Positions 1-64,000 of a DNA stretch of 64,000 nucleotides are shown here, one piece after another (position 1 is the stretch's first letter; each line of letters starts with the position of its first letter). The notes beneath the pieces were generated by a model. The model saw nothing but the letters and a program-made list of their open reading frames with translations, did not search any database and was not told where the DNA came from. Both the position numbers and the translations under genes were made by a program. The DNA comes from Bdellovibrionales bacterium CG12_big_fil_rev_8_21_14_0_65_38_15 (GTDB lineage Bacteria > Bdellovibrionota > Bacteriovoracia > Bacteriovoracales > Bacteriovoracaceae), in assembly GCA_002787775.1 (NCBI GenBank), contig PCUW01000034.1:62001-126000 (forward strand). Direction: 5' to 3'.

Positions 1-1438
1 ATTGAATCATTCCTCTTGCTGCTAGCCTTGGAGAAAACGCATGGCGAACACCTGCAGCGATTGAAAATAGGTTATCGCTATTTGAATTGATTCCTGGAGT
101 TGCGCTACTTAAATCAATGGTACGAATTCCAAGACTTGTAATCGCCTGCCAATCTTTTTCACCTTGATGGTCATGACTGATTAAAATAGAAAATCCTTCT
201 TGATTATTATTATCAAAAGGAGAAGTTAGAGAGTCATTACCAACTTTATGTGATTCGCTTAAAGGTCCTAGCTCGAAACCGATCATACCAAGCGCAGTTC
301 TTTCACGCTTATTTGGTCTAATAATAGGAGCAACTTCATCGATATCTTTTAAGACGACATCTTTGGCGATAGTTTTATTTAACTCACCTGCGCTGGCCAA
401 AAGAATGCTGTCATTAGATTTTGAAACAAAGCCTAGTCTTGGATCAAGGATAAGACCTTTAGGCGGAATATAGTCACCTGAATCTTTATCAACAAATCCC
501 ACATCTTTTGGAACATAGATATTTCGTTTTTCATCAAAGACACTATCTTCTTTGGGCGGAATATAAAGTGCGGTATCTGGGTCGATGAATCCCCCCGCTC
601 TTGGTGTATATTGTCCTGTCTTTGCATCGTATGATGAGTCTGCACTACCAATATGTTTAGTTTTACTAAAATCGATTTGCTCTAATTTTTCATTCGACTT
701 TTTAGGTGCAAGTTCCTGGTTGTTATAAAGAATCTTCATTTGCACAGGGTTTACCGTCACAGGTTTTGTTGGAACCTTAAGTCCAGATACAGTCCCTGAG
801 AATTGACCATTAGAAACGGCGACACTTTGTTTCTCAATAATGGACTTCAGCTCATTCATCTTTGTCGTTTTAGCCGCGTTAGTTGTCTGAACAATTGGCT
901 CACCATCCGTCCCTCTTTCAATACCGACTGAGCTAGATTCGAGTTCAGCATGACTTGTATTAAGTCTTGCAATCGCAACTTCGCCTTTAAAAGTAATAAG
1001 TGAAGTAGCCTTGTTTTCAGCATTAAAACTGGTTTGAAAATCCGTTCCTCTAACTCCCATAGCGGCCGTTCGAGTACGAATAATATATTTCACGTCTTTA
1101 TTAGATTCTGGATTGATATTTGATCTAATTTTACCTTTGAGCAACGAAATCAAACCTGGATCGTTTGACTTTGCTTTCATCACGACGACCTTTGAATTTG
1201 GTCCAATACTCATACGTGAACCGTCACCAAACTCGATAACAGCAAAACTTTTTTCTTTGGTTAAAATGGAGGTATCTTCGAAAATCTTTTGCCCAAGCTC
1301 GACCACACGAGCATTCTTAGCTCCCGGAGAAAGCATGGTGGCATAACCACGAAGACGTATGACTTTGCCAAACTCTGCCGCCGAAGAAAGGTTGGAGATT
1401 AACAACAGAGCCAAAAAAATGAAGAAATTGGCTTTCAT
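1..1438 (-). CDS. FecR-domain-like secreted protein, partial (C-terminus runs off window start)
   Basis: Open frame not in the supplied ORF track because it has no stop in the window. My translation from ATG at 1438: MKANFFIFLALLLISNLSSAAEFGKVIRLRGYATMLSPG...FAVIEFGDGSRMSIGPNSKVVV...YIIRTRTAAMGVRGTDFQT, i.e. a signal peptide and FecR-like motif. Confidence 0.85.
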   Translation of the reverse strand, partial: MKANFFIFLALLLISNLSSAAEFGKVIRLRGYATMLSPGAKNARVVELGQKIFEDTSILTKEKSFAVIEFGDGSRMSIGPNSKVVVMKAKSNDPGLISLLKGKIRSNINPESNKDVKYIIRTRTAAMGVRGTDFQTSFNAENKATSLITFKGEVAIARLNTSHAELESSSVGIERGTDGEPIVQTTNAAKTTKMNELKSIIEKQSVAVSNGQFSGTVSGLKVPTKPVTVNPVQMKILYNNQELAPKKSNEKLEQIDFSKTKHIGSADSSYDAKTGQYTPRAGGFIDPDTALYIPPKEDSVFDEKRNIYVPKDVGFVDKDSGDYIPPKGLILDPRLGFVSKSNDSILLASAGELNKTIAKDVVLKDIDEVAPIIRPNKRERTALGMIGFELGPLSESHKVGNDSLTSPFDNNNQEGFSILISHDHQGEKDWQAITSLGIRTIDLSSATPGINSNSDNLFSIAAGVRHAFSPRLAARGMIQ

Positions 1439-1510
1439 GGCCGATCCTTAGTCAAAATAATTAAATGAAAATTGTAGTCTTATTTTGCTAAGGATATCGT
1501 CTTATGACAA

Positions 1511-3031
1511 TTAAAGAGTCGTGGATTTATATTCCCGACCGTCGAAGACAAGATTAACGCCTTGATCCTCTTGAGTCGTAAGAATATTTACAGGACGCTT
1601 CCAAATCGCATGGATGTTTTTAAGCGTTTCTTTGGCAAAATTCATGTCGAGATCAACACCCATATGAATATGTCTTAAAAGCAACTCTCCACGGTTTTTA
1701 TAGTTCCCGCTTTCCACTTCAATAACTGGCTGACCAAAATTCGTAAGACTACTTAAGAGTTTTGATTTGATTTCACTAAACTCTCTAGAGTCAATCTCAT
1801 TGCGGCCAGTACGTGGATTGTACTTATAAGTGAAAATCCCTTGGCGCTCACAAAAATCTGGAGTCAAAAACTCATCGATGAAAGTCACATCATTATGACT
1901 CTTTCTAACGTCAAAGATTTTTTGACGACCTAGATTTGTTTCGATATGCCAGTTCTCTTTTTCATAAAGATTGTCACAATCTTGCCACTCTTTTCCAAAG
2001 CGACCAGTATTCCAGCGATATTCAATATCTCTATAAAGCTCGATTCCAATTTTATAAGGATTGAGGCGTTGTCGACTCATCGCCATGACACCAGCGTGAT
2101 GGTCAGCAAAGTCAATGATCTCAGAAGGACGTAGAGCACGAGTTGTCATGATAGTTGAGTGCCAATAACTTGCCCAACCTTCATTCATAATTTTAGTCAT
2201 TCTTTGAGGTAAGAAGTAATAGGCTTCTTCTCTAAGAATACCAATAATATCGGCTTCCCATTCTTTAACTGGAGCATATTCTAAAAGGTAGCGCATGATA
2301 TCGCGTCTTGAAATCGAAACATCAAGCTTGTCTTGTTGAACAGGCTCATCATCTTGTCGAGATTTTACTGGCCCATGTTCTTGTTCATCGCGAGCTTTTG
2401 AACGCATGAAAGAGCGAAGTGCGTTTGAGCGACCATCGTTCATATCCTCGCCTTCACTTCCTTGAGTTTTAGACTCACTTAAAAGCTTGGCACGGTTACG
2501 TTGGACATCTGGTGTTTCAAAAAGTGCAGCAGGGTCAATTAGGTTTTCAAGCGATAAAACTTTATCAATAAAGTCTTCGACTTTATCTTGGCCATACTTT
2601 TCCATATAACGACGAATCTTCGTTCCATGGTTAGCCATCACACTCATCATGTTTCTGTCAGTGCTCGCAAACCATGCATTGTTTTTGAAAAAATCAGCGT
2701 GGCCAAAAACGTGCGCCATCACAATTTTTTGATCAACAAGATGGTTTGCATTTAAAAGATAGGCATAACAAGGATTGGTGTTAACAACCATTTCATAAAT
2801 TTTTTGAAGGCCATAGGCATAGCCTTTTGAAAGCTGGTCGTAATCCATGCCAAAACGCCAATGCGGATATCGGGTTGGAAAACCACCTTGGGCGGCTAAG
2901 ATATTAATTGTATCGTAGTCACAGACTTCAAAGACAACAGGGTGATAATCAAGACCAAACTCTTTCGCGTAGCCTTCAATTTCTTCTCGAAGACGTGCTA
3001 GTTCTCCATCAATGGGACGAGTTCGTTCCAT
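1511..3031 (-). CDS. SpoVR family protein (YcgB-like)
   Basis: 506 aa; HWRFGMDYDQLSKGYAYGLQKIYEMVVNTNP and NEGWASYWHS motifs; located directly after YeaH- and PrkA-like genes. Confidence 0.95.
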   Translation of the reverse strand: MERTRPIDGELARLREEIEGYAKEFGLDYHPVVFEVCDYDTINILAAQGGFPTRYPHWRFGMDYDQLSKGYAYGLQKIYEMVVNTNPCYAYLLNANHLVDQKIVMAHVFGHADFFKNNAWFASTDRNMMSVMANHGTKIRRYMEKYGQDKVEDFIDKVLSLENLIDPAALFETPDVQRNRAKLLSESKTQGSEGEDMNDGRSNALRSFMRSKARDEQEHGPVKSRQDDEPVQQDKLDVSISRRDIMRYLLEYAPVKEWEADIIGILREEAYYFLPQRMTKIMNEGWASYWHSTIMTTRALRPSEIIDFADHHAGVMAMSRQRLNPYKIGIELYRDIEYRWNTGRFGKEWQDCDNLYEKENWHIETNLGRQKIFDVRKSHNDVTFIDEFLTPDFCERQGIFTYKYNPRTGRNEIDSREFSEIKSKLLSSLTNFGQPVIEVESGNYKNRGELLLRHIHMGVDLDMNFAKETLKNIHAIWKRPVNILTTQEDQGVNLVFDGREYKSTTL

Positions 3032-3033
3032 GA

Positions 3034-4152
3034 TTATTTCCCCTTCCCTAAAAACTCTTTAATCGAATCTAAAATCGCATCTTTGTTTTTAATTTTCGAC
3101 AAAGTAACGCGATCATTATCGTCACCGTATTTTCCATGCAGGTCTTTATAAAATTGACCTGAGCCATAGCGGCTTTCGACTTGGCCATAACAAAAAAGGT
3201 TACTGGCCGGAATAATATGTTCATCTAAAAGTTCTAAACAAAGCTTCGTATCATCAGTACTCCAATTGTCTCCATCAGAGAAATGGAATGGATAAATATT
3301 CCAATCGTTTGGATTATAATCTGCATCAATGATTTCTTTACAGAGTTTTAGAGCTGAAGAAATTAATGTTCCACCACTTTCACGAGTTCTAAAGAAGGTT
3401 TCTTCATCAACTTCTTTCGCAGTTGCATCATGAATAATATAGCGAATTTCAATATCTTTATATTGGCTCTTAAGCCATAGATTGATCCAGAAGCTTTCGG
3501 TACGAACAATTTCTTTTTGCTCGTCACCCATCGATCCAGAAACATCCATCATATAGATAACTACAGCACTGTTTTCATTTTCAACTTTTTGTTGAGAACT
3601 TCTAAAGCGCATATCACTTTTGATTGGAACGATAATTGGATTTTTTGCGTCGTAAGTGCCTGTTGCCATCTGACGCTTAAGCGCTTCTCTATAACTGCGT
3701 TTAAAATGCTTTAGAGAGTCCGGACCATTCATTCCGATACTTGTGTACTTATTCGTCGTGCTTTCAAGGGATTTTTTCCCTTTTGGTTCGATATTAGGAA
3801 GGCTTAATTCTTCTCCAAGAATCGAAGCGAGCTCTTCAAGAGTTAAATCAACTTCTAACTCTTTATTGCCCTCTTTATCCCCAGCTTCACCTTCGCCTGG
3901 CTGTCCGTCTTCACCTTGCTGTCCGTCGACCGGATCACCTTGTCCGCCGTCACCTTGACCCATGCCACCTTGTTGTTTTTCACCAAATTTAAATCTTGGT
4001 GTTTCAATCGAAGGCATAGGAATTTTAAAGGTGCCGTCTCCCTTTGGAGAAGGCATCTCACCTTTACTCACATACTTTCTAAGACCGTCACGGATTCTTC
4101 CCTTAACGATCTTTCTAAAGCGAGCATGATCTCTTTTTATTGGATGATCCAA
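3034..4152 (-). CDS. YeaH/YhbH family (DUF444) protein, VWA-like
   Basis: 372 aa; [38 protein letters not shown]; charged Gly/Asp/Gln-rich N-terminal linker. Confidence 0.95.
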
Positions 4153-4154
4153 AC

Positions 4155-6212
4155 TTACCCCTTCGCGCTATCGCCTTTTGCAAAAATACTGGCAACGAAG
4201 TTAAGTGCATCTGTGGCACAGATTTCACAATATCCAAAATTTTTGATCAAGCGAGATTTCACAACATCAATCTTCTCTTGTGTTTCTTTATCAACAACTT
4301 TTGAAATAATCGTTGTTAATTTAATTGAATCTTTTTGATCTTCAAAAAGCTTCAATTCAAGCGCACGGTGAAGACGTTCATTCATTTTGTAATCGAATTG
4401 TTTACCTTCAATTGCAAGTGCACCGATATAATTCATTATCTCACGACGAAAATCATCTTTACGAGACTCAGCGATATCAATTTTTTCTTCAATTGAGCGC
4501 ATAAATCTTTCATCAGCATCTTCAAGACGATTTGAATATTTATTTCTGATTTTTTCTTTTTGAGTATGCGCTTTAACGTTATCGATATAGTTAGCACATA
4601 GAGTTTGAATGGCAGACTCATCAACGCTGATAGCTTTTTGCACATCATTTTTGACGGTGTCTTCGTACTCTTGACGAGCTACAGCTAGCATCTCTTTATA
4701 ATGATCAAGCTGCTCACTATTATTCACAAGGCCGTGATGCTTAAGACCACTTTCAAGTTCGTTGAAAACCATGAAAGGGTTTAAACAACCAGTATGACCA
4801 TTTTTTACTAGAGCGTTAGAGAGTTTATCTTGAATATAACGAGGAGAAATACCTTCAAGTCCTTCTCTTACTGCTTCTTTTCTAAGTTCTTTAACGTTGT
4901 CTTCATTATAACCAGGAAGAGTTTTTCCATTATAAAGCTTTAGTTTTTGAAGCTTAGTTAGATCACTTTTCTTTGGTTCCTCTACGCGAGTTAGAACAGA
5001 CCAGGTCGCGGCCATTTCAATTGTATGTGGAGCGATGTGTACGTGAGGAATTCTTTCAGCGTTAAAGTCACGTTGATAAATTCTCACCTCTTGATCGAGA
5101 CGAGTAATATAAGGAACATCAATCTTAACCGTACGGTCACGAAGTGCTTCCATGAATTCATTACTTTGAAGTTTTCTAAATTCAGGCTCGTTGGTGTGAC
5201 CAAGAATCACTTCATCAATGTCTGTCTGAGCAAATTTCTTAGGCTTAATAGATTGTTCTTGTGAAGCACCAAGTAGGTCATACAAAAACGCAACATCTAG
5301 TTTTAGCATTTCGATAAATTCAACGATACCACGGTTAGCGATATTAAATTCACCATCAAAATTAAAGGCACGAGGATCAGAATCACTTCCGTACTGCGCA
5401 ATCTTTCTATAGTTGATATCCCCAGTTAACTCTGTTGAGTCTTGGTTTTTTTCATCTTTAGGTTGGAATGTGCCAATCCCAATTCTATCTTTTTCAGATA
5501 GGATTAGGCGCTTAACTTTGACGTGGCTCATGACTTTGGTCCAATCGCCTTCGTACTTTTTCATGTATTCATTAAAGATAAAACGATCGGCCGGACAAAC
5601 TTCGCCGCGAATTTTAACTTTATATCCATCTTTTCTAGACTTATTAAGCTCATCAAGAAACTGGTTACGTACTTCTAGAGGAATAAGCTTTAATGGTTCG
5701 TCATGCATAGGAGAAGGAAAGTGTTTTTGCCCACCCAAAATATCGCTTTCGGTTTCGTCATACCAACCAAAAGTATAAAGAGCACCTTCATCAGTTTTTG
5801 AATAATGTTCCAAACCTTTTTTTAGCAAACGTGAGATCGAGGATTTTGCAGAACCAACTGGTCCATGAAGTAGAAGGACGCGTTTTTCAGTGCCATAGCC
5901 CATAGCTGCTGATTTAAAGAAGTTCACTAGTTTCATAAGGTGAACATCAATACCAAACACGGCATCTTTTCCATTATCAAATGGGTCATCAAAAAAGTGA
6001 TAACGAGTAATTTCTTTTTTATATTCAGTGTAATTGGAAGTTCCAAAAGAACTAATCATGTCAAAAATACGTTGGAACGCATTTCTGGCAATCTTCGGAT
6101 TGCTTGAAACCATGTCGATATAGTCTTGGAAGTTACCTTGCCAATTAAGATGTTTAAAATCTTGAACTTTGAAATTCTCTTTAATGAAACTATTGATATC
6201 AATTTGTGCCAT
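4155..6212 (-). CDS. prkA: PrkA family serine protein kinase / AAA+ (YeaG-like)
   Basis: 685 aa; Walker [29 protein letters not shown]-like segment ([13 protein letters not shown]); C-terminal PrkA region; operon with YeaH and SpoVR. Confidence 0.95.
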
Positions 6213-6361
6213 GACGTACTACTCCTCGAGATTTAGGGCGGGCTCACCTTGTTTAGATTATACCCCTAAGCAACGGGTCATTGCCAGGCAATCACACTTG
6301 AGCATTTTTGCCGGGTAATATTTTTTTCCCTTAAATCTCAATAACTTTCGAGGGCTTTAAG

Positions 6362-6391
6362 TTGACAAAAACTGCTATCGACATGGACAAT
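6362..6391 (+). promoter_or_regulatory. Candidate sigma-70-type promoter (TTGACA - 18 bp - GACAAT) for the PP2C gene
   Basis: Hexamers read directly from sequence, upstream of ATG 6429. Confidence 0.45.
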
Positions 6392-6428
6392 AATTGCTGG
6401 ATGAGAAGATTAGACAGGGACGAACAAT

Positions 6429-7172
6429 ATGGGCCTTATTGCGGCCGGCAAAACTGATATTGGAATGAAACGCAAAACCAACCAAGATTCAATCTATCTT
6501 GGTCTTGAGCGTAATTTATTTGTCGTTGCCGATGGAATGGGTGGTCATAATGGCGGCGATATTGCCTCTAAAATGGCCGTCGATAATATTCCTGCCTATA
6601 TGTATCAACATTGGGAAGAAGAGCCCGTTGAAAGTTTTAAATCATCAATAGTTTTTGCCAATAATACGATTAAAGCTCATGGCCAAGAAGATGAAAAACT
6701 TGCTGGAATGGGTACTACTGTTAATGCCATCCTTTTTCGTGGACCCCATGCTTACTTAGCTAATGTCGGTGACTCGCGTAGTTATTTGGTAAACAATAAA
6801 AAGCTATTTCAACTTTCAAAGGATCATTCACTCGTTCAAGAAAAGCTGAATCTTGGAATCTACGATCGTGATCAAGCCGCTGCTGACCCGCAAAAAAACG
6901 TTTTGGTGCGTACTGTCGGCTTTGATAGTGACGTCGAAGTTGATGTCTTCACTTATAAAGTTTGTCGTCAAGACATATTCCTGAGTTGTTCAGACGGCCT
7001 TCACGGTAAAGTTTCTGATGAGGATATTTTGCATATCATCAATAGCAATATACCTCATCCTGAAATGGCAACGAAAGAAATTGTGGGCCGCGCAGTAGAA
7101 CAATTGATTGCTCAGGCCAATGCTAACGGTGGAAACGATAACATTTCTGTTATTATTATCGTCGCTGTTTAA
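6429..7172 (+). CDS. PP2C-family Ser/Thr protein phosphatase
   Basis: VVADGMGGHNGGDIAS, GMGTTVNAI, ANVGDSRSYL, LSCSDGLHGKVSD, GGNDNISVIII motifs. Confidence 0.95.
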   Translation: MGLIAAGKTDIGMKRKTNQDSIYLGLERNLFVVADGMGGHNGGDIASKMAVDNIPAYMYQHWEEEPVESFKSSIVFANNTIKAHGQEDEKLAGMGTTVNAILFRGPHAYLANVGDSRSYLVNNKKLFQLSKDHSLVQEKLNLGIYDRDQAAADPQKNVLVRTVGFDSDVEVDVFTYKVCRQDIFLSCSDGLHGKVSDEDILHIINSNIPHPEMATKEIVGRAVEQLIAQANANGGNDNISVIIIVAV

Positions 7173-7205
7173 AACAACACCTTCCTTAATATCTTAACGA
7201 ATTCA

Positions 7206-7234
7206 TTGCGAAGCTATCTTCCTAGTCCTACAAT
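7206..7234 (+). promoter_or_regulatory. Candidate sigma-70-type promoter (TTGCGA - 17 bp - TACAAT)
   Basis: Hexamers at 7206-7211 and 7229-7234 upstream of the M23 peptidase gene. Confidence 0.4.
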
Positions 7235-7326
7235 AGACCATCAGTTTGCTAGGCTGCGTAAGTATGCCCTTTTGTCCCTAAAGCCTAAAATGTTTTGAAG
7301 GATGAAAGTCTATAGGAGGCGATCCT

Positions 7327-8400
7327 TTGGACCGTTATTTTACAATCATGATCGTGCCTGAACGTGACAAAGGCGTAAGGTCATTTCGTATTCCACGTGT
7401 GTTATTTCATGCCCTCATGTTTACTGGTGTTGTTGCCATCGTTCTTCTTGGAATTTTAAGTTATGACTACTGGAAAATTCTCAAACAAGTTTATGAGAAT
7501 AAATATCTCACGATTGAAAACCGTCAGCTTAAAGAACAAATTCAACTTTTCAATATGAAGATCAATGCCTTAACTGAAGACATTGAACGAATCCAAACAT
7601 TTGAGAAAAAACTACGTACGATTACAGGTATTGAACAAGTCGATATGACTAAACCTTTTCAAGATCTTATCCAGGGTGATGAAAAACCTACTGACGCAAA
7701 CAAAGTTGAAATGGAAAAAGATACGACTTTTGTAACTCCCCTCAAAGAATTTCGAGAATTTCAAGATTCAGCTAATTATCTCAACCTTAAAAACTTATAC
7801 GAACAAAAAATTGCCACAAACTTTGGTCTTCAAACTGGCTATACATTCACAAAAGATCTTACGGACCTGACCAAACAAAGTTTTATCTTGGCTTCTCAGT
7901 ATGCCACTTTCGATTATAAATTTAATATTCTTCGTCGTTATGTGAAAAATCTAGAAACGTCTGTTCACGAGTTGGATCAGTTTCTTCTTGATAAAGATAG
8001 CTATTTAAAAAGTACTCCTACTCTCCTTCCTACAAAAGGATGGGTCACAAGTTATTACGGCCCAAGAATTAGTCCGACTTCAAATCGCTTAAAAATGCAT
8101 GAAGGGATTGATATTGGAGCAAAGCCTGGAACACCAATTCTCGCCCCTGCTGATGGAGTGGTTGTTTATTCAGGAACAAAGCCTGGTTTTGGTATGTTTG
8201 TCCAACTAGATCACGGCTATGGAGTTGAAACAATTTTTGCTCATGCGAAAACGCTAACAGCAAAAAAAGGTCAAATTGTTAAACGCGGCACAGAGATTGC
8301 CGCCATTGGTAGTACTGGTTATTCCACAGGCCCTCACGTTCACTATGAAGTCAGAGTTAATGGTACCCCAGTCGATCCACTTTATTTTATACTTGATTAG
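7327..8400 (+). CDS. M23 family metallopeptidase, membrane anchored (LytM-like)
   Basis: TTG start with upstream AGGAGG; TM segment then coiled coil; HEGIDIGAKPGTPILAPADGVV and GPHVHYEVRVNG motifs. Confidence 0.92.
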   Translation: MDRYFTIMIVPERDKGVRSFRIPRVLFHALMFTGVVAIVLLGILSYDYWKILKQVYENKYLTIENRQLKEQIQLFNMKINALTEDIERIQTFEKKLRTITGIEQVDMTKPFQDLIQGDEKPTDANKVEMEKDTTFVTPLKEFREFQDSANYLNLKNLYEQKIATNFGLQTGYTFTKDLTDLTKQSFILASQYATFDYKFNILRRYVKNLETSVHELDQFLLDKDSYLKSTPTLLPTKGWVTSYYGPRISPTSNRLKMHEGIDIGAKPGTPILAPADGVVVYSGTKPGFGMFVQLDHGYGVETIFAHAKTLTAKKGQIVKRGTEIAAIGSTGYSTGPHVHYEVRVNGTPVDPLYFILD

Positions 8401-8418
8401 TCTGAGGAGACTCATACC

Positions 8419-10989
8419 ATGTTAAATCCTATTCGCGCTATTTTTGGCTCTAAACACGATCGTGATATTAAAGCGATGAGACCAATCGTTAAAACGATTA
8501 ACGACCTCGAAGCCACCATGAGTGCCATGGATGATGAAACGCTTAAAGCACAAACTCCCAAGCTAAAGCAAAGAGTTGCTGCAGGTGAATCACTAGACTC
8601 TCTTTTGCCTGAAGCGTTTGCAACGGTGAGAGAAGCTTCAAAACGTGTCTTAAAAATGAGACCTTTTGATGTTCAGCTCATGGGTGGCATTGTTCTTTAC
8701 CAAGGTAAAATTGCCGAGATGAAAACGGGTGAAGGCAAAACGTTGACCGCTACCCTACCGCTTTATTTGATTGGTTTGTCTGGTAAAGGCGCTCACGTTG
8801 TAACAGTTAACGAATACCTTGCGGCACGTGATGCTAAAGAAATGGGTGAATTATTTGAGTGGCTTGGTTTAAGTGTAGGTTGCATTGTTTCCAACATGGA
8901 AGACACTGAAAGACAAGCAGCTTATAAAGCAGATATCACTTACGGAACAAATAACGAATTCGCCTTTGATTATCTTCGCGACAATATGAAATTTGATCTC
9001 GATGATTACGTTCAACGCGGCCATAACTTTTGTATTGTGGATGAAGTTGACTCGATTCTTATTGATGAAGCCAGAACTCCTCTTTTAATTTCTGGCCCAA
9101 GTGAAGGCGACTCAAAACTCTATGGTGTTGCTAACGCTGTTATTCCAAAACTTAAAAAAGATACTCATTTTACGATTGAAGAAAAATCACACTCTGCCAT
9201 GCTAACAGATGAAGGTGTGAACGAAGTTCAAAAGATTCTTAAAATTGAAAATCTATTTGAACTTGAACATAACGAACTTCTGCACCATTTAAACCAAGCC
9301 TTACGTGCCCATCACCTTTTCCATCTCGATGTAAACTATGTGATTAAAGATGGTGCCGTCATCATCGTTGATGAATTTACAGGTCGACTAAAAGAAGGTT
9401 CTCGCTGGAGTGATGGACTTCACCAAGCTGTTGAAGCAAAAGAAGGCGTTAAGATTAAGAGTGAAAACCAAACTCTTGCGTCTATTACGTTCCAAAACTT
9501 CTTTAAATTATACGACAAGCTTGCTGGTATGACTGGTACTGCTGATACTGAAGCCGAAGAATTCGACAAAATTTATAAACTTGATGTTGTCGTTGTTCCA
9601 ACCAATCTTCCGATTGCCAGAATTGATGAAGCTGATGTTATTTACTCCACTCGCGCAGGCAAGCATAAAGCCGTTTCGGATTTGATTGCTGAACTTAACA
9701 AGAAAAACCAACCCGTCCTCGTTGGTACCATTTCAATTGAAAGCTCTGAAGTTATTTCAAAAGAGCTTACAAAACAGGGCGTTAAGCATGAAGTCCTAAA
9801 CGCGAAACAACACGAACGTGAAGCTCATATTATTGCGGCTGCTGGTCAACCCGGAGCCGTCACTATCGCCACCAATATGGCCGGTCGTGGTACCGATATT
9901 AAACTAACTCCAGAAACAATTGCTGCTGGTGGTTTATTTATTATCGGCACAGAAAGACATGAGTCTCGTCGTATTGATAACCAGTTAAGAGGTCGTTCGG
10001 GACGTCAAGGTGATCCAGGTGGATCTAAATTCTTCTTATCTCTAGAAGATGATCTCATGAGAATCTTTGGTAGTGATCGTATCAAGAAAATCATGGGTAC
10101 TCTTGGAATGAATGACGATGAGCCAATCGAGCATAAGATGATCACCAACGCGATCGCTAAAGCTCAAAAGAAAGTTGAAGCTCATAACTTTGAAATAAGA
10201 AAGCATCTTCTTGATTTTGATAACGTCATGAACGAACAAAGACGTGTTATCTATAGGATCAGAAGAGATATTTTATCTGATGATGCCAACGTCGATTTCA
10301 TTAACGAGATGATTGAAGATGTAACAGATATGTTGGTTGATAATTATCGCCCAGATCGTAAGGTCGCTATCGAAGCTTGGCCTTGGAACGATATGAAAGT
10401 TGGCTTTGCTGCTTCTTTTGCTCCTCATGAAGTCAGTGCAACTCAATGTCTTCAAAGTTTTGATGGTGAAATTGAGCGCTACTTTGCAGAAACAGCGAAA
10501 GAACTTTTGGCCAAGAAATTTAGTCAGTATGAAGAAAATCAAGTCAGACTTGCTTGTCGAGAAATTCTTCTTTCGACATTCGATCAGTTTTGGAAAGATC
10601 ACCTCCTTTCCATGGACCATATGAAAGAAGGCATTAACCTTAAAGCCTACGCCCAAAGAGATCCATTAACTGAATACAAGCGTGAAGCGTTTGGCTTGTT
10701 CGAGACGATGCGCCACGAAGTAAAAAAAGCAATCGTTAGAAACGTCTTTACTGTCAGACTGTATACTGCTCAAGAAATTGAAGAGCTCAAGCGTCGTCAG
10801 CAAGAAATGCTAGAAGCTCAACTTAAGGCGCATAAAGAAGCCGCGGCAAGAGAAGAAGCGATGCAAGCAACTTCTGCTGGTGGTGGAGTCACTGCAAACC
10901 TTCAGCGAAATCGTACCAAAGTCGGTCGCAACGATGCTTGTCCGTGTGGTTCTGGCAAAAAATATAAACATTGTCATGGTATCGCCTAA
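8419..10989 (+). CDS. secA: Preprotein translocase subunit SecA
   Basis: 856 aa; MKTGEGKTLTATLP, VDEVDSILIDEARTPL, TNMAGRGTDIKL, C-terminal SEC-C motif CPCGSGKKYKHCHG. Confidence 0.98.
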   Translation: MLNPIRAIFGSKHDRDIKAMRPIVKTINDLEATMSAMDDETLKAQTPKLKQRVAAGESLDSLLPEAFATVREASKRVLKMRPFDVQLMGGIVLYQGKIAEMKTGEGKTLTATLPLYLIGLSGKGAHVVTVNEYLAARDAKEMGELFEWLGLSVGCIVSNMEDTERQAAYKADITYGTNNEFAFDYLRDNMKFDLDDYVQRGHNFCIVDEVDSILIDEARTPLLISGPSEGDSKLYGVANAVIPKLKKDTHFTIEEKSHSAMLTDEGVNEVQKILKIENLFELEHNELLHHLNQALRAHHLFHLDVNYVIKDGAVIIVDEFTGRLKEGSRWSDGLHQAVEAKEGVKIKSENQTLASITFQNFFKLYDKLAGMTGTADTEAEEFDKIYKLDVVVVPTNLPIARIDEADVIYSTRAGKHKAVSDLIAELNKKNQPVLVGTISIESSEVISKELTKQGVKHEVLNAKQHEREAHIIAAAGQPGAVTIATNMAGRGTDIKLTPETIAAGGLFIIGTERHESRRIDNQLRGRSGRQGDPGGSKFFLSLEDDLMRIFGSDRIKKIMGTLGMNDDEPIEHKMITNAIAKAQKKVEAHNFEIRKHLLDFDNVMNEQRRVIYRIRRDILSDDANVDFINEMIEDVTDMLVDNYRPDRKVAIEAWPWNDMKVGFAASFAPHEVSATQCLQSFDGEIERYFAETAKELLAKKFSQYEENQVRLACREILLSTFDQFWKDHLLSMDHMKEGINLKAYAQRDPLTEYKREAFGLFETMRHEVKKAIVRNVFTVRLYTAQEIEELKRRQQEMLEAQLKAHKEAAAREEAMQATSAGGGVTANLQRNRTKVGRNDACPCGSGKKYKHCHGIA

Positions 10990-10999
10990 TAAGGCGATA
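10980..10999 (+). other. Hairpin TATCGCC-taataa-GGCGATA centred on the secA stop codon
   Basis: 7-bp perfect arms with the stop codon TAA in the loop; no T-tract. Confidence 0.5.
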
Positions 11000-11064
11000 T
11001 CTCGACTAGCGCCAAACCTTATCATCGGTTAAAATAAACTTAGAATTCCCAAGGAAGGGCCATT

Positions 11065-12546
11065 TTGAGTGATGATGATGATGATAAACATGATCTAACT
11101 AGGATTGAAGACTTAGCCGAGTTTCTTCATGATGAAAGTGATGATTCACTTTTTGATGATATTGAAGAAGAAGCTAGTCCAAGTCCGGCACTTCCGACTC
11201 TAGACGATCTTGAATCAGACGAAGCCCTGCCTGAAATAAACGAAGAGCCTCCAACACTTGAAGCTGAGCCTGTTTTTGAAACAAGTGAGCCCGAAGAAGA
11301 GTCTGATTCTTTTTCTGGCGATGAATTTGGCAGCTCCCAGGAGTTTGGATCTGAATTTGAGACTAGTGAAGACGATCAAGAAGACAATGCTTTTGGTGGA
11401 AGTGGTGAGGAAGACGAGTTTTCAAACCAATTTGATCAAGAATCAAGTGATTCAACCTCTGAATTTGGATCTAATGAGGGTGAAGGTTTTGAAAGCGACG
11501 GTTTCGGTAGTGATAGTGAAACTGGTTTTGAAAGCGATGAAACTAGCGAAGATGAATTTAAGCAAAAATCAACGCAAGAAGAGTCTGAGGAATTATCTGC
11601 ATTTGAAGATACTCAACCCGATGATGATGATAATACATCTCAAGCAGATAGTAATTTTGAGCCTCCAGAAGTTTCTAGTTTCGAAGAACAGGAAGTTGAA
11701 CAAAAACCTCATGTCCCTCAACAAAACTTTGAAGATCTACGTCAGTTTGCCGAGCGTATCAGCTATGGAGCGGTTGCCCAAGGTGGTAATCCCCCATTTA
11801 GTTTAGTTCTAAGAGGTATTCGTTACCAAGAAGATGCTGAGGATATTCAAATTATATTAAAAGAGCACGGCTTAGTTTCTGATGATAATCAGCAATCGAT
11901 TGAGCAAGGCTTGGCCAATGGATCATTGCTTATTTCTCAAATTAGTGAATATTCGGCTATATATTTGGCGCATAAGTTTAGACGTTTTGATCTTGATGTT
12001 ATTGTTGGTCTTTCTGATGAGATTCATCCCAGCCAATCTTATGATGCCGATGCTAGAGGCTTAGTGTCTAAACAAAATATTAGACAAAATGTTCATGAAA
12101 GTATCAACCTTGATCGCTCGCCGGTAAAAATACAAAATATTATTCTAAGCACGACACCAACACTTGAGGGTTATAATATCCAAGAATATTTAAGTGTTAT
12201 CAGTCATCATAATATTTTATCAGCAAATGAGATTGAAGAATTTTCGACTCTAAATATCTCAACCGGCGATGAAATAGTTGATGCTATTCAAAAAGATTTA
12301 ACCGAAGTATTAGAAAAACACGGCACACATGAATCGGAAGTTTTAATGCCATTCGGCCAAGGTCTTGAAACTCTGTATAAAGAAATGGCTGATGCGCTAC
12401 GAACAAAAGCTTTAAAAATTGGTGCAAATGCTGTCGTTGGTATCAATTATCAATTAACACCCGTTTTTTCGAATCAATCAGGTTCAACAGATGTCCAATA
12501 TAAAGTTACCTGTTTAGGTAGTGCTGTTTGGGTTGTTGGGAACTAA
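11065..12546 (+). CDS. Acidic low-complexity protein with C-terminal YbjQ-like domain
   Basis: TTG start with AAGGAAGG upstream; Asp/Glu/Ser/Phe-Gly rich N-terminal half; C-term ALRTKALKIGANAVVGINYQ typical of YbjQ/heavy-metal-binding-like domains. Confidence 0.75.
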   Translation: MSDDDDDKHDLTRIEDLAEFLHDESDDSLFDDIEEEASPSPALPTLDDLESDEALPEINEEPPTLEAEPVFETSEPEEESDSFSGDEFGSSQEFGSEFETSEDDQEDNAFGGSGEEDEFSNQFDQESSDSTSEFGSNEGEGFESDGFGSDSETGFESDETSEDEFKQKSTQEESEELSAFEDTQPDDDDNTSQADSNFEPPEVSSFEEQEVEQKPHVPQQNFEDLRQFAERISYGAVAQGGNPPFSLVLRGIRYQEDAEDIQIILKEHGLVSDDNQQSIEQGLANGSLLISQISEYSAIYLAHKFRRFDLDVIVGLSDEIHPSQSYDADARGLVSKQNIRQNVHESINLDRSPVKIQNIILSTTPTLEGYNIQEYLSVISHHNILSANEIEEFSTLNISTGDEIVDAIQKDLTEVLEKHGTHESEVLMPFGQGLETLYKEMADALRTKALKIGANAVVGINYQLTPVFSNQSGSTDVQYKVTCLGSAVWVVGN

Positions 12547-12555
12547 AATAAATCT

Positions 12556-13896
12556 ATGACTTCTATCTATGAACAGAGATCCGTTGCTAAGAAAACTGAT
12601 GTTCTCATCGTTGGTGGTGGAATAGTTGGTTGTGGTCTTTTAAGAGATCTTGCCCTTCATGATATCGATGCTGTTCTTATTGATAAAAAAGATTTTACAT
12701 CACAAACCTCTCAATCAAGTTCTAAAATGCTTCATGGTGGTATTCGCTACCTTGAAAATCTTGATTTTAAACTTGTATGGGAAGCCTTACACGAGAAAAA
12801 TCTTTGGCTTAAACTCACCCCTCACCTAGCTAAAGAAAGAAAATTTTATTTACCAACTTTTAGTGACTCCAAAAGACCTCTTTGGATGCTAAAGCTTGGA
12901 ATGCTGCTTTACGATTTTTTATCAAGTTTTCAAAATCGATCTCATCAAATTGTTGGTAGCAGTGAGACGATGAAAGACCTTCCAGGTATAAGAAGCAAAG
13001 GTTTAAAAGGTGCGGGAATTTATTACGACGCTGTTGTCGACGATGGCAAACTAACGTTAGAAGTACTGTACGACGCTTTGATGAATCCTAAATGCAAAGC
13101 TTTAAATCATGTCAGTCTTGAACATTTAAAAATTCCAAGCGGTAGTGAACCTTTTAAGGCCGAACTTAAAGATGAACTCACTGGTGATAAGCATACTATA
13201 GAGGCCAAGCATGTTGTCTTTGCCACTGGACCTTTCACTGATCAAGTCTTATCAAATATTGACGGACTACATTGGAAGCCCTGTCTTTTACCATCTAAAG
13301 GATCTCATCTTTGGATTTCAAAAGAAGCCTTACCTGTGAATGAATCCTTGGTCATGGTTGGGAAAGATGATCGTGTCATTTTCGTTATCCCATGGCCTGA
13401 CAGAGTCTTAGTTGGAACCACAGAAAAAAATATCTCCGGCGATATGTTTGATCTTAAGCCATCAAAAGAAGAAATTGATTATCTGATTAATTCTTTAAAA
13501 GATTACTTTCCAGACAATATTATTGGGGACAAAGATATCTTAGGCTCTTTTGCTGGAGTTAGACCTTTGGTCAAAGAAAGCGATACGAACGATTTGGGAA
13601 AAACGGCCAGAGAGCATAAGGTTTTTTCTCCACATGAACGTATGCGAGTTATTGTTGGTGGCAAATACACAACCTTTAGAGTCATGGTTCAAGACGTTGC
13701 CAGAGAACTTTGCCTTAGTCTTAATAAGAACTATTCTAGCAACGCAACAAAACAACCACTCAGACAACTATCGATTATTCCAGCATTTAGCAAAGTCGAG
13801 CTGACCGAAGCTCTAGAAAAAGAAATCTGGCTAAAAGAACTCCCTAGGACAAAAGAAGACTTACTTCATCGCCGCGCTGGTAAAATTGACAGCTAA
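12556..13896 (+). CDS. glpD: Glycerol-3-phosphate dehydrogenase-like FAD protein
   Basis: DVLIVGGGIVGCGLLRDLALHD; SSKMLHGGIRYLE; VFATGPFTDQV; FAGVRPLV; GGKYTTFRVM. Confidence 0.88.
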   Translation: MTSIYEQRSVAKKTDVLIVGGGIVGCGLLRDLALHDIDAVLIDKKDFTSQTSQSSSKMLHGGIRYLENLDFKLVWEALHEKNLWLKLTPHLAKERKFYLPTFSDSKRPLWMLKLGMLLYDFLSSFQNRSHQIVGSSETMKDLPGIRSKGLKGAGIYYDAVVDDGKLTLEVLYDALMNPKCKALNHVSLEHLKIPSGSEPFKAELKDELTGDKHTIEAKHVVFATGPFTDQVLSNIDGLHWKPCLLPSKGSHLWISKEALPVNESLVMVGKDDRVIFVIPWPDRVLVGTTEKNISGDMFDLKPSKEEIDYLINSLKDYFPDNIIGDKDILGSFAGVRPLVKESDTNDLGKTAREHKVFSPHERMRVIVGGKYTTFRVMVQDVARELCLSLNKNYSSNATKQPLRQLSIIPAFSKVELTEALEKEIWLKELPRTKEDLLHRRAGKIDS

Positions 13897-13942
13897 TAGC
13901 CTTCTGCACCAAAATAGCTAAAAAATTACCTTGAGAGCAACA

Positions 13943-14683
13943 ATGAAAAGTAACTGTCAGTTTAAAGAAGACGTTTTCGCCTTAACATTCGTTAATAATC
14001 CTTTGAATAAAAAAGTCGGTACATTCATTGATATCGGGGCCAATGACGGCATAACTGGAAGTAATAGCAAATTATTAGAAGATTTGGGCTGGAGTGGAAT
14101 TCTAGTTGAGCCTAATCCAGAACTTCAAGATGTCTTAAGAAAAAATCGTCCAAATGGTAATATTAAACAAGTCGCCATCTCAGATGAAAAAGAAGTTGTT
14201 TTCAATTGTGTCGAAGGCGAAGGTAACTTACATGGACTTTCTAGAATTGATTCATGTGAAGAATTTTTAACTCATGTTAAAAAACATGGTGGCAAAGTTA
14301 ATCAACACCGAGTGGAATGCAAAACTCTGACACAACTGATTCAAGACTCTGACTTAAAAACTGGTATAGACTTTTTATCTGTTGATGTTGAAGGTCATGA
14401 GTTAACAGTCTTAAAAACACTTGATTTTAAAACATATAAGCCAAGTCTTGTTTGCCTTGAAGATAACTCAAAGGGTGAGTGTAAAAAGTGTCATGATTTC
14501 ATGAAAGAAAATGGCTATACCTATATAGCGAGAACTGGAGTCAATGATTGGTACTGCCTTAACTCTTATGCCAGTGACTATCTTCTTCCAAGAATTAAAG
14601 CTAATTTTACAAAGTTAAGATGGCGTACAAAGACTCAACTGTCACAAATGCTAGGACTTAATAAATCCAAGTCTCATATTTAA
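13943..14683 (+). CDS. FkbM family methyltransferase
   Basis: TFIDIGANDGITGSNSKLLEDLGWSGILVEPNP; FLSVDVEGHELTVL; ATG 13943 or TTG 13931 start. Confidence 0.88.
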   Translation: MKSNCQFKEDVFALTFVNNPLNKKVGTFIDIGANDGITGSNSKLLEDLGWSGILVEPNPELQDVLRKNRPNGNIKQVAISDEKEVVFNCVEGEGNLHGLSRIDSCEEFLTHVKKHGGKVNQHRVECKTLTQLIQDSDLKTGIDFLSVDVEGHELTVLKTLDFKTYKPSLVCLEDNSKGECKKCHDFMKENGYTYIARTGVNDWYCLNSYASDYLLPRIKANFTKLRWRTKTQLSQMLGLNKSKSHI

Positions 14684-15843
14684 AATCTGTATGAGAGACC
14701 AAGCTGAATTCGTGGTCCACTTACAACTTTTGTAATTTCATCTTCCTCATCTTCGATGACGAAAGACTCTCCACGACGATAGTAATCAAGATAAGCTCTC
14801 ATCCCAAAACCGTTTGGTAGATAGTACTTAATACCAGCACCTAAAGAAAAGAAGTTAGCAGAACCACTGAGTGAAACAGGTTCGGCCGCAGTTTCAGTTG
14901 TATCAGAAATTGTATCTTCAGATGTTCCAATGCCTAGAGAAACTCCGACATATCCAATCATTGCATGGTAAGAAAGTGGAGCGGCCAAAAAGTGATAGTT
15001 TAAACCTGCTCCATATTCAAAAACAGAGCTGGAAACTTCAGTTCCTTGGGCCGATGAACTTGAACTACTAGCACTATGAATGAAACCAAAAAGCGATAAA
15101 TCTCTAAGAAAGCCTGTACTACGATTAAAATATTTTTCAGCACCAAGAGAGAAATCGATACTTGAATCTGAACCCGAAGTTGTTCCGGCCGTACCAAGGT
15201 CTGATGTCGTCGATAAAGCATTGAAATGGGCTAAGCCAAAAAGTTCAATAGTTCGAGTTGAGCTAAGACCGACACCAGAGCGAACAACAACTTCACCGCT
15301 AGTATTCATTGGAATATTTTCTGTTATTGGAGATGATGATCGAGTCATTACTTTCCCAGCAGGATCTCCAGTCGTCATCGAAGCAAATTCTCCAGCTTCT
15401 TCCTCAGATAGATCTGAGCCAACAATATCATTCGCTCCATCTGCCAATGGAATACCTGTTTCAATATCTAGTTTTGTGGCTTGGGCGATAAAGCTTTGAG
15501 ATGGATCATCAGTTAATTTAACTGGTGGTGAAATCTTAAGATTTAAGATTTGATCCGCTCTTAAAACATCATTATCTACAATGCGATAAACAGACCAAAT
15601 ACTGCGAGTTGGACTAACTTTTTGTACAACACCACGAGCAACGACTCCGGTCGTTAAGTAAAACTTAGCGTGATCACCTACGACGAGTCCATCTTCTAAA
15701 CCTCTATTTAGAAGAACAGTCTTTCTAGAAACAGAGAGTCTTAAAAGTCTAACGGTTAACTTTTCATCAATTTCTAAACCATAGGTATAGAAACTTGAAA
15801 GAAAAAGTAGCGACGCTAAAAATAACTTCATATCTAACCTCAA
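14680..15843 (-). CDS. Secreted / outer-membrane beta-barrel-like protein, paralogue of the next gene
   Basis: Signal peptide; barrel-like C-terminus ending IQLGLSYRF; N-terminal domain KTVLLNRGLEDGLVVGDHAKFY. Confidence 0.65.
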   Translation of the reverse strand: MRLDMKLFLASLLFLSSFYTYGLEIDEKLTVRLLRLSVSRKTVLLNRGLEDGLVVGDHAKFYLTTGVVARGVVQKVSPTRSIWSVYRIVDNDVLRADQILNLKISPPVKLTDDPSQSFIAQATKLDIETGIPLADGANDIVGSDLSEEEAGEFASMTTGDPAGKVMTRSSSPITENIPMNTSGEVVVRSGVGLSSTRTIELFGLAHFNALSTTSDLGTAGTTSGSDSSIDFSLGAEKYFNRSTGFLRDLSLFGFIHSASSSSSSAQGTEVSSSVFEYGAGLNYHFLAAPLSYHAMIGYVGVSLGIGTSEDTISDTTETAAEPVSLSGSANFFSLGAGIKYYLPNGFGMRAYLDYYRRGESFVIEDEEDEITKVVSGPRIQLGLSYRF

Positions 15844-17426
15844 AAGAAAGCGCTCACACCAAATGAGTAACGAATTTCACTTATCTCATACACAGTGTCG
15901 ATTTCATCTTGTAAACCAGTCGTAGTATTGATTCTATTTTGTTCACCTGACATCATTGCAAAAAATCCTAAGCCCATTGGGGCAGAGTTATTCACCTCAT
16001 CGCCCGCACTAAATCTAAAACGTAGACCAGCGTGAAGATCTGTTCCCATCAATTGAATGTCATAAGTTTGATTAAGAAATCCAGACTGAAGATCCCCATT
16101 ACCTCTTTTAATTCCTATTCCAACAAATGGTATGAGTCTTCTCACTGCAGTTGGCTTCCAAAGCGGGAACCAGTGAATTTGGAAGCCAAGAGCCCCCCAA
16201 GCGATCCTTCCATTAATCCCACCGCCACCAATATTTTCGTAAGAGATTCCTCTTTCGATTAATCCTTCAATAGACCAACTCGAAAGTTTCTCAGTGGCAT
16301 GCTCTAGTAAGTATTCATATCCAAGCGCAAGGCCAAAATTATTGCCACTATTATTTGGATCAATTCCGGAAGTTCTTGGGTTAACAGCTGTAGAGTATCT
16401 TAGATTGATATGATGGGAGGCGAGATTCGATGCTGATTTTCGTCTTCTTTCACGTTCTTCAATAACACCGCTTTCTACGATTGTTCTTCTTAGCTCTTTA
16501 TCACTTAAACCAGCCGACCATAGCTCGCCATTTTTTTTAATTCTGGATTGTGTTTCAAGTGCTAATTTATTTTGTCCAGATAATTTATCCTGATAACGAT
16601 CAAAATCATTAGGAGTCGTTCTAGAAATTGCACTATTTGCTCTTATTTGCCCAGCAATTTGTCCATCAGTTCCACGCGCCTTAGCCTGCCTTGCTTTTTC
16701 TACTGAACCTTCAATAACTGAGTTTGAAATATCTAGATCATTCTGTTGTCTAAAATCACTAGAGTCACTTAGGGCTGGTTCTGTTTGAGGACGAACTGAT
16801 TCTAACTCACCAGGGAAATTATCAGAAATAATTGGAATCTCACCACCACTCCACTGAGTCGTTTCAATAGTTTTTAAATCATAATCAACTGTTGGCGAGG
16901 TTGTTACGGCAACTTCACCTTCAACAAACTTATCACTTTCTATAATGAGATCATCAGGAACTGAATCATTGGAAATTTCTGTATCTCTAGATCGACTTAA
17001 AATGGCTTTCGTTTGCACAACCTTAAAAGGTCTTCTTCCTTTTAAAACTTCTTCGTTCATTGAAAAAAATATTTTTTGAGCTGTCTTTGGCTTAAGATTT
17101 TCTGGAATATTTCTGAAATACCAAAAAGAATAACTGTCGTTGACCTTAACGACCTCGCCTAGTCCGATATATTCCATTTGATTTTCATCTTTATAAAACC
17201 TAGCTTGCATACCAGGTCTCATGCCTTCAACCATGCCGCGATTTAAGATAATACTTTTACCGGAATCACTGACATCGCCGACTTCGGCTTGATGAAAGAA
17301 CTGCGCCATCGATAGAGGAGCATAGCCTAGGCAGAGCCAGGCCAACATAAAGCGGCATCTTTTTAAAATCGGGTACGACATATCCATTCTTCCATGAAGG
17401 TCTGTCCCCTCTTTTTCAATATTCAC
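15840..17426 (-). CDS. Secreted / outer-membrane beta-barrel-like protein
   Basis: N-terminal domain KSIILNRGMVEGMRPGMQARFY parallel to the neighbouring gene; C-term IRYSFGVSAFF; 4-bp overlap with the downstream gene. Confidence 0.65.
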   Translation of the reverse strand: MNIEKEGTDLHGRMDMSYPILKRCRFMLAWLCLGYAPLSMAQFFHQAEVGDVSDSGKSIILNRGMVEGMRPGMQARFYKDENQMEYIGLGEVVKVNDSYSFWYFRNIPENLKPKTAQKIFFSMNEEVLKGRRPFKVVQTKAILSRSRDTEISNDSVPDDLIIESDKFVEGEVAVTTSPTVDYDLKTIETTQWSGGEIPIISDNFPGELESVRPQTEPALSDSSDFRQQNDLDISNSVIEGSVEKARQAKARGTDGQIAGQIRANSAISRTTPNDFDRYQDKLSGQNKLALETQSRIKKNGELWSAGLSDKELRRTIVESGVIEERERRRKSASNLASHHINLRYSTAVNPRTSGIDPNNSGNNFGLALGYEYLLEHATEKLSSWSIEGLIERGISYENIGGGGINGRIAWGALGFQIHWFPLWKPTAVRRLIPFVGIGIKRGNGDLQSGFLNQTYDIQLMGTDLHAGLRFRFSAGDEVNNSAPMGLGFFAMMSGEQNRINTTTGLQDEIDTVYEISEIRYSFGVSAFF

Positions 17427-17580
17427 AAGAGGTTATGAAAATTCTAACATACTTGCGCGATAGGTCTACGACGATTTGGTAACTCAGTGCGCTATATTGT
17501 ACAAAACTTCGCTCATTGTTGCTGTATCGCCTAGAATTACATATATATAGGGATCTAAAATTAAAGAATTCGAGGATTTC

Positions 17581-17766
17581 GTGGCCAAACGCAAACAACA
17601 TAAGAAAATCTACATCTACAGCTGTCCTATCACTGAAGAAAAATACAAGCTTACTCGTGAAGTAAAAAACGAAGAAGATCTCATGTCAGTTAAAGCGTAC
17701 TACGATATGCATGCTGAAGAAGACGACCGCCCAGAACATATCAAGAAGAAACTTCTAGAAGGCTAA
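17581..17766 (+). CDS. Small basic conserved-looking protein (61 aa), unknown function
   Basis: GTG start; MAKRKQHKKIYIYSCPITEEKYKLTREV...; upstream of trxB, same strand. Confidence 0.6.
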   Translation: MAKRKQHKKIYIYSCPITEEKYKLTREVKNEEDLMSVKAYYDMHAEEDDRPEHIKKKLLEG

Positions 17767-17805
17767 TACGCCTGTTTATAAATTCATAAGATAAGGTGAA
17801 CCACG

Positions 17806-18732
17806 ATGGAAACCCATAAAGTCATTATTATTGGCTCTGGTCCTGCAGGACATACTGCCGCTCTTTATGCTGCTCGCGCAGACTTAAAACCACTTGTGAT
17901 CGAAGGTCACGAGCCTGGTGGCCAACTTACAACAACAACTGACGTTGAAAACTTCCCAGGATTTCCAGAAGGAATTATGGGACCTGAGCTTATGGTCAAT
18001 TTTAAAAAACAGGCTAAGCGTTTTGGTGCTGAATACTTGGGAACTCTAGTAACAAAAGTGGATTTCTCAAAGCGCCCGTTTCATATCACTTGTGAGAATG
18101 GCAAAGAATTTTTCGCCGAAACAGCGATCATCTCGACTGGTGCCTCTGCAAAATATTTAGGCCTTCCAAACGAGATGTCTCTTATTGGTAAAGGTGTTTC
18201 TGGTTGTGCCACATGTGATGGTTTCTTTTTTAGAAATCAAATCGTTCACGTTGTCGGCGGTGGTGACACCGCTATTGAAGAAGCAACATTTTTAACAAAG
18301 TTTGCTTCAAAAGTTTATATGGTTCATCGCCGAGACGAATTCCGTGCTTCGAAGGCCATGCAAGCTCGCGCCTTTGCCAATGAAAAAATTGAAATCATTT
18401 GGGATACAGAAGTTGTTGAAATCATCGCCGACGATAATGGTGTGAATGCTATTAAAGTTAAGAACAATAAAACTGGTGAAGTAACAGAAAGAAAAACCGA
18501 CGGTCTTTTCATGGGTATTGGTCACACGCCAAATACTAAGTTTTTAGAAGGCCAAATCAATCTTGATGATCATGGCTTTATTAAGACAGCAGGAAAGCAT
18601 CCAGACACAAATGTTGAGGGTGTATTTGCTTGTGGTGACGTTCAAGATAGTTACTACCGTCAAGCTATCAGTGCGGCTGGTTCGGGCTGTGAAGCTGCAA
18701 TTCGCGCAGAACGTTTCCTTTCAGAAGGCTAA
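17806..18732 (+). CDS. trxB: Thioredoxin-disulfide reductase
   Basis: IIGSGPAGHTAALYAARA; CATCDGFFF redox motif; GGGDTAIEEA; FACGDVQD. Confidence 0.97.
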   Translation: METHKVIIIGSGPAGHTAALYAARADLKPLVIEGHEPGGQLTTTTDVENFPGFPEGIMGPELMVNFKKQAKRFGAEYLGTLVTKVDFSKRPFHITCENGKEFFAETAIISTGASAKYLGLPNEMSLIGKGVSGCATCDGFFFRNQIVHVVGGGDTAIEEATFLTKFASKVYMVHRRDEFRASKAMQARAFANEKIEIIWDTEVVEIIADDNGVNAIKVKNNKTGEVTERKTDGLFMGIGHTPNTKFLEGQINLDDHGFIKTAGKHPDTNVEGVFACGDVQDSYYRQAISAAGSGCEAAIRAERFLSEG

Positions 18733-18741
18733 AATCACTTT

Positions 18742-18765
18742 GGACCGGTACTTTTTTGCCGGTCC
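18742..18765 (+). terminator. Hairpin GGACCGG-tacttttttg-CCGGTCC, possible trxB terminator
   Basis: 7-bp GC-rich stem 10 nt after the trxB stop; T-run is in the loop, not after the stem. Confidence 0.45.
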
Positions 18766-18921
18766 TACTTTGGCCCTAGCGCCCCTATCTCCGATCATTT
18801 CTTTCAGTCTTTCTACCTATTTAAAACTGTTTTAGTGCAGTTAGATAAGTTAAGACTTTTTTTACTACAGGGTTCTTTGACATCTGCCCCAAGAATTTGA
18901 AACACTAATTAAGAAGATTTG

Positions 18922-18950
18922 TTGCAAAAAACCAAGGATCGGTTTTTCAA
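18922..18950 (+). promoter_or_regulatory. 5'-UTR hairpin TTG(ca)AAAAACC-AAGGATC-GGTTTTTCAA, CsrA-site-like
   Basis: 7-bp stem plus 3 bp beyond a 2-nt bulge; GGA in loop; nearly the same core as the hairpin at 36784. Confidence 0.45.
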
Positions 18951-18997
18951 TAAAAATTCATTGCACAGGTTAGGCTCAAACCAAGGAAGGTAATGCC

Positions 18998-19852
18998 ATG
19001 ACTCTCGTATTCGACTACAAGACATTGCACGTAACACTCGACCCATCAACTCGCAGTCTAACGATTGAACTGTCAAGAGCAGCCAGAAGAAACGCCATTA
19101 CAATGGAAATGCTTTTTGAACTTGAAGGAATGATGGCCTGGCTATCATCCCATCTTGAAATCAATGCTGTTACTCTTCGTGGTGCTGGCGGATATTTTTC
19201 TTGCGGATTCGACAGAGAAGAAACAGCAAGGATGGATGCTCCAAAACTTCAAAAGTATTTTAAAAAATTACAAAAAATTGTCTACTCAATGCACTTACTT
19301 CCTCAGACATTTATCGTTGATATGGGAAAAGGTGCAGAGGCTCAAGGAATTGAATTAGCTTTAGGCGGTGACATTCGTCTTGTTCATGAAGAAACTGTAA
19401 TTGAGTTTAATCATTTACAAAAAGGCTTAGTTCCTTGTTCTGGTGGTGTCGGTATTCTTTCTAATATTGTTGGTGCTCAGGTTGCAAGACGCTGGGTAAT
19501 GACTTCTCAAACGCTTACTTCAAACGATGCTGTGAGTGGAATGTTTGCTGATTACTCTTATGTTCTTCAAACAAAATACAAATTACAACAAGAAATTCTT
19601 AAGCGCATTTTAATGCAATCACCAGTAACTAGAATTCAGGCAAAACGATCTTTAGTAGAAGCAACACTGCCTGAAGTTGACCGCTCTTTAGTTTATGAAT
19701 CCAATTTCGCTCATGCAGGAATGGCTTCAGGAGATTGGAAAAAGTTTCTTGATAATATTGAAAACGATGAAGAGAAGCTTATCAAGTCGACTGAATATAC
19801 AAATCCGAGAGATATGGCAAAAATCGTAAAAGAAGCCTCTCCAAACAATTAA
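18998..19852 (+). CDS. Enoyl-CoA hydratase/isomerase family protein
   Basis: RRNAITMEMLFELEGM; VTLRGAGGYFSCGFD; QGIELALGGDIRLVHE; FNHLQKGLVPCSGG. Confidence 0.85.
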   Translation: MTLVFDYKTLHVTLDPSTRSLTIELSRAARRNAITMEMLFELEGMMAWLSSHLEINAVTLRGAGGYFSCGFDREETARMDAPKLQKYFKKLQKIVYSMHLLPQTFIVDMGKGAEAQGIELALGGDIRLVHEETVIEFNHLQKGLVPCSGGVGILSNIVGAQVARRWVMTSQTLTSNDAVSGMFADYSYVLQTKYKLQQEILKRILMQSPVTRIQAKRSLVEATLPEVDRSLVYESNFAHAGMASGDWKKFLDNIENDEEKLIKSTEYTNPRDMAKIVKEASPNN

Positions 19853-20601
19853 AAAGCTAACGAATAAAATATCCCGGCGCATCCGTGTCGGGATAAATTG
19901 TCATTTATATTTTCACCTAAAAACTCTAATCCATGAATAATGTTTTGATTAATATTTTTTGAATTAATGTCTTTCAAATCTTTACCAGAAATCACTTGAT
20001 CAAAAACGCCGTGAACCCAACTCAAACGATTTTCGGATCGCCAAACTTTCAAGCTACTTTCCTTATGGATTGGTAACTCCACCACTCGTGATCGCTGAGC
20101 CTCATCCAGAGGAAAGAAGCGATTATCTTCAATTATAACAAGTTGATCTAATGGAGCAATCTTAGTCAGATCTTTTCTGTAACGATCAGTAAAAAATTTA
20201 CCTTCAAATTGTTCACCTAAATCAACTAAGTCTTCGCGCCCAAGAATATTAGATGCAATATCAGAAAAACTCTTTCCATTTGATAGTTTTAGCTTTGAAA
20301 GTAGGTCTAAATTCCTCGCATTTGGACCACCAGAATAAAAATGAATCTGCAATCCATCACGGTAAGCCCTCTCAACCAACTGCCTTGCATGATCAAAGAC
20401 ATGATAAGCTTCCCCAGAATCTAAAACGATGTCACCACCTATCGAATTCATCCCTAGTGACTCAACCAGTGTTCCATCGAGATCAAAAACGATATGTCGA
20501 ATAGATTGAGACGACGGCGAACGTAAGGAATTCCCTTCGTAAAAAAATACGACTAAAACAATCGGAATAAATGATAATAAGGCCGCAATTATCCGTTTCA
20601 C
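19849..20601 (-). CDS. HAD-like hydrolase with N-terminal membrane/signal segment
   Basis: HIVFDLDGTLVES HAD motif I; YSGG motif II-like; IIEDNR motif III-like; hydrophobic N-terminus. Confidence 0.65.
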   Translation of the reverse strand: MKRIIAALLSFIPIVLVVFFYEGNSLRSPSSQSIRHIVFDLDGTLVESLGMNSIGGDIVLDSGEAYHVFDHARQLVERAYRDGLQIHFYSGGPNARNLDLLSKLKLSNGKSFSDIASNILGREDLVDLGEQFEGKFFTDRYRKDLTKIAPLDQLVIIEDNRFFPLDEAQRSRVVELPIHKESSLKVWRSENRLSWVHGVFDQVISGKDLKDINSKNINQNIIHGLEFLGENINDNLSRHGCAGIFYSLAF

Positions 20602-20642
20602 AAAGACTTTATCGGAACAGTAAATTTAGGCATAATAAAGAC

Positions 20643-21413
20643 ATGAAAATCTCTACTAAAGTGTTCATCTTTTCCCTACTAATGCAGCTCTTGTATAGCT
20701 CAGCTTGGTCACAGGAAAAAGAAAAATTAAAAGCATTTAAATCAGATATTAATAACGCCACTATCACACGTGTTGAAAATGCTGAAAAATACATGGAAGA
20801 GCTTTCTTCAAAATTTCTAGATTCAATTAAAGAACTCGAAGAACAGCGAAAAAAAAATGCCGAACTTGAAAATGAACTCAAAAGCTTAAAAGAATCAATC
20901 AACAATATTAATAATGAACAAACTGCAAGTATTGAAAAGCGACTAACAGAACTTGAGGTTAAAACTGGAAAACATGATTTTGATAAGTTGCAACTAGAAC
21001 ACGATAAACTGCTTTCAAATTTCAACACTCTTTCAAAAGATTATGCTCAAGCGAAAGTCATGCTCGAGCAAATAAAGCTATTACTAATGACAGACTACAC
21101 CTCAAGGTTTAATTCAAAAGGCACCAGTGATAATAAGCTTAAAGGAATTGTTGAAGAAATTAATAAAATTCAACTTCCAAAAGAAAAACCAACTCCATCA
21201 CCAAGCCCAACAGCAACCCCTACTGCTTCTCCAATAGCGACTTCAACCCCCTCAACAGCAACAAACTTGCCTAAAGATACGAGCTCGACAGCGACTCAGC
21301 CTGAAAAAGAAGAAAATTTCATCGAAAAATATCCATTACCGGCAAGACAGTCATTTTGTAGACAGCCGGAAAATCTTAGAAAATTTCAAAAAGAATGCTT
21401 ACCCTACTTGTAG
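20643..21413 (+). CDS. Secreted coiled-coil protein with Pro/Thr/Ser-rich C-terminal linker
   Basis: Start re-set from 20571 to ATG 20643 (MKISTKVFIFSLLMQLLYSSAWSQ signal peptide). Confidence 0.55.
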   Translation: MKISTKVFIFSLLMQLLYSSAWSQEKEKLKAFKSDINNATITRVENAEKYMEELSSKFLDSIKELEEQRKKNAELENELKSLKESINNINNEQTASIEKRLTELEVKTGKHDFDKLQLEHDKLLSNFNTLSKDYAQAKVMLEQIKLLLMTDYTSRFNSKGTSDNKLKGIVEEINKIQLPKEKPTPSPSPTATPTASPIATSTPSTATNLPKDTSSTATQPEKEENFIEKYPLPARQSFCRQPENLRKFQKECLPYL

Positions 21414-21496
21414 CACCCCTATGATTTCAATTGTTTAATCTCGTATTATTCTTACGTAAGTCTTTAAAAGAATATTTTTAAGTGTTAAAAATACTG

Positions 21497-22204
21497 ATGC
21501 AAAAATACCTTAGCATTACTTTCATGAGCCTATTCATCTTCCTAGGATACGCCCAGGCCAGTAGCTTTAAATCCAGAGCACTTGTTGTTGTTATTGATTT
21601 AGCTGAGCAAGCCTCAAAGCATAAGATTCTTTATAGACTAGAAACAAATAGAGCAAATAAAAGAATTATAAAATATCTTTCTAAAAGCTATAGCAAGATC
21701 ATTATTTTAGATAAGAAAGAAGCAACTAAAAATAATTTCTTAAACAGTCTTAAAGAATTAGCTTTAGATAAAAATATTGAAACCATTGATAGTATTGTCT
21801 ATCTTCATGGAAAAAATGATAAATATACGACAGGACCGTCGATTTGTTTTGTACAAGACCTGTTATGTACAAATATTTATAGTCTTGCAAAACAAATACT
21901 AGCAATTCCAAATCTTCAACATAAGCTTAGGGCTTTATACTCTGATGCCTGCTGGGGAGAGCAACATTTAAATGGGTGGCTCGAGTCAGGTTTTAAAGTC
22001 GCTGCAGGCTCTAGGGGCGTTGATTCTAATCATTCAACAGATTTGAAAAGATTCATGAAGAAATGGTCTAAAGGTGCCTCTTTTAGTGAAGCTATAGATC
22101 ATGCCAACAATACCTTCTTTACTAAAATTTCCGATCGATTAATAAGCGATGCAGACAGCACCAAAGAAATTTTAGGTGATGACTCAATCGTCATAGGAAA
22201 CTAG
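21497..22204 (+). CDS. Secreted clan-CD-like Cys/His protein, putative peptidase
   Basis: Signal peptide from ATG 21497 (track start GTG 21482); SIVYLHGKND and LRALYSDACWGE resemble the His-Gly ... Asp-Ala-Cys arrangement of clan CD. Confidence 0.5.
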   Translation: MQKYLSITFMSLFIFLGYAQASSFKSRALVVVIDLAEQASKHKILYRLETNRANKRIIKYLSKSYSKIIILDKKEATKNNFLNSLKELALDKNIETIDSIVYLHGKNDKYTTGPSICFVQDLLCTNIYSLAKQILAIPNLQHKLRALYSDACWGEQHLNGWLESGFKVAAGSRGVDSNHSTDLKRFMKKWSKGASFSEAIDHANNTFFTKISDRLISDADSTKEILGDDSIVIGN

Positions 22205-23028
22205 TTACAAGTTGTAGGCTGAGATTCATTTCCTCTAATAGAAGAAATCAGATGATCAAAAGCATCGAATAAATACCAACTATTACCAGATTTAGATTCA
22301 CCATCTTTAGTGTAGGCAAAGCCACTCACTTTGCCTAATTGAGAACAACCATTATAAGGATTGAAATTAAGTCTATCGAGCTGGAGATCAACAATATCCT
22401 GAGGAATAACCTTTCTAAGAGCTGGGTTTAATGTTCCACCAGCTTGACCAGCTCTAGCATTAGGATCGTACTGGAACTGAGGATCTACAAGATATCCTCT
22501 TGAGGCCATAATACCTGGCTGCCCATCACCTCTTAAGTTCTTTGAAAATTCAATTCCGCGCTCATCATAATGATCCAAACCTAATCCGTGAGCATATTCA
22601 TGGGCACAAGTGGTTGAATCACCCAAACCATCTTTAGTTGAGAAAAATCCTGTATTCCCACTTAAGACTTGGTTAGATCGTTTCCAATCATTATTATAGG
22701 CTTCATCTTCAATACGAATATAATTATTTTCAACTCGTTGATTAATATTAACGGATTTAAAAACATTCTTTTCACTTTCAACTTGATAACTAATCTTAAA
22801 TTTAACTTTAAATTCTTTACCACCAATCTTTACTTTAGACTGGGGACTATTAAACATCTTTGATATTTCAAAAGCACATTTCTGAGCTATTGATCGATCA
22901 GCTTTTGAACCATAAAAAATCAAATTCGACTTAATTTCGATTTCATTATCGACTAAACAGACTTTTGCTGATCCAAAAACGATGGGCGAAAGAAAAGATA
23001 AAGTGAATAAAATAATAATTTTTATCAT
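22201..23028 (-). CDS. Secreted zinc metalloprotease-like protein
   Basis: Signal peptide; CAHEYAHGLGLDHYDERG = HExxHxxGxxH metzincin-type motif. Confidence 0.65.
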   Translation of the reverse strand: MIKIIILFTLSFLSPIVFGSAKVCLVDNEIEIKSNLIFYGSKADRSIAQKCAFEISKMFNSPQSKVKIGGKEFKVKFKISYQVESEKNVFKSVNINQRVENNYIRIEDEAYNNDWKRSNQVLSGNTGFFSTKDGLGDSTTCAHEYAHGLGLDHYDERGIEFSKNLRGDGQPGIMASRGYLVDPQFQYDPNARAGQAGGTLNPALRKVIPQDIVDLQLDRLNFNPYNGCSQLGKVSGFAYTKDGESKSGNSWYLFDAFDHLISSIRGNESQPTTCN

Positions 23029-23037
23029 TAGTAAGAA

Positions 23038-23826
23038 CTAGCCTTCTAGTTTGAACAAAAGGTTCAACGTAGTCACATTATCAAGAGTCTTAGTTTTTTT
23101 AATATCATCAACACAACCGACTTTATTGCTTTGCTTATTGATAAAATAGATAGAGCAATTTTTTGCAAGAGGAAATGATGATTTAGCAATTTCAGATTCA
23201 TCACTAAAGACAAATACACCGGATTTTTTATTCTGGAAAAATCTTCTTACGACTTTTAAATCTTTCATTTTTGCTAATTGTGTATTTACCACAGCATAAA
23301 CACCATCATCTTTAACAAGGCGCTCATCTCTCATAATGGAGACGTCACCTAAATATTTAAGTCTATCTCGAAGTCTTCGGCTTTCACTTGAAGTAACATC
23401 TGAAGATTTTTGTTTATCTACTGCGATAAGATCTAAAATGACATGAAGGTGATCACTTGCAGAATCCGTTAATTTGTTTTCAAAGCAAATATAATTATCG
23501 TTTGCTATATTGAAAGAATAGGCAGAGCATTTTTCTCCGAGCCTATACATTCTAGGTAAATCTTTAACAGAGTCTACAGCTAGAATTTCTCTTTCACTGC
23601 GGCGAATCAATGAATTCAAGTGATCTTTTTTGAACTTTTCTACGACCTCATCACTATAACCAATGAGGACTGTATATGATATATGATGATCAAGTTTTTC
23701 TCTAGCCTCTTTATAAGCTTCATCAGCAAATTGTAGCTGGTCAATATTAATTTGGGCCCATGAATTTGAATTTAAAAGTAAAGCCATTAAAAAGATTAGT
23801 TTTTTCATACGAGTATTCCTTTGCAT
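23038..23826 (-). CDS. Secreted protein of unknown function
   Basis: 262 aa, signal peptide MKKLIFLMALLLNSNSWAQ. Confidence 0.55.
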   Translation of the reverse strand: MQRNTRMKKLIFLMALLLNSNSWAQINIDQLQFADEAYKEAREKLDHHISYTVLIGYSDEVVEKFKKDHLNSLIRRSEREILAVDSVKDLPRMYRLGEKCSAYSFNIANDNYICFENKLTDSASDHLHVILDLIAVDKQKSSDVTSSESRRLRDRLKYLGDVSIMRDERLVKDDGVYAVVNTQLAKMKDLKVVRRFFQNKKSGVFVFSDESEIAKSSFPLAKNCSIYFINKQSNKVGCVDDIKKTKTLDNVTTLNLLFKLEG

Positions 23827-23968
23827 CTTAAGTCATAAAATTTACTTATTAGTATGAAAGAAACATGCCAAGACAAAGGCAAAACAAGGGATTACAAGAC
23901 ATTGATTTCAGTAAACGATTTTAAACTAGTTTAAGGTGCTTAGCTGACATATGACTAAACTTTAGACA

Positions 23969-24862
23969 CTAAAAAATAAAGAGGGGACGAATTTCATGAC
24001 CCTGAAGTGTTTCCTCAAGGACAGCAAAGTCTTTAGTCGATCCTAATAAAAACCCACCACCACCGGCACCGCAAAGCTTAAGATTATAAAGACCACTTTC
24101 AAGACCTTTTTTCCAAGTGTCTTGATAAAGTTGAGGAATCATCGGTGCAAAATGTTCGTACTGAAGCTTAGATAAAGCTGTCATATGATTATGTAAAGCT
24201 TCTGTGTCTTGCTTTAAAAAAGATTCAATACAAGATTCATTAATCGGAATGAGTTTATCCATGCAATTTCTAAGAAAACTTTCTTGACGGCATTTTTCTA
24301 AAAATAGATTAACAAGTGGTTCGGTTCTTCTAGGTCTTCCGGTATTGAGAAGAAAGAGTCCGCCCTTTCCTTCACCGTATTTTGGAAGATCAACCGCACG
24401 ATAATCTTTCTTACCGTATATCAACAGCGATTGCCCAAGATAACTAATTAAAGGGTCAACGCCACTTGATGAGCCATGAAAGTGTGACTCCATTTGAGCG
24501 AATAAATCTTTAAGACGGGAAAGTTCAGTTAGCTCAATTTTTTCTTTGGTGTAGCGATCATAAACAGCAGCAACGAGTGCTCCAGAACTTCCAACACCAA
24601 AGCCTTGAGGAATAGTGGAATGAAAAAACAAACCTTGACCAAGATCAAATTCAAAACTTTTGGTATCAATGTTACCAACAGGAAGCTTTTTTAAATATTG
24701 GCAAAAGGCTTTAAGCTCAGGGTCAATACCTTTTGACTTATCTCTTGGAAATTTAAGTCGACCTTCAAATAAAGGATAAGGAATAATGAGTGCGCTTGAG
24801 TGCTGAATAACACTGTACTCTCCAAATAATAATATTTTTGAATAAAAAGGTCTTGCTTCCAT
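23969..24862 (-). CDS. mvk: Mevalonate kinase (GHMP family)
   Basis: KILLFGEYSVIQHSSAL; PQGFGVGSSGALVAAV; KLCGAGGGGFLLG; mevalonate operon context. Confidence 0.88.
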   Translation of the reverse strand: MEARPFYSKILLFGEYSVIQHSSALIIPYPLFEGRLKFPRDKSKGIDPELKAFCQYLKKLPVGNIDTKSFEFDLGQGLFFHSTIPQGFGVGSSGALVAAVYDRYTKEKIELTELSRLKDLFAQMESHFHGSSSGVDPLISYLGQSLLIYGKKDYRAVDLPKYGEGKGGLFLLNTGRPRRTEPLVNLFLEKCRQESFLRNCMDKLIPINESCIESFLKQDTEALHNHMTALSKLQYEHFAPMIPQLYQDTWKKGLESGLYNLKLCGAGGGGFLLGSTKDFAVLEETLQGHEIRPLFIF

Positions 24863-25894
24863 TTAGTCTTCTTTAGTAGGACCGTTTCCTACTTGATCAT
24901 CAATCCATTGGCCTTGATCTAAAAGATCAGCGCTCTTACACTCCGAGACAAACTTCATGGCAAATTCTCTAGCTCTTTGTGGATAAAGAAGATGAATATT
25001 TGGACCTGCATCTAAGGTAAAGCAGATCTCGTGACCATTAGCTCTAGCTTTTCTTACACGATCAATAATTTCTAATGTTTTTGGTTTCATTAAAATAAAA
25101 GATGGATTCGATGTCATCATCATCGAATGAAGCTCTAGCGCCTCAACTTCAACAAGATGAGAAAAGTGTTCGAAGTCGTCCTTTTTAAGAAGCTCAACAA
25201 GCTCGCCTACACGCCTATTGGCCATGGCAAAACGCAGGTCTCTATAAGGATGCTTGTTCATCAATTCATGACCTAAAGAGCTGCTCACGGCTTTAGTACC
25301 ACTATCCACTATTAAAATGGCATCGCCAAAATCTCTATAGACTGGATGAATATCCTGCACAGCAGAGGCAAACTCATTATCCACTAACCCCCAAGAGGCG
25401 GCGACTGGATACACAGATCTAGCAGCACTACCAGAGCCTAGTCTGGCATACGAAGATGCCATCTTAAGCCAGCTAGCTTCATCTAAATCAATAACTCCAA
25501 TAGTCTTTGCAAGATCCATGAGGCTCAAAGAAAGAGCTGCCATAGAAGAAGCTGAAGATGCAATACCAGCAGAGTGAGGAAATGTATTGGTTGAATTTAT
25601 AGTAAGCTTGACTTGATTTAAAAACGTCATTTCGCGCTTTAAACTTTCATACCATTTTTGAATTTTTTGATTAAAGCTTGGAGTCTCTTTACCCTCAAAA
25701 GTAAAAGCAAGTTGTGCTTCTTTATCAGTGCACTTTTCCCACTTCGTTTTTACAATCGTTTTTGATTTATTTAGGGTCAAACTTAACGAAGCATTGGCAG
25801 GAAGTTGGACAGGCTTTTTCCCCCAATATTTAACTAATGCAATATTTGAGGGAGCTGACCAGGTATTAGTTCCAGAATTAATGGACGAGGTCAT
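24863..25894 (-). CDS. mvaD: Diphosphomevalonate decarboxylase
   Basis: Start re-set to ATG 25894; SAPSNIALVKYWGK; FPHSAGIASSASSMAAL; LGSGSAARSVYP. Confidence 0.95.
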   Translation of the reverse strand: MTSSINSGTNTWSAPSNIALVKYWGKKPVQLPANASLSLTLNKSKTIVKTKWEKCTDKEAQLAFTFEGKETPSFNQKIQKWYESLKREMTFLNQVKLTINSTNTFPHSAGIASSASSMAALSLSLMDLAKTIGVIDLDEASWLKMASSYARLGSGSAARSVYPVAASWGLVDNEFASAVQDIHPVYRDFGDAILIVDSGTKAVSSSLGHELMNKHPYRDLRFAMANRRVGELVELLKKDDFEHFSHLVEVEALELHSMMMTSNPSFILMKPKTLEIIDRVRKARANGHEICFTLDAGPNIHLLYPQRAREFAMKFVSECKSADLLDQGQWIDDQVGNGPTKED

Positions 25895-26945
25895 TTTGCT
25901 TACCGCTACTTTGCGCTCCCAAATCATGGGGAGGTAAAATCAAATCACGAAAGGGCAAGCAGACTTCTAAACCTTTTTGGGCGAAATACTTTTTCACTTT
26001 ATCTTCGCTCAACTCGCTACTAACGAGAACGAAGTCTCCACCCCAAGCACCAAGAGACTTAATCACACCGTCAAAATCAGAAAACTTTTCTTGTTGAACA
26101 GTTGGTCTCTCTAAGCGTTTTGATAGAATTTCTTCATGTTGAATCATCGCAGCTTGAAAATCTTTTAAATTATCAGCATTAGACATATCTCTAGTGAGTT
26201 GAGTGATCTTAGCGATATCAGAAGTTTTACTCTTCTTTTCTTTATAAGATTTAATCGCTTGCCCGGAATTTTGTTTAGTACCTAAATAAACAAACCATAA
26301 TTTGTCTTTAAAACTTGGATCAAATGAAGTCGGCGCCCACTTTGGTCCAGTGCTATTTTTTTGATAAATAATGGGACCCTCACTTTGAGCACAAGCAATA
26401 TCGTAGCCCGAGCCACTAAGTGTTTTAAAGAGTAGTTCAAATGGGCTGATATACGCCCACTGAGCAATATTAAAAACAAGTGTAGAGCTTGAGCCTAGTC
26501 CCCAATCGAGCGGGAAACCAAGTCTTGTTTCAACGAAGACATCAACTTCATCTCTAAGGAAATGAGGGTTCTGTTTACGAGCTTCTCTTAGAAGTTGTTG
26601 AAGAACTTTAACTTCTTCAGTTTCTTCACTGTTAATAGTATTAAATCTCCAAAATTCAAATTTGGATTCGAACCACAACTCACCTTTTGAATCAAAACTC
26701 TTCCAAGAAAGAGATGGATTAAAAGATGGAGAATATCTAACAGACAAAGACTGACCAACAGTCGTTGGAAGTGCTAACGCTTCGGCACCGTCCAACACGA
26801 AATATTCGCCAGAAAGTAATAACTTTCCATGACCATGATAGTACTGATCAAGTTTATCTGTTTTTACAACTGGGTTTACGCTTAAAGCGAATTCACTTTC
26901 TTTTGTTTGCAAAGTTTTTCCTTTTTCGTCAGCTTCGTTGCTCAC
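25878..26945 (-). CDS. GYDIA-type GHMP kinase (phosphomevalonate-kinase position in pathway)
   Basis: GKLLLSGEYFVLDGAEALALPT; LDWGLGSSSTLVFN; SGYDIACAQSEGPIIYQ. Confidence 0.85.
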   Translation of the reverse strand: MSNEADEKGKTLQTKESEFALSVNPVVKTDKLDQYYHGHGKLLLSGEYFVLDGAEALALPTTVGQSLSVRYSPSFNPSLSWKSFDSKGELWFESKFEFWRFNTINSEETEEVKVLQQLLREARKQNPHFLRDEVDVFVETRLGFPLDWGLGSSSTLVFNIAQWAYISPFELLFKTLSGSGYDIACAQSEGPIIYQKNSTGPKWAPTSFDPSFKDKLWFVYLGTKQNSGQAIKSYKEKKSKTSDIAKITQLTRDMSNADNLKDFQAAMIQHEEILSKRLERPTVQQEKFSDFDGVIKSLGAWGGDFVLVSSELSEDKVKKYFAQKGLEVCLPFRDLILPPHDLGAQSSGKQNDLVH

Positions 26946-28273
26946 TGATATTTCCTAATTAGGGCCAACTCATTTCTCACATCAGTAAAGCTGATGATGC
27001 GATCCTTGAACGCTTCTCGAATATGATCACGTTCTTTATCATTAGCTTCTAAGTGATTTAGAATATTCATCAAGTGCATTTTCATATGTCCTTTTTGAAT
27101 ACCTGAAGTCACTAGAGATCTAAGGGCTGCAAAGTTTTGCGCTAAACCTGTTGCAGCAATAATTGTCATTAATTCTTTAGCTGAAGGATTTCCAAGAAGC
27201 TCTAACGAGAACTTGGCCATTGGGTGAAGTGCTGTTAACCCACCAACAGTACCGACAGATAATGGTATTTCTAAAGAGAAAGTAAAGATTCCATCTTCAA
27301 CTGTGCAATCACTTAAACCACGATACTGACCATCACGAGCGGCCCAAGTATGACCACACGCTTCGATTGCTCTAAAATCATTTCCAGTGGCCAGCACAAC
27401 CGCGTCGATACCATTGAAGATACCTTTGTTATGAGTTGTCGCACGGTTGACATCAATTTTAGCGATACGGACCGCTCGATTAAACTTGCTGGCAAATTCC
27501 GCGGCACTCATGCCATGGCTTTTATCATCAAGCTGTTCAACCGGACAGCTGACTTCAACTTTAACTAAGCAATCTGGCGTGTAATTCGAAAGAATCGCCA
27601 TGATGACTTGAACTTGTTTTTCATCTTCATTAAAGGCGTCGTATTGTTGGGCAAGATTTTTGAACGTCTGGCCTAATGACTCAAGCACAGAGTTGATGAA
27701 ATTGGCACCCATAGCATCACAAGTTTCAAACTCGGCCCATAGTTGATAATAACCAGGCTCATCGGCTTCACGGTTGACTAATTTTAAATCAAGTAAACCG
27801 CCACCACGTTTTTCCATATTAGAAGTTAGCGGCTTTGTTTCTTCAATCAGTTTGTCTTTTACAGTTTCGAAGAAGCTTTGAAATTTATTTGAATCTTTTC
27901 CATCCCAAATAAGATGAACCTGGCCAGCTTTAGTGGTTGAGATGACGGTTGCTTTAAAACCACCACGTGAGCTCCAAAACTTGGCAGCTTTGGCAGCGGC
28001 GGCCACAACAGAGCTCTCCTCGATAACAAGAGGAACGCAGTATGTTTTACCGTTGATATCAAGGTTTGGAACGACACCATAAGGTGACATAAAATTTGTT
28101 AGTGTATTTTCTGAAAATTCATCAAAGATTTTTTGTGCGTTAGCATCTGGATGCCAAAAACTTTTTAAGAGTTTTTTTGAACGATCGGGATTATCGAAAA
28201 ACTCACGAGATAAGAACTCGATTTTTTCGATCTTGGTCATTTTTGAAAAGCCGGAGATATGTCCCATCTGCAC
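26942..28273 (-). CDS. mvaA: Hydroxymethylglutaryl-CoA reductase, class II type
   Basis: VPLVIEESSVVAAAAKAAKFWSSRGGF; NKGIFNGIDAVVLATGNDFRAIEA. Confidence 0.93.
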   Translation of the reverse strand: MQMGHISGFSKMTKIEKIEFLSREFFDNPDRSKKLLKSFWHPDANAQKIFDEFSENTLTNFMSPYGVVPNLDINGKTYCVPLVIEESSVVAAAAKAAKFWSSRGGFKATVISTTKAGQVHLIWDGKDSNKFQSFFETVKDKLIEETKPLTSNMEKRGGGLLDLKLVNREADEPGYYQLWAEFETCDAMGANFINSVLESLGQTFKNLAQQYDAFNEDEKQVQVIMAILSNYTPDCLVKVEVSCPVEQLDDKSHGMSAAEFASKFNRAVRIAKIDVNRATTHNKGIFNGIDAVVLATGNDFRAIEACGHTWAARDGQYRGLSDCTVEDGIFTFSLEIPLSVGTVGGLTALHPMAKFSLELLGNPSAKELMTIIAATGLAQNFAALRSLVTSGIQKGHMKMHLMNILNHLEANDKERDHIREAFKDRIISFTDVRNELALIRKYQ

Positions 28274-28277
28274 TTCC

Positions 28278-29309
28278 CTAGTTGGCGCGTATTTCTAAAA
28301 AGCGCTTTGCCATTTCAAGTTCTAAAAGCTGGTCTAAAACAAATTTTCTAAGATCTTCAATTCCCACTCTGGCGTGATCAAGAAATGGTTTCGCTTGCGC
28401 GTACACAGCATTTCCTAAGCACGATGAAACCAGTTCGTGCCCCTGAAGAGCACTTCTAATTCCACCAGAGATAATAAACGAGCGACACTTAATGCCCTGT
28501 TCATTTGAGTCTAAAATCTGATTGACATGACTTAGCATTTCACCTGCCGTATGTCCAACAAACTGTAGCCCATCTTCTCTATGATTCTCGTCACTTACGT
28601 CTCTTAAAAGCTCCATTTTGGAAAAGTTTGTTCCACCAAAAGCACCGAAGTCTATAGCGGCCAATGGAAGCTTCATTAAGGCCTTAAGGGACCTTGGCCC
28701 CATACCCTGTCCAACCTCTTTGACGATGACTGGAAAAGAGACTTCATTAAGCAGCGACTCGATGGTTTCAAGCGCTGGCTTTTGATAACGATCGCCTTCA
28801 GGTTGAAACCATTCTTGAAGTGGATTGATATGAATAATTAATCCATCAACTTTTAATTTTTCGATGAGGTTATGAATTTTTGACGTTTCTTTTTTAACTT
28901 GAAGTTGTTCAATCTGAGCAATTCCTAGGTTAGCATAAAATGGTAACTCATCACCAATCACGCCTCTAAAGTCAAAATCCCCTAGGCGATCATTGCTTTC
29001 AAGCAAGGAGCGACATGAACCAAGGCCAAAACCTAAACCAAATTCACGTGCAACTTGAGCTAAGTTTTTATTAATTGTCAGGGCCTCTTTTGTTCCTCCA
29101 GTCATACTAGAAATCCAAAGAGGAGCCTTAAGAGTTTTACCTAAAAATTCAGTCGGGCGACGCCATTCATCAAGACTAGGATGAGCACTAAACAGTGGCT
29201 CATAATCAAAGCGCGAATCGACAGAGCTTGCCTTGGTTTGGGCAAGTTCGGTCAAGGCGATGTGATCAGCTTTACGCTGATCGGAGCTATTTTGATTTAA
29301 ATTTGTCAT
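28278..29309 (-). CDS. fni: Type 2 isopentenyl-diphosphate delta-isomerase
   Basis: Start re-set to MTNLNQNSSDQRKADHI; LWISSMTGGT; VKEVGQGMG; DFGAFGGTNFSKME; ISGGIRS. Confidence 0.9.
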   Translation of the reverse strand: MTNLNQNSSDQRKADHIALTELAQTKASSVDSRFDYEPLFSAHPSLDEWRRPTEFLGKTLKAPLWISSMTGGTKEALTINKNLAQVAREFGLGFGLGSCRSLLESNDRLGDFDFRGVIGDELPFYANLGIAQIEQLQVKKETSKIHNLIEKLKVDGLIIHINPLQEWFQPEGDRYQKPALETIESLLNEVSFPVIVKEVGQGMGPRSLKALMKLPLAAIDFGAFGGTNFSKMELLRDVSDENHREDGLQFVGHTAGEMLSHVNQILDSNEQGIKCRSFIISGGIRSALQGHELVSSCLGNAVYAQAKPFLDHARVGIEDLRKFVLDQLLELEMAKRFLEIRAN

Positions 29310-29379
29310 AAACTCCTTCTCATCTACTACACATAGCATAATCAAGGAAGGAGTTCATTACGACGCGCTTAGGCAAGTG

Positions 29380-30072
29380 CTAGATCTTAGGTGAAACTAC
29401 TAAGACAAAAGGTCGCTTTTGTCCGTCAAACTTTGATCTAAGCTTGGCGCAGCTACCGCGGATGACTTCTTCGGTTTGCATTCCAAGCTCTAAGGCCAAA
29501 CAAATTTCTCTGGGCCCGAGCACTTCAGCAAGCTCATTAAGACACTTACTTAAACGATAAGGAGTATCCATTAAAACCATGGTGCGTTTTTCTTTCGCCA
29601 TTTCTTTTAAGCGCTCTGAACGAGCGGGATCTTTTGTTGGAAGAAAACCTTCAAAAACAAAACGATCGTGATCATAACCACTAAGAGCAACCGCCAAGGC
29701 GATTGAATTATAAAAAGGCGTTGAGCTGACTTTCACTGCGGCCTGATGAGCGCGATCAACGAGTAAGCGCCCTGGATCGCAAAAGGCCGGAAGGCCAGCA
29801 TCACTCATGACGAAAACATCTTTGCCACTTTTTAAATGAGCTAGCAGTTCTTCGATGGCCGCTTCTCTAGTGTGTTCGTTATACAAAACGAATTCATCAA
29901 TCTGCTCACGTGGTAAACCAAAGCGAAGCCAACGTCTGCGTCCAGGCTTTAAGTCCTCAATGGCAAACTTCGCACCGGCCTTAATACCATCGTTAATCAT
30001 GGCAAGTGTGGCCGAATCGAGTGTATTTTCTTCATCAATAGGAGTTGGGACTAAAATCAGCTTTCCTTTCAC
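29380..30072 (-). CDS. SAM-dependent tetrapyrrole-methylase-fold protein (RsmI-like)
   Basis: LILVPTPIDEE; VFVMSDAGLPAFCDPG; MDTPYRLSKCL; start likely GTG 30072 because the annotated ORF overlaps the divergent + gene. Confidence 0.8.
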   Translation of the reverse strand: MKGKLILVPTPIDEENTLDSATLAMINDGIKAGAKFAIEDLKPGRRRWLRFGLPREQIDEFVLYNEHTREAAIEELLAHLKSGKDVFVMSDAGLPAFCDPGRLLVDRAHQAAVKVSSTPFYNSIALAVALSGYDHDRFVFEGFLPTKDPARSERLKEMAKEKRTMVLMDTPYRLSKCLNELAEVLGPREICLALELGMQTEEVIRGSCAKLRSKFDGQKRPFVLVVSPKI

Positions 30073-30095
30073 GTTCCATCCAGATATGAGAGGGC

Positions 30096-31175
30096 ATGTC
30101 TTATTATGCCGTTGTATCACCAGGTCTTGAAAAGCTAGCATGCCAGGAACTCCTCGAAAAGTTCCCAGGAACAAATGTTCGTATCAGTCACGGTGGTCTT
30201 GAAATTGACTTAGATCTACAATCCGGGTTTGTGCTTAATCACACGTTAAAGATTCCAACGCGCATTCTATTTCGCCTCATGCAGGCTAAAGTACGAGATC
30301 TGCCAAAGCTTTATAAAAAAGTTAAGGCCCTCGACTGGCGTCCGTTTTATATTCAAGCGCCGATATTAGAAGTGATTCATGTCAGTGCTCACTCTTCTAG
30401 ATTATTTGATGAGCGAAAGATTAAAAAAGCGACCAAAGATGCTATTGAAGATTTTTTCAAAGGCACTCAGGCCAAGAAAGTTGATACTGAAAGATTAAAA
30501 GATATTGTTAAGGATCACTGCCCTGCTCTTTATCTTCGATTTAAAGATGATGAGCTCACCCTAAGCATTGATACAAGTGGTGATCGACTTGATCGTCGAG
30601 GCAAGCGCTCATGGATTGGTATGGCACCACTTCGTGAAACTTACGCTCACGCTTGTCTTTTGGCCCTAAAAGAAAAAATTGAAATTGATGCTCCTCTTTG
30701 TGATCCAATGAGTGGCAGCGGTGTTTTTGCCAGAGAAGCGCTTGATTGGAATAAAAATAATAATGACCGTTATTTTTCTTATCAATCTTTTCCGATCACT
30801 AAAGAAGTTCAATTTCCAGCTGAATCTGAAACTCCATGGAAGAATATTATAGCTGTTGAATCTGAAGCTAAAACTTTTGAAGCACTTAAACATAATCTTA
30901 AAGATGAAGTTCGTTGTATCCAAGCTAATGCGCTTGAAAATCTAGAGATTTCACCTGGTTCTATTTTAATTGCTAATCCGCCGTATGGGATTCGATTAAA
31001 ACTTGATAACCCTGTGGCTTTTTTAAATCATGTTGTCGAAAAACTGATGAGCTATCAGCCCAAGGCTTTAGCGCTATTGATTCCAAAAGATATTAAGATT
31101 AATCGTCGTTATGAACTTCTCCTAGAGTTCTCAAATGGCGGTATTCCCGTCAAATTGATCTATTTCAAGGGCTAA
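30096..31175 (+). CDS. THUMP-domain class I SAM-dependent RNA methyltransferase (RlmL N-half-like)
   Basis: ISHGGLEIDL; GDRLDRRGKRSWIGMAPLRETYAHACL; DPMSGSGVFAREA; IANPPYGIRL. Confidence 0.9.
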   Translation: MSYYAVVSPGLEKLACQELLEKFPGTNVRISHGGLEIDLDLQSGFVLNHTLKIPTRILFRLMQAKVRDLPKLYKKVKALDWRPFYIQAPILEVIHVSAHSSRLFDERKIKKATKDAIEDFFKGTQAKKVDTERLKDIVKDHCPALYLRFKDDELTLSIDTSGDRLDRRGKRSWIGMAPLRETYAHACLLALKEKIEIDAPLCDPMSGSGVFAREALDWNKNNNDRYFSYQSFPITKEVQFPAESETPWKNIIAVESEAKTFEALKHNLKDEVRCIQANALENLEISPGSILIANPPYGIRLKLDNPVAFLNHVVEKLMSYQPKALALLIPKDIKINRRYELLLEFSNGGIPVKLIYFKG

Positions 31176-31240
31176 TTCCGAGTTTTTAAATCCAGTATAA
31201 TTCAATCAGGTACAATCTCTAAGTTGCCGATAAGTAGCTG

Positions 31241-32590
31241 ATGAATAGAACTCTTCTTATCCTATTTACACTTGTCGCCTGTTCACAAAATCCTGTGAAC
31301 AGAATGCCTGCATCAACGGCCATTAACCAGTCATGCATCAGCATGCACCAGTCAATCATAAGAAGAGTTAATGATAGTTTCGAGGAATACAACTTTAATG
31401 GTCTATCAGATATGCCACAAAATATTATTGACGTTAGTGAATCATTTGATGAGCAAGGCATTGACTACAGATATATCAAAAAGATTGAAGGCGGACTTCT
31501 AGGAATCGAAATCCTTCCCAATCAACATAGCGTGATTAATAGATATGTTAAAAATATTGCCAACCGTTTTGATGGCGTTAGAGTCTTTTATATTGATAAT
31601 CCGGAAAGTAAATCACTAGGCTCTTTCACTCCATCAAAAAACTATATTTATATTAGTAAAGACATCTCGACCAAATTATCTGAACGTGGATTTACGACAT
31701 TATCTCATGAAGCAAGACACGCTTATTTTACGTCAAAAATGATTCGCTATATGGACGGAAGCTACAAGGGCAAGATTACGGCCGTCAAAGGTAAGATTAA
31801 AGGCTCTGGTAATTTTAGCTATACCGACTATATGTCGTTTGAAGAAATTAAAACCTTTAGAGAGGACTCCAGAAAACTTTTAAACCTTTGGAGCAATAAA
31901 GTTATTCAAGAAAGAAAAAATAGCAAAGACTATTGGGATCGCTTTACTTATAAAAAAAATGCAGCGCTAAGCTATATCCAGTCGACTAGATATTACCTTA
32001 ATAAGCTCATGGATGACGCTCTTAATGATAATCTTAAATTTGAATATCAATTAGGCGTGATCCATGCCAGCAAGGAAATCGTTGAAGATAGTGACAATGC
32101 TTCAATTGTTCGAGTTGCGTTGAATAAACATTTTAAGGAATTCGAACTTTCTGATTTGTCCGTGAGGGATGAGCTGTTAAACGGTACAATTGATCAAATC
32201 AATAAAGAGCTCGATCAGCTTTTTATCGATGAAAGCATTATCGCCTCTCAGTCAGCGTTTATTGATGGTCTCGACGGGCTTAAAACTTATGATCGTTATG
32301 CCTTTTATACTCTTTACTTCAATCGAAACACTCTTATCAATGCAAGAGAGTTAAGATCGACTAAAATTCAAGCCATTGTAAATAACTTCTCACGCTCAAC
32401 TCTTCGAGATATTACTCAGGGTGCGCAGGATATTAGTGATGCTGATGCTATAAAATATTTTGCTCAACTGATTAAGGAATCAACTGTTACAAAAGTCGAT
32501 CAAGGATTTTTGCTGAATTATAGAAACGGACAGTTAGAGATTTCTATTGATAAATTCGGCGAAGTTCTACAAGTTTCTACAGGTTATTAA
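31241..32590 (+). CDS. Putative lipoprotein with HExxH motif
   Basis: MNRTLLILFTLVACSQ lipobox; TLSHEARHAYF. Confidence 0.55.
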   Translation: MNRTLLILFTLVACSQNPVNRMPASTAINQSCISMHQSIIRRVNDSFEEYNFNGLSDMPQNIIDVSESFDEQGIDYRYIKKIEGGLLGIEILPNQHSVINRYVKNIANRFDGVRVFYIDNPESKSLGSFTPSKNYIYISKDISTKLSERGFTTLSHEARHAYFTSKMIRYMDGSYKGKITAVKGKIKGSGNFSYTDYMSFEEIKTFREDSRKLLNLWSNKVIQERKNSKDYWDRFTYKKNAALSYIQSTRYYLNKLMDDALNDNLKFEYQLGVIHASKEIVEDSDNASIVRVALNKHFKEFELSDLSVRDELLNGTIDQINKELDQLFIDESIIASQSAFIDGLDGLKTYDRYAFYTLYFNRNTLINARELRSTKIQAIVNNFSRSTLRDITQGAQDISDADAIKYFAQLIKESTVTKVDQGFLLNYRNGQLEISIDKFGEVLQVSTGY

Positions 32591-33716
32591 CATCAAAGAT
32601 TAAAGCTTTGCAAGTTGCACTTCCAATCGGAGGCAGTGAAACAATCATATTTTCATTAGCTTGCTCTAAATTGTTTCCGTTAAGATCACGAATCCACTTC
32701 AGCTCTATTTGTTTTTTCTTTCCATCCGGGCTGACCATTTCTATTTTCATCCCTGAATGAAGCTTTGCTCCATCAAGGACTCGAACAGTTACAGGATCAC
32801 CCTTTCTCGTATCTAAAACTTCGGCAATGGCATGAGTTTTATCACGACTAGGATTTTTTAATTTCTTAAAAAGTACATCTGATTTGTTAACCCCGTAAAA
32901 GCCGCGAATAACTAAATTAGGCCAGCTGTCCTTAGCCTTTTCAGGTTGATCGCTTAAAAGATCATCAACGACTTTAAGCGCGACTTCAGGCTCACAACCA
33001 GTTGGGTCTAGGCGCATAAAATCTAGCTTCATATCACGCAGATCTTTTAACTGTTCGGCCAAGCAAAAGTCTTTGGCCAAAAACATAAAGGAGCCTTGCT
33101 TATTTTCGACTAGAGGAAAACCTTTATGAGGAGATTCTTCACTCGCACCAACGGCATCGATCCAGCTTTGATCGGAAGCTTCACCACTTAGAGGAGATAA
33201 TAATGCGCGCGGTGAATGAAATAATAGAATTCGACCAAGAACTAAAAGCTCACACGGTGTTTTAAGTTTAGGAATAATATGATTCAAACTTTCTTTAGAA
33301 AGCTCAATTGATAAAACAATACGTTCAAGTCGATCAGCAAAATAATCTTCCCAAGCTTTTAAACCGACTAAATTATGATTTCCAGTATCGGCCACGAAAT
33401 GCAAAGCAATGTCTGTATGATCAAAAAGAAATTGCATCACACCTGGATCAAGTGCTCTAGCAGCATCAAAAAATGGTGTCATTTCACTAAGGCTTTTAGC
33501 AAAGGAATCAAACTCTCTTTGCCCAACAAGCGCATCACATAATAAAACTGTTTTTAGTCCAAGGCTTTTGGCCAATTTAGCCGCTTCAATGGCTTGCTGC
33601 GAATTGAATTCACCAAGTCTTGAGTGATCAAGAGTTCCAATAATAACTTCGCTTACTCCCTTTTTGGCGAGCAGCTTTAAATTATCTTTTGGTCTAAGAA
33701 AGTACGTTAGTTTCAT
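32577..33716 (-). CDS. U32-peptidase-like protein, divergent second copy
   Basis: 379 aa; overlaps the upstream U32 gene by 4 bp; TIM-barrel-like pattern (GVSEVIIGTLDHSRLGEFNSQQAIEAAKLAKSLGLKTVLLCDAL). Confidence 0.7.
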   Translation of the reverse strand: MKLTYFLRPKDNLKLLAKKGVSEVIIGTLDHSRLGEFNSQQAIEAAKLAKSLGLKTVLLCDALVGQREFDSFAKSLSEMTPFFDAARALDPGVMQFLFDHTDIALHFVADTGNHNLVGLKAWEDYFADRLERIVLSIELSKESLNHIIPKLKTPCELLVLGRILLFHSPRALLSPLSGEASDQSWIDAVGASEESPHKGFPLVENKQGSFMFLAKDFCLAEQLKDLRDMKLDFMRLDPTGCEPEVALKVVDDLLSDQPEKAKDSWPNLVIRGFYGVNKSDVLFKKLKNPSRDKTHAIAEVLDTRKGDPVTVRVLDGAKLHSGMKIEMVSPDGKKKQIELKWIRDLNGNNLEQANENMIVSLPPIGSATCKALIFDVNNL

Positions 33717-34918
33717 AAGCCAGTGCTTCGAACTAAGACATGCTCACTCGCTCCTGGAATTAAGGCTATTTTGACTAGTGAGCCTGGCTTTGTCTCTGTC
33801 AGAGGCATATCGGATAGGCTTCGAAGCTTCGAGGCTTTAAACACTTGAACAGGACCTTGAAATGGTACTAGCTCAAGCTCTTCCCCATCATGAAACTTTC
33901 TTCTGACTTCAATCACCATGGCATCATTCGTGACGGCGACAATAGGCCCTGCAACAGCGCTTTCAACACCCTCTCCGTCTTGACCATTGTGAATACTGTC
34001 TTGACCCGCAGGCTCGACTAAAGAAGCTTGAGTGTAGGCACGGTGATGAACTTTTCTAAGTTCATTCGCCCACTCTTCGATTCGGTCTGATAAGAAGTTT
34101 CCATGAACTTGGTAATGCGCCAACGCTTCGGCGTAGACTTTTGTGACGGTTCCAGCATAGTGAACCGATTTCATTCGACCTTCGATCTTAAGGCAATCAA
34201 CACCAGCTTCAACGTATTCTTTTAAAAGTCTTAGACCTTCAAGATCTTTTGAACTCATAAAAAAGGCATTCTTTTCTTGCTCACTTTGATTTAGTGCAAT
34301 TTTATATTCATGACGACAACTATGAGCACAGCCACCGCGATTAGAGTCACGTCCTTGGGTGTAGTTCGAAATCACGCAATGACCTGAAAAGGCCATGCAC
34401 ATCGAACCATGAACAAACATCTCAACTTCAAGACCGCTTTCATTTTTTATAATCGCAGCATCAGCAAGGCTAGCTTCACGACCAAGGACGACGCGAGAAA
34501 CGCCCATCGATTTCCAAAGTTTGGCCGCACTTGCATTTAAGCAAGAGGCTTGAGTTGATAAATGGATTTCAGGACCACCGGCTTCAAGCACTGTTTTAAT
34601 CACACCAAGATCTGAAACGATCACAGCATCGACGCCGATCATTTTTAATTCACTAGCAAAATCAGAAAGTCCGACAAAATCACTGTCATGCAGAAAAGCA
34701 TTAAGTACGACATTAACTTTAGATCCATGGGCGTGGGCAAAACTGACAGCTTTTCTTAGTTGCTCTTGGTTGAAATTGTCGGCTGCAGCTCTTAAACCAA
34801 ATTTTTGGCCACCCAAATATACAGCACCAGCTCCATACAGAACCGCCGTTTTAAGTTTCTCTAGGCTTCCTGCAGGGGCCAAAAGCTCTGGAATTGGGAA
34901 TTTTTGATTTTTTGTCAT
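33713..34918 (-). CDS. U32 family peptidase (TrhP/RlhA-like)
   Basis: ELLAPAGSLEKLKTAVLYGAGAVYLGGQKFGLRA; LSTQASCLN; MCMAFSGHCVISNYTQGRDSNRGGCAHSCRHEY; KIEGRMKS. Confidence 0.92.
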   Translation of the reverse strand: MTKNQKFPIPELLAPAGSLEKLKTAVLYGAGAVYLGGQKFGLRAAADNFNQEQLRKAVSFAHAHGSKVNVVLNAFLHDSDFVGLSDFASELKMIGVDAVIVSDLGVIKTVLEAGGPEIHLSTQASCLNASAAKLWKSMGVSRVVLGREASLADAAIIKNESGLEVEMFVHGSMCMAFSGHCVISNYTQGRDSNRGGCAHSCRHEYKIALNQSEQEKNAFFMSSKDLEGLRLLKEYVEAGVDCLKIEGRMKSVHYAGTVTKVYAEALAHYQVHGNFLSDRIEEWANELRKVHHRAYTQASLVEPAGQDSIHNGQDGEGVESAVAGPIVAVTNDAMVIEVRRKFHDGEELELVPFQGPVQVFKASKLRSLSDMPLTETKPGSLVKIALIPGASEHVLVRSTGL

Positions 34919-34990
34919 AACGCGGTTCTAAATATCAGGAATTGCGCATACAATAAAGAGGCAACTTACAAAACGGATTTTTTTAATAGC

Positions 34991-36163
34991 ATGGCAAAGC
35001 GAAAGAGCAAAAAAGCATCTAAAAACAATACGATAGGACTTGGTAAAATCATCTTCACTTTGGCGATTTTGACCATTGTCGTGATCATAGGCTGGAGGAT
35101 TAAGAAGAATCCTGCAAGTGACGCCCCCTATCCCTATAAAATATCAGGACAAGCTAAGACGGAATTGATCGATAAGGCAAAAGATGCGCAAATTTTATTT
35201 ATTGGAGATAGACTTGGCGCTGGGTTAGATAAATTCATCCAAAGCTTTAATCAGGCAGCTTCAAAAAATATTTCTGAACCACTCAAGATTTATAATATGA
35301 GTCGAGACGGACTAGGTCTTCACCGTATTTTAAATGAACTTAAATCCCTTCCAAAGCTTCCAAGTCTTATTATTTATTATGGTTCGACTCAGGAATTTTT
35401 TGAAACGCGAGCGCACCCTCTCCAATATCAGGATTTTCTTTTTAATAAAAAAATTCAAGATGAAGATATACTCAGTTCTGTTTTAATGGCTTTTCCAGAT
35501 CTTTCACGGGTTCTCTATAATCCTTATACTTTTTATGAGTTTGATTTAGCAGCTAAACCTAACTCAAAGGTTGTCATTGGAGCGGGGCCTGGAAAAATTG
35601 AACAGATGGAGATGATCTTCCAAATCTATGAATGGGAACTTTTGGAACTTACAAAATATGTAAAAGAAAATAACTCCAAACTCGTTCTTATCACGTCTCC
35701 AATTAATTTAGACGTGCCACCAAAAGCCAATTGTTCATTATCAGAAGAAGGTGGACTGCAAATCGCCATTAATGAAATGATTGAAAAACTTAAAAATGGA
35801 AAGAGCAAAGAAGTTTATGACGAATTGAAAGTATTAAAAGCAAAACATCCAAGCCACGCTAGACTGCTTTATCTGTTTGGCTCTACGGCTCTTGAAATTG
35901 GAAAAACTAAAGAAGCAAAAGAAGCACTGACCCAAGCTGCAACCTTTGATTGTGCAACTTGGAGAGGCTCCCCTGTCTTTAATCAGATCATGAGAAAAGT
36001 AGCGGCACAAAGTGGACTTCCACTTGTTGATTTTGATTCGCAGTTAAATGCCATGTACGGACAAAATGTTTTATTCTTTGATGAAGTTAATCCGCAAAAT
36101 ATATACACAAAAGCCATGCTAACAAAGCTTGGTGAGCTGACTATAAGACTTCTAGGTCTTTAA
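34991..36163 (+). CDS. Membrane-anchored SGNH-hydrolase-like protein with TPR-like segment
   Basis: Start re-set to ATG 34991 (MAKRKSKKASKNN then TM); AQILFIGDRLGAGLD; NEVNPQN-like C-term with DEVNPQN. Confidence 0.6.
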   Translation: MAKRKSKKASKNNTIGLGKIIFTLAILTIVVIIGWRIKKNPASDAPYPYKISGQAKTELIDKAKDAQILFIGDRLGAGLDKFIQSFNQAASKNISEPLKIYNMSRDGLGLHRILNELKSLPKLPSLIIYYGSTQEFFETRAHPLQYQDFLFNKKIQDEDILSSVLMAFPDLSRVLYNPYTFYEFDLAAKPNSKVVIGAGPGKIEQMEMIFQIYEWELLELTKYVKENNSKLVLITSPINLDVPPKANCSLSEEGGLQIAINEMIEKLKNGKSKEVYDELKVLKAKHPSHARLLYLFGSTALEIGKTKEAKEALTQAATFDCATWRGSPVFNQIMRKVAAQSGLPLVDFDSQLNAMYGQNVLFFDEVNPQNIYTKAMLTKLGELTIRLLGL

Positions 36164-36175
36164 ATTGGAGAAGAT

Positions 36176-36619
36176 ATGAGCGACTTTGGTGGACCTTTAA
36201 CACTAAGTTTAGATAAAGATGAACTTGTATGTGTGGCAGGTGATCAAGAAGTTGATCTTTATAAAGTCAGATCCGGAAAGCTCATGGTTTTTGTGAACGA
36301 CGGAACCAAGATTACTCCACTGGCTTATCTAGGCGCAGGAGAATACTTAGGTGAGCTGTCTTTTTTTGATCATAAACCTAGAAGTGCTCACGTTGTTGCC
36401 ATTGAGCCATGTGAACTCATTAAAATTCCTGTTAATGAACTTGAAAAGCAAGCACCTAAATGGTTGATAACGATGGCCTCTCATATTGCACAAAAAATTA
36501 GAACCACAGATGAGCTTATTCGTACAAAAGGTATTCGTCGTCAAAATGTTGAATCTATCAAACCCTTATCGATTGAAGATCAACGTCATTATTATCAGAT
36601 CATAGAAAGTCGACTATAA
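36176..36619 (+). CDS. Cyclic nucleotide-binding domain protein
   Basis: YLGAGEYLGELSFFDHKPRSAHVVAIEPCELIKI. Confidence 0.85.
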   Translation: MSDFGGPLTLSLDKDELVCVAGDQEVDLYKVRSGKLMVFVNDGTKITPLAYLGAGEYLGELSFFDHKPRSAHVVAIEPCELIKIPVNELEKQAPKWLITMASHIAQKIRTTDELIRTKGIRRQNVESIKPLSIEDQRHYYQIIESRL

Positions 36620-36743
36620 TTCGCGGAGTCTATCCGTCACCGGCAAAAACTGCTGATTTAGCAAAATGGGACCATCTTTGGTGCCAAAAAAGTTCGAATT
36701 TTCATTTAATCGTCACCGATTTTACTAGTTATTGACACAAAAG

Positions 36744-36760
36744 TTGGCATGACTTTGGCA
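36744..36760 (+). promoter_or_regulatory. Candidate sigma-54-like -24/-12 element TTGGCATG-ACTT-TGGCA
   Basis: GG and GC dinucleotides 12 bp apart; two mismatches to YTGGCACG-N4-TTGCW; a TTGACA hexamer at 36732 is an alternative. Confidence 0.35.
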
Positions 36761-36777
36761 TAATATAACTATGAGAC

Positions 36778-36808
36778 GAGTGATGAAAACCAAGGATGGT
36801 TTTCACTC
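36778..36808 (+). promoter_or_regulatory. 5'-UTR hairpin GAG(tga)TGAAAACC-AAGGAT-GGTTTTCACTC, CsrA-site-like
   Basis: 8-bp perfect stem (36784-36791 / 36798-36805) plus GAG/CTC beyond a bulge; GGA exposed in a 6-nt loop. Confidence 0.5.
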
Positions 36809-36837
36809 TCAAGGTAACATCTACACGGAGGTTTTAG

Positions 36838-37002
36838 ATGGCCAAGAAGACATATACTACAGGACTATTACTTGTCGCACTCTCGTTCATGCTTGGAGCC
36901 TGCTCCTCACAGTCTTACACAAAAGCTCCAGTAAACGATAAGCAATACGAACGAGTCCACGAACGTAGCACTCCTATAGTAGCAACAGCCGACAGAAACT
37001 AA
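36838..37002 (+). CDS. Small lipoprotein, 54 aa (not in supplied ORF track)
   Basis: ATG with GGAGG upstream: MAKKTYTTGLLLVALSFMLGACSSQSYTKAPVNDKQYERVHERSTPIVATADRN*; lipobox LGAC; terminator follows. Confidence 0.8.
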   Translation: MAKKTYTTGLLLVALSFMLGACSSQSYTKAPVNDKQYERVHERSTPIVATADRN

Positions 37003-37009
37003 TAAAGAA

Positions 37010-37038
37010 GGGCTCCTATAAGGAGCCCATTTTTTTTT
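37010..37038 (+). terminator. Intrinsic terminator GGGCTCCT-ata-AGGAGCCC followed by T-tract
   Basis: 8-bp perfect stem then ATTTTTTTTT. Confidence 0.9.
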
Positions 37039-38026
37039 AGATCAATCCTAATTCTTTTACAGCATCTCTCTCAGCTCTTAATTCATCCAATGTGATATTG
37101 AATTTTTCTTGGCCGTAAGGAGTTTGCTCTATTCCGTCTACAACTTGAAGCTTTCCACCGACAGTGCGACATGGGAACGAAAAGATCAGACCTTCATCAA
37201 CACCGTACTCACCTTTTGAAGCTTTACACACAGAGAATGTGTTACCAGCAGCAGTGTCGTGAGTTAAGTTATAAACATTATCAACGATAGCGTTTGCAGC
37301 AGATGCAGCTGAAGAAGCACCACGTGCTTTAATGATCGCCGCTCCACGCTTTTGAACGGTTTCTACGAACTCACCTTTAAGCCATGCTTCATCAGTGATG
37401 ACTTCGTTAGCTTTTTTGCCACCGATTTTTGCGTTATAAAAATCTGGCCACTGAGTTGCTGAGTGGTTACCCCAGATTGTCATATTTGTTACAGCAGTAA
37501 TATCAACACCTGCTTTTTTAGCAAGCTGAGTTTTAGCGCGGTTTTCATCAAGCATCGTCATCGCAAAGAAGCGATCTTGTGTAAGACCTTTTGCTGCGTG
37601 CATAGCGATTAATGAATTTGTATTACATGGGTTACCAACAACAAGAGCGCGAACATCACTCGCTCCAACTTCTGCCATTGCTTTACCTTGAGGACCGAAG
37701 ATACCACCGTTAATTTTTAGAAGATCGGCGCGCTCCATTCCGTCTTTTCTTGGAACAGCTCCAACAAGTAGTGCCCAGTTAATGCCGTTAAATGCAGTTT
37801 TTAAATCACTCGTGCAAACAATATTTTTTAAAAGAGGAAAAGCACAATCATCAAGTTCCATGGCAACACCGTTAAGTGCAGGAAGAGCTTGCTCAAGTTC
37901 AAGAAGCTGAAGTTCTACTTCTGTCTCCGGTCCAAACATTTGACCTGAGGCGATACGAAACAGTAGAGCGTAGCCAATTTGACCTGCAGCTCCAGTAATT
38001 GCAACTTTGACGCGTTTTTTACTCAT
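37037..38026 (-). CDS. mdh: Malate dehydrogenase
   Basis: [58 protein letters not shown]. Confidence 0.97.
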
Positions 38027-38154
38027 ATATAGCTCCTTAATTTAGGTAGTTTTATCTGAAAAAAAGATAACAGACGCTTTAGGGCGTCGCCAGTCCTTGC
38101 GTGTTAATTCCCCTAGCTTTATGATGCTTTAAGAAAGATTTTTAAGGAAAACAA

Positions 38155-38781
38155 ATGAACCAGCCGCCGGCTTCGAACTCATCAAATTCATCGGGTAATA
38201 ATTCAAATAAACGACGCCGTAGAAAGCCATCCGGTAATAGAAATAATACACAGGGAGCTAATTCTCCCAACCAAAACTCTCCACAATCAGCTGGACCTAA
38301 TAAATCTGGGCCGAGTCGTCCAAAACGTGGTGGAAGAAATCGCAAAAATAAAGGTCCAAATCCAAACCAAGGTCCAAGACTTCACGGTATAGATCTTGTT
38401 AGAGCGAAATACCTCTCCTTAGTTGAACAACACGTTGAAGCGAGAAGAAAGTATTACGACCTATTTTATCGTGCTGATCCTAATCAACTGAGAAAACTAG
38501 AAAGAGAGTTCACTGATTCTCAAGCGAAAGTTTTGGCTTTTGAAAATTCTCTAAAGCCAGAAGATCACAATCTATTAATTAAAGATTACGGTGGAAAGCC
38601 GGAAGACCGAGTCTATACTCAAAATCATCAAATCCCTGCAGAACAAATTCATGTACCGACGACTGGTGATTTTGAAGATCCACATGTACTTGAGAGTCAA
38701 AAGCAATCAGACTTCAAGAATGATACCGAAGAAAGTGTCGGCACCTTTGATGATTATAAGAAATTAAAAGGCATTATTTAG
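38155..38781 (+). CDS. Protein with Asn/Ser/Gly/Arg-rich disordered N-terminus, unknown function
   Basis: SSNSSGNNSNKRRRRKPSGNRNNTQ...GPRLHGIDLVRAKYLSLVEQHVEARRKYYDLFYRAD. Confidence 0.6.
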   Translation: MNQPPASNSSNSSGNNSNKRRRRKPSGNRNNTQGANSPNQNSPQSAGPNKSGPSRPKRGGRNRKNKGPNPNQGPRLHGIDLVRAKYLSLVEQHVEARRKYYDLFYRADPNQLRKLEREFTDSQAKVLAFENSLKPEDHNLLIKDYGGKPEDRVYTQNHQIPAEQIHVPTTGDFEDPHVLESQKQSDFKNDTEESVGTFDDYKKLKGII

Positions 38782-39086
38782 ATAGAAGCAGAATCTCTAT
38801 CTGGCATTTTTGAAAGCTGATCTGGAGTTGCGTTCAGATAGTTTTCAATTGTTTGTTGGTGATCTTTTAAAATCGCATCCTTAATATCATTTGTTTGAAT
38901 ATCAAGAACGTCACAAACTTTTGGAAGCATTTTAAGTGGAATATTACAAAGAGCGCGCTCAACGTTAGAGATGAACTGGCCATTTTTGTAGCCGAGCATA
39001 TTAGAAAGTTCAGATTGAGAATAACCCTTAGGGTGATTTACTCTTTTAGTTCTAATTAGTTTCGCAATATGTTCAAAGCTGCGCAT
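38778..39086 (-). CDS. XRE-like helix-turn-helix protein
   Basis: YSQSELSNMLGYKNGQFISNVERALCNIP. Confidence 0.8.
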   Translation of the reverse strand: MRSFEHIAKLIRTKRVNHPKGYSQSELSNMLGYKNGQFISNVERALCNIPLKMLPKVCDVLDIQTNDIKDAILKDHQQTIENYLNATPDQLSKMPDRDSASI

Positions 39087-39281
39087 GGGCAGTACTCCTT
39101 AAAAAAATTTAATAGCTGGATCGTGATTTTAACAAAAGATTACATAAGTGTGAACTAAAAAATACCAAAACACGACATAAGTTTCTCTTTAATTACAGAT
39201 AGATATAAATAATACACATTGTCTAAGATCTTTGTTTAGATAGTATCGATATCAAAATTACACTTAATCACTGGATCATCA

Positions 39282-40064
39282 ATGAAGACATTTTTTAGCT
39301 GGAACATTAACGGAATTAGGGCCTGTACAAAAAAAGGTTTAGTCGATTGGATCGAAGACAATAGCGATGCAGCAATTAGCTTTCAAGAAATTAAAGCATC
39401 AAACGATCAGGTTCCAAGCGAATTACTTTCTAGTCTTGATGATCAAGAACTCGTCACCTTTTCTGCCAAGAGACCCGGCTACTCTGGTGTCGCTAATATT
39501 TTTCCAAAGTCTTGGGGCGAGCCAAAAATCAGCTATGGTATCGGAATTGAAAAATTTGACTGTGAAGGCAGAATGTTAATTCTCGAATGGGACGATGTTG
39601 TTTTATACACAGGTTACTACCCTAACGGTCAACGCGATCATGGAAGAGTGGATTATAAACTAGAATTTTCCCAAGCTGTCCTTGATCACGCACTTATAAA
39701 GAAAAAAGAAACGGGTAAAGTAATCGTACTAACAGGTGATTTCAATACCGCCCACCATGCTATTGATCTTGCCAATCCAAAACAAAATTTAAATACTACA
39801 GGATTTTTACCGAATGAGCGCGCCTGGATGGATAAACTCGTTGATGCGGGTTTTGTTGATTGCTTTCGAATGGTCAACGATAACGTCGAAGGTGCCTATA
39901 CGTGGTGGACTTATCGCGGTGATTGTCGAGAGCGAAATATTGGTTGGCGTATTGATTACTTTTTTGTCGACGCCGATAGCGCCGACAAAGTTTTAGATTG
40001 TTTTATTCAACCTGAAGTCATGGGATCAGATCACTGCCCTATCGGACTTGTGCTTGATTTATGA
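39282..40064 (+). CDS. xth: Exodeoxyribonuclease III
   Basis: FFSWNINGIRACTKKGL; FQEIKAS; GDFNTAHHAIDLANPKQN; GWRIDYFF; GSDHCPIGL. Confidence 0.95.
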   Translation: MKTFFSWNINGIRACTKKGLVDWIEDNSDAAISFQEIKASNDQVPSELLSSLDDQELVTFSAKRPGYSGVANIFPKSWGEPKISYGIGIEKFDCEGRMLILEWDDVVLYTGYYPNGQRDHGRVDYKLEFSQAVLDHALIKKKETGKVIVLTGDFNTAHHAIDLANPKQNLNTTGFLPNERAWMDKLVDAGFVDCFRMVNDNVEGAYTWWTYRGDCRERNIGWRIDYFFVDADSADKVLDCFIQPEVMGSDHCPIGLVLDL

Positions 40065-41348
40065 GTAAACAACTTCACCGTTAAAATAAGCTTCACTAAC
40101 AACACTTAACGATTTTTCGCGCTTTGCTTTAAAAGGTTTATGCAGATTAGTCAGTGCCTCTTCCGGTGTTTTTCCCTTAGGAGATGGAACAAAAATGAAG
40201 TTAGCATTAAAGCCTTCTTCTAAAGCTCCTGTCTTTTTAGAAAGACCAAGAACTTCTGCACCAGCGCGAGTCGATCTATACAATGCTTTGGTATAAGTCG
40301 CCCCTTTCACTTTGGCCTTTGCGTTTTGTTGTACGAAAGACTGCATGACATCAAACATTGATAAGAATGGACCGCCACCGATATCACTGGCTAGTGCCCA
40401 ACGAACACCGGCTTTTTCCGTTTTCTTAAAATCAAAAAGACCCGAGCCCAGACCTTTGTCTTTAACAGGTGCATTTGAAGTCGGGCAGTGGGCAATAACT
40501 GTTTTTGTTTTAGCTAGAGTTTCAAGTTCACCTTTTGATAGATGAATTCCATGACCCATAATTGTTTTTGATCCAAGCACACCACATTTTCTATAAATAT
40601 CGGTGTAGTTATCGGTATTTTCAAAACCTTCCATTTGTTTGTACATCTCTAAGACATAATCAATTTCATTTTCAGATTCAGACAAATGCGTCTGAATAAA
40701 GCTACCACGTTTTTTGGCAAGCCAAGCACCAGCTTTCATCACATCAGGATGAGTGGTTGGGGCAAATCTTGGAGTCATCGCATAAGCGTTTCCCCATTTT
40801 GCACTAAGAGATTCAATCAGCGTTAAAGCCTGCTCTCTTGTTTGAGACAAACCCTTTGGTGAATTCATCGTCATTAAGACATTGCCAGCAATATAATCAC
40901 CTACAAAATTTTCAAGTGCATCATCGACAGTATGGCCATGAATCGAAGCGTAAATGGCACCACCAAGTGTGCCGACAGAAAGAAGTTCCTTAGAAAACTT
41001 CTTAGCTTTTTCTTTTGAATACTTTTTAGATTTAAATTTCATCTCATATGGCCAAGTGTATTTCGACAGCCATTCTAAAAGAGAATCTTTAGGCATTAAG
41101 CGCACATCATCTTGCACCCAATGAAAATGCATATCGAAGAAGCCTGGCATCGCAAGCATAGAACTTCGATCAACAAGCACAGAGTTAGGGTATTTAGGTA
41201 GAATTGTCTTTGATGGACCAATTTCATGGATCTTAAAACCAGACTTATTGCGTTTCAATACTAATGCGGCTTGGCGTGTCAGCTTGGCTTTAGTATCAGT
41301 TACGGGATTTAAGACATCACATAAAAAAATCTTGTATACTGTACTCAC
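40059..41348 (-). CDS. guaD: Guanine deaminase-like amidohydrolase
   Basis: PGFFDMHFHW; SLLEWLSKYTWPYE; TPRFAPTTHPDVM; QTHLSESENEIDYV; HCPTSNAPV...GSGLFDF; ASDIGGG. Confidence 0.85.
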   Translation of the reverse strand: MSTVYKIFLCDVLNPVTDTKAKLTRQAALVLKRNKSGFKIHEIGPSKTILPKYPNSVLVDRSSMLAMPGFFDMHFHWVQDDVRLMPKDSLLEWLSKYTWPYEMKFKSKKYSKEKAKKFSKELLSVGTLGGAIYASIHGHTVDDALENFVGDYIAGNVLMTMNSPKGLSQTREQALTLIESLSAKWGNAYAMTPRFAPTTHPDVMKAGAWLAKKRGSFIQTHLSESENEIDYVLEMYKQMEGFENTDNYTDIYRKCGVLGSKTIMGHGIHLSKGELETLAKTKTVIAHCPTSNAPVKDKGLGSGLFDFKKTEKAGVRWALASDIGGGPFLSMFDVMQSFVQQNAKAKVKGATYTKALYRSTRAGAEVLGLSKKTGALEEGFNANFIFVPSPKGKTPEEALTNLHKPFKAKREKSLSVVSEAYFNGEVVYS

Positions 41349-41374
41349 TTAAGACCTCTAAATAGGAAATAGAT

Positions 41375-42685
41375 ATGAAAAGCTTCACACTTTTTCTTTT
41401 TTTAACCCTTGTGTCAAGCATCGTCTATGCGTCTGAGACCAATTTAATTCAGCAAAGAGACATCCAAAAAATCATTAGACTCGATATTAATTCTTCGATT
41501 AATCCGGCCACCTATAGTTACCTGCAAGCTGGCTTTAAAGAAGCTAACGAAAACGAATATCAGGCAGTCTTAATTACAATCAACACTCCAGGTGGCTTAG
41601 TTAGTACAACAAAAGAAATTTTAACACTTTTTGGCGATAGTGATCTTCCCGTCATCGTCTGGATTAGACCAGAAGGTGCAAGTGCGACCAGTGCCGGCGC
41701 CATTATTTCCGCAGGTGCTCACCTTCTGTATATGGCAGAAGGAACAAATATCGGTGCCGCGACACCGATTGAAATGAGTGGCGATATCAAACAGTCAGAC
41801 GCTAGATCAAAAGCTATCAATGATCTGGTTGCTTTGGTCGAGAGCTTGGCCGAAGCTCGTGGTCGAAATGGAAAACTCTTTTCTGAAATGATTGAGAAAG
41901 CTTCTTCATTTAAAAGTGTTGAAGCGAAAGAAAAATCACTGATCGATGGAATTGCGAACTCAACGAAAGACATTAAAGAACTGTCCCATGACAAGACGAT
42001 TAAAATTAAAGGCAATCAAGTTAAGTTGAATTTTGTGAATACACAGATTATTTCTTACGGCATGGACTTGGGACAAAAGCTTTTAGATATCTTGGCAAAC
42101 CCTAGCACGGCCTATATTTTATTTATTATTGGCGCGGGGCTAATTTATCTTGAGCTTCAAGCTCCTGGTGGATTTATCGCTGGAAGTATCGGAACCGTTT
42201 GTCTCGTTTTAGCTGGTATTGGTTTTCAAGTCCTACCATTAAATTTTGGTGCGCTTGGACTGATTGTTCTATCGTTCATTCTCTTGATTATGGAAGTTTA
42301 TATTACTTCGTTTGGTATCCTAACGATTGCTGGTCTAGCGGCTTTAATTTCTGGTTCGCTCTTCTTATTTAGAACTGATGATGCCTACCTGCATCTTTCC
42401 CATACCGTTATTGCTTCAACAGTTTCAGCTGTCGTCGCTTTTGCCGGCTTGATTGCCTATGTCATTATTCGAGATCGAAAAAATGGTCACCAAGAAGAAT
42501 TTAACTCAATGAAAAATAAAGAAGGAGTGGTTTTAGAAAAGCTTCCAGATAATTTTTATCAAATTAAAGTTGCTGGTGAGGTTTGGAAAGCATCTTGTAA
42601 AGAAAATTTAAGCACAGGTGATTTTGTAAGAGTTATCGAGCAAGATGATAATAAGATGGTTCTGACTGTTCAGTCTAAAGTATAG
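41375..42685 (+). CDS. NfeD-type ClpP-like membrane serine protease
   Basis: INTPGGLVSTTKEI; GASATSAGAIISAGAHLLYMAEGTNIGAATPI; multi-TM; C-terminal NfeD beta domain (GVVLEKLPDNFYQIKVAGEVWKA). Confidence 0.9.
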   Translation: MKSFTLFLFLTLVSSIVYASETNLIQQRDIQKIIRLDINSSINPATYSYLQAGFKEANENEYQAVLITINTPGGLVSTTKEILTLFGDSDLPVIVWIRPEGASATSAGAIISAGAHLLYMAEGTNIGAATPIEMSGDIKQSDARSKAINDLVALVESLAEARGRNGKLFSEMIEKASSFKSVEAKEKSLIDGIANSTKDIKELSHDKTIKIKGNQVKLNFVNTQIISYGMDLGQKLLDILANPSTAYILFIIGAGLIYLELQAPGGFIAGSIGTVCLVLAGIGFQVLPLNFGALGLIVLSFILLIMEVYITSFGILTIAGLAALISGSLFLFRTDDAYLHLSHTVIASTVSAVVAFAGLIAYVIIRDRKNGHQEEFNSMKNKEGVVLEKLPDNFYQIKVAGEVWKASCKENLSTGDFVRVIEQDDNKMVLTVQSKV

Positions 42686-43914
42686 CGGTATAAAAGCCAG
42701 CTGATATTTTCGCCGTCTTCATTTGAAACTCTAAACGTAATAGTGCCATTTTCACTAACTCTTCGGCGATGGTCTAGATTGTACCTTGTGTGTCCGTTTT
42801 CTCTAATCACACTTGCTTCAGTTCTGGCCATTGATCCATTTCTATAACTAAGTGAACCACCAACACCACTATTAGTTGCAATAACACTTCCAGTTATAGG
42901 CACTCGATCGTACAAAAACGTATAAGGCAGTCCGACCTGAACATTAGCACCAGGTTCAACTCGCATCCATACTCGCTCCCCTTCGCCGTGTGTACCAACA
43001 ACAGAAAAGCGAGCGTTGGTTCTTCTAGCGGTGACGTCGGCGCTAATTAGTAAATCATGATCTGCATCAAGAGATTGAGTCGTTCTAAAATCTAAAACAG
43101 AAATATCATCAGGCAGATAATTTCTAATTCTAAGTGCCGGCCCTACATTCAGCGAAGAAGTTTCACTCTGATAAACACTGGTACCACCATTGTAGACTGT
43201 ATTTCTAGGGATGCCTGCTAAAGGGTTCGTATCAATACTAGTCATGTTGGGAAGATTGTAGCGACGTTCACGTTGCTCTTGAGCCGTCTCTGGAAGATCC
43301 TTATCAAAATCAATGAGTCTATAGGTTGTGACTAACGGGTTGCCGTTGATTCCACTTGGAAAATCTAATCGAACAAAGACATTTTTATCATCGCCTCTGC
43401 CTCGAAGAAAATAGGTATCACCGGCCTTGGCACCGTTAGCCATTAAGCTTCCAGATATTCTCCAAGACAAAACTCGATCTAGATCCATCTCACCTTGATG
43501 AATCATAATGGCACTTTCTGGATTAACACTAGCAAAGTCATCACTCCAAAAATCGTCAGTGATTTCGTGACAGCGTTTATTTCCATCTCTATCGACGAAC
43601 CTTAGGTATTGAGACACAACCACGAGTTGCTCAACTTCTTGCGGGGCTTCACCAAGTTCAGTTAAAATGCTCTCAACTTGTGAAGTTAGAGTTAAGACTG
43701 CTTCACAATTTACACAGACTCCATGATCAGACTGAGCTTGCGCCAAGGCTAATTCAGCTCGTCGATCGTTTTCTCGAATAATATCTCTTGCTGCTCTAAG
43801 CGCTTCACTTGGATCATTTCTATACGCCGCGAAAGCTAAGTCATCTGCATCACGTCTTTGTGCGTAGATGTTAGTACTGAGCGTAATAAATAGAGTGAAA
43901 AGAAGGGCTTTCAT
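42670..43914 (-). CDS. Secreted protein of unknown function
   Basis: Signal peptide MKALLFTLFITLSTNIYAQ; 414 aa beta-rich. Confidence 0.6.
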   Translation of the reverse strand: MKALLFTLFITLSTNIYAQRRDADDLAFAAYRNDPSEALRAARDIIRENDRRAELALAQAQSDHGVCVNCEAVLTLTSQVESILTELGEAPQEVEQLVVVSQYLRFVDRDGNKRCHEITDDFWSDDFASVNPESAIMIHQGEMDLDRVLSWRISGSLMANGAKAGDTYFLRGRGDDKNVFVRLDFPSGINGNPLVTTYRLIDFDKDLPETAQEQRERRYNLPNMTSIDTNPLAGIPRNTVYNGGTSVYQSETSSLNVGPALRIRNYLPDDISVLDFRTTQSLDADHDLLISADVTARRTNARFSVVGTHGEGERVWMRVEPGANVQVGLPYTFLYDRVPITGSVIATNSGVGGSLSYRNGSMARTEASVIRENGHTRYNLDHRRRVSENGTITFRVSNEDGENISWLLYRYTLD

Positions 43915-44008
43915 CTCAATTATTATCGGTTTTTGCCGTATTACTTTGAATTTATGAGGGGAAAAGTTTAGTGTTGATAATAAATTTCATCCAAAAGAAG
44001 GATTAAAA

Positions 44009-44758
44009 ATGTCAGGTATTCTACCCTTTATTATTCTTATCGCTATTCTCTTATTTAACACCATTAAGATTCTTAAAGAATATGAACGAGCCGTCGTCTT
44101 TAGGCTTGGTCGATTTACTGGTGTGAGAGGTCCTGGAATGATTATTCTTATTCCTGGACTGGAGAAAATGGTTCGAATTGATCTTCGTACTGTAACGATG
44201 GACGTTCCAAGCCAAGATATTATCACTCGCGATAACGTTACAATTAAAGTGAATGGAGTTCTATATTTTAGAGTTAATAATCCTGAAAAAGCTGTGATCG
44301 CAGTTGAAGACTTCTTAAATGCTACAAGCCAGATCGCTCAAACAACTCTTCGTTCTGTAATTGGTCAATTTGAACTCGATGATATTTTGGCCAACAGAGA
44401 TATGATTAATACAAAACTTCAAGGAATCCTTGATGAGCAAACTGAGCCTTGGGGTGTAAAGATCTCTGCTGTTGAAGTTAAAGCGATCGATCTTCCAATC
44501 GAAATGCAAAGAGCGATGGCCAAACAGGCCCAAGCAGAGCGTGATAAGCGCGCCAAGATTATTTCTGCTGAAGGTGAGCTCATGGCTTCACAAAAACTTT
44601 CAGAAGCGGCTGGAGTTTTGGGGCGTGAGCCAAACGGTATTATTCTTCGTTACCTAGAAACCATGAAAGAAATTTCAAGCGGTGATGGAAAAACAACTTC
44701 GTTCTTTCCTGTACCGATCGATTTTTTAAATGCAGTTATAGGCAAAAATAAAAGTTGA
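44009..44758 (+). CDS. SPFH/band-7 (stomatin-like) protein
   Basis: [66 protein letters not shown]. Confidence 0.95.
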
Positions 44759-45276
44759 ATAAAACTTATCAATTAAAGCCTTTTCATGAATCTCCCCTGC
44801 TTGGGGAGATTGTTTTTTCTTGGACAAGAAATCAAAATATCTTGCAGCTTCGCTATGAGTGTCATGAGTTTAATAAGATTGTTTGGCCTGACATTCAATC
44901 AAGTGAAAGAGCTTTTAATCTTTGGGAATCGACTTGTTTTGAGTTATTTTTAAAACACCCTAACGAGCACGCTTACTTAGAATTTAATTTTTCTCCAAGT
45001 GGAAAGTGGGATGCTTTTGAATTTGATTCTTACCGACTACCCAAAACTCTTCGAAGAGTTGAAGATGTAAGCTCTAAGGTTTCAACCAGCGATCACAATC
45101 TTGCTGTAGAGCTTGAGTTACCAAGTCACTGGATGAAGTCTGAGATCGTAGGTAATGCGACGGCCGTGATTGAATTAATGGATGAGTCGATTCATTTTTT
45201 TGCTTATAAGCACTGTGAAACAAAGGCCGATTTTCACCATCAAGACAGTTTAGTTATTAATTTCGATCAGCTCTAG
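44755..45276 (+). CDS. DOMON-like domain protein
   Basis: [40 protein letters not shown]; 4-bp overlap with the stomatin gene. Confidence 0.75.
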
Positions 45277-45930
45277 ACCGCTAACTGAACTTTTTTCGCC
45301 CAAAAAACTCTTAAGTAAAGAATGAGCAACTTCTTTTGAATTAACGGCGCTATATTTATCAAGAGATCCGACCATCAATGGGTTTAATAGCTTCATCATT
45401 GATCCAGCTATATCCTCAAGTGGTCTGGAGCCAGACTTTCGCCCAAGAAGAAGTCCTGGTCTAGCAATCGTGATTTTATCAAAAGGAATTTGCTTTAATA
45501 CCGCTTCCATCTCTCCTTTTACACGAGAATAAAAGAAAGGTGAGCTTTTAGAAGCACCCTGAGCACTCACAAGAAGAAAATGTTTTATCCCTCGAGCACG
45601 AGCAGACTTTGCGGCAAGAAGAGGAATATCAAAATCAATCTGTCTAAAAGCTTGTTTTGATTTGGCGTTTTTCATGGTGGTACCTAAACAGCAAAAAACA
45701 GCACTGGCGCCAGTAATACACTCGCCTTTTTCGTCTAGGCGCTCCATATCGATGGTTATTTTTTTAAGTTTTGGGTGCTCTAGATCAATTGATCTTCGTC
45801 CAATAGTGATGACTTGATCAATTTCTTCGAGGTCTAAGAGCATACGTGTCAAGTGACCACCAATAAGTCCGGTAGATCCAAGAACAACGACTTTTTGAGC
45901 ATTGCAAAGTGCTTCCATAAGATTGATCAT
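45250..45930 (-). CDS. NAD(P)-binding oxidoreductase (TIP30/HTATIP2-like atypical SDR)
   Basis: VVVLGSTGLIGGHLTRMLL; CCLGTTMKNAKSKQAFRQIDFD; ITIARPGLLLGRKSGSRPLE. Confidence 0.85.
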   Translation of the reverse strand: MINLMEALCNAQKVVVLGSTGLIGGHLTRMLLDLEEIDQVITIGRRSIDLEHPKLKKITIDMERLDEKGECITGASAVFCCLGTTMKNAKSKQAFRQIDFDIPLLAAKSARARGIKHFLLVSAQGASKSSPFFYSRVKGEMEAVLKQIPFDKITIARPGLLLGRKSGSRPLEDIAGSMMKLLNPLMVGSLDKYSAVNSKEVAHSLLKSFLGEKSSVSGLELIEINN

Positions 45931-45961
45931 AGCATGAAGTTTTCACAATCTGGAGTGGCCC

Positions 45962-47188
45962 ATGCCTTCAATACTGATATTTTTACTAGTTTTTGCCTCT
46001 TGTACGAAGAATTTACCTTCTCCTGACAAAAATCAAATAACGATTCTTCACTACAATATTAAAGAACTAACCACTGCAAAAATAAACGATCAAAAAGATG
46101 ATCAATTAAAAGCCGTTAAAAAAGTCATTGCGCCTTTTCAGTCTGATATTCTTTCCATTAATGAAATTCAGTATGATCTTCCAGGTGTGCCCTCTCTTAA
46201 AAATAAAACGAATGGAGAAAATTTAACAAAGCTTGCAAAACGAGTTGGCCTCAATCCAGCAAAATGGAGCCAACTTTTCGCTCCGGCAAACACAGGAAGC
46301 TTTGCAAAAAGAAAGTCTGATGGAAATTATTATGTAGAGGAATCTGCCACTGCCAGAGAGAATGCTGATCCAGTTAATTATGGTCTGTTTCCAGCACAGT
46401 ATTCAACTGCTGCACTCATCAATGCTCCGCTAAGTGAAAAAGTATCAATCAATAAACTGAAATGGATTGCTTTCAATCCATCAGCAAATCCATCACAATA
46501 TAAAATGGCCAATGATCAAAGCTTGCCTGAAGAGATGCCACTCTTTGATAAAAACTTTAATCACGTCGTAGCAAAATTTTACGATAAGGATGTTCACCTC
46601 ATCTTTTTTCACACTGTTCCTAGTTATCATTTTGGAAATAAATTCACACCGAATTATAAAAGAAATGCTGACCAATTAAAATTTCTTGAATGGTATGTCA
46701 CAGGTAAGACTGACTTTGATGTTCCACTTGATCGAACTCAGTGGCCGGCGATTGATAAAGATAGCTACGTCATGGTGATGGGAGATCTCAATGCTGATTT
46801 TCAGCAAAAAGATAATCCGGGAGGTTTTGTTCTAAAACGTTTAATGAAAAAACTTAAGCCTTGGTTAGAAAACCCAGGTCCAACCAATGAAAGCTCAGGC
46901 TTTGGCCCTAATCCCTTTCAACTCACCCTTGATTACCTTTTAGTAAGTCAGAATATCTCGATCAGTGATGCTGCTGTTCTTAGACCTGAATCTGGCTTTC
47001 AAGCCCTAGGTTGCACCAAAGCAGATATGATTAAAGCCAAAAGAGATATTCGTGCTAAGCGTAAGATCATTGATTACATCGATAATAAGACAAAAAAGAA
47101 GTGTTACGCCGCAGTTAGTTATGAATACTATAATGCTAAAACTGCCAGTGATCACTTCCCTATTTATGCAAAGTTAAACCTTGATTAA
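45962..47188 (+). CDS. Lipoprotein, endonuclease/exonuclease/phosphatase (EEP) family
   Basis: MPSILIFLLVFASCTKN lipobox; ITILHYNIKEL; GDLNADFQ; SDHFPIYAKL. Confidence 0.8.
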   Translation: MPSILIFLLVFASCTKNLPSPDKNQITILHYNIKELTTAKINDQKDDQLKAVKKVIAPFQSDILSINEIQYDLPGVPSLKNKTNGENLTKLAKRVGLNPAKWSQLFAPANTGSFAKRKSDGNYYVEESATARENADPVNYGLFPAQYSTAALINAPLSEKVSINKLKWIAFNPSANPSQYKMANDQSLPEEMPLFDKNFNHVVAKFYDKDVHLIFFHTVPSYHFGNKFTPNYKRNADQLKFLEWYVTGKTDFDVPLDRTQWPAIDKDSYVMVMGDLNADFQQKDNPGGFVLKRLMKKLKPWLENPGPTNESSGFGPNPFQLTLDYLLVSQNISISDAAVLRPESGFQALGCTKADMIKAKRDIRAKRKIIDYIDNKTKKKCYAAVSYEYYNAKTASDHFPIYAKLNLD

Positions 47189-47197
47189 ATGGGTGTA

Positions 47198-47229
47198 TTT
47201 CGGATATTTTAATTTTAAAATATTTGAAA
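47198..47229. promoter_or_regulatory. Candidate operator: inverted repeat TTTC-gg-ATATTTTAA-tt-TTAAAATAT-tt-GAAA
   Basis: 9-bp perfect arms plus 4-bp outer arms, symmetric about 47213.5; 22 bp before the regulator start codon. Confidence 0.6.
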
Positions 47230-47251
47230 TTTATCCAGACAAGGTTTTATT

Positions 47252-47902
47252 GTGGAAGAGATTATTGAACAAAATCTTAAAGATGAGATTCCTCATTTTG
47301 AAGATTTCTTAAATGGCATCGGGTTCAAAAGAACTGATGGTGCTGTCTTTGGACTTCTAGTCCTCGCCAAAAGACCACTCACCAGTGAAGAGATTGCTAA
47401 AGAGCTTAATCTTTCTCAACCTGCGGTTAGCTCTTCATTGAAAACATTAAATCTTTACGGCGCCATCGACACACGTGACATGAAAGAAGGTCGTGCAAAG
47501 ACTCATAGTATTCGCGAAGACTCACTTTCAATCGTTTCCAGTGTCTTTAGAAAAAGAGAACAAGAAAATATTGAACGCTTTAGAATCGTTGCCGAACGTT
47601 GTCTTGAACAACTTAAAGATCAAGAACCTTCAAGAGCCAGAAAACTTCGCTCTATCATGGCCACCTGCCAGATTGCTGAAGCCGTGATGAATTTTGTTAT
47701 CGGTTTATCTGGTAGAAGCAGCGACGTTGCCTACCCTCACGTTGTTAAAGCTCTACCTAAAGCCCTTGATTTCATCTCGGGCCTTCCGGTACCAAGTGCA
47801 GAAACTCAAGAAGCTTTGGCGCAACTTAAAACACATATCTCAACTGGATTGGCCGGAAAACTTAGAACTGGATTATCGAGATTAGCAGGAGAAGCGAAAT
47901 GA
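47252..47902 (+). CDS. GbsR/MarR family transcriptional regulator
   Basis: GTG start; PLTSEEIAKELNLSQPAVSSSLKTLNLYGAIDTRDMKEGRAKTHSI wHTH. Confidence 0.9.
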   Translation: MEEIIEQNLKDEIPHFEDFLNGIGFKRTDGAVFGLLVLAKRPLTSEEIAKELNLSQPAVSSSLKTLNLYGAIDTRDMKEGRAKTHSIREDSLSIVSSVFRKREQENIERFRIVAERCLEQLKDQEPSRARKLRSIMATCQIAEAVMNFVIGLSGRSSDVAYPHVVKALPKALDFISGLPVPSAETQEALAQLKTHISTGLAGKLRTGLSRLAGEAK

Positions 47903-49131
47903 CTTTACCTCGTATTGTAATTACTGGTGTCGGCATCGCTGCTCCAAACGGAAATAATCTTGAAGAGTTTAGACACTCCCTACTAAACGGTAAAAGTGGA
48001 TTAACTTTCACTGAAGTTCGCCATATGGGAACTTGGGCCGCTGGTCTTTGCACTTTTGATGAAACAAAACATCAAAACCGTAAGATGAGAAAACGCGGAA
48101 CAAGAGCGGGAGCCATTTCTATTTATTGTGCCAGTGAAGCCATCGCTGACTCTAAACTTGATTTCACTACTATCGATAAAGATAGAGTTGGAATTTATAT
48201 TGGCATTACAGAGCACGGTAATGTTGAAACAGAAAATGAAATTCACGAATTGTATCAAAACAATCTTGATACAGATCTTTGGTCTCACCATCATAATCCA
48301 AGAACAGTTGCCAACAATGCAGCGGGTGAAACATCATTAGCTCTTGGTATCACTGGTCCTGCTTACACTATCGGTGCAGCTTGCGCCGCTGGGAATATGG
48401 GCCTGATTCACGCACTTCAAATGTTACGTCTTGGTGAAATTGATCAAGCGATTGCTGGTGGTGTTTCTGAGTCTCCACAAACTTTTGGAATCTACGCTGC
48501 TTTTAAGGCTCAAGGAGCTTTAGGACACGACGAAGATGCAACAAAAGCGACGAAGCCACTTGATAAAAAAAGAAATGGAATCGCTATCGCAGAGGGCGGT
48601 GCTCTTTATACTTTAGAGCGTTTAGATGATGCGAAAGCTCGTGGAGCAAAAATCTACGGCGAGATTGTTGGCTATCATGTGAATTCAGATGCCACTGATT
48701 TTGTTCTTCCAAACCCAACAAGACAAGCTCAGTGCATGGGCAAGGCGATGAAGATGGCAGGGCTTGGACCAGATGAAATCGATATCGTTAATATGCACGC
48801 AACTGGAACCAATGCTGGTGACGTTCAAGAATGTCAGGCTGTTAGAGAAGTTTTCGGTCAATCACAAAATACATTGATCAATGCCACAAAAGGATTTATT
48901 GGTCACGCCATGGGTGCTGCTGGCGCTTTAGAGCTGGCTGGAAATCTTCCTGCGTTTGAAGATGGCTTTGTTCATCCTTGTCACAATATCACTGAACTTG
49001 ATCCTGAATGCGCCATTAATGGCCTTGTTATCGGTGAGCCAGTGAAAAAGAATGTAAGAGTGATTTTAAATAACTCATTTGGAATGCTTGGTATTAATTC
49101 TAGTCTCATTATTAAAAAATTTGAAAGTTAA
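47899..49131 (+). CDS. Beta-ketoacyl-ACP synthase II-like ketosynthase
   Basis: Cys in IGAACAAGNMG; His in NMHATGTNAGD; His in KGFIGHAMGAAGALE; 4-bp overlap with the regulator. Confidence 0.93.
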   Translation: MTLPRIVITGVGIAAPNGNNLEEFRHSLLNGKSGLTFTEVRHMGTWAAGLCTFDETKHQNRKMRKRGTRAGAISIYCASEAIADSKLDFTTIDKDRVGIYIGITEHGNVETENEIHELYQNNLDTDLWSHHHNPRTVANNAAGETSLALGITGPAYTIGAACAAGNMGLIHALQMLRLGEIDQAIAGGVSESPQTFGIYAAFKAQGALGHDEDATKATKPLDKKRNGIAIAEGGALYTLERLDDAKARGAKIYGEIVGYHVNSDATDFVLPNPTRQAQCMGKAMKMAGLGPDEIDIVNMHATGTNAGDVQECQAVREVFGQSQNTLINATKGFIGHAMGAAGALELAGNLPAFEDGFVHPCHNITELDPECAINGLVIGEPVKKNVRVILNNSFGMLGINSSLIIKKFES

Positions 49132-49146
49132 TTCATAGGAGTAAAT

Positions 49147-49401
49147 ATGACTGCAACAGACGTACGTACAAAAGTTTTAGATATTATCGCCGACATCGCT
49201 CTTGATGATGATGTTACAACAATTGATGACAGTGTTTCTCTAAGAGAACAACTTGATCTTGATAGCATGGACTTTCTTGATATCGTGATGGAGCTTAAGA
49301 AACGTCATAAAGTTGAAGTTCCACAAGAAGATTACCCAAAGCTAGCGACGATGCAATCATGTGTTGATTACTTAAGTCCTAAATTTCAAGCTCTGGCTTA
49401 A
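49147..49401 (+). CDS. Acyl carrier protein
   Basis: 84 aa; LREQLDLDSMDFLDIVMEL with phosphopantetheine Ser in DSM. Confidence 0.93.
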   Translation: MTATDVRTKVLDIIADIALDDDVTTIDDSVSLREQLDLDSMDFLDIVMELKKRHKVEVPQEDYPKLATMQSCVDYLSPKFQALA

Positions 49402-50804
49402 TGGAATTTAAAACATCCTATGATGCGATCGTGGTTGGTGCCGGAATGTCTGGTATGGCCGCCGCGATTCGCCTTGCGATGTTTGATAGAAAAGTCCTCC
49501 TGATTGAAAAGCATAGTATTCCAGGGGGACTCAATTCATTTTACCGAAGAGCTAATCGCAATTTAGATGTAGGTCTTCACGCCCTTACCAATGCTGTCCC
49601 TAAAGGAACAAGAGGCGCTCCGCTAACAAAGCTTTTAAAGCAACTTCGCATTCCTTACGAAAATCTTAAATTATGCCCTCAAACTTATTCACTCATTCGT
49701 TTTCCTGAGAAAACCTTAAGTTTTAGCAATGACTTCAATGAATTTGATGAATTGATTAAAACCACTTTTCCTGAACAATTCAGTGGGTGGACAAATTTTG
49801 TCACTGCCATCAAAGACTTTGATGAAACTAATCTTCAAAATGAATACTTTTCTGCCAAAGAAAAAGCCAATGAGTTTCTAAGTGATCCCCTTCTTATCGA
49901 AATGGTTTTTAGCCCTCTCATGATTTATGGATCTGCGTGGGAGCATGATATGGACTGGTCACAATTTGTGATCATGTTTAAATCTATTTATCTTGAAGGA
50001 CTAGGAAGACCAGTTGGTGGTGTTCGAACCATTATCAAACTTCTTACCGATAAATTAAAAGAACTTAATGTTGATCTTCGTTATAGCTGCGAGCTTCAAT
50101 CGATTGAATCAGTCGATGGCAAAGTTTCAACCGTTCTTCTAAAAGATAGAAAGCTTGGTGAACTTAGCATTCAAACTCAGCAAGTATTTTCGTCTATCGG
50201 CCTACCTGAGACAATGGATAAAACTAATCACAAAGAAGCAAATATTCGTGCCGGTAATATGAGTTTCACCGAGAGTATTTTCTTTTTAAAAGAAAAACCT
50301 CGTGAGCTGGGACAAAACGCTACATTGATTTTTCATAATAATCGCGATCAATATCTTTATCAAAAACCAAAAACTTTAATCGATGATCAAAGTGCGGTGA
50401 TTTGTTTACCTAATAATTATCATGACGATAATGAGTTTGAAGAAGGCATCGTTAGAGTCACCTTTATGGCCAATAACGAACTTTGGACTAATTTATCTGA
50501 GGAAGACTATAAAGCTCAAAAAGAGATCGTCAGCCAAAAAGCCAAGGCTCTTGTTTCAACTTATTTTGAAAAAGAGGCTACCTTTATTTTTGACGACACT
50601 TTTACACCAAAAACAGTCACACGATATACCAGTCATTATGCTGGCGCGGTTTATGGATCTCCTGACAAAACCAGAGATGGAAAAACAGCTATAGATGGAC
50701 TTTATATTACTGGTACAGATCAAGGCTTTTTAGGCATTGTCGGCGCTATGCTTTCAGGTATTTCAATGGCCAATTACCATGGTCTTCAAGGTGGGGCCCA
50801 ATGA
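49401..50804 (+). CDS. CrtI/CrtISO-like FAD-dependent oxidoreductase
   Basis: YDAIVVGAGMSGMAAAIRLAMFDRKVLLIEKHSIPGGLNS; C-term GLYITGTDQGFLGIVGAMLSG; 1-bp overlap with ACP stop. Confidence 0.88.
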   Translation: MEFKTSYDAIVVGAGMSGMAAAIRLAMFDRKVLLIEKHSIPGGLNSFYRRANRNLDVGLHALTNAVPKGTRGAPLTKLLKQLRIPYENLKLCPQTYSLIRFPEKTLSFSNDFNEFDELIKTTFPEQFSGWTNFVTAIKDFDETNLQNEYFSAKEKANEFLSDPLLIEMVFSPLMIYGSAWEHDMDWSQFVIMFKSIYLEGLGRPVGGVRTIIKLLTDKLKELNVDLRYSCELQSIESVDGKVSTVLLKDRKLGELSIQTQQVFSSIGLPETMDKTNHKEANIRAGNMSFTESIFFLKEKPRELGQNATLIFHNNRDQYLYQKPKTLIDDQSAVICLPNNYHDDNEFEEGIVRVTFMANNELWTNLSEEDYKAQKEIVSQKAKALVSTYFEKEATFIFDDTFTPKTVTRYTSHYAGAVYGSPDKTRDGKTAIDGLYITGTDQGFLGIVGAMLSGISMANYHGLQGGAQ

Positions 50805-51835
50805 ATTTTAATAATGTCGTCATTGATGGATGGGCGTCTCATCTTCCACAAAATATTGTTTCAAGTGCTGATATTGAAAAAAGACTCGCTCCAATTTATG
50901 AAAAATTAAATTTACCTGAAGGTCGCCTGGAATTGATGACAGGTATCAAGGAGCGTAGAGTTTGGGATGTTGGCACAACTCCTTCAAGCTTATCGGCTGC
51001 TGCCGCCAACAAACTGTTTGAAAAAAATCCTACCTGGAAAGAAGAAGTTGATCTTTTGATTCACGCTTCTGTTTGCAGAGACTTTTTAGAGCCATCTACT
51101 GCCAGTGTTGTGCATGAACAATTAGGATTAAAAGAAGATTGCACCTTTTTTGATCTTTCCAATGCTTGTCTTGGAGTTTTGAACGCCATCGTTGTAGCGT
51201 CAAAAATGATTGAAGCTGGAACTGTTAAAAGAGCCTTAATTGTCAGCGGTGAAAACGGTGCTCCTCTTCTAGAACAAACTATTCATCGTATTTTAAACGA
51301 TGAAACAATTAATCGAAAAAATATCAAAAAGCTTTTTGCCAACCTTACTATTGGCTCCGCTGCTATCGCCTTCACCTTAACGAAAGGCGACAATACCAGC
51401 GACGGACTAAAACTACTTGGCGGCGCTTCAATGGTAGATTCAAGTGCTAATCATTTATGTCGCGGCGATGGTTCACCCCATTCACTAACAATGGAAACGG
51501 ATAGTGAAGCCCTAATGAAAGCCGGAGTCATCTTGGCGAAAAAAACTTGGGCAAAAGCTAAAGAGAATTTAAACTTAAAAGCCACAGATGATTTTTGGGC
51601 CATAGGCCATCAAGTTGGCTCGGCCCATGAAATGCTAACGATGCAAGCGCTTGAGCTTGAAGAGCGACCGACTTATATTACTTATCCATTTTTAGGAAAC
51701 ACTGGTTCTGCAGCATTACCAGTAACTTTAATTGAATTACTTAATCAAAAAGAGCAGCCTCAAAAAGGTCAAACAATAGCACTACTAGGAATTGGTTCTG
51801 GACTCTCCTGTGTCATGCTAGGAGTACAAAGATGA
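50801..51835 (+). CDS. oleA: OleA-like 3-oxoacyl-ACP synthase III family (head-to-head acyl condensation)
   Basis: VCRDFLEPSTASVVHEQLGL; FDLSNACLGVLNAIVVA; AIGHQVGSAHE; GNTGSAALPVTL; followed directly by OleB and OleC. Confidence 0.88.
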   Translation: MNFNNVVIDGWASHLPQNIVSSADIEKRLAPIYEKLNLPEGRLELMTGIKERRVWDVGTTPSSLSAAAANKLFEKNPTWKEEVDLLIHASVCRDFLEPSTASVVHEQLGLKEDCTFFDLSNACLGVLNAIVVASKMIEAGTVKRALIVSGENGAPLLEQTIHRILNDETINRKNIKKLFANLTIGSAAIAFTLTKGDNTSDGLKLLGGASMVDSSANHLCRGDGSPHSLTMETDSEALMKAGVILAKKTWAKAKENLNLKATDDFWAIGHQVGSAHEMLTMQALELEERPTYITYPFLGNTGSAALPVTLIELLNQKEQPQKGQTIALLGIGSGLSCVMLGVQR

Positions 51836-52710
51836 AACCTACCCCACAGTGGCTAGAAGATTATAAAGAAGAATATCCTTTTATTCCGAAAAGGCTAAAG
51901 CTTAAGAATGGTCATGAGATGAGCTATGTTGACGAAGGCCAAGGCCCAGTCATCCTCATGCTTCATGGTAACCCGACTTGGTCATTTTATTATCGCAATC
52001 TGATTAAACACTTTGCTCCAAATCACCGCGTAATTGTTCCTGATCATTTAGGCATGGGATTATCTGATCAACCACAAGATTTTGAATATCAACTTCATCA
52101 GCACGTGGCACACGTTGAAGAGTTATTAGACTTTCTGAATATCGAAAAATTTTCTTTAATTGTTCATGATTGGGGCGGAGCAATTGGTTTTGGTGTAGCG
52201 ACACTAAGACCTCAAGCCGTCGAAAAAGCTGTCATTCTTAATACCGCTGCCTTTAATGCCGGCGAATGGATTCCAAGACGTATTTCATTATGTCGTGCTC
52301 CAGTCTTTGGCGAGCCATTGGTTCGTGCACTTAATGGGTTTGCTCTTCCTGCGGCTTATATGACAACAGTGAAGCCATTGCCAAAACATATTAAAAAAGC
52401 TTATTTGGCTCCATACAGTGATTGGAAATCTCGTGTCGCCGTAGCGAAATTTGTACAAGACATTCCTCTTTCAAAAAATCATCCAAGCTTTGAAACATTA
52501 GCAGCGATTGAGTCTGCACTTCCAGCACTTGAATTTCCAAAGCTCATTATTTGGGGCGAAAAAGACTTTTGCTTTGATATGAGATTCTTTAATAAGTGGA
52601 AGACCATCTTTCCTGAAGCACAATCAATTGTTTTTTCGGCCGGTCACTATGTGCTTGAAGATATGCCAACCCAGTGTGCCGATGCCATCGAGGGATTCTT
52701 TGCCCCATGA
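51832..52710 (+). CDS. oleB: OleB-like alpha/beta hydrolase (haloalkane-dehalogenase-like)
   Basis: LHGNPTWSFYYRNLI; LIVHDWGGAIGFG; IWGEKDFCFD; GHYVLEDMP; ATGA overlap with oleA. Confidence 0.88.
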   Translation: MKPTPQWLEDYKEEYPFIPKRLKLKNGHEMSYVDEGQGPVILMLHGNPTWSFYYRNLIKHFAPNHRVIVPDHLGMGLSDQPQDFEYQLHQHVAHVEELLDFLNIEKFSLIVHDWGGAIGFGVATLRPQAVEKAVILNTAAFNAGEWIPRRISLCRAPVFGEPLVRALNGFALPAAYMTTVKPLPKHIKKAYLAPYSDWKSRVAVAKFVQDIPLSKNHPSFETLAAIESALPALEFPKLIIWGEKDFCFDMRFFNKWKTIFPEAQSIVFSAGHYVLEDMPTQCADAIEGFFAP

Positions 52711-54290
52711 ATATAGCTTCTAGACTGATCGAGTTTGCTCTTAAAAACCCGAACAAGACAGCGATCATTGATGCAAGAACTGATGAGTCCATCACTTTTG
52801 GTGAACTCGAAGATAAAATTGCAAGAATTTGTCACTCTTTACTAGAGCTTGGATTTAAGCCCGGCTCCAGAACGCTTCTTTTTGTAAAACCTTCACTCGA
52901 TTTTCATGCCCTAGTCTTTAGCTTATTTAAAATCGGTATTATTCCAGTGCTCATCGATCCTGGAATGGGACGCAAAAATTTACTAGCAGCGATTAAGCAT
53001 ACAAATCCAGACGGTATGATTGCAGAGCCGATTGTTCATTACTTGAGCTACTTTTTTAGAAGCACCTTCAAAAGCGCTAAAATCAAAGTCTGGACAAGTG
53101 ATATAAAGAAGTTTCTTGGCTCAAAACGTGCTGATGAAGTTGCCAAAGTTAATGAACATGATCCGGCCGCGATATTATTCACTTCAGGCGGTACTGGGAC
53201 TCCTAAAGGTGTTGTTTACACTCACCATATTTTTTCTAAGCAAACCGAAAAACTGCAAGAGATGTTTGGCCTAACTAGTGATGATGTTGATCTTCCAGGT
53301 TTTCCACTGTTTTCTTTATTTACTCTCGCCATGGGAATGACGACGCTCATTCCTTCAATGGATCCATCTAAACCTGGTCAATGTGATCCAGCCAAGCTTG
53401 CTGCAAATATTTTAAAATACCAAGCGACATTTGTGGCAGGCAGTCCTGCCATCTGGTCTCGAGTAGCGGCTTTTGCCATTGAAGCTGAACTTAAATTTCA
53501 AAGCATTAAGCAAGTTGTCATGTTTGGAGCACCTGTCAGAAATGAACTTCATCGTGATTTACTTTCGATTATTCCAAACGGAAATACCTATGCCCCTTAT
53601 GGTGCAACCGAGGCGCTACCACTTTGCTTGAGTGATGGTAAGTGGCTACTTGAAAATACAATTGATAAAACGAATCAAGGCAGTGGAACTTGTGTTGGAA
53701 CATCGATTGATGGTGTTGATATTCAAATTATTCAGATTAGCGATGATGCCATTAATGAAATGAATCCATCACTACTAAAAGATAGAAATCAAATTGGTGA
53801 AATCATTGTTCGCGGTCAAACGGTTACAAAAACTTATGATCAGATGCCTGAAGCTACGAAACTTTCAAAAATTAAAGATGGTGAAACTTTTTGGCATCGC
53901 ATGGGCGATATTGGTTATCTCGATGACGATAATCGACTCTGGTTTTGCGGTCGAAAAGCACACCGAATTGATAGTGCAAACGGGCTGATGGCTCCGATTC
54001 GAGTTGAGGCCATTTTTAATCAGCATCCTAAGGTTTCTAGAAGTGCTCTTATAAGTAATTCTCAAAATGAGCCCGCAATTGTCATTGAGTTAAAGCACGG
54101 TTTAAAACCAAATGATTTACTTCGAAAAGAGCTCCTTGCTCTTGCTAAAAGCTCTGCTTTAACAAGTTCTATTTCACAAGTTTTTTTCAACGATTCTTTT
54201 CCTGTAGATGTTCGACACAATATTAAGATCGATAGGATAAAACTCTCAAAGATGTATTTTAAAACTAAAATGTTCAAGTACAATCACTAA
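52707..54290 (+). CDS. oleC: OleC-like AMP-binding beta-lactone synthetase
   Basis: Start re-set to ATG 52707 (ATGA overlap with oleB stop); ILFTSGGTGTPKGVVYTH; YAPYGATEALP; MGDIGYLDDDNRLWFCGRKAHRI. Confidence 0.9.
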   Translation: MNIASRLIEFALKNPNKTAIIDARTDESITFGELEDKIARICHSLLELGFKPGSRTLLFVKPSLDFHALVFSLFKIGIIPVLIDPGMGRKNLLAAIKHTNPDGMIAEPIVHYLSYFFRSTFKSAKIKVWTSDIKKFLGSKRADEVAKVNEHDPAAILFTSGGTGTPKGVVYTHHIFSKQTEKLQEMFGLTSDDVDLPGFPLFSLFTLAMGMTTLIPSMDPSKPGQCDPAKLAANILKYQATFVAGSPAIWSRVAAFAIEAELKFQSIKQVVMFGAPVRNELHRDLLSIIPNGNTYAPYGATEALPLCLSDGKWLLENTIDKTNQGSGTCVGTSIDGVDIQIIQISDDAINEMNPSLLKDRNQIGEIIVRGQTVTKTYDQMPEATKLSKIKDGETFWHRMGDIGYLDDDNRLWFCGRKAHRIDSANGLMAPIRVEAIFNQHPKVSRSALISNSQNEPAIVIELKHGLKPNDLLRKELLALAKSSALTSSISQVFFNDSFPVDVRHNIKIDRIKLSKMYFKTKMFKYNH

Positions 54291-54292
54291 GC

Positions 54293-54306
54293 TTCTGAAT
54301 TCAGAA
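54293..54306. repeat. 14-bp perfect palindrome TTCTGAATTCAGAA immediately after the oleC stop
   Basis: Read directly; no loop, so not an obvious terminator. Confidence 0.4.
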
Positions 54307-54400
54307 TATAGCCGTCAAAAACTAACCAGTCTCACAATTACACCAGTCCCCTTGTGGTCCCAACACCTCTAATAAGTTTAGCTATTTAGCCTAGAAATTA

Positions 54401-54417
54401 TTGGCACGCGCTTAGCA
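54401..54417 (+). promoter_or_regulatory. Candidate sigma-54 promoter TTGGCACG-CGCT-TAGCA
   Basis: One mismatch to YTGGCACG-N4-TTGCW; GG and GC 12 bp apart; 45 bp before the EEP start codon. Confidence 0.6.
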
Positions 54418-54461
54418 ATAACAATAAATAAGAAAAGCTGGATCAAGACAAGGAGGTTTTG

Positions 54462-55289
54462 ATGCGTGCAGGACAAATCATCAGGATGACGATCGTAGGG
54501 CTCGCCTTTTCCACTACAACCCAAGCGGCACTGTGGTTCAAGATACCAAGTGCCAATGAAGAGGTACAACAGTTTGGACACGACTCTAAAGATGAACTCG
54601 ATCCACAAAAGATTGAAGTCATGATTTGGAATCAATACAAAGGAAAAGAGAGATCTTTTAGAAGAGAATACCAAAGACTAACTCATGCAAAAGATGTTCT
54701 TATCTTGCAAGAAACACTTCTTGATAAAGACATGAAACAAATTTACGGCTCCAATAGAGACTTTCATTCTATCTTTGCCGCTAGTTTTGTATACCGCTTT
54801 AGTAAGAAACCAACAGGAGTCACCTCAGCATCAACGGTTAAAGCATCTAGTTATCTAGCACAAAGAAGTCGTGGCGTAGAAATTGCGGGATCAACACCAA
54901 AAATGATTCTCTTTGCGACATACCCAATCAAAGGTCGAGCCGAAGAATTAATGACGGTTAATATTCATGCGCTTAACTCCGTTACATGGCAAACATTAGC
55001 CGTTCAAATATTGGATGCACTCAAGGTGGTGAAAGAGCATGAGGGACCTGTTGTGTTTGCAGGAGACTTTAATACCTGGTCAAAAAATAAAATGGATTAT
55101 GTGAAATCTGCCATGAAAAAAGCTGGGCTTGAAGAAGTTCAATTTGAGCATTCTGAGCGTAAAATGAAAGTCTTTGGACGAGAGCTAGACCATGCCTTCA
55201 CTCGAGGTCTTAAAATAACTAATGCCGTCGTAGAAAAGACTGATGGCGCAGATCATCAACCCCTTCTCCTAACGGCGCAAGTTCGATAA
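54462..55289 (+). CDS. Secreted EEP-family protein inserted between oleC and oleD
   Basis: ATG 54462 with AGGAGG; signal-like N-terminus; VMIWNQYKG; ILQETLLD; GDFNTWSKNKMD; LDHAFTRGLK; GADHQPLLL. Confidence 0.85.
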   Translation: MRAGQIIRMTIVGLAFSTTTQAALWFKIPSANEEVQQFGHDSKDELDPQKIEVMIWNQYKGKERSFRREYQRLTHAKDVLILQETLLDKDMKQIYGSNRDFHSIFAASFVYRFSKKPTGVTSASTVKASSYLAQRSRGVEIAGSTPKMILFATYPIKGRAEELMTVNIHALNSVTWQTLAVQILDALKVVKEHEGPVVFAGDFNTWSKNKMDYVKSAMKKAGLEEVQFEHSERKMKVFGRELDHAFTRGLKITNAVVEKTDGADHQPLLLTAQVR

Positions 55290-55298
55290 ACTAAGTGG

Positions 55299-56318
55299 AT
55301 GGAAACATCCACTTCTAAAAATATACTGGTCACAGGTGCTGGCGGCTTTTTGGGTCGCTATATCGTTAAAGCGCTTTTAAAAAAAGGTCATCAAGTTGTA
55401 GGCCTTGGCCGCACCAAGCATCAAGATCTGATCGATCAAGGTGTTCGCTGGGTTCAAGCTGATATCAGAGATCTAGAGAAAACACGACTTGCCTTAAAAA
55501 ATATCGACACTGTTTTTCACTGCGCTAGTAAAGTCGCCATGTGGGGAGAATGGGATGAGTTTGAATCCATCAATGTCCAAGGGACACAAAACCTCATCAC
55601 CGCTTGTCTTGAAAATAATGTAAAAAAGTTTATTTATACTTCAACTCCAAGTGTTGTCTTTGGAAAAGAGTCGATTGATGGTGGAGATGAGAAACTTCCA
55701 TATCCAACACAAAGCTTATCTTTGTATGGCAAATCAAAGGCCATTGCAGAAAAAAATGTTTTAGACATTGATCAATCTAAACTTTTAACTTGCGCCATTA
55801 GACCACATTTAATTTTTGGCCCTGGCGATGATCATCTCGTACCAAGACTGGTTCAAGCCGCTAAAGATAATAAACTAAAGATCATTGGAAACGGCGAAAA
55901 CCTAGTTGATGTCATCGCGGTTGAAAATGCAGCCGAAGCCCATATCCTTGCTTTTGAAAATATTAGTCCATCATCTCCCATCTGTGGCCAAGCTTACTTC
56001 GTGGCTCAAGACAAACCGGTTAAGCTTTGGGACTTCACTAATCACCTTTTAAAAATTCATGGAACAAAACCGGTCACCAAGACCATTTCGTTTAAGCTGG
56101 CTTATTTTGTCGGTTGGTTATGTGAGACGGTGGCAAAGTTCATTGGATATAAAAAAGATAAGCTTCCCATGACTCGATTTGTAGCGATGCAATTATCTAA
56201 GAGTCATTGGTTTCATCACAATAAAGCGAAAAATCACTTTGCCTACAAACCACTTATCACTACAGAGCAGGCTCTAAAGAACTATCAAGATCATTTAGAA
56301 GCGGGTAATCGCTGCTGA
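55299..56318 (+). CDS. oleD: OleD-like NAD(P)-dependent 3-beta-HSD/SDR reductase
   Basis: ILVTGAGGFLGRYIVKALLKKGHQV; DTVFHCASKVAMWGEWDEFESINVQGTQN; LYGKSKAIAEK; RPHLIFGPGDDHLVPRLV. Confidence 0.9.
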   Translation: METSTSKNILVTGAGGFLGRYIVKALLKKGHQVVGLGRTKHQDLIDQGVRWVQADIRDLEKTRLALKNIDTVFHCASKVAMWGEWDEFESINVQGTQNLITACLENNVKKFIYTSTPSVVFGKESIDGGDEKLPYPTQSLSLYGKSKAIAEKNVLDIDQSKLLTCAIRPHLIFGPGDDHLVPRLVQAAKDNKLKIIGNGENLVDVIAVENAAEAHILAFENISPSSPICGQAYFVAQDKPVKLWDFTNHLLKIHGTKPVTKTISFKLAYFVGWLCETVAKFIGYKKDKLPMTRFVAMQLSKSHWFHHNKAKNHFAYKPLITTEQALKNYQDHLEAGNRC

Positions 56319-58366
56319 TTTGAAACTCTAGCCGCTTCAATAACACCAGGTCCCTGCCACTGTCCTTCTCTAAACATGGCCCTAATTGGTAGTCCAATTT
56401 CTCTTGAGGCACTTATTTGGCCATAAGAGTGAACGTTGGCCAGGCCAAACATAGAAAAGACATCTATTTTATCTCTTGATTGATTCAGGAATTCATCGAG
56501 AAAATCTTTTAAGCGCCAAAGAGGTACGATCTTTAAGGCTTCACTCTCACTTCTCATAGAAAGCTTATTCATACAGGCTTCAAGATACATCTTCTTTTTC
56601 TTGGCCGAATAATACCACTTCGTCGACTTCTTACATTCTTTATAAGAAGACATACTAATTTCACGGTGGTTCACCTCTAAAATATAGTTGCGATAATCTT
56701 TTTGAAGCTTCCACTTACAAAAGTTAAATAATGATCTAAAGCCATAGAGCTTATTCTTTGGCTTTGTCTCGCAAATATCATCAATCATCTCATGCATGAG
56801 CGCTGTTTCCATATGGGAGATCAAGCGCACACCATTTTCAGAGATCTGAAAGGTATTTTGAAATTGATAAGGAGGTTTCAGACCATCTTGATCAATCAAT
56901 GAAATAATTGCAGGATCGGCGCCAGAGTAATAACTCGTGTAACTGGTGAAATAATCTCGCATCTTTTTTGACTTCGTCGCCACTGTAGCTTCATGATAGA
57001 TATTTAAAAACATTGAAGACGATTCATCATTTAAGACGAGATCTTTTCTATCATCTACAAGATTCTCAACTGATTCATATTCAAATGAGACTTTCTTGGT
57101 TTCAATCGCCGCATTATTGACAACTGTTGGCATTTTTAACAAAGATGAGAACAGCTCAGAGACTAAGCGAGAGACAATATTTTGAACTTGTCTTTGCTTG
57201 GTAAAGTTATGACGAAAGAAACTTCGAATCACTCCATCTTTAACAGTTTGGACATGCTCTGTTCTCTTTTCTTTTCGTCCCCCAAAAATGAGAGCGGCAT
57301 ACTTCGATTTCATGATTTCAGTTTTTCTCGTTTCAGAGCTTACAATATAAGGAGCAAGGTCATCCACTCGAGGCGATCTAAGCTTTAGGACGTCTTGAAG
57401 ACCTACATACAAAAGTGGATCACGATTTGAATCAATATCAGACAAGGCCTGTTGATCAAGATTTAAATTCCAAGACTGTGCATGAGACAGTGAATAACTA
57501 AAGTCATAAGAGAATAATGTAATCTGTAGTAAACCTAAAAAATCAGCTTGAAGCTTTGCCTGGGCCGCAATTGCAGCAGTTTTCTCACTAGTATAGGTAA
57601 GCCTGATGCGTTCATTAGGATCAACCGGAGCATCATCTGGTCCAATAGATTGAATCGTTAAATTAGCCGTCTTTTCAAAACTTGCCATGATGCCAGCACC
57701 AACTGCAAGGCCATAGCCAATAGGAGCGCTTACTAGCCCACCAGCTTTAAACGATAAGGCATCCTCTTTTTCGAGGTACTCATAAGCGTCAAGTTTTGAA
57801 AGACTTTCAGGTCTAAACCAGCGAAAGGGAAAAACTAATTTATCGTAATCTTTAGTTAAACCCTCTTCATAGGAGCTTGCAAAGTGAGTCATGCGATAAA
57901 CTCTTTTAAAAGCAATACCAGCAAAGGCAGCTAAATTGGTTTCGCTTATGTCGATAACGTCTTGATCTCTAAGTTCGCCTAGATAACCTTGGGCATCGAT
58001 AAGAATGGTAAGTTCATCGACAATAATCCAACGGTGATCATCAAAAAGATCAGGTGCTAGTTGGCGATTAGCATTGATAGAGAAACCGCCGAAATTCTTA
58101 ACTAAGGAAAATCCAACACCAGACAGGCCACCAACCACATTTAAGGTATTGCCTGCTAAGACCCTTGAAGCTGCATCACTAGCACGCAGACGATAGTCAC
58201 TGAAGTCTCTGGCAATTCGGTCAAAGAGTGGTATTTCTTGAGCAGCAGGAATGGGAAGGGCAAAACCATTAGCATTTTGTTTAAGCGAAAAACTTTGAAA
58301 TTCCTGTGACCAGGCATGGCCTGACAAGAACAAAAAGATTCCTAAATGGATTAACACTTTAAACAT
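56291..58366 (-). CDS. Large secreted protein of unknown function (691 aa)
   Basis: Signal peptide MFKVLIHLGIFLFLSGHAWSQ; no recognised domain. Confidence 0.65.
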   Translation of the reverse strand: MFKVLIHLGIFLFLSGHAWSQEFQSFSLKQNANGFALPIPAAQEIPLFDRIARDFSDYRLRASDAASRVLAGNTLNVVGGLSGVGFSLVKNFGGFSINANRQLAPDLFDDHRWIIVDELTILIDAQGYLGELRDQDVIDISETNLAAFAGIAFKRVYRMTHFASSYEEGLTKDYDKLVFPFRWFRPESLSKLDAYEYLEKEDALSFKAGGLVSAPIGYGLAVGAGIMASFEKTANLTIQSIGPDDAPVDPNERIRLTYTSEKTAAIAAQAKLQADFLGLLQITLFSYDFSYSLSHAQSWNLNLDQQALSDIDSNRDPLLYVGLQDVLKLRSPRVDDLAPYIVSSETRKTEIMKSKYAALIFGGRKEKRTEHVQTVKDGVIRSFFRHNFTKQRQVQNIVSRLVSELFSSLLKMPTVVNNAAIETKKVSFEYESVENLVDDRKDLVLNDESSSMFLNIYHEATVATKSKKMRDYFTSYTSYYSGADPAIISLIDQDGLKPPYQFQNTFQISENGVRLISHMETALMHEMIDDICETKPKNKLYGFRSLFNFCKWKLQKDYRNYILEVNHREISMSSYKECKKSTKWYYSAKKKKMYLEACMNKLSMRSESEALKIVPLWRLKDFLDEFLNQSRDKIDVFSMFGLANVHSYGQISASREIGLPIRAMFREGQWQGPGVIEAARVSNQQRLPASK

Positions 58367-58579
58367 GAATCCTACAGGTGCGAAACATTCGTTTCAGCAG
58401 TTTAAGAATCTGTGGCCTAATGAGAGGACGAACAGCTAAGGCAACACAGAGGCTTTCGCATTCTACCCTATCGGCAATTTCGTTCGTAGTGTAAGACTAA
58501 GTATTAAAAATTAAAGAAACTAAAAAGATTAAGTTTTCTGATATTCGCCAAGCTTTTAAGGCAGAGGGGATCTAAGTGA

Positions 58580-59362
58580 TTAATGCGCGGCTTGAACAAC
58601 CTGTTCATCAAAATAATTGGCCGACATGCCCGCATCAACAACTAAACCAGTTGCATTAAAGCCACTAGATTTTGGTGACATTAAAAAGGCAATGGACGAT
58701 CCGACTTCGTCAGTCTTTAGAGCTTGCTTTCTAAGTGTCAGCTTTTCAGCAAAAAGATAGTTTTCAATATAACCAGGAATCCCAGCAGAAGCTGATGTTT
58801 TAAGCGGCCCAGAGCAAATACCATTGACTCGTATATTTTTAGCACTTAGTGACTTGGCTAAAAAAGCCACGGTTGAATCAAGTGCGGCCTTGATTGGTCC
58901 CATATAACCGTAATTGGTCGCTCTTGTATTCGAAATAGAAACAGTAACGATCGATGAGTTTTCTTCGAAGCAATCGATAAGAGCATTACTCATTTCAATC
59001 AGTGAGAAACATGAAATACGTGTTGCTTGAGCAAAGTCATTCCAGTTCGTTTCATGAAAAGCTTTAGGCTCAGAGTAATTAGCAAAAGCCATTGAATGTA
59101 AAAAACCTGCGATTTTTACGTTTTCGTTCTTTAAGTTTTGTCCAAGCGCTGTAATAGTTTCGCTTTTTTCAACATTGACGACGATGACTTTAGAGTCTGG
59201 AAATAATGTTGAAACTTTTTGTGCGTGATCTGAACTTTGAACCGTTAGGATGAGTTTGGCACCGTTGTCTTGCAATATTTTAGCAGCGCTATAGGCAACG
59301 CTCTTTTTATTGGCGACGCCTGAAATAACAAATGTCTTATCGCTTACTGCTAAAAAATCCAT
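58580..59362 (-). CDS. fabI: FabI-like enoyl-ACP reductase / SDR
   Basis: Start re-set to ATG 59362; FVISGVANKKSVAYSAAKIL; NYGYMGPIKAAL (Tyr-x6-Lys); IRVNGICSGPLKTSASAGI. Confidence 0.85.
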   Translation of the reverse strand: MDFLAVSDKTFVISGVANKKSVAYSAAKILQDNGAKLILTVQSSDHAQKVSTLFPDSKVIVVNVEKSETITALGQNLKNENVKIAGFLHSMAFANYSEPKAFHETNWNDFAQATRISCFSLIEMSNALIDCFEENSSIVTVSISNTRATNYGYMGPIKAALDSTVAFLAKSLSAKNIRVNGICSGPLKTSASAGIPGYIENYLFAEKLTLRKQALKTDEVGSSIAFLMSPKSSGFNATGLVVDAGMSANYFDEQVVQAAH

Positions 59363-59370
59363 TTCAACCT

Positions 59371-59775
59371 CTAAATTGAAGCACAAGTAAAATCAAGCGC
59401 CACAACAACTTTGCCGTTAACACGGGTTTTACCTTTCATCATATAGGCATTGCCAATAACCTCGACAAGCTCAACTTCCATCGCAAGTTCATCACCTGGT
59501 TTAACTAAACCGCGAAACTTCACATTATCAACTCTTGAAACAACTCCAAGTCCGCCTTCACTGCCCTGGCCGGCCATTAAACAAGCTCCAGATTGAAAAA
59601 GCGCTTCTTGAAGAAGTACTCCCGGCATCACTGGGTTGCCAGGAAAGTGACCTTTAAAAAAATCTTCCGTACCTTTGACTTCAAAGCTAGTCAGAATTTT
59701 TTTATCAAGTCTTTCGATAATTTTATCTACAAATAAAAAAGGCTCTCTTTGTGGAATTAAACTTTTAACATCCAT
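59371..59775 (-). CDS. fabZ: 3-hydroxyacyl-ACP dehydratase FabZ-like
   Basis: FFKGHFPGNPVMPGVLLQEALFQSG; catalytic His and Glu positions present. Confidence 0.93.
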   Translation of the reverse strand: MDVKSLIPQREPFLFVDKIIERLDKKILTSFEVKGTEDFFKGHFPGNPVMPGVLLQEALFQSGACLMAGQGSEGGLGVVSRVDNVKFRGLVKPGDELAMEVELVEVIGNAYMMKGKTRVNGKVVVALDFTCASI

Positions 59776-60518
59776 TAAAGGCCACCCGTAATCTCAAGCG
59801 AGGCGCCAGTGATATAAGACGCGTCTTTAGAGGCAAGAAATAAAACAGCAGAAGCCACTTCTTCAATCTTACCAAAACGCTTTAGAGGAACCTGTTTTTT
59901 GTATTCTTTGACTTGTTCTTCAGGAAGATCTGCAATCAATTCAGTTTCGATAAATCCTGGAAGGATATTGTTAACAGTAATCCCACGTTTACCAAGCTCT
60001 TTTGAGAGAACTTTTGAGATGGCTTCTTGACCAGCTTTAGAAGCTGCATAGTTGGCTTGACCAGGTAAGCCTAATCTTCCACCAATGGAAGACATATTAA
60101 TAATTCTGCCATAGCGATTCTTCATCATTAGTGGCACTGCATATTTAGACATAAGAAATGTTCCACCCAAATTGGTATCTAGAACATTTTGCCATTCATC
60201 ATCTGGCATCATGGCAAGCATATTATCTTTTCTAATTCCTGAGTTATTAATGAGGACATCGAGTCTGTTGGCTTCAGTTTCAAGCTTAGCAAAAAATGAT
60301 TGAATCCCAACTGAATTGGTTACATCAAATTTAGCCAGTCTTAATTGCTCACCATAAGCAGCTTGTGATTCTTTAAACGCATTGGCGGCTTCATCGTTTC
60401 TAGCGTAAGTGGCATAAACAGTGGCGCCTGCTTTTAAAAAAGCTTCAGTTAAACCTCTGCCGATACCGCGAGTACCACCAGTAATAACCACAACCTGATC
60501 TTTATAATCAAAACTCAT
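59775..60518 (-). CDS. fabG: 3-oxoacyl-ACP reductase FabG-like
   Basis: VVITGGTRGIGRGL; LINNSGIRKDNML; NYAASKAGQEAISK; ITVNNILPGFIETEL. Confidence 0.93.
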   Translation of the reverse strand: MSFDYKDQVVVITGGTRGIGRGLTEAFLKAGATVYATYARNDEAANAFKESQAAYGEQLRLAKFDVTNSVGIQSFFAKLETEANRLDVLINNSGIRKDNMLAMMPDDEWQNVLDTNLGGTFLMSKYAVPLMMKNRYGRIINMSSIGGRLGLPGQANYAASKAGQEAISKVLSKELGKRGITVNNILPGFIETELIADLPEEQVKEYKKQVPLKRFGKIEEVASAVLFLASKDASYITGASLEITGGL

Positions 60519-61960
60519 AATGAACCTTCTATTGATGGTGAAGTAACTGTATCGAGATAATTATCGACCTCGTGAGATTGAATCACACCGTAATTCGCGG
60601 CGCCGAGCCAGCCTGACATAATAATACCAACCGAACCGGCATGAAAAAGACCTTTGATTTGTTGATGCATCCCCATAGATATTTCTAGGCCTTCAAACTT
60701 CGTTCCAAAGCTTGAACCTTTTTGGTGATGAGTATACTTCTCGACTGTAAGCGGTGTTGAGCAATCGATAAAATCAATCTTTTCACGCACACCTGGAACC
60801 ACTTTTTCAAGCGTCGATAAAGCTCGCTCAATCACGAACTCTTTTTGTTTTTTATATTCGTCTTCTGATAAATTTTTCCAATCTTCGTAACGAGCGTTTG
60901 ATGAAGACACAACCGCGTAGCGATCATCAAGATGAGGTCTGATTTCTGGATAATAGACTGAGAAAGTTTGACTTCCAATTTTAGGAGATAAAATTAAGTC
61001 TGTATTAAAGTCACTATCATCTGAGTAAAAAATCAACTCTCCAATATCTGGCAGCGATTCACCTTTTTTAATACCCATAAAAACTTGGCACGAAGATGTG
61101 TTCAGTCTGACCTGTTTCGTTTTTTCTACAAACTCAGAAGTAAAATGTTCTTCCCCGACCATCTTTTGAACTGTTGTTCTAATATTGGCATTGGATAAAA
61201 CACTATTGGCCGCAATGAAATGTCCTTTAACTTCAACACCTTTAGCTTGGCCGTCTTCGATAACAATCTTATCGACTTTTGCATGCATTTGAATATCGAC
61301 ACCATTTTTTAGAAGCTCTTCTTTCATCATTGAAATAAGAACATCAGTGCCACCACGAAAGATATAAACACCTTTACTCATAAAATTAGAAAAGACGATA
61401 CCGTAAGTAATGGCCGGATCTTCAAGAGTTGACCCGTTAGCGTAAACGATGGGTTCTAATAAAAAGCGTACAACATCGTTACGATCAGGAAACCATTTTT
61501 GAAATAACTCACCGTTATTCATTTGGTTATTGTCATAAAAATTCATCGCCGCGAGTTCTTCAAAAAAACCATCGACCTTAGACTTTTCAATTTCAAATTT
61601 TTCAACCAGCACACTGGTAAAATGTTCTTTGGTAAAATCCGTCTCTACTTCAAATTGTGGATTAACGTAGCGAACTTTTTCGACTTGAACGATTTTACTG
61701 GCAATTTCTTTGCCCCAGTATTTTCGACAAGTCTTAATCATACCAACTGGAAAACCGTGCAAAGACACATCAAAAATATGATCCCCTTGCGCTCTTTTAA
61801 ACCACGTCGCAAAACCACCTAGCTTATTATGTGATTCTAGAAGAAGAACCTTGCGACCATTCATGGCGAGTTTATTCGCGGCCGTCATGCCAGCTAAACC
61901 AGAGCCTACGACGATGACATCGTATGACCCTTCAATCTTGTCTTTTGACTTAAAAAGCAT
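60515..61960 (-). CDS. CrtI/CrtISO-like FAD-dependent oxidoreductase (second copy)
   Basis: YDVIVVGSGLAGMTAANKLAMNGRKVLLLESHNKLGGFATWF; VLSNANIRTTVQKM; 4-bp overlap with fabG. Confidence 0.88.
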   Translation of the reverse strand: MLFKSKDKIEGSYDVIVVGSGLAGMTAANKLAMNGRKVLLLESHNKLGGFATWFKRAQGDHIFDVSLHGFPVGMIKTCRKYWGKEIASKIVQVEKVRYVNPQFEVETDFTKEHFTSVLVEKFEIEKSKVDGFFEELAAMNFYDNNQMNNGELFQKWFPDRNDVVRFLLEPIVYANGSTLEDPAITYGIVFSNFMSKGVYIFRGGTDVLISMMKEELLKNGVDIQMHAKVDKIVIEDGQAKGVEVKGHFIAANSVLSNANIRTTVQKMVGEEHFTSEFVEKTKQVRLNTSSCQVFMGIKKGESLPDIGELIFYSDDSDFNTDLILSPKIGSQTFSVYYPEIRPHLDDRYAVVSSSNARYEDWKNLSEDEYKKQKEFVIERALSTLEKVVPGVREKIDFIDCSTPLTVEKYTHHQKGSSFGTKFEGLEISMGMHQQIKGLFHAGSVGIIMSGWLGAANYGVIQSHEVDNYLDTVTSPSIEGSL

Positions 61961-62021
61961 GGAGTTTCCCCTAGTAAAACGGGGCTCATCCTAACGTGAA
62001 AGACGCGCCTCGCCTATACGC

Positions 62022-63251
62022 TTAGCGGCCAGCTGGTGGGGTTGTTGTGGACAAAACGTAGATGCCTTGTCCTAAGAATCTCTCGCCGTCTTTGCTTAAG
62101 ATTCCAGCGTGAAAAGCGAGCAGTCCAGAGTCATTGAGAGATAATCCACCAATAAACCCTTGATTATCAGCTAGATCGTAAATCTTAGCCGTTTCAACAT
62201 CTGAAGGTACAAGATCGCCTTGTTTTACAACGGCATTAAATCCATCCCATGTCCCAGTGAAAATAGCGCTTTTACCTGATTTTAAACGACCTCTAAAAGC
62301 TACGAGGCCTTTAGAATTTACGACTGGAGCAAAGGCTTCAAGCGCTTCAAGATCACCCTGACCTTCAATCGCTACCGCTTTTACTTTTCCTTCACCGAAT
62401 AAAAAGATGGCTTTTTTGTCACCTGAAATTGTTGCAGTAAAAACAACATGCTTCGCATCTGAAATACCAACAGAGTTACTAAAGCCTAAGAATAATGAAT
62501 TTGGATCGGCATGAATATCAACAGCGATAACTTCAAATGATCCATCTGGTTTCCATAGACGAATAGTATCAGGTTGACTCTCATCAGTTTGATCGCGCTC
62601 ACCACGACGAACCTTGGCAGCAACAAAACCTGAGTTATTCAAGACAGGGCGAAATAAATAAGAAAGAGTTGTGCCGTTTGGCTCTTTAACTGCTTCACGA
62701 GCAATTGTTCTTGCTTGAGAACCATTAACATAACGAAAAGAACGATCACCATTAGCATCAACAACTCGAGTGACGACTGTGCCTATATCGTTAATTGATG
62801 AGAATGAGAATGCTTGGTTTTGCTCTGGGCGAATAACCATTGTTGTAGCGCGAGTGTTTGAATCAAATTTAAAAACACCGTCTGTTACACCAAAATCAAA
62901 TTGGCTAAAAACCAAATCACCATTGTTGTTAAGAGAAGGATCAGAAATTAAACGGCCTTCAACAGTTGAGCGATAAACAATACGACCTTGAGTTCCTGAG
63001 GCAGAAAACCAAACACCTGAAGTTGCTTCACCACCGATAACATCGATATCAAACGCAACATCACCACGATTGTTAATTTTAACATCAGCAATGCCAAGTA
63101 CTGAGCCTGCTGGTAGACCAAATCCGTCGTTACTATTTGCTCTTGCAACTAGAGTTGCATTTACAAGTTGAACGTCACTTGGAGGTAGGTCTTGGGCAAA
63201 AATGCCGAGTGAAAAGACACATAAAAATAAATAGCATACGAACTTAAACAT
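62022..63251 (-). CDS. Secreted protein with NxxGxxxF-type tandem repeats
   Basis: Start re-set to MFKFVCYLFLCVFSLGIFAQ; repeated N(N)xGD/xVxF segments (LNNNGDLVFSQ, INDIGTVVTRV, LNNSGFVAAKV, VNSKGLVAFRG, LNDSGLLAFHA). Confidence 0.7.
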   Translation of the reverse strand: MFKFVCYLFLCVFSLGIFAQDLPPSDVQLVNATLVARANSNDGFGLPAGSVLGIADVKINNRGDVAFDIDVIGGEATSGVWFSASGTQGRIVYRSTVEGRLISDPSLNNNGDLVFSQFDFGVTDGVFKFDSNTRATTMVIRPEQNQAFSFSSINDIGTVVTRVVDANGDRSFRYVNGSQARTIAREAVKEPNGTTLSYLFRPVLNNSGFVAAKVRRGERDQTDESQPDTIRLWKPDGSFEVIAVDIHADPNSLFLGFSNSVGISDAKHVVFTATISGDKKAIFLFGEGKVKAVAIEGQGDLEALEAFAPVVNSKGLVAFRGRLKSGKSAIFTGTWDGFNAVVKQGDLVPSDVETAKIYDLADNQGFIGGLSLNDSGLLAFHAGILSKDGERFLGQGIYVLSTTTPPAGR

Positions 63252-63326
63252 TATTGGTTCCCCTCTCAATGATGCAGCTAAAAGATAACAAAGTGGGATG
63301 GCATGCGGCAAGGGTAACGCAGACGG

Positions 63327-64000
63327 CTATTCGGTTAAACTTTTGTTAGTTTTTAAGATAGACATGGCTACTTTAACGCCATCGGCTGCAGCGCTAGTAA
63401 TACCACCGGCATAGCCAGCACCTTCGCCGCACGGATAAAGTCCACTATGACTCACTGAAACAAGAGATTCTTTGTCGCGAAGCACAGTAACAGGAGCAGA
63501 AGTTCTAGTCTCTGGTGCGATTAAGAGAGCTTTTTCACTGACAAATCCGTTCATCGAACGATCAAAATGTTTCAGTGCTTTTTTCAAATGATTAATAATA
63601 AATTCCGGCAAGATGGTTTTAAGATCGGCGCGATAAATTCCTGATGGAGTTGAAGTTTTAGGAAGTGCTCTAGCTTCTCCTCCCATAAACTCAGCTAAGG
63701 TTTGCGCCGGAAGCTCTCTTCCTGTCGCATGTTCAAGTGACGACTGGTACGCCTTTTTTTCAATCTCTCTTTGAAACGTCATTCCACCTAAAACATCTTC
63801 AGTAGAAAAGTCTTGGTCACGTTTTACTGAAACAACCAGTGCGGCATTAGACCATCTCGAATTTCTAGCATAGTTCGACATACCGTTAACGACGATGCCA
63901 TCTGCCTCTGTGCCAGAACTTAAAACGTAACCACCCGGGCACATACAAAAACTATACGTTCCTTTTTTACTGGATGGATCTTCCCAGCTAAGACGATATC
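63327..64000 (-). CDS. FAD-dependent dehydrogenase (COG2509-like), partial at window end
   Basis: Frame stays open upstream of the listed Met to the window edge (SWEDPSSKKGTYSFCMCPGGYVLSSGTEADGIVVNGMSNYARNS); C-term GEGAGYAGGITSAAADGVKVA. Confidence 0.85.
   Translation of the reverse strand, partial: YRLSWEDPSSKKGTYSFCMCPGGYVLSSGTEADGIVVNGMSNYARNSRWSNAALVVSVKRDQDFSTEDVLGGMTFQREIEKKAYQSSLEHATGRELPAQTLAEFMGGEARALPKTSTPSGIYRADLKTILPEFIINHLKKALKHFDRSMNGFVSEKALLIAPETRTSAPVTVLRDKESLVSVSHSGLYPCGEGAGYAGGITSAAADGVKVAMSILKTNKSLTE

Follow-up and report, generated by a model that had tools for sequence, protein, structure and literature searches.

Why should an operon for OleABCD hydrocarbon synthesis be accompanied by an elongation system of its own and by two CrtI-like flavoproteins? 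This question is raised by positions 47,252-61,960 of the window, by which we mean the whole 64,000-nucleotide stretch of DNA that was analysed. The plus-strand arm of this locus encodes a regulator, KS, ACP, FAD1, OleA, OleB, OleC, EEP and OleD, and the minus-strand arm encodes FAD2, KR, DH and ER. The gene list of the first-pass annotation was borne out, every gene named there being found at its coordinates:

47252..47902, plus strand: REG, 216 aa, ArsR/TrmB-type winged helix (Pfam HTH_5 and TrmB over cut-off)
47899..49131, plus strand: KS, 410 aa, FabF-related ketosynthase
49147..49401, plus strand: ACP, dedicated acyl carrier protein with a DSMD phosphopantetheine serine
49401..50804, plus strand: FAD1, 467 aa, CrtI/CrtISO-like flavoprotein
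50801..51835, plus strand: OleA, head-to-head Claisen condensing thiolase
51832..52710, plus strand: OleB, beta-lactone decarboxylase (alpha/beta hydrolase; Pfam Abhydrolase_1, haloalkane dehalogenase models)
52707..54290, plus strand: OleC, beta-lactone synthetase (AMP-binding)
54459..55289, plus strand: EEP, endonuclease/exonuclease/phosphatase-fold protein between oleC and oleD
55299..56318, plus strand: OleD, 2-alkyl-3-oxoalkanoate reductase (best NCBIfam models NF042423 and NF042422; synteny)
56291..58366, minus strand: ORF691, secreted-looking protein between the arms, no Pfam match
58580..59386, minus strand: ER, divergent FabI-type enoyl reductase with Y-x6-K retained
59371..59775, minus strand: DH, FabZ-type dehydratase with the GHFPGNPVMPGV motif and the catalytic Glu
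59775..60518, minus strand: KR, FabG-type ketoreductase
60515..61960, minus strand: FAD2, 481 aa, CrtI/CrtISO-like flavoprotein

The chain of overlaps from the regulator to oleC and the tight minus arm, both described earlier, were confirmed by measurement. Overlaps of 4 nt join REG to KS, FAD1 to OleA, OleA to OleB, OleB to OleC (oleC ATG at 52707) and, on the minus strand, FAD2 to KR; ACP and FAD1 overlap by 1 nt, as do KR and DH on the minus strand, and DH overlaps ER by 16 nt, given a TTG start. KS and ACP are separated by the 15-nt gap already reported.

One simple reading, named in the first-pass annotation as fatal to its proposal, is that these are the only fatty-acid synthesis genes of the genome. 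They are not: FabH-FabD-FabG-ACP-FabF lie together on contig C21, the housekeeping FabI on contig C48 and the housekeeping FabZ on contig C54, adjoining lpxD/lpxA. Each fab gene of the locus has a housekeeping paralogue elsewhere in the genome, and these separate canonical genes rule out the locus as the housekeeping synthase. Only two KAS I/II-type ketosynthases are present in the genome, FabF and the KS of the locus, and no Pfa synthase or multidomain PfaA/PfaC-type ketosynthase protein was found there.

The enzymes of the locus are also divergent from their paralogues. KS is 32% identical to FabF of its own genome and matches the FabF profile at 297 bits, below the equivalog cut-off of 494, and is therefore not an ordinary FabF. 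Its residues Cys162, His300, Lys331 and His336 are intact, the Cys-His-His set among them, while the acyl pocket and the gate are altered, with the gate loop reading SFGMLGINS instead of SFGFGGTNS. ACP is 57-96% identical to its counterparts in relatives and 32% identical to the housekeeping ACP; the corresponding values against the housekeeping enzymes are 36% for KR (FabG, contig C21) and 30% for ER (FabI, contig C48). All synthase functions are discrete type II proteins, and AT and PPTase are absent from the locus.

As to the Ole genes, OleA exceeds the NCBIfam PRK09258 cut-off (375 versus 285 bits), has Xanthomonas-type OleA structures as its top PDB matches, over 339 residues, and conserves in alignment the Cys, Glu, His and Asn positions, which we take to be catalytic. 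It classifies as an OleA-type thiolase and not as FabH. OleC exceeds the PRK09274 cut-off (560 versus 478 bits), its next-best matches being both olefin beta-lactone synthetase models, below their strict cut-offs. OleD scores 339 and 319 bits against the two 2-alkyl-3-oxoalkanoate reductase models, whose cut-off is 580. OleB is a haloalkane-dehalogenase-fold hydrolase whose identity comes mainly from context, and both OleB and OleD are assigned to the cluster from their fold families and from conserved gene order across about 28-30 loci. The OleA of Halobacteriovorax marinus was active in an ester assay.

That the two arms are conserved together in relatives, as the first reading of the sequence supposed, was borne out. 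KS, OleA and FAD2 are all present in 96 of the 129 family genomes and all absent from 16, and KS and FAD2 are associated within the family (Fisher p = 3e-12, kinship uncorrected); outside it, they occur only together, in G237. The gene set recurs in more than 30 genera, far more than expected by chance. FAD2 lies downstream of FAD1 in all 50 genomes with both on one contig, convergently in 48 of them; in several genera the arms are far apart or on different contigs. Two independent re-arrangements have to be mentioned here. In G052 and G007 the whole gene set forms one co-directional array on a single strand (KS-ACP-FAD1-OleABCD-FAD2-KR-DH-ER), and in G237, a member of another family, KS-ACP-FAD1-FAD2-KR-DH make up one operon, with OleABCD on a different contig. 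Because of these two re-arrangements we regard the gene set as one functional unit. Pairwise protein distances are positively correlated, which shows nothing beyond shared descent. Viral contigs searched with the FAD2 and KS alignments yielded no relatives, plasmids searched with FAD2, KS and OleA gave remote generic homologues only, or none, and a FAD1 search of genome contigs returned solely the sister MAG, Halobacteriovorax sp. SP4097.

What, then, might such a unit produce? We consider it fairly probable that the locus is a discrete type II counterpart of Pfa-Ole, in which OleA condenses a dedicated, probably polyunsaturated acyl-ACP. In such a biosynthetic unit of two modules, KS, ACP, KR, DH and ER would act as a type II synthase that uses its own ACP for acyl-chain elongation, with malonyl-ACP provided by the housekeeping FabD. 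FAD1 (a proposed acyl-ACP isomerase or desaturase) and FAD2 would introduce double bonds into the chain while it is bound to ACP, or shift or isomerise them there, and the FabI-like ER would saturate some positions only, the chain being kept polyunsaturated. Two such chains would be taken from ACP by OleA and condensed head to head, after which OleD would reduce the product, OleC would form the beta-lactone and OleB would decarboxylate it to a long polyunsaturated hydrocarbon. Acyl-ACP is reported as the substrate of OleA in vivo, and a 16:4 chain is supplied to OleA by Pfa. The earlier idea of a specialised chain dimerised by OleA gains support from the co-conserved arms and the separate housekeeping synthase, while polyunsaturation, the roles of the flavoproteins, the hand-over from ACP to OleA and the product are what we infer. 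More tentatively, and with some doubt, the locus may represent a third PUFA-type route besides oxygen-dependent desaturases and Pfa megasynthases, i.e. a type II synthase making methylene-interrupted chains, with CrtI-like isomerases or desaturases acting on acyl-ACP, wired to OleABCD.

The locus shares OleA-D, in the usual order and with OleA and OleC over curated cut-offs, with the OleABCD pathway of Xanthomonas, Shewanella and Micrococcus; classical loci, however, use the general fatty-acid pool, whereas this one has its own KS, ACP, KR, DH, ER and two flavoproteins. A dedicated acyl synthase likewise lies by the ole genes in Pfa-OleABCD systems (Shewanella, Photobacterium, and the tandem pfa-ole of Geobacter bemidjiensis; PMC6463001, PMC4882568), which have the same KS, ACP, KR, DH and ER functions and for which the likeness would extend to the proposed ACP hand-over to OleA. 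The Shewanella Pfa-Ole product is C31:9, and Pfa with OleA alone gives a 31:8 ketone. The Pfa proteins, in contrast, are large and multidomain, carrying AT, chain-length factor and isomerising DH domains, and we propose that the isomerising step of Pfa is replaced here by the two flavoproteins. In gene content the locus can also be likened to clusters of Desulfotalea psychrophila and the anammox Kuenenia (PMC2649909, PMC4790861), which share an extra FabF, ACP, FabZ and/or FabG and CrtI-like flavoproteins. Desulfotalea makes C31:8/C31:9 hydrocarbons without Pfa, and its FASII clusters with phytoene-dehydrogenase-like proteins have been linked to them (PMC2649909). Those clusters, however, carry radical SAM enzymes, methyltransferases or ligases and several FabF paralogues, with FabI elsewhere, whereas the present locus has one KS, a FabI-type ER, direct oleABCD linkage and no radical SAM gene: no Pfam match to radical SAM occurs among its annotated genes, and no further recurrent tailoring gene (radical SAM, methyltransferase, P450) was found in 32 loci. 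Aryl polyene, flexirubin and other type II polyene PKS clusters share discrete KS, ACP, KR and DH, and KR resembles FlxB (241 bits, under the 340 cut-off); unlike them, the locus has an enoyl reductase and no chain-length factor or aromatic starter genes. The first-pass annotation knew of no described system of this kind, a statement that has to be qualified by the Desulfotalea link and the Pfa-Ole coupling.

How polyunsaturated hydrocarbons are made in Pfa-lacking bacteria such as Desulfotalea has been a question since 2009, which this locus, conserved in predatory-type marine bacteria, may answer, and so has the role that CrtI-like proteins play in the FASII clusters of Desulfotalea and of the ladderane-making anammox bacteria. 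Both become testable because the set is compact (single-copy, about 11 genes, without radical SAM genes) and the family has a cultured relative, Halobacteriovorax marinus. In the literature we found no lipid analysis of any carrier of the gene set. The design of a private synthase plus Ole seems to have arisen at least twice, once with Pfa and once with type II enzymes.

The AlphaFold models of the flavoproteins (pLDDT 88 for FAD1 and 83 for FAD2, top PDB match in both cases the gamma-carotenoid desaturase 4rep) show the CrtI/carotenoid-desaturase fold, and FAD2, which shares 53-88% identity with relatives, is one of the module's most conserved proteins. Neither flavoprotein reaches the curated NCBIfam cut-offs for CrtI-type phytoene desaturase (crtI_fam, 47 and 84 bits, cut-off 238). 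No desaturation of phytoene was seen with the two CrtI-like proteins of anammox bacteria, and activity in this class is therefore unproven; desaturation, isomerisation and reduction cannot be told apart from sequence. An unlikely, though by no means negligible, alternative is a specialised chain that is not polyunsaturated (of unusual length, branched or with a single cis bond), FAD1 and FAD2 being enoyl/dienoyl reductases or one-bond isomerases like RetSat/CrtISO and the product a mono- or di-unsaturated olefin. A complete KR/DH/ER set could yield saturated chains, and the top NCBIfam match of both flavoproteins is a carotenoid isomerase, not a desaturase (carot_isom, 77 and 126 bits, far under the cut-off of 587). 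On the other hand, ordinary chains are already available from the housekeeping synthase, the retention of two divergent flavoproteins throughout the family points to something beyond saturation, and the Desulfotalea precedent is polyunsaturated.

It is improbable that FAD1 and FAD2 come into play after OleA, with the joined ketone, beta-lactone or olefin as substrate, and that KS, ACP, KR, DH and ER set chain length only. Long free hydrocarbons in membranes are the usual substrates of CrtI-like enzymes, and FAD1 directly precedes oleA, as would suit such a role; however, both flavoprotein genes are in the G237 operon, on a contig other than that of oleABCD, and almost every locus has FAD2 as the first gene of the KR-DH-ER operon, so that both are tied to the acyl-ACP module. 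Very improbable, too, is a beta-lactone or ketone as the final product: OleC and OleA alone would be expected to give these, and OleB is identified partly by context, yet nearly all loci retain an oleB flanked by oleA and oleC, and it is oleB that beta-lactone clusters lack. Least probable of all, their convergent orientation and separation in some genera notwithstanding, is that the arms have nothing to do with each other, a spare FAS operon happening to lie beside an Ole operon, given their joint presence and absence, fixed relative order, single-strand array and joint operon in G237.

Returning to the proposed polyunsaturated type II synthase with Ole, REG is its probable regulator: about 17 of the examined loci have it ahead of KS, and in G237 it is divergent from oleA. 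EEP was rejected as a core part, its position inside the Ole operon being limited, among the loci examined, to the source genus (G000, G005). The 691-aa ORF691 between the arms, missing from the first-pass annotation, was likewise rejected: 10 of the 32 loci retrieved carry it, at 27-67% identity, and it belongs to no Pfam family and is an optional neighbour. Finally, in-frame stops in FAD2 of some genomes were taken as read-through past a shorter C-terminus, and end trimming cleared the apparent stop codons in all three aligned genomes.

We annotated the region 47,252-61,960 of the window anew and found the following genes, arranged in two arms on opposite strands:

+ strand, ArsR/TrmB-type regulator
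+ strand, KS, a FabF-related ketosynthase
+ strand, ACP, an acyl carrier protein
+ strand, FAD1, a CrtI-like flavoprotein
+ strand, OleA, OleB and OleC
+ strand, EEP, an endonuclease/exonuclease/phosphatase-fold protein, between OleC and OleD
+ strand, OleD
FAD2, a CrtI-like flavoprotein, - strand
KR, a FabG-type reductase, - strand
DH, a FabZ-type dehydratase, - strand
ER, a FabI-type enoyl reductase, - strand
56291-58366, - strand, ORF691, between the arms; 691 aa, looks secreted, with conserved cysteines and without a Pfam family

The gene overlaps described in the first-pass annotation were borne out. OleA and OleC exceed curated NCBIfam cut-offs, the best matches of OleD are two OleD models, both under cut-off, and the putative OleB is named from its fold family and position. 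As KS scores only 297 bits against the FabF model, whose cut-off is 494, it is no ordinary FabF.

The distribution of these genes was assessed in 369 genomes of the phylum Bdellovibrionota, 129 of them from the host's family. KS occurs in 107 of the 129 family genomes, FAD2 in 106 and OleA in 106; outside the family, all three are present in one genome, G237, and OleA also in six genomes from two other families. For FAD1, the search covered 115 family genomes, and 94 carry it. Within the family, KS, OleA and FAD2 occur together in 96 genomes and are all missing from 16; the remaining 17, many of them apparently fragmented assemblies, carry one or two of the three (the Fisher value for the KS/FAD2 association within the family was taken without kinship correction). 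The six OleA-only genomes all lie outside the family, and the three of their loci that we examined, representing both other families (L119, L120 and L121, in G288, G289 and G357), hold plain OleABCD without adjoining KS, ACP or flavoprotein genes. Beyond the family, every sampled genome with KS or FAD2 also carries the rest of this trio. Because G237 is the sole carrier in its own family (1/47 genomes), horizontal transfer of the module (there KS, ACP, FAD1, FAD2, KR and DH) is suggested as a candidate explanation.

FAD2 is downstream of FAD1 in all 50 genomes with both on one contig, and in 48 of them the two are convergent, with a separation of 6-20 kb. Two genomes of one genus, g7 (loci L041 and L159), carry a single-strand array, KS-ACP-FAD1-OleA-OleB-OleC-OleD-FAD2-KR-DH-ER, which ties the - arm to Ole. 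In G237, KS-ACP-FAD1-FAD2-KR-DH form a single-strand array and OleABCD is on a separate contig with a divergent regulator at its head (contigs C211 and C90; L117 and L118), and thus both flavoproteins belong with the acyl-ACP module. These re-arrangements, together with the joint presence or absence of the genes and the constant position of FAD2, bear out the view that the two arms are co-conserved as one unit. The locus is real, coherent and widely conserved, with its distribution surveyed within Bdellovibrionota.

The module is also distinct from housekeeping fatty-acid synthesis. The host assembly (3.3 Mb, 93% complete) has FabH, FabD, FabG, ACP and FabF in canonical order on contig C21, FabI on C48 and FabZ on C54, flanked by lpxD and lpxA; with these paralogues, the proteins of the locus share only about 24-36% identity. 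A third FabZ-like gene (contig C31, 4278-4745; L167, 3278-3745) lies outside both the module locus and the lpx cluster and adjoins methionine-salvage-type genes. The only KAS I/II-type ketosynthases in the whole genome are housekeeping FabF and the module KS, and therefore this 93% complete assembly has no Pfa megasynthase, the multidomain PUFA synthase coupled to Ole in other bacteria.

Judging from their residues, the module enzymes look active but specialised. Cys162, His300, Lys331 and His336 of KS are kept in 14/14 aligned module sequences; aligned with the genome's own FabF, KS has Thr at the column of pocket residue I108 (E. coli numbering) and the gate motif SFGMLGINS in place of SFGFGGTNS. 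The Tyr-x6-Lys pair of ER, the GHFPGNP...E motif of DH, the Ser-Tyr-Lys set of KR and the serine in DSMD of ACP are all present, and the OleA catalytic residues are conserved in alignment with PDB relatives. A CrtI fold is predicted with confidence for both flavoproteins, FAD1 and FAD2; for each, the top PDB match is gamma-carotenoid desaturase 4rep (16% identity), and both fall far under every carotenoid enzyme family cut-off.

In Shewanella-type bacteria OleA receives a 16:4 chain from Pfa, and its reported in vivo substrate is acyl-ACP (PMC6463001). Geobacter bemidjiensis has tandem pfa and ole genes and a C31:9 product (PMC4882568; PMC3098273). Desulfotalea psychrophila, which lacks Pfa, produces C31:8/C31:9, and its FASII clusters include three phytoene-dehydrogenase-like genes (PMC2649909). 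Two anammox CrtI-like proteins did not desaturate phytoene (PMC4790861). OleA from Halobacteriovorax marinus showed activity when assayed with a p-nitrophenyl ester (PMC7064751). We found no hydrocarbon analysis of any module carrier among the open-access papers that we searched.

Given the directly established gene content, residues, linkage and absence of Pfa, the most economical reading is to see in the locus the type II equivalent of the partnership between Pfa and Ole. Both have KS, ACP, KR, DH and ER functions, but here these are discrete type II proteins, AT and PPTase are lacking and two CrtI-like flavoproteins are added. The discrete proteins would provide the Pfa functions other than AT and PPTase, AT function would presumably come from FabD, and FAD1 and FAD2 may stand in for the isomerising dehydratase domains of Pfa, although the part played by each flavoprotein is our inference. 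The acyl chain would then be polyunsaturated and probably handed over to OleA on ACP, with a hydrocarbon as the likely product. The earlier proposal of a specialised acyl chain dimerised by OleA is supported in outline; the locus amounts to an Ole pathway equipped with a type II acyl synthase of its own and a pair of CrtI-like flavoproteins.

The flanks of the core vary from genus to genus, and no further recurrent enzyme family was found beside it in the loci compared. EEP can be ruled out as a core part, since among the loci examined it is inside the Ole operon in this genus only, and so can ORF691, which is beside or between the arms in just 10/32 loci, from different genera. Upstream of the regulator (44009-47188) are an SPFH/Band-7 gene, an ORF of 173 aa, an SDR gene and another gene of the EEP family; parts of this chromosomal context are found again in several genera (clusters c1, c2, c8 and EEP0). 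A DUF7453 protein gene (62022-63311, - strand) lies 61 nt upstream of FAD2, adjoins it in several genera (L036, L037, L043, L046 and L163) and is possibly co-transcribed with it.
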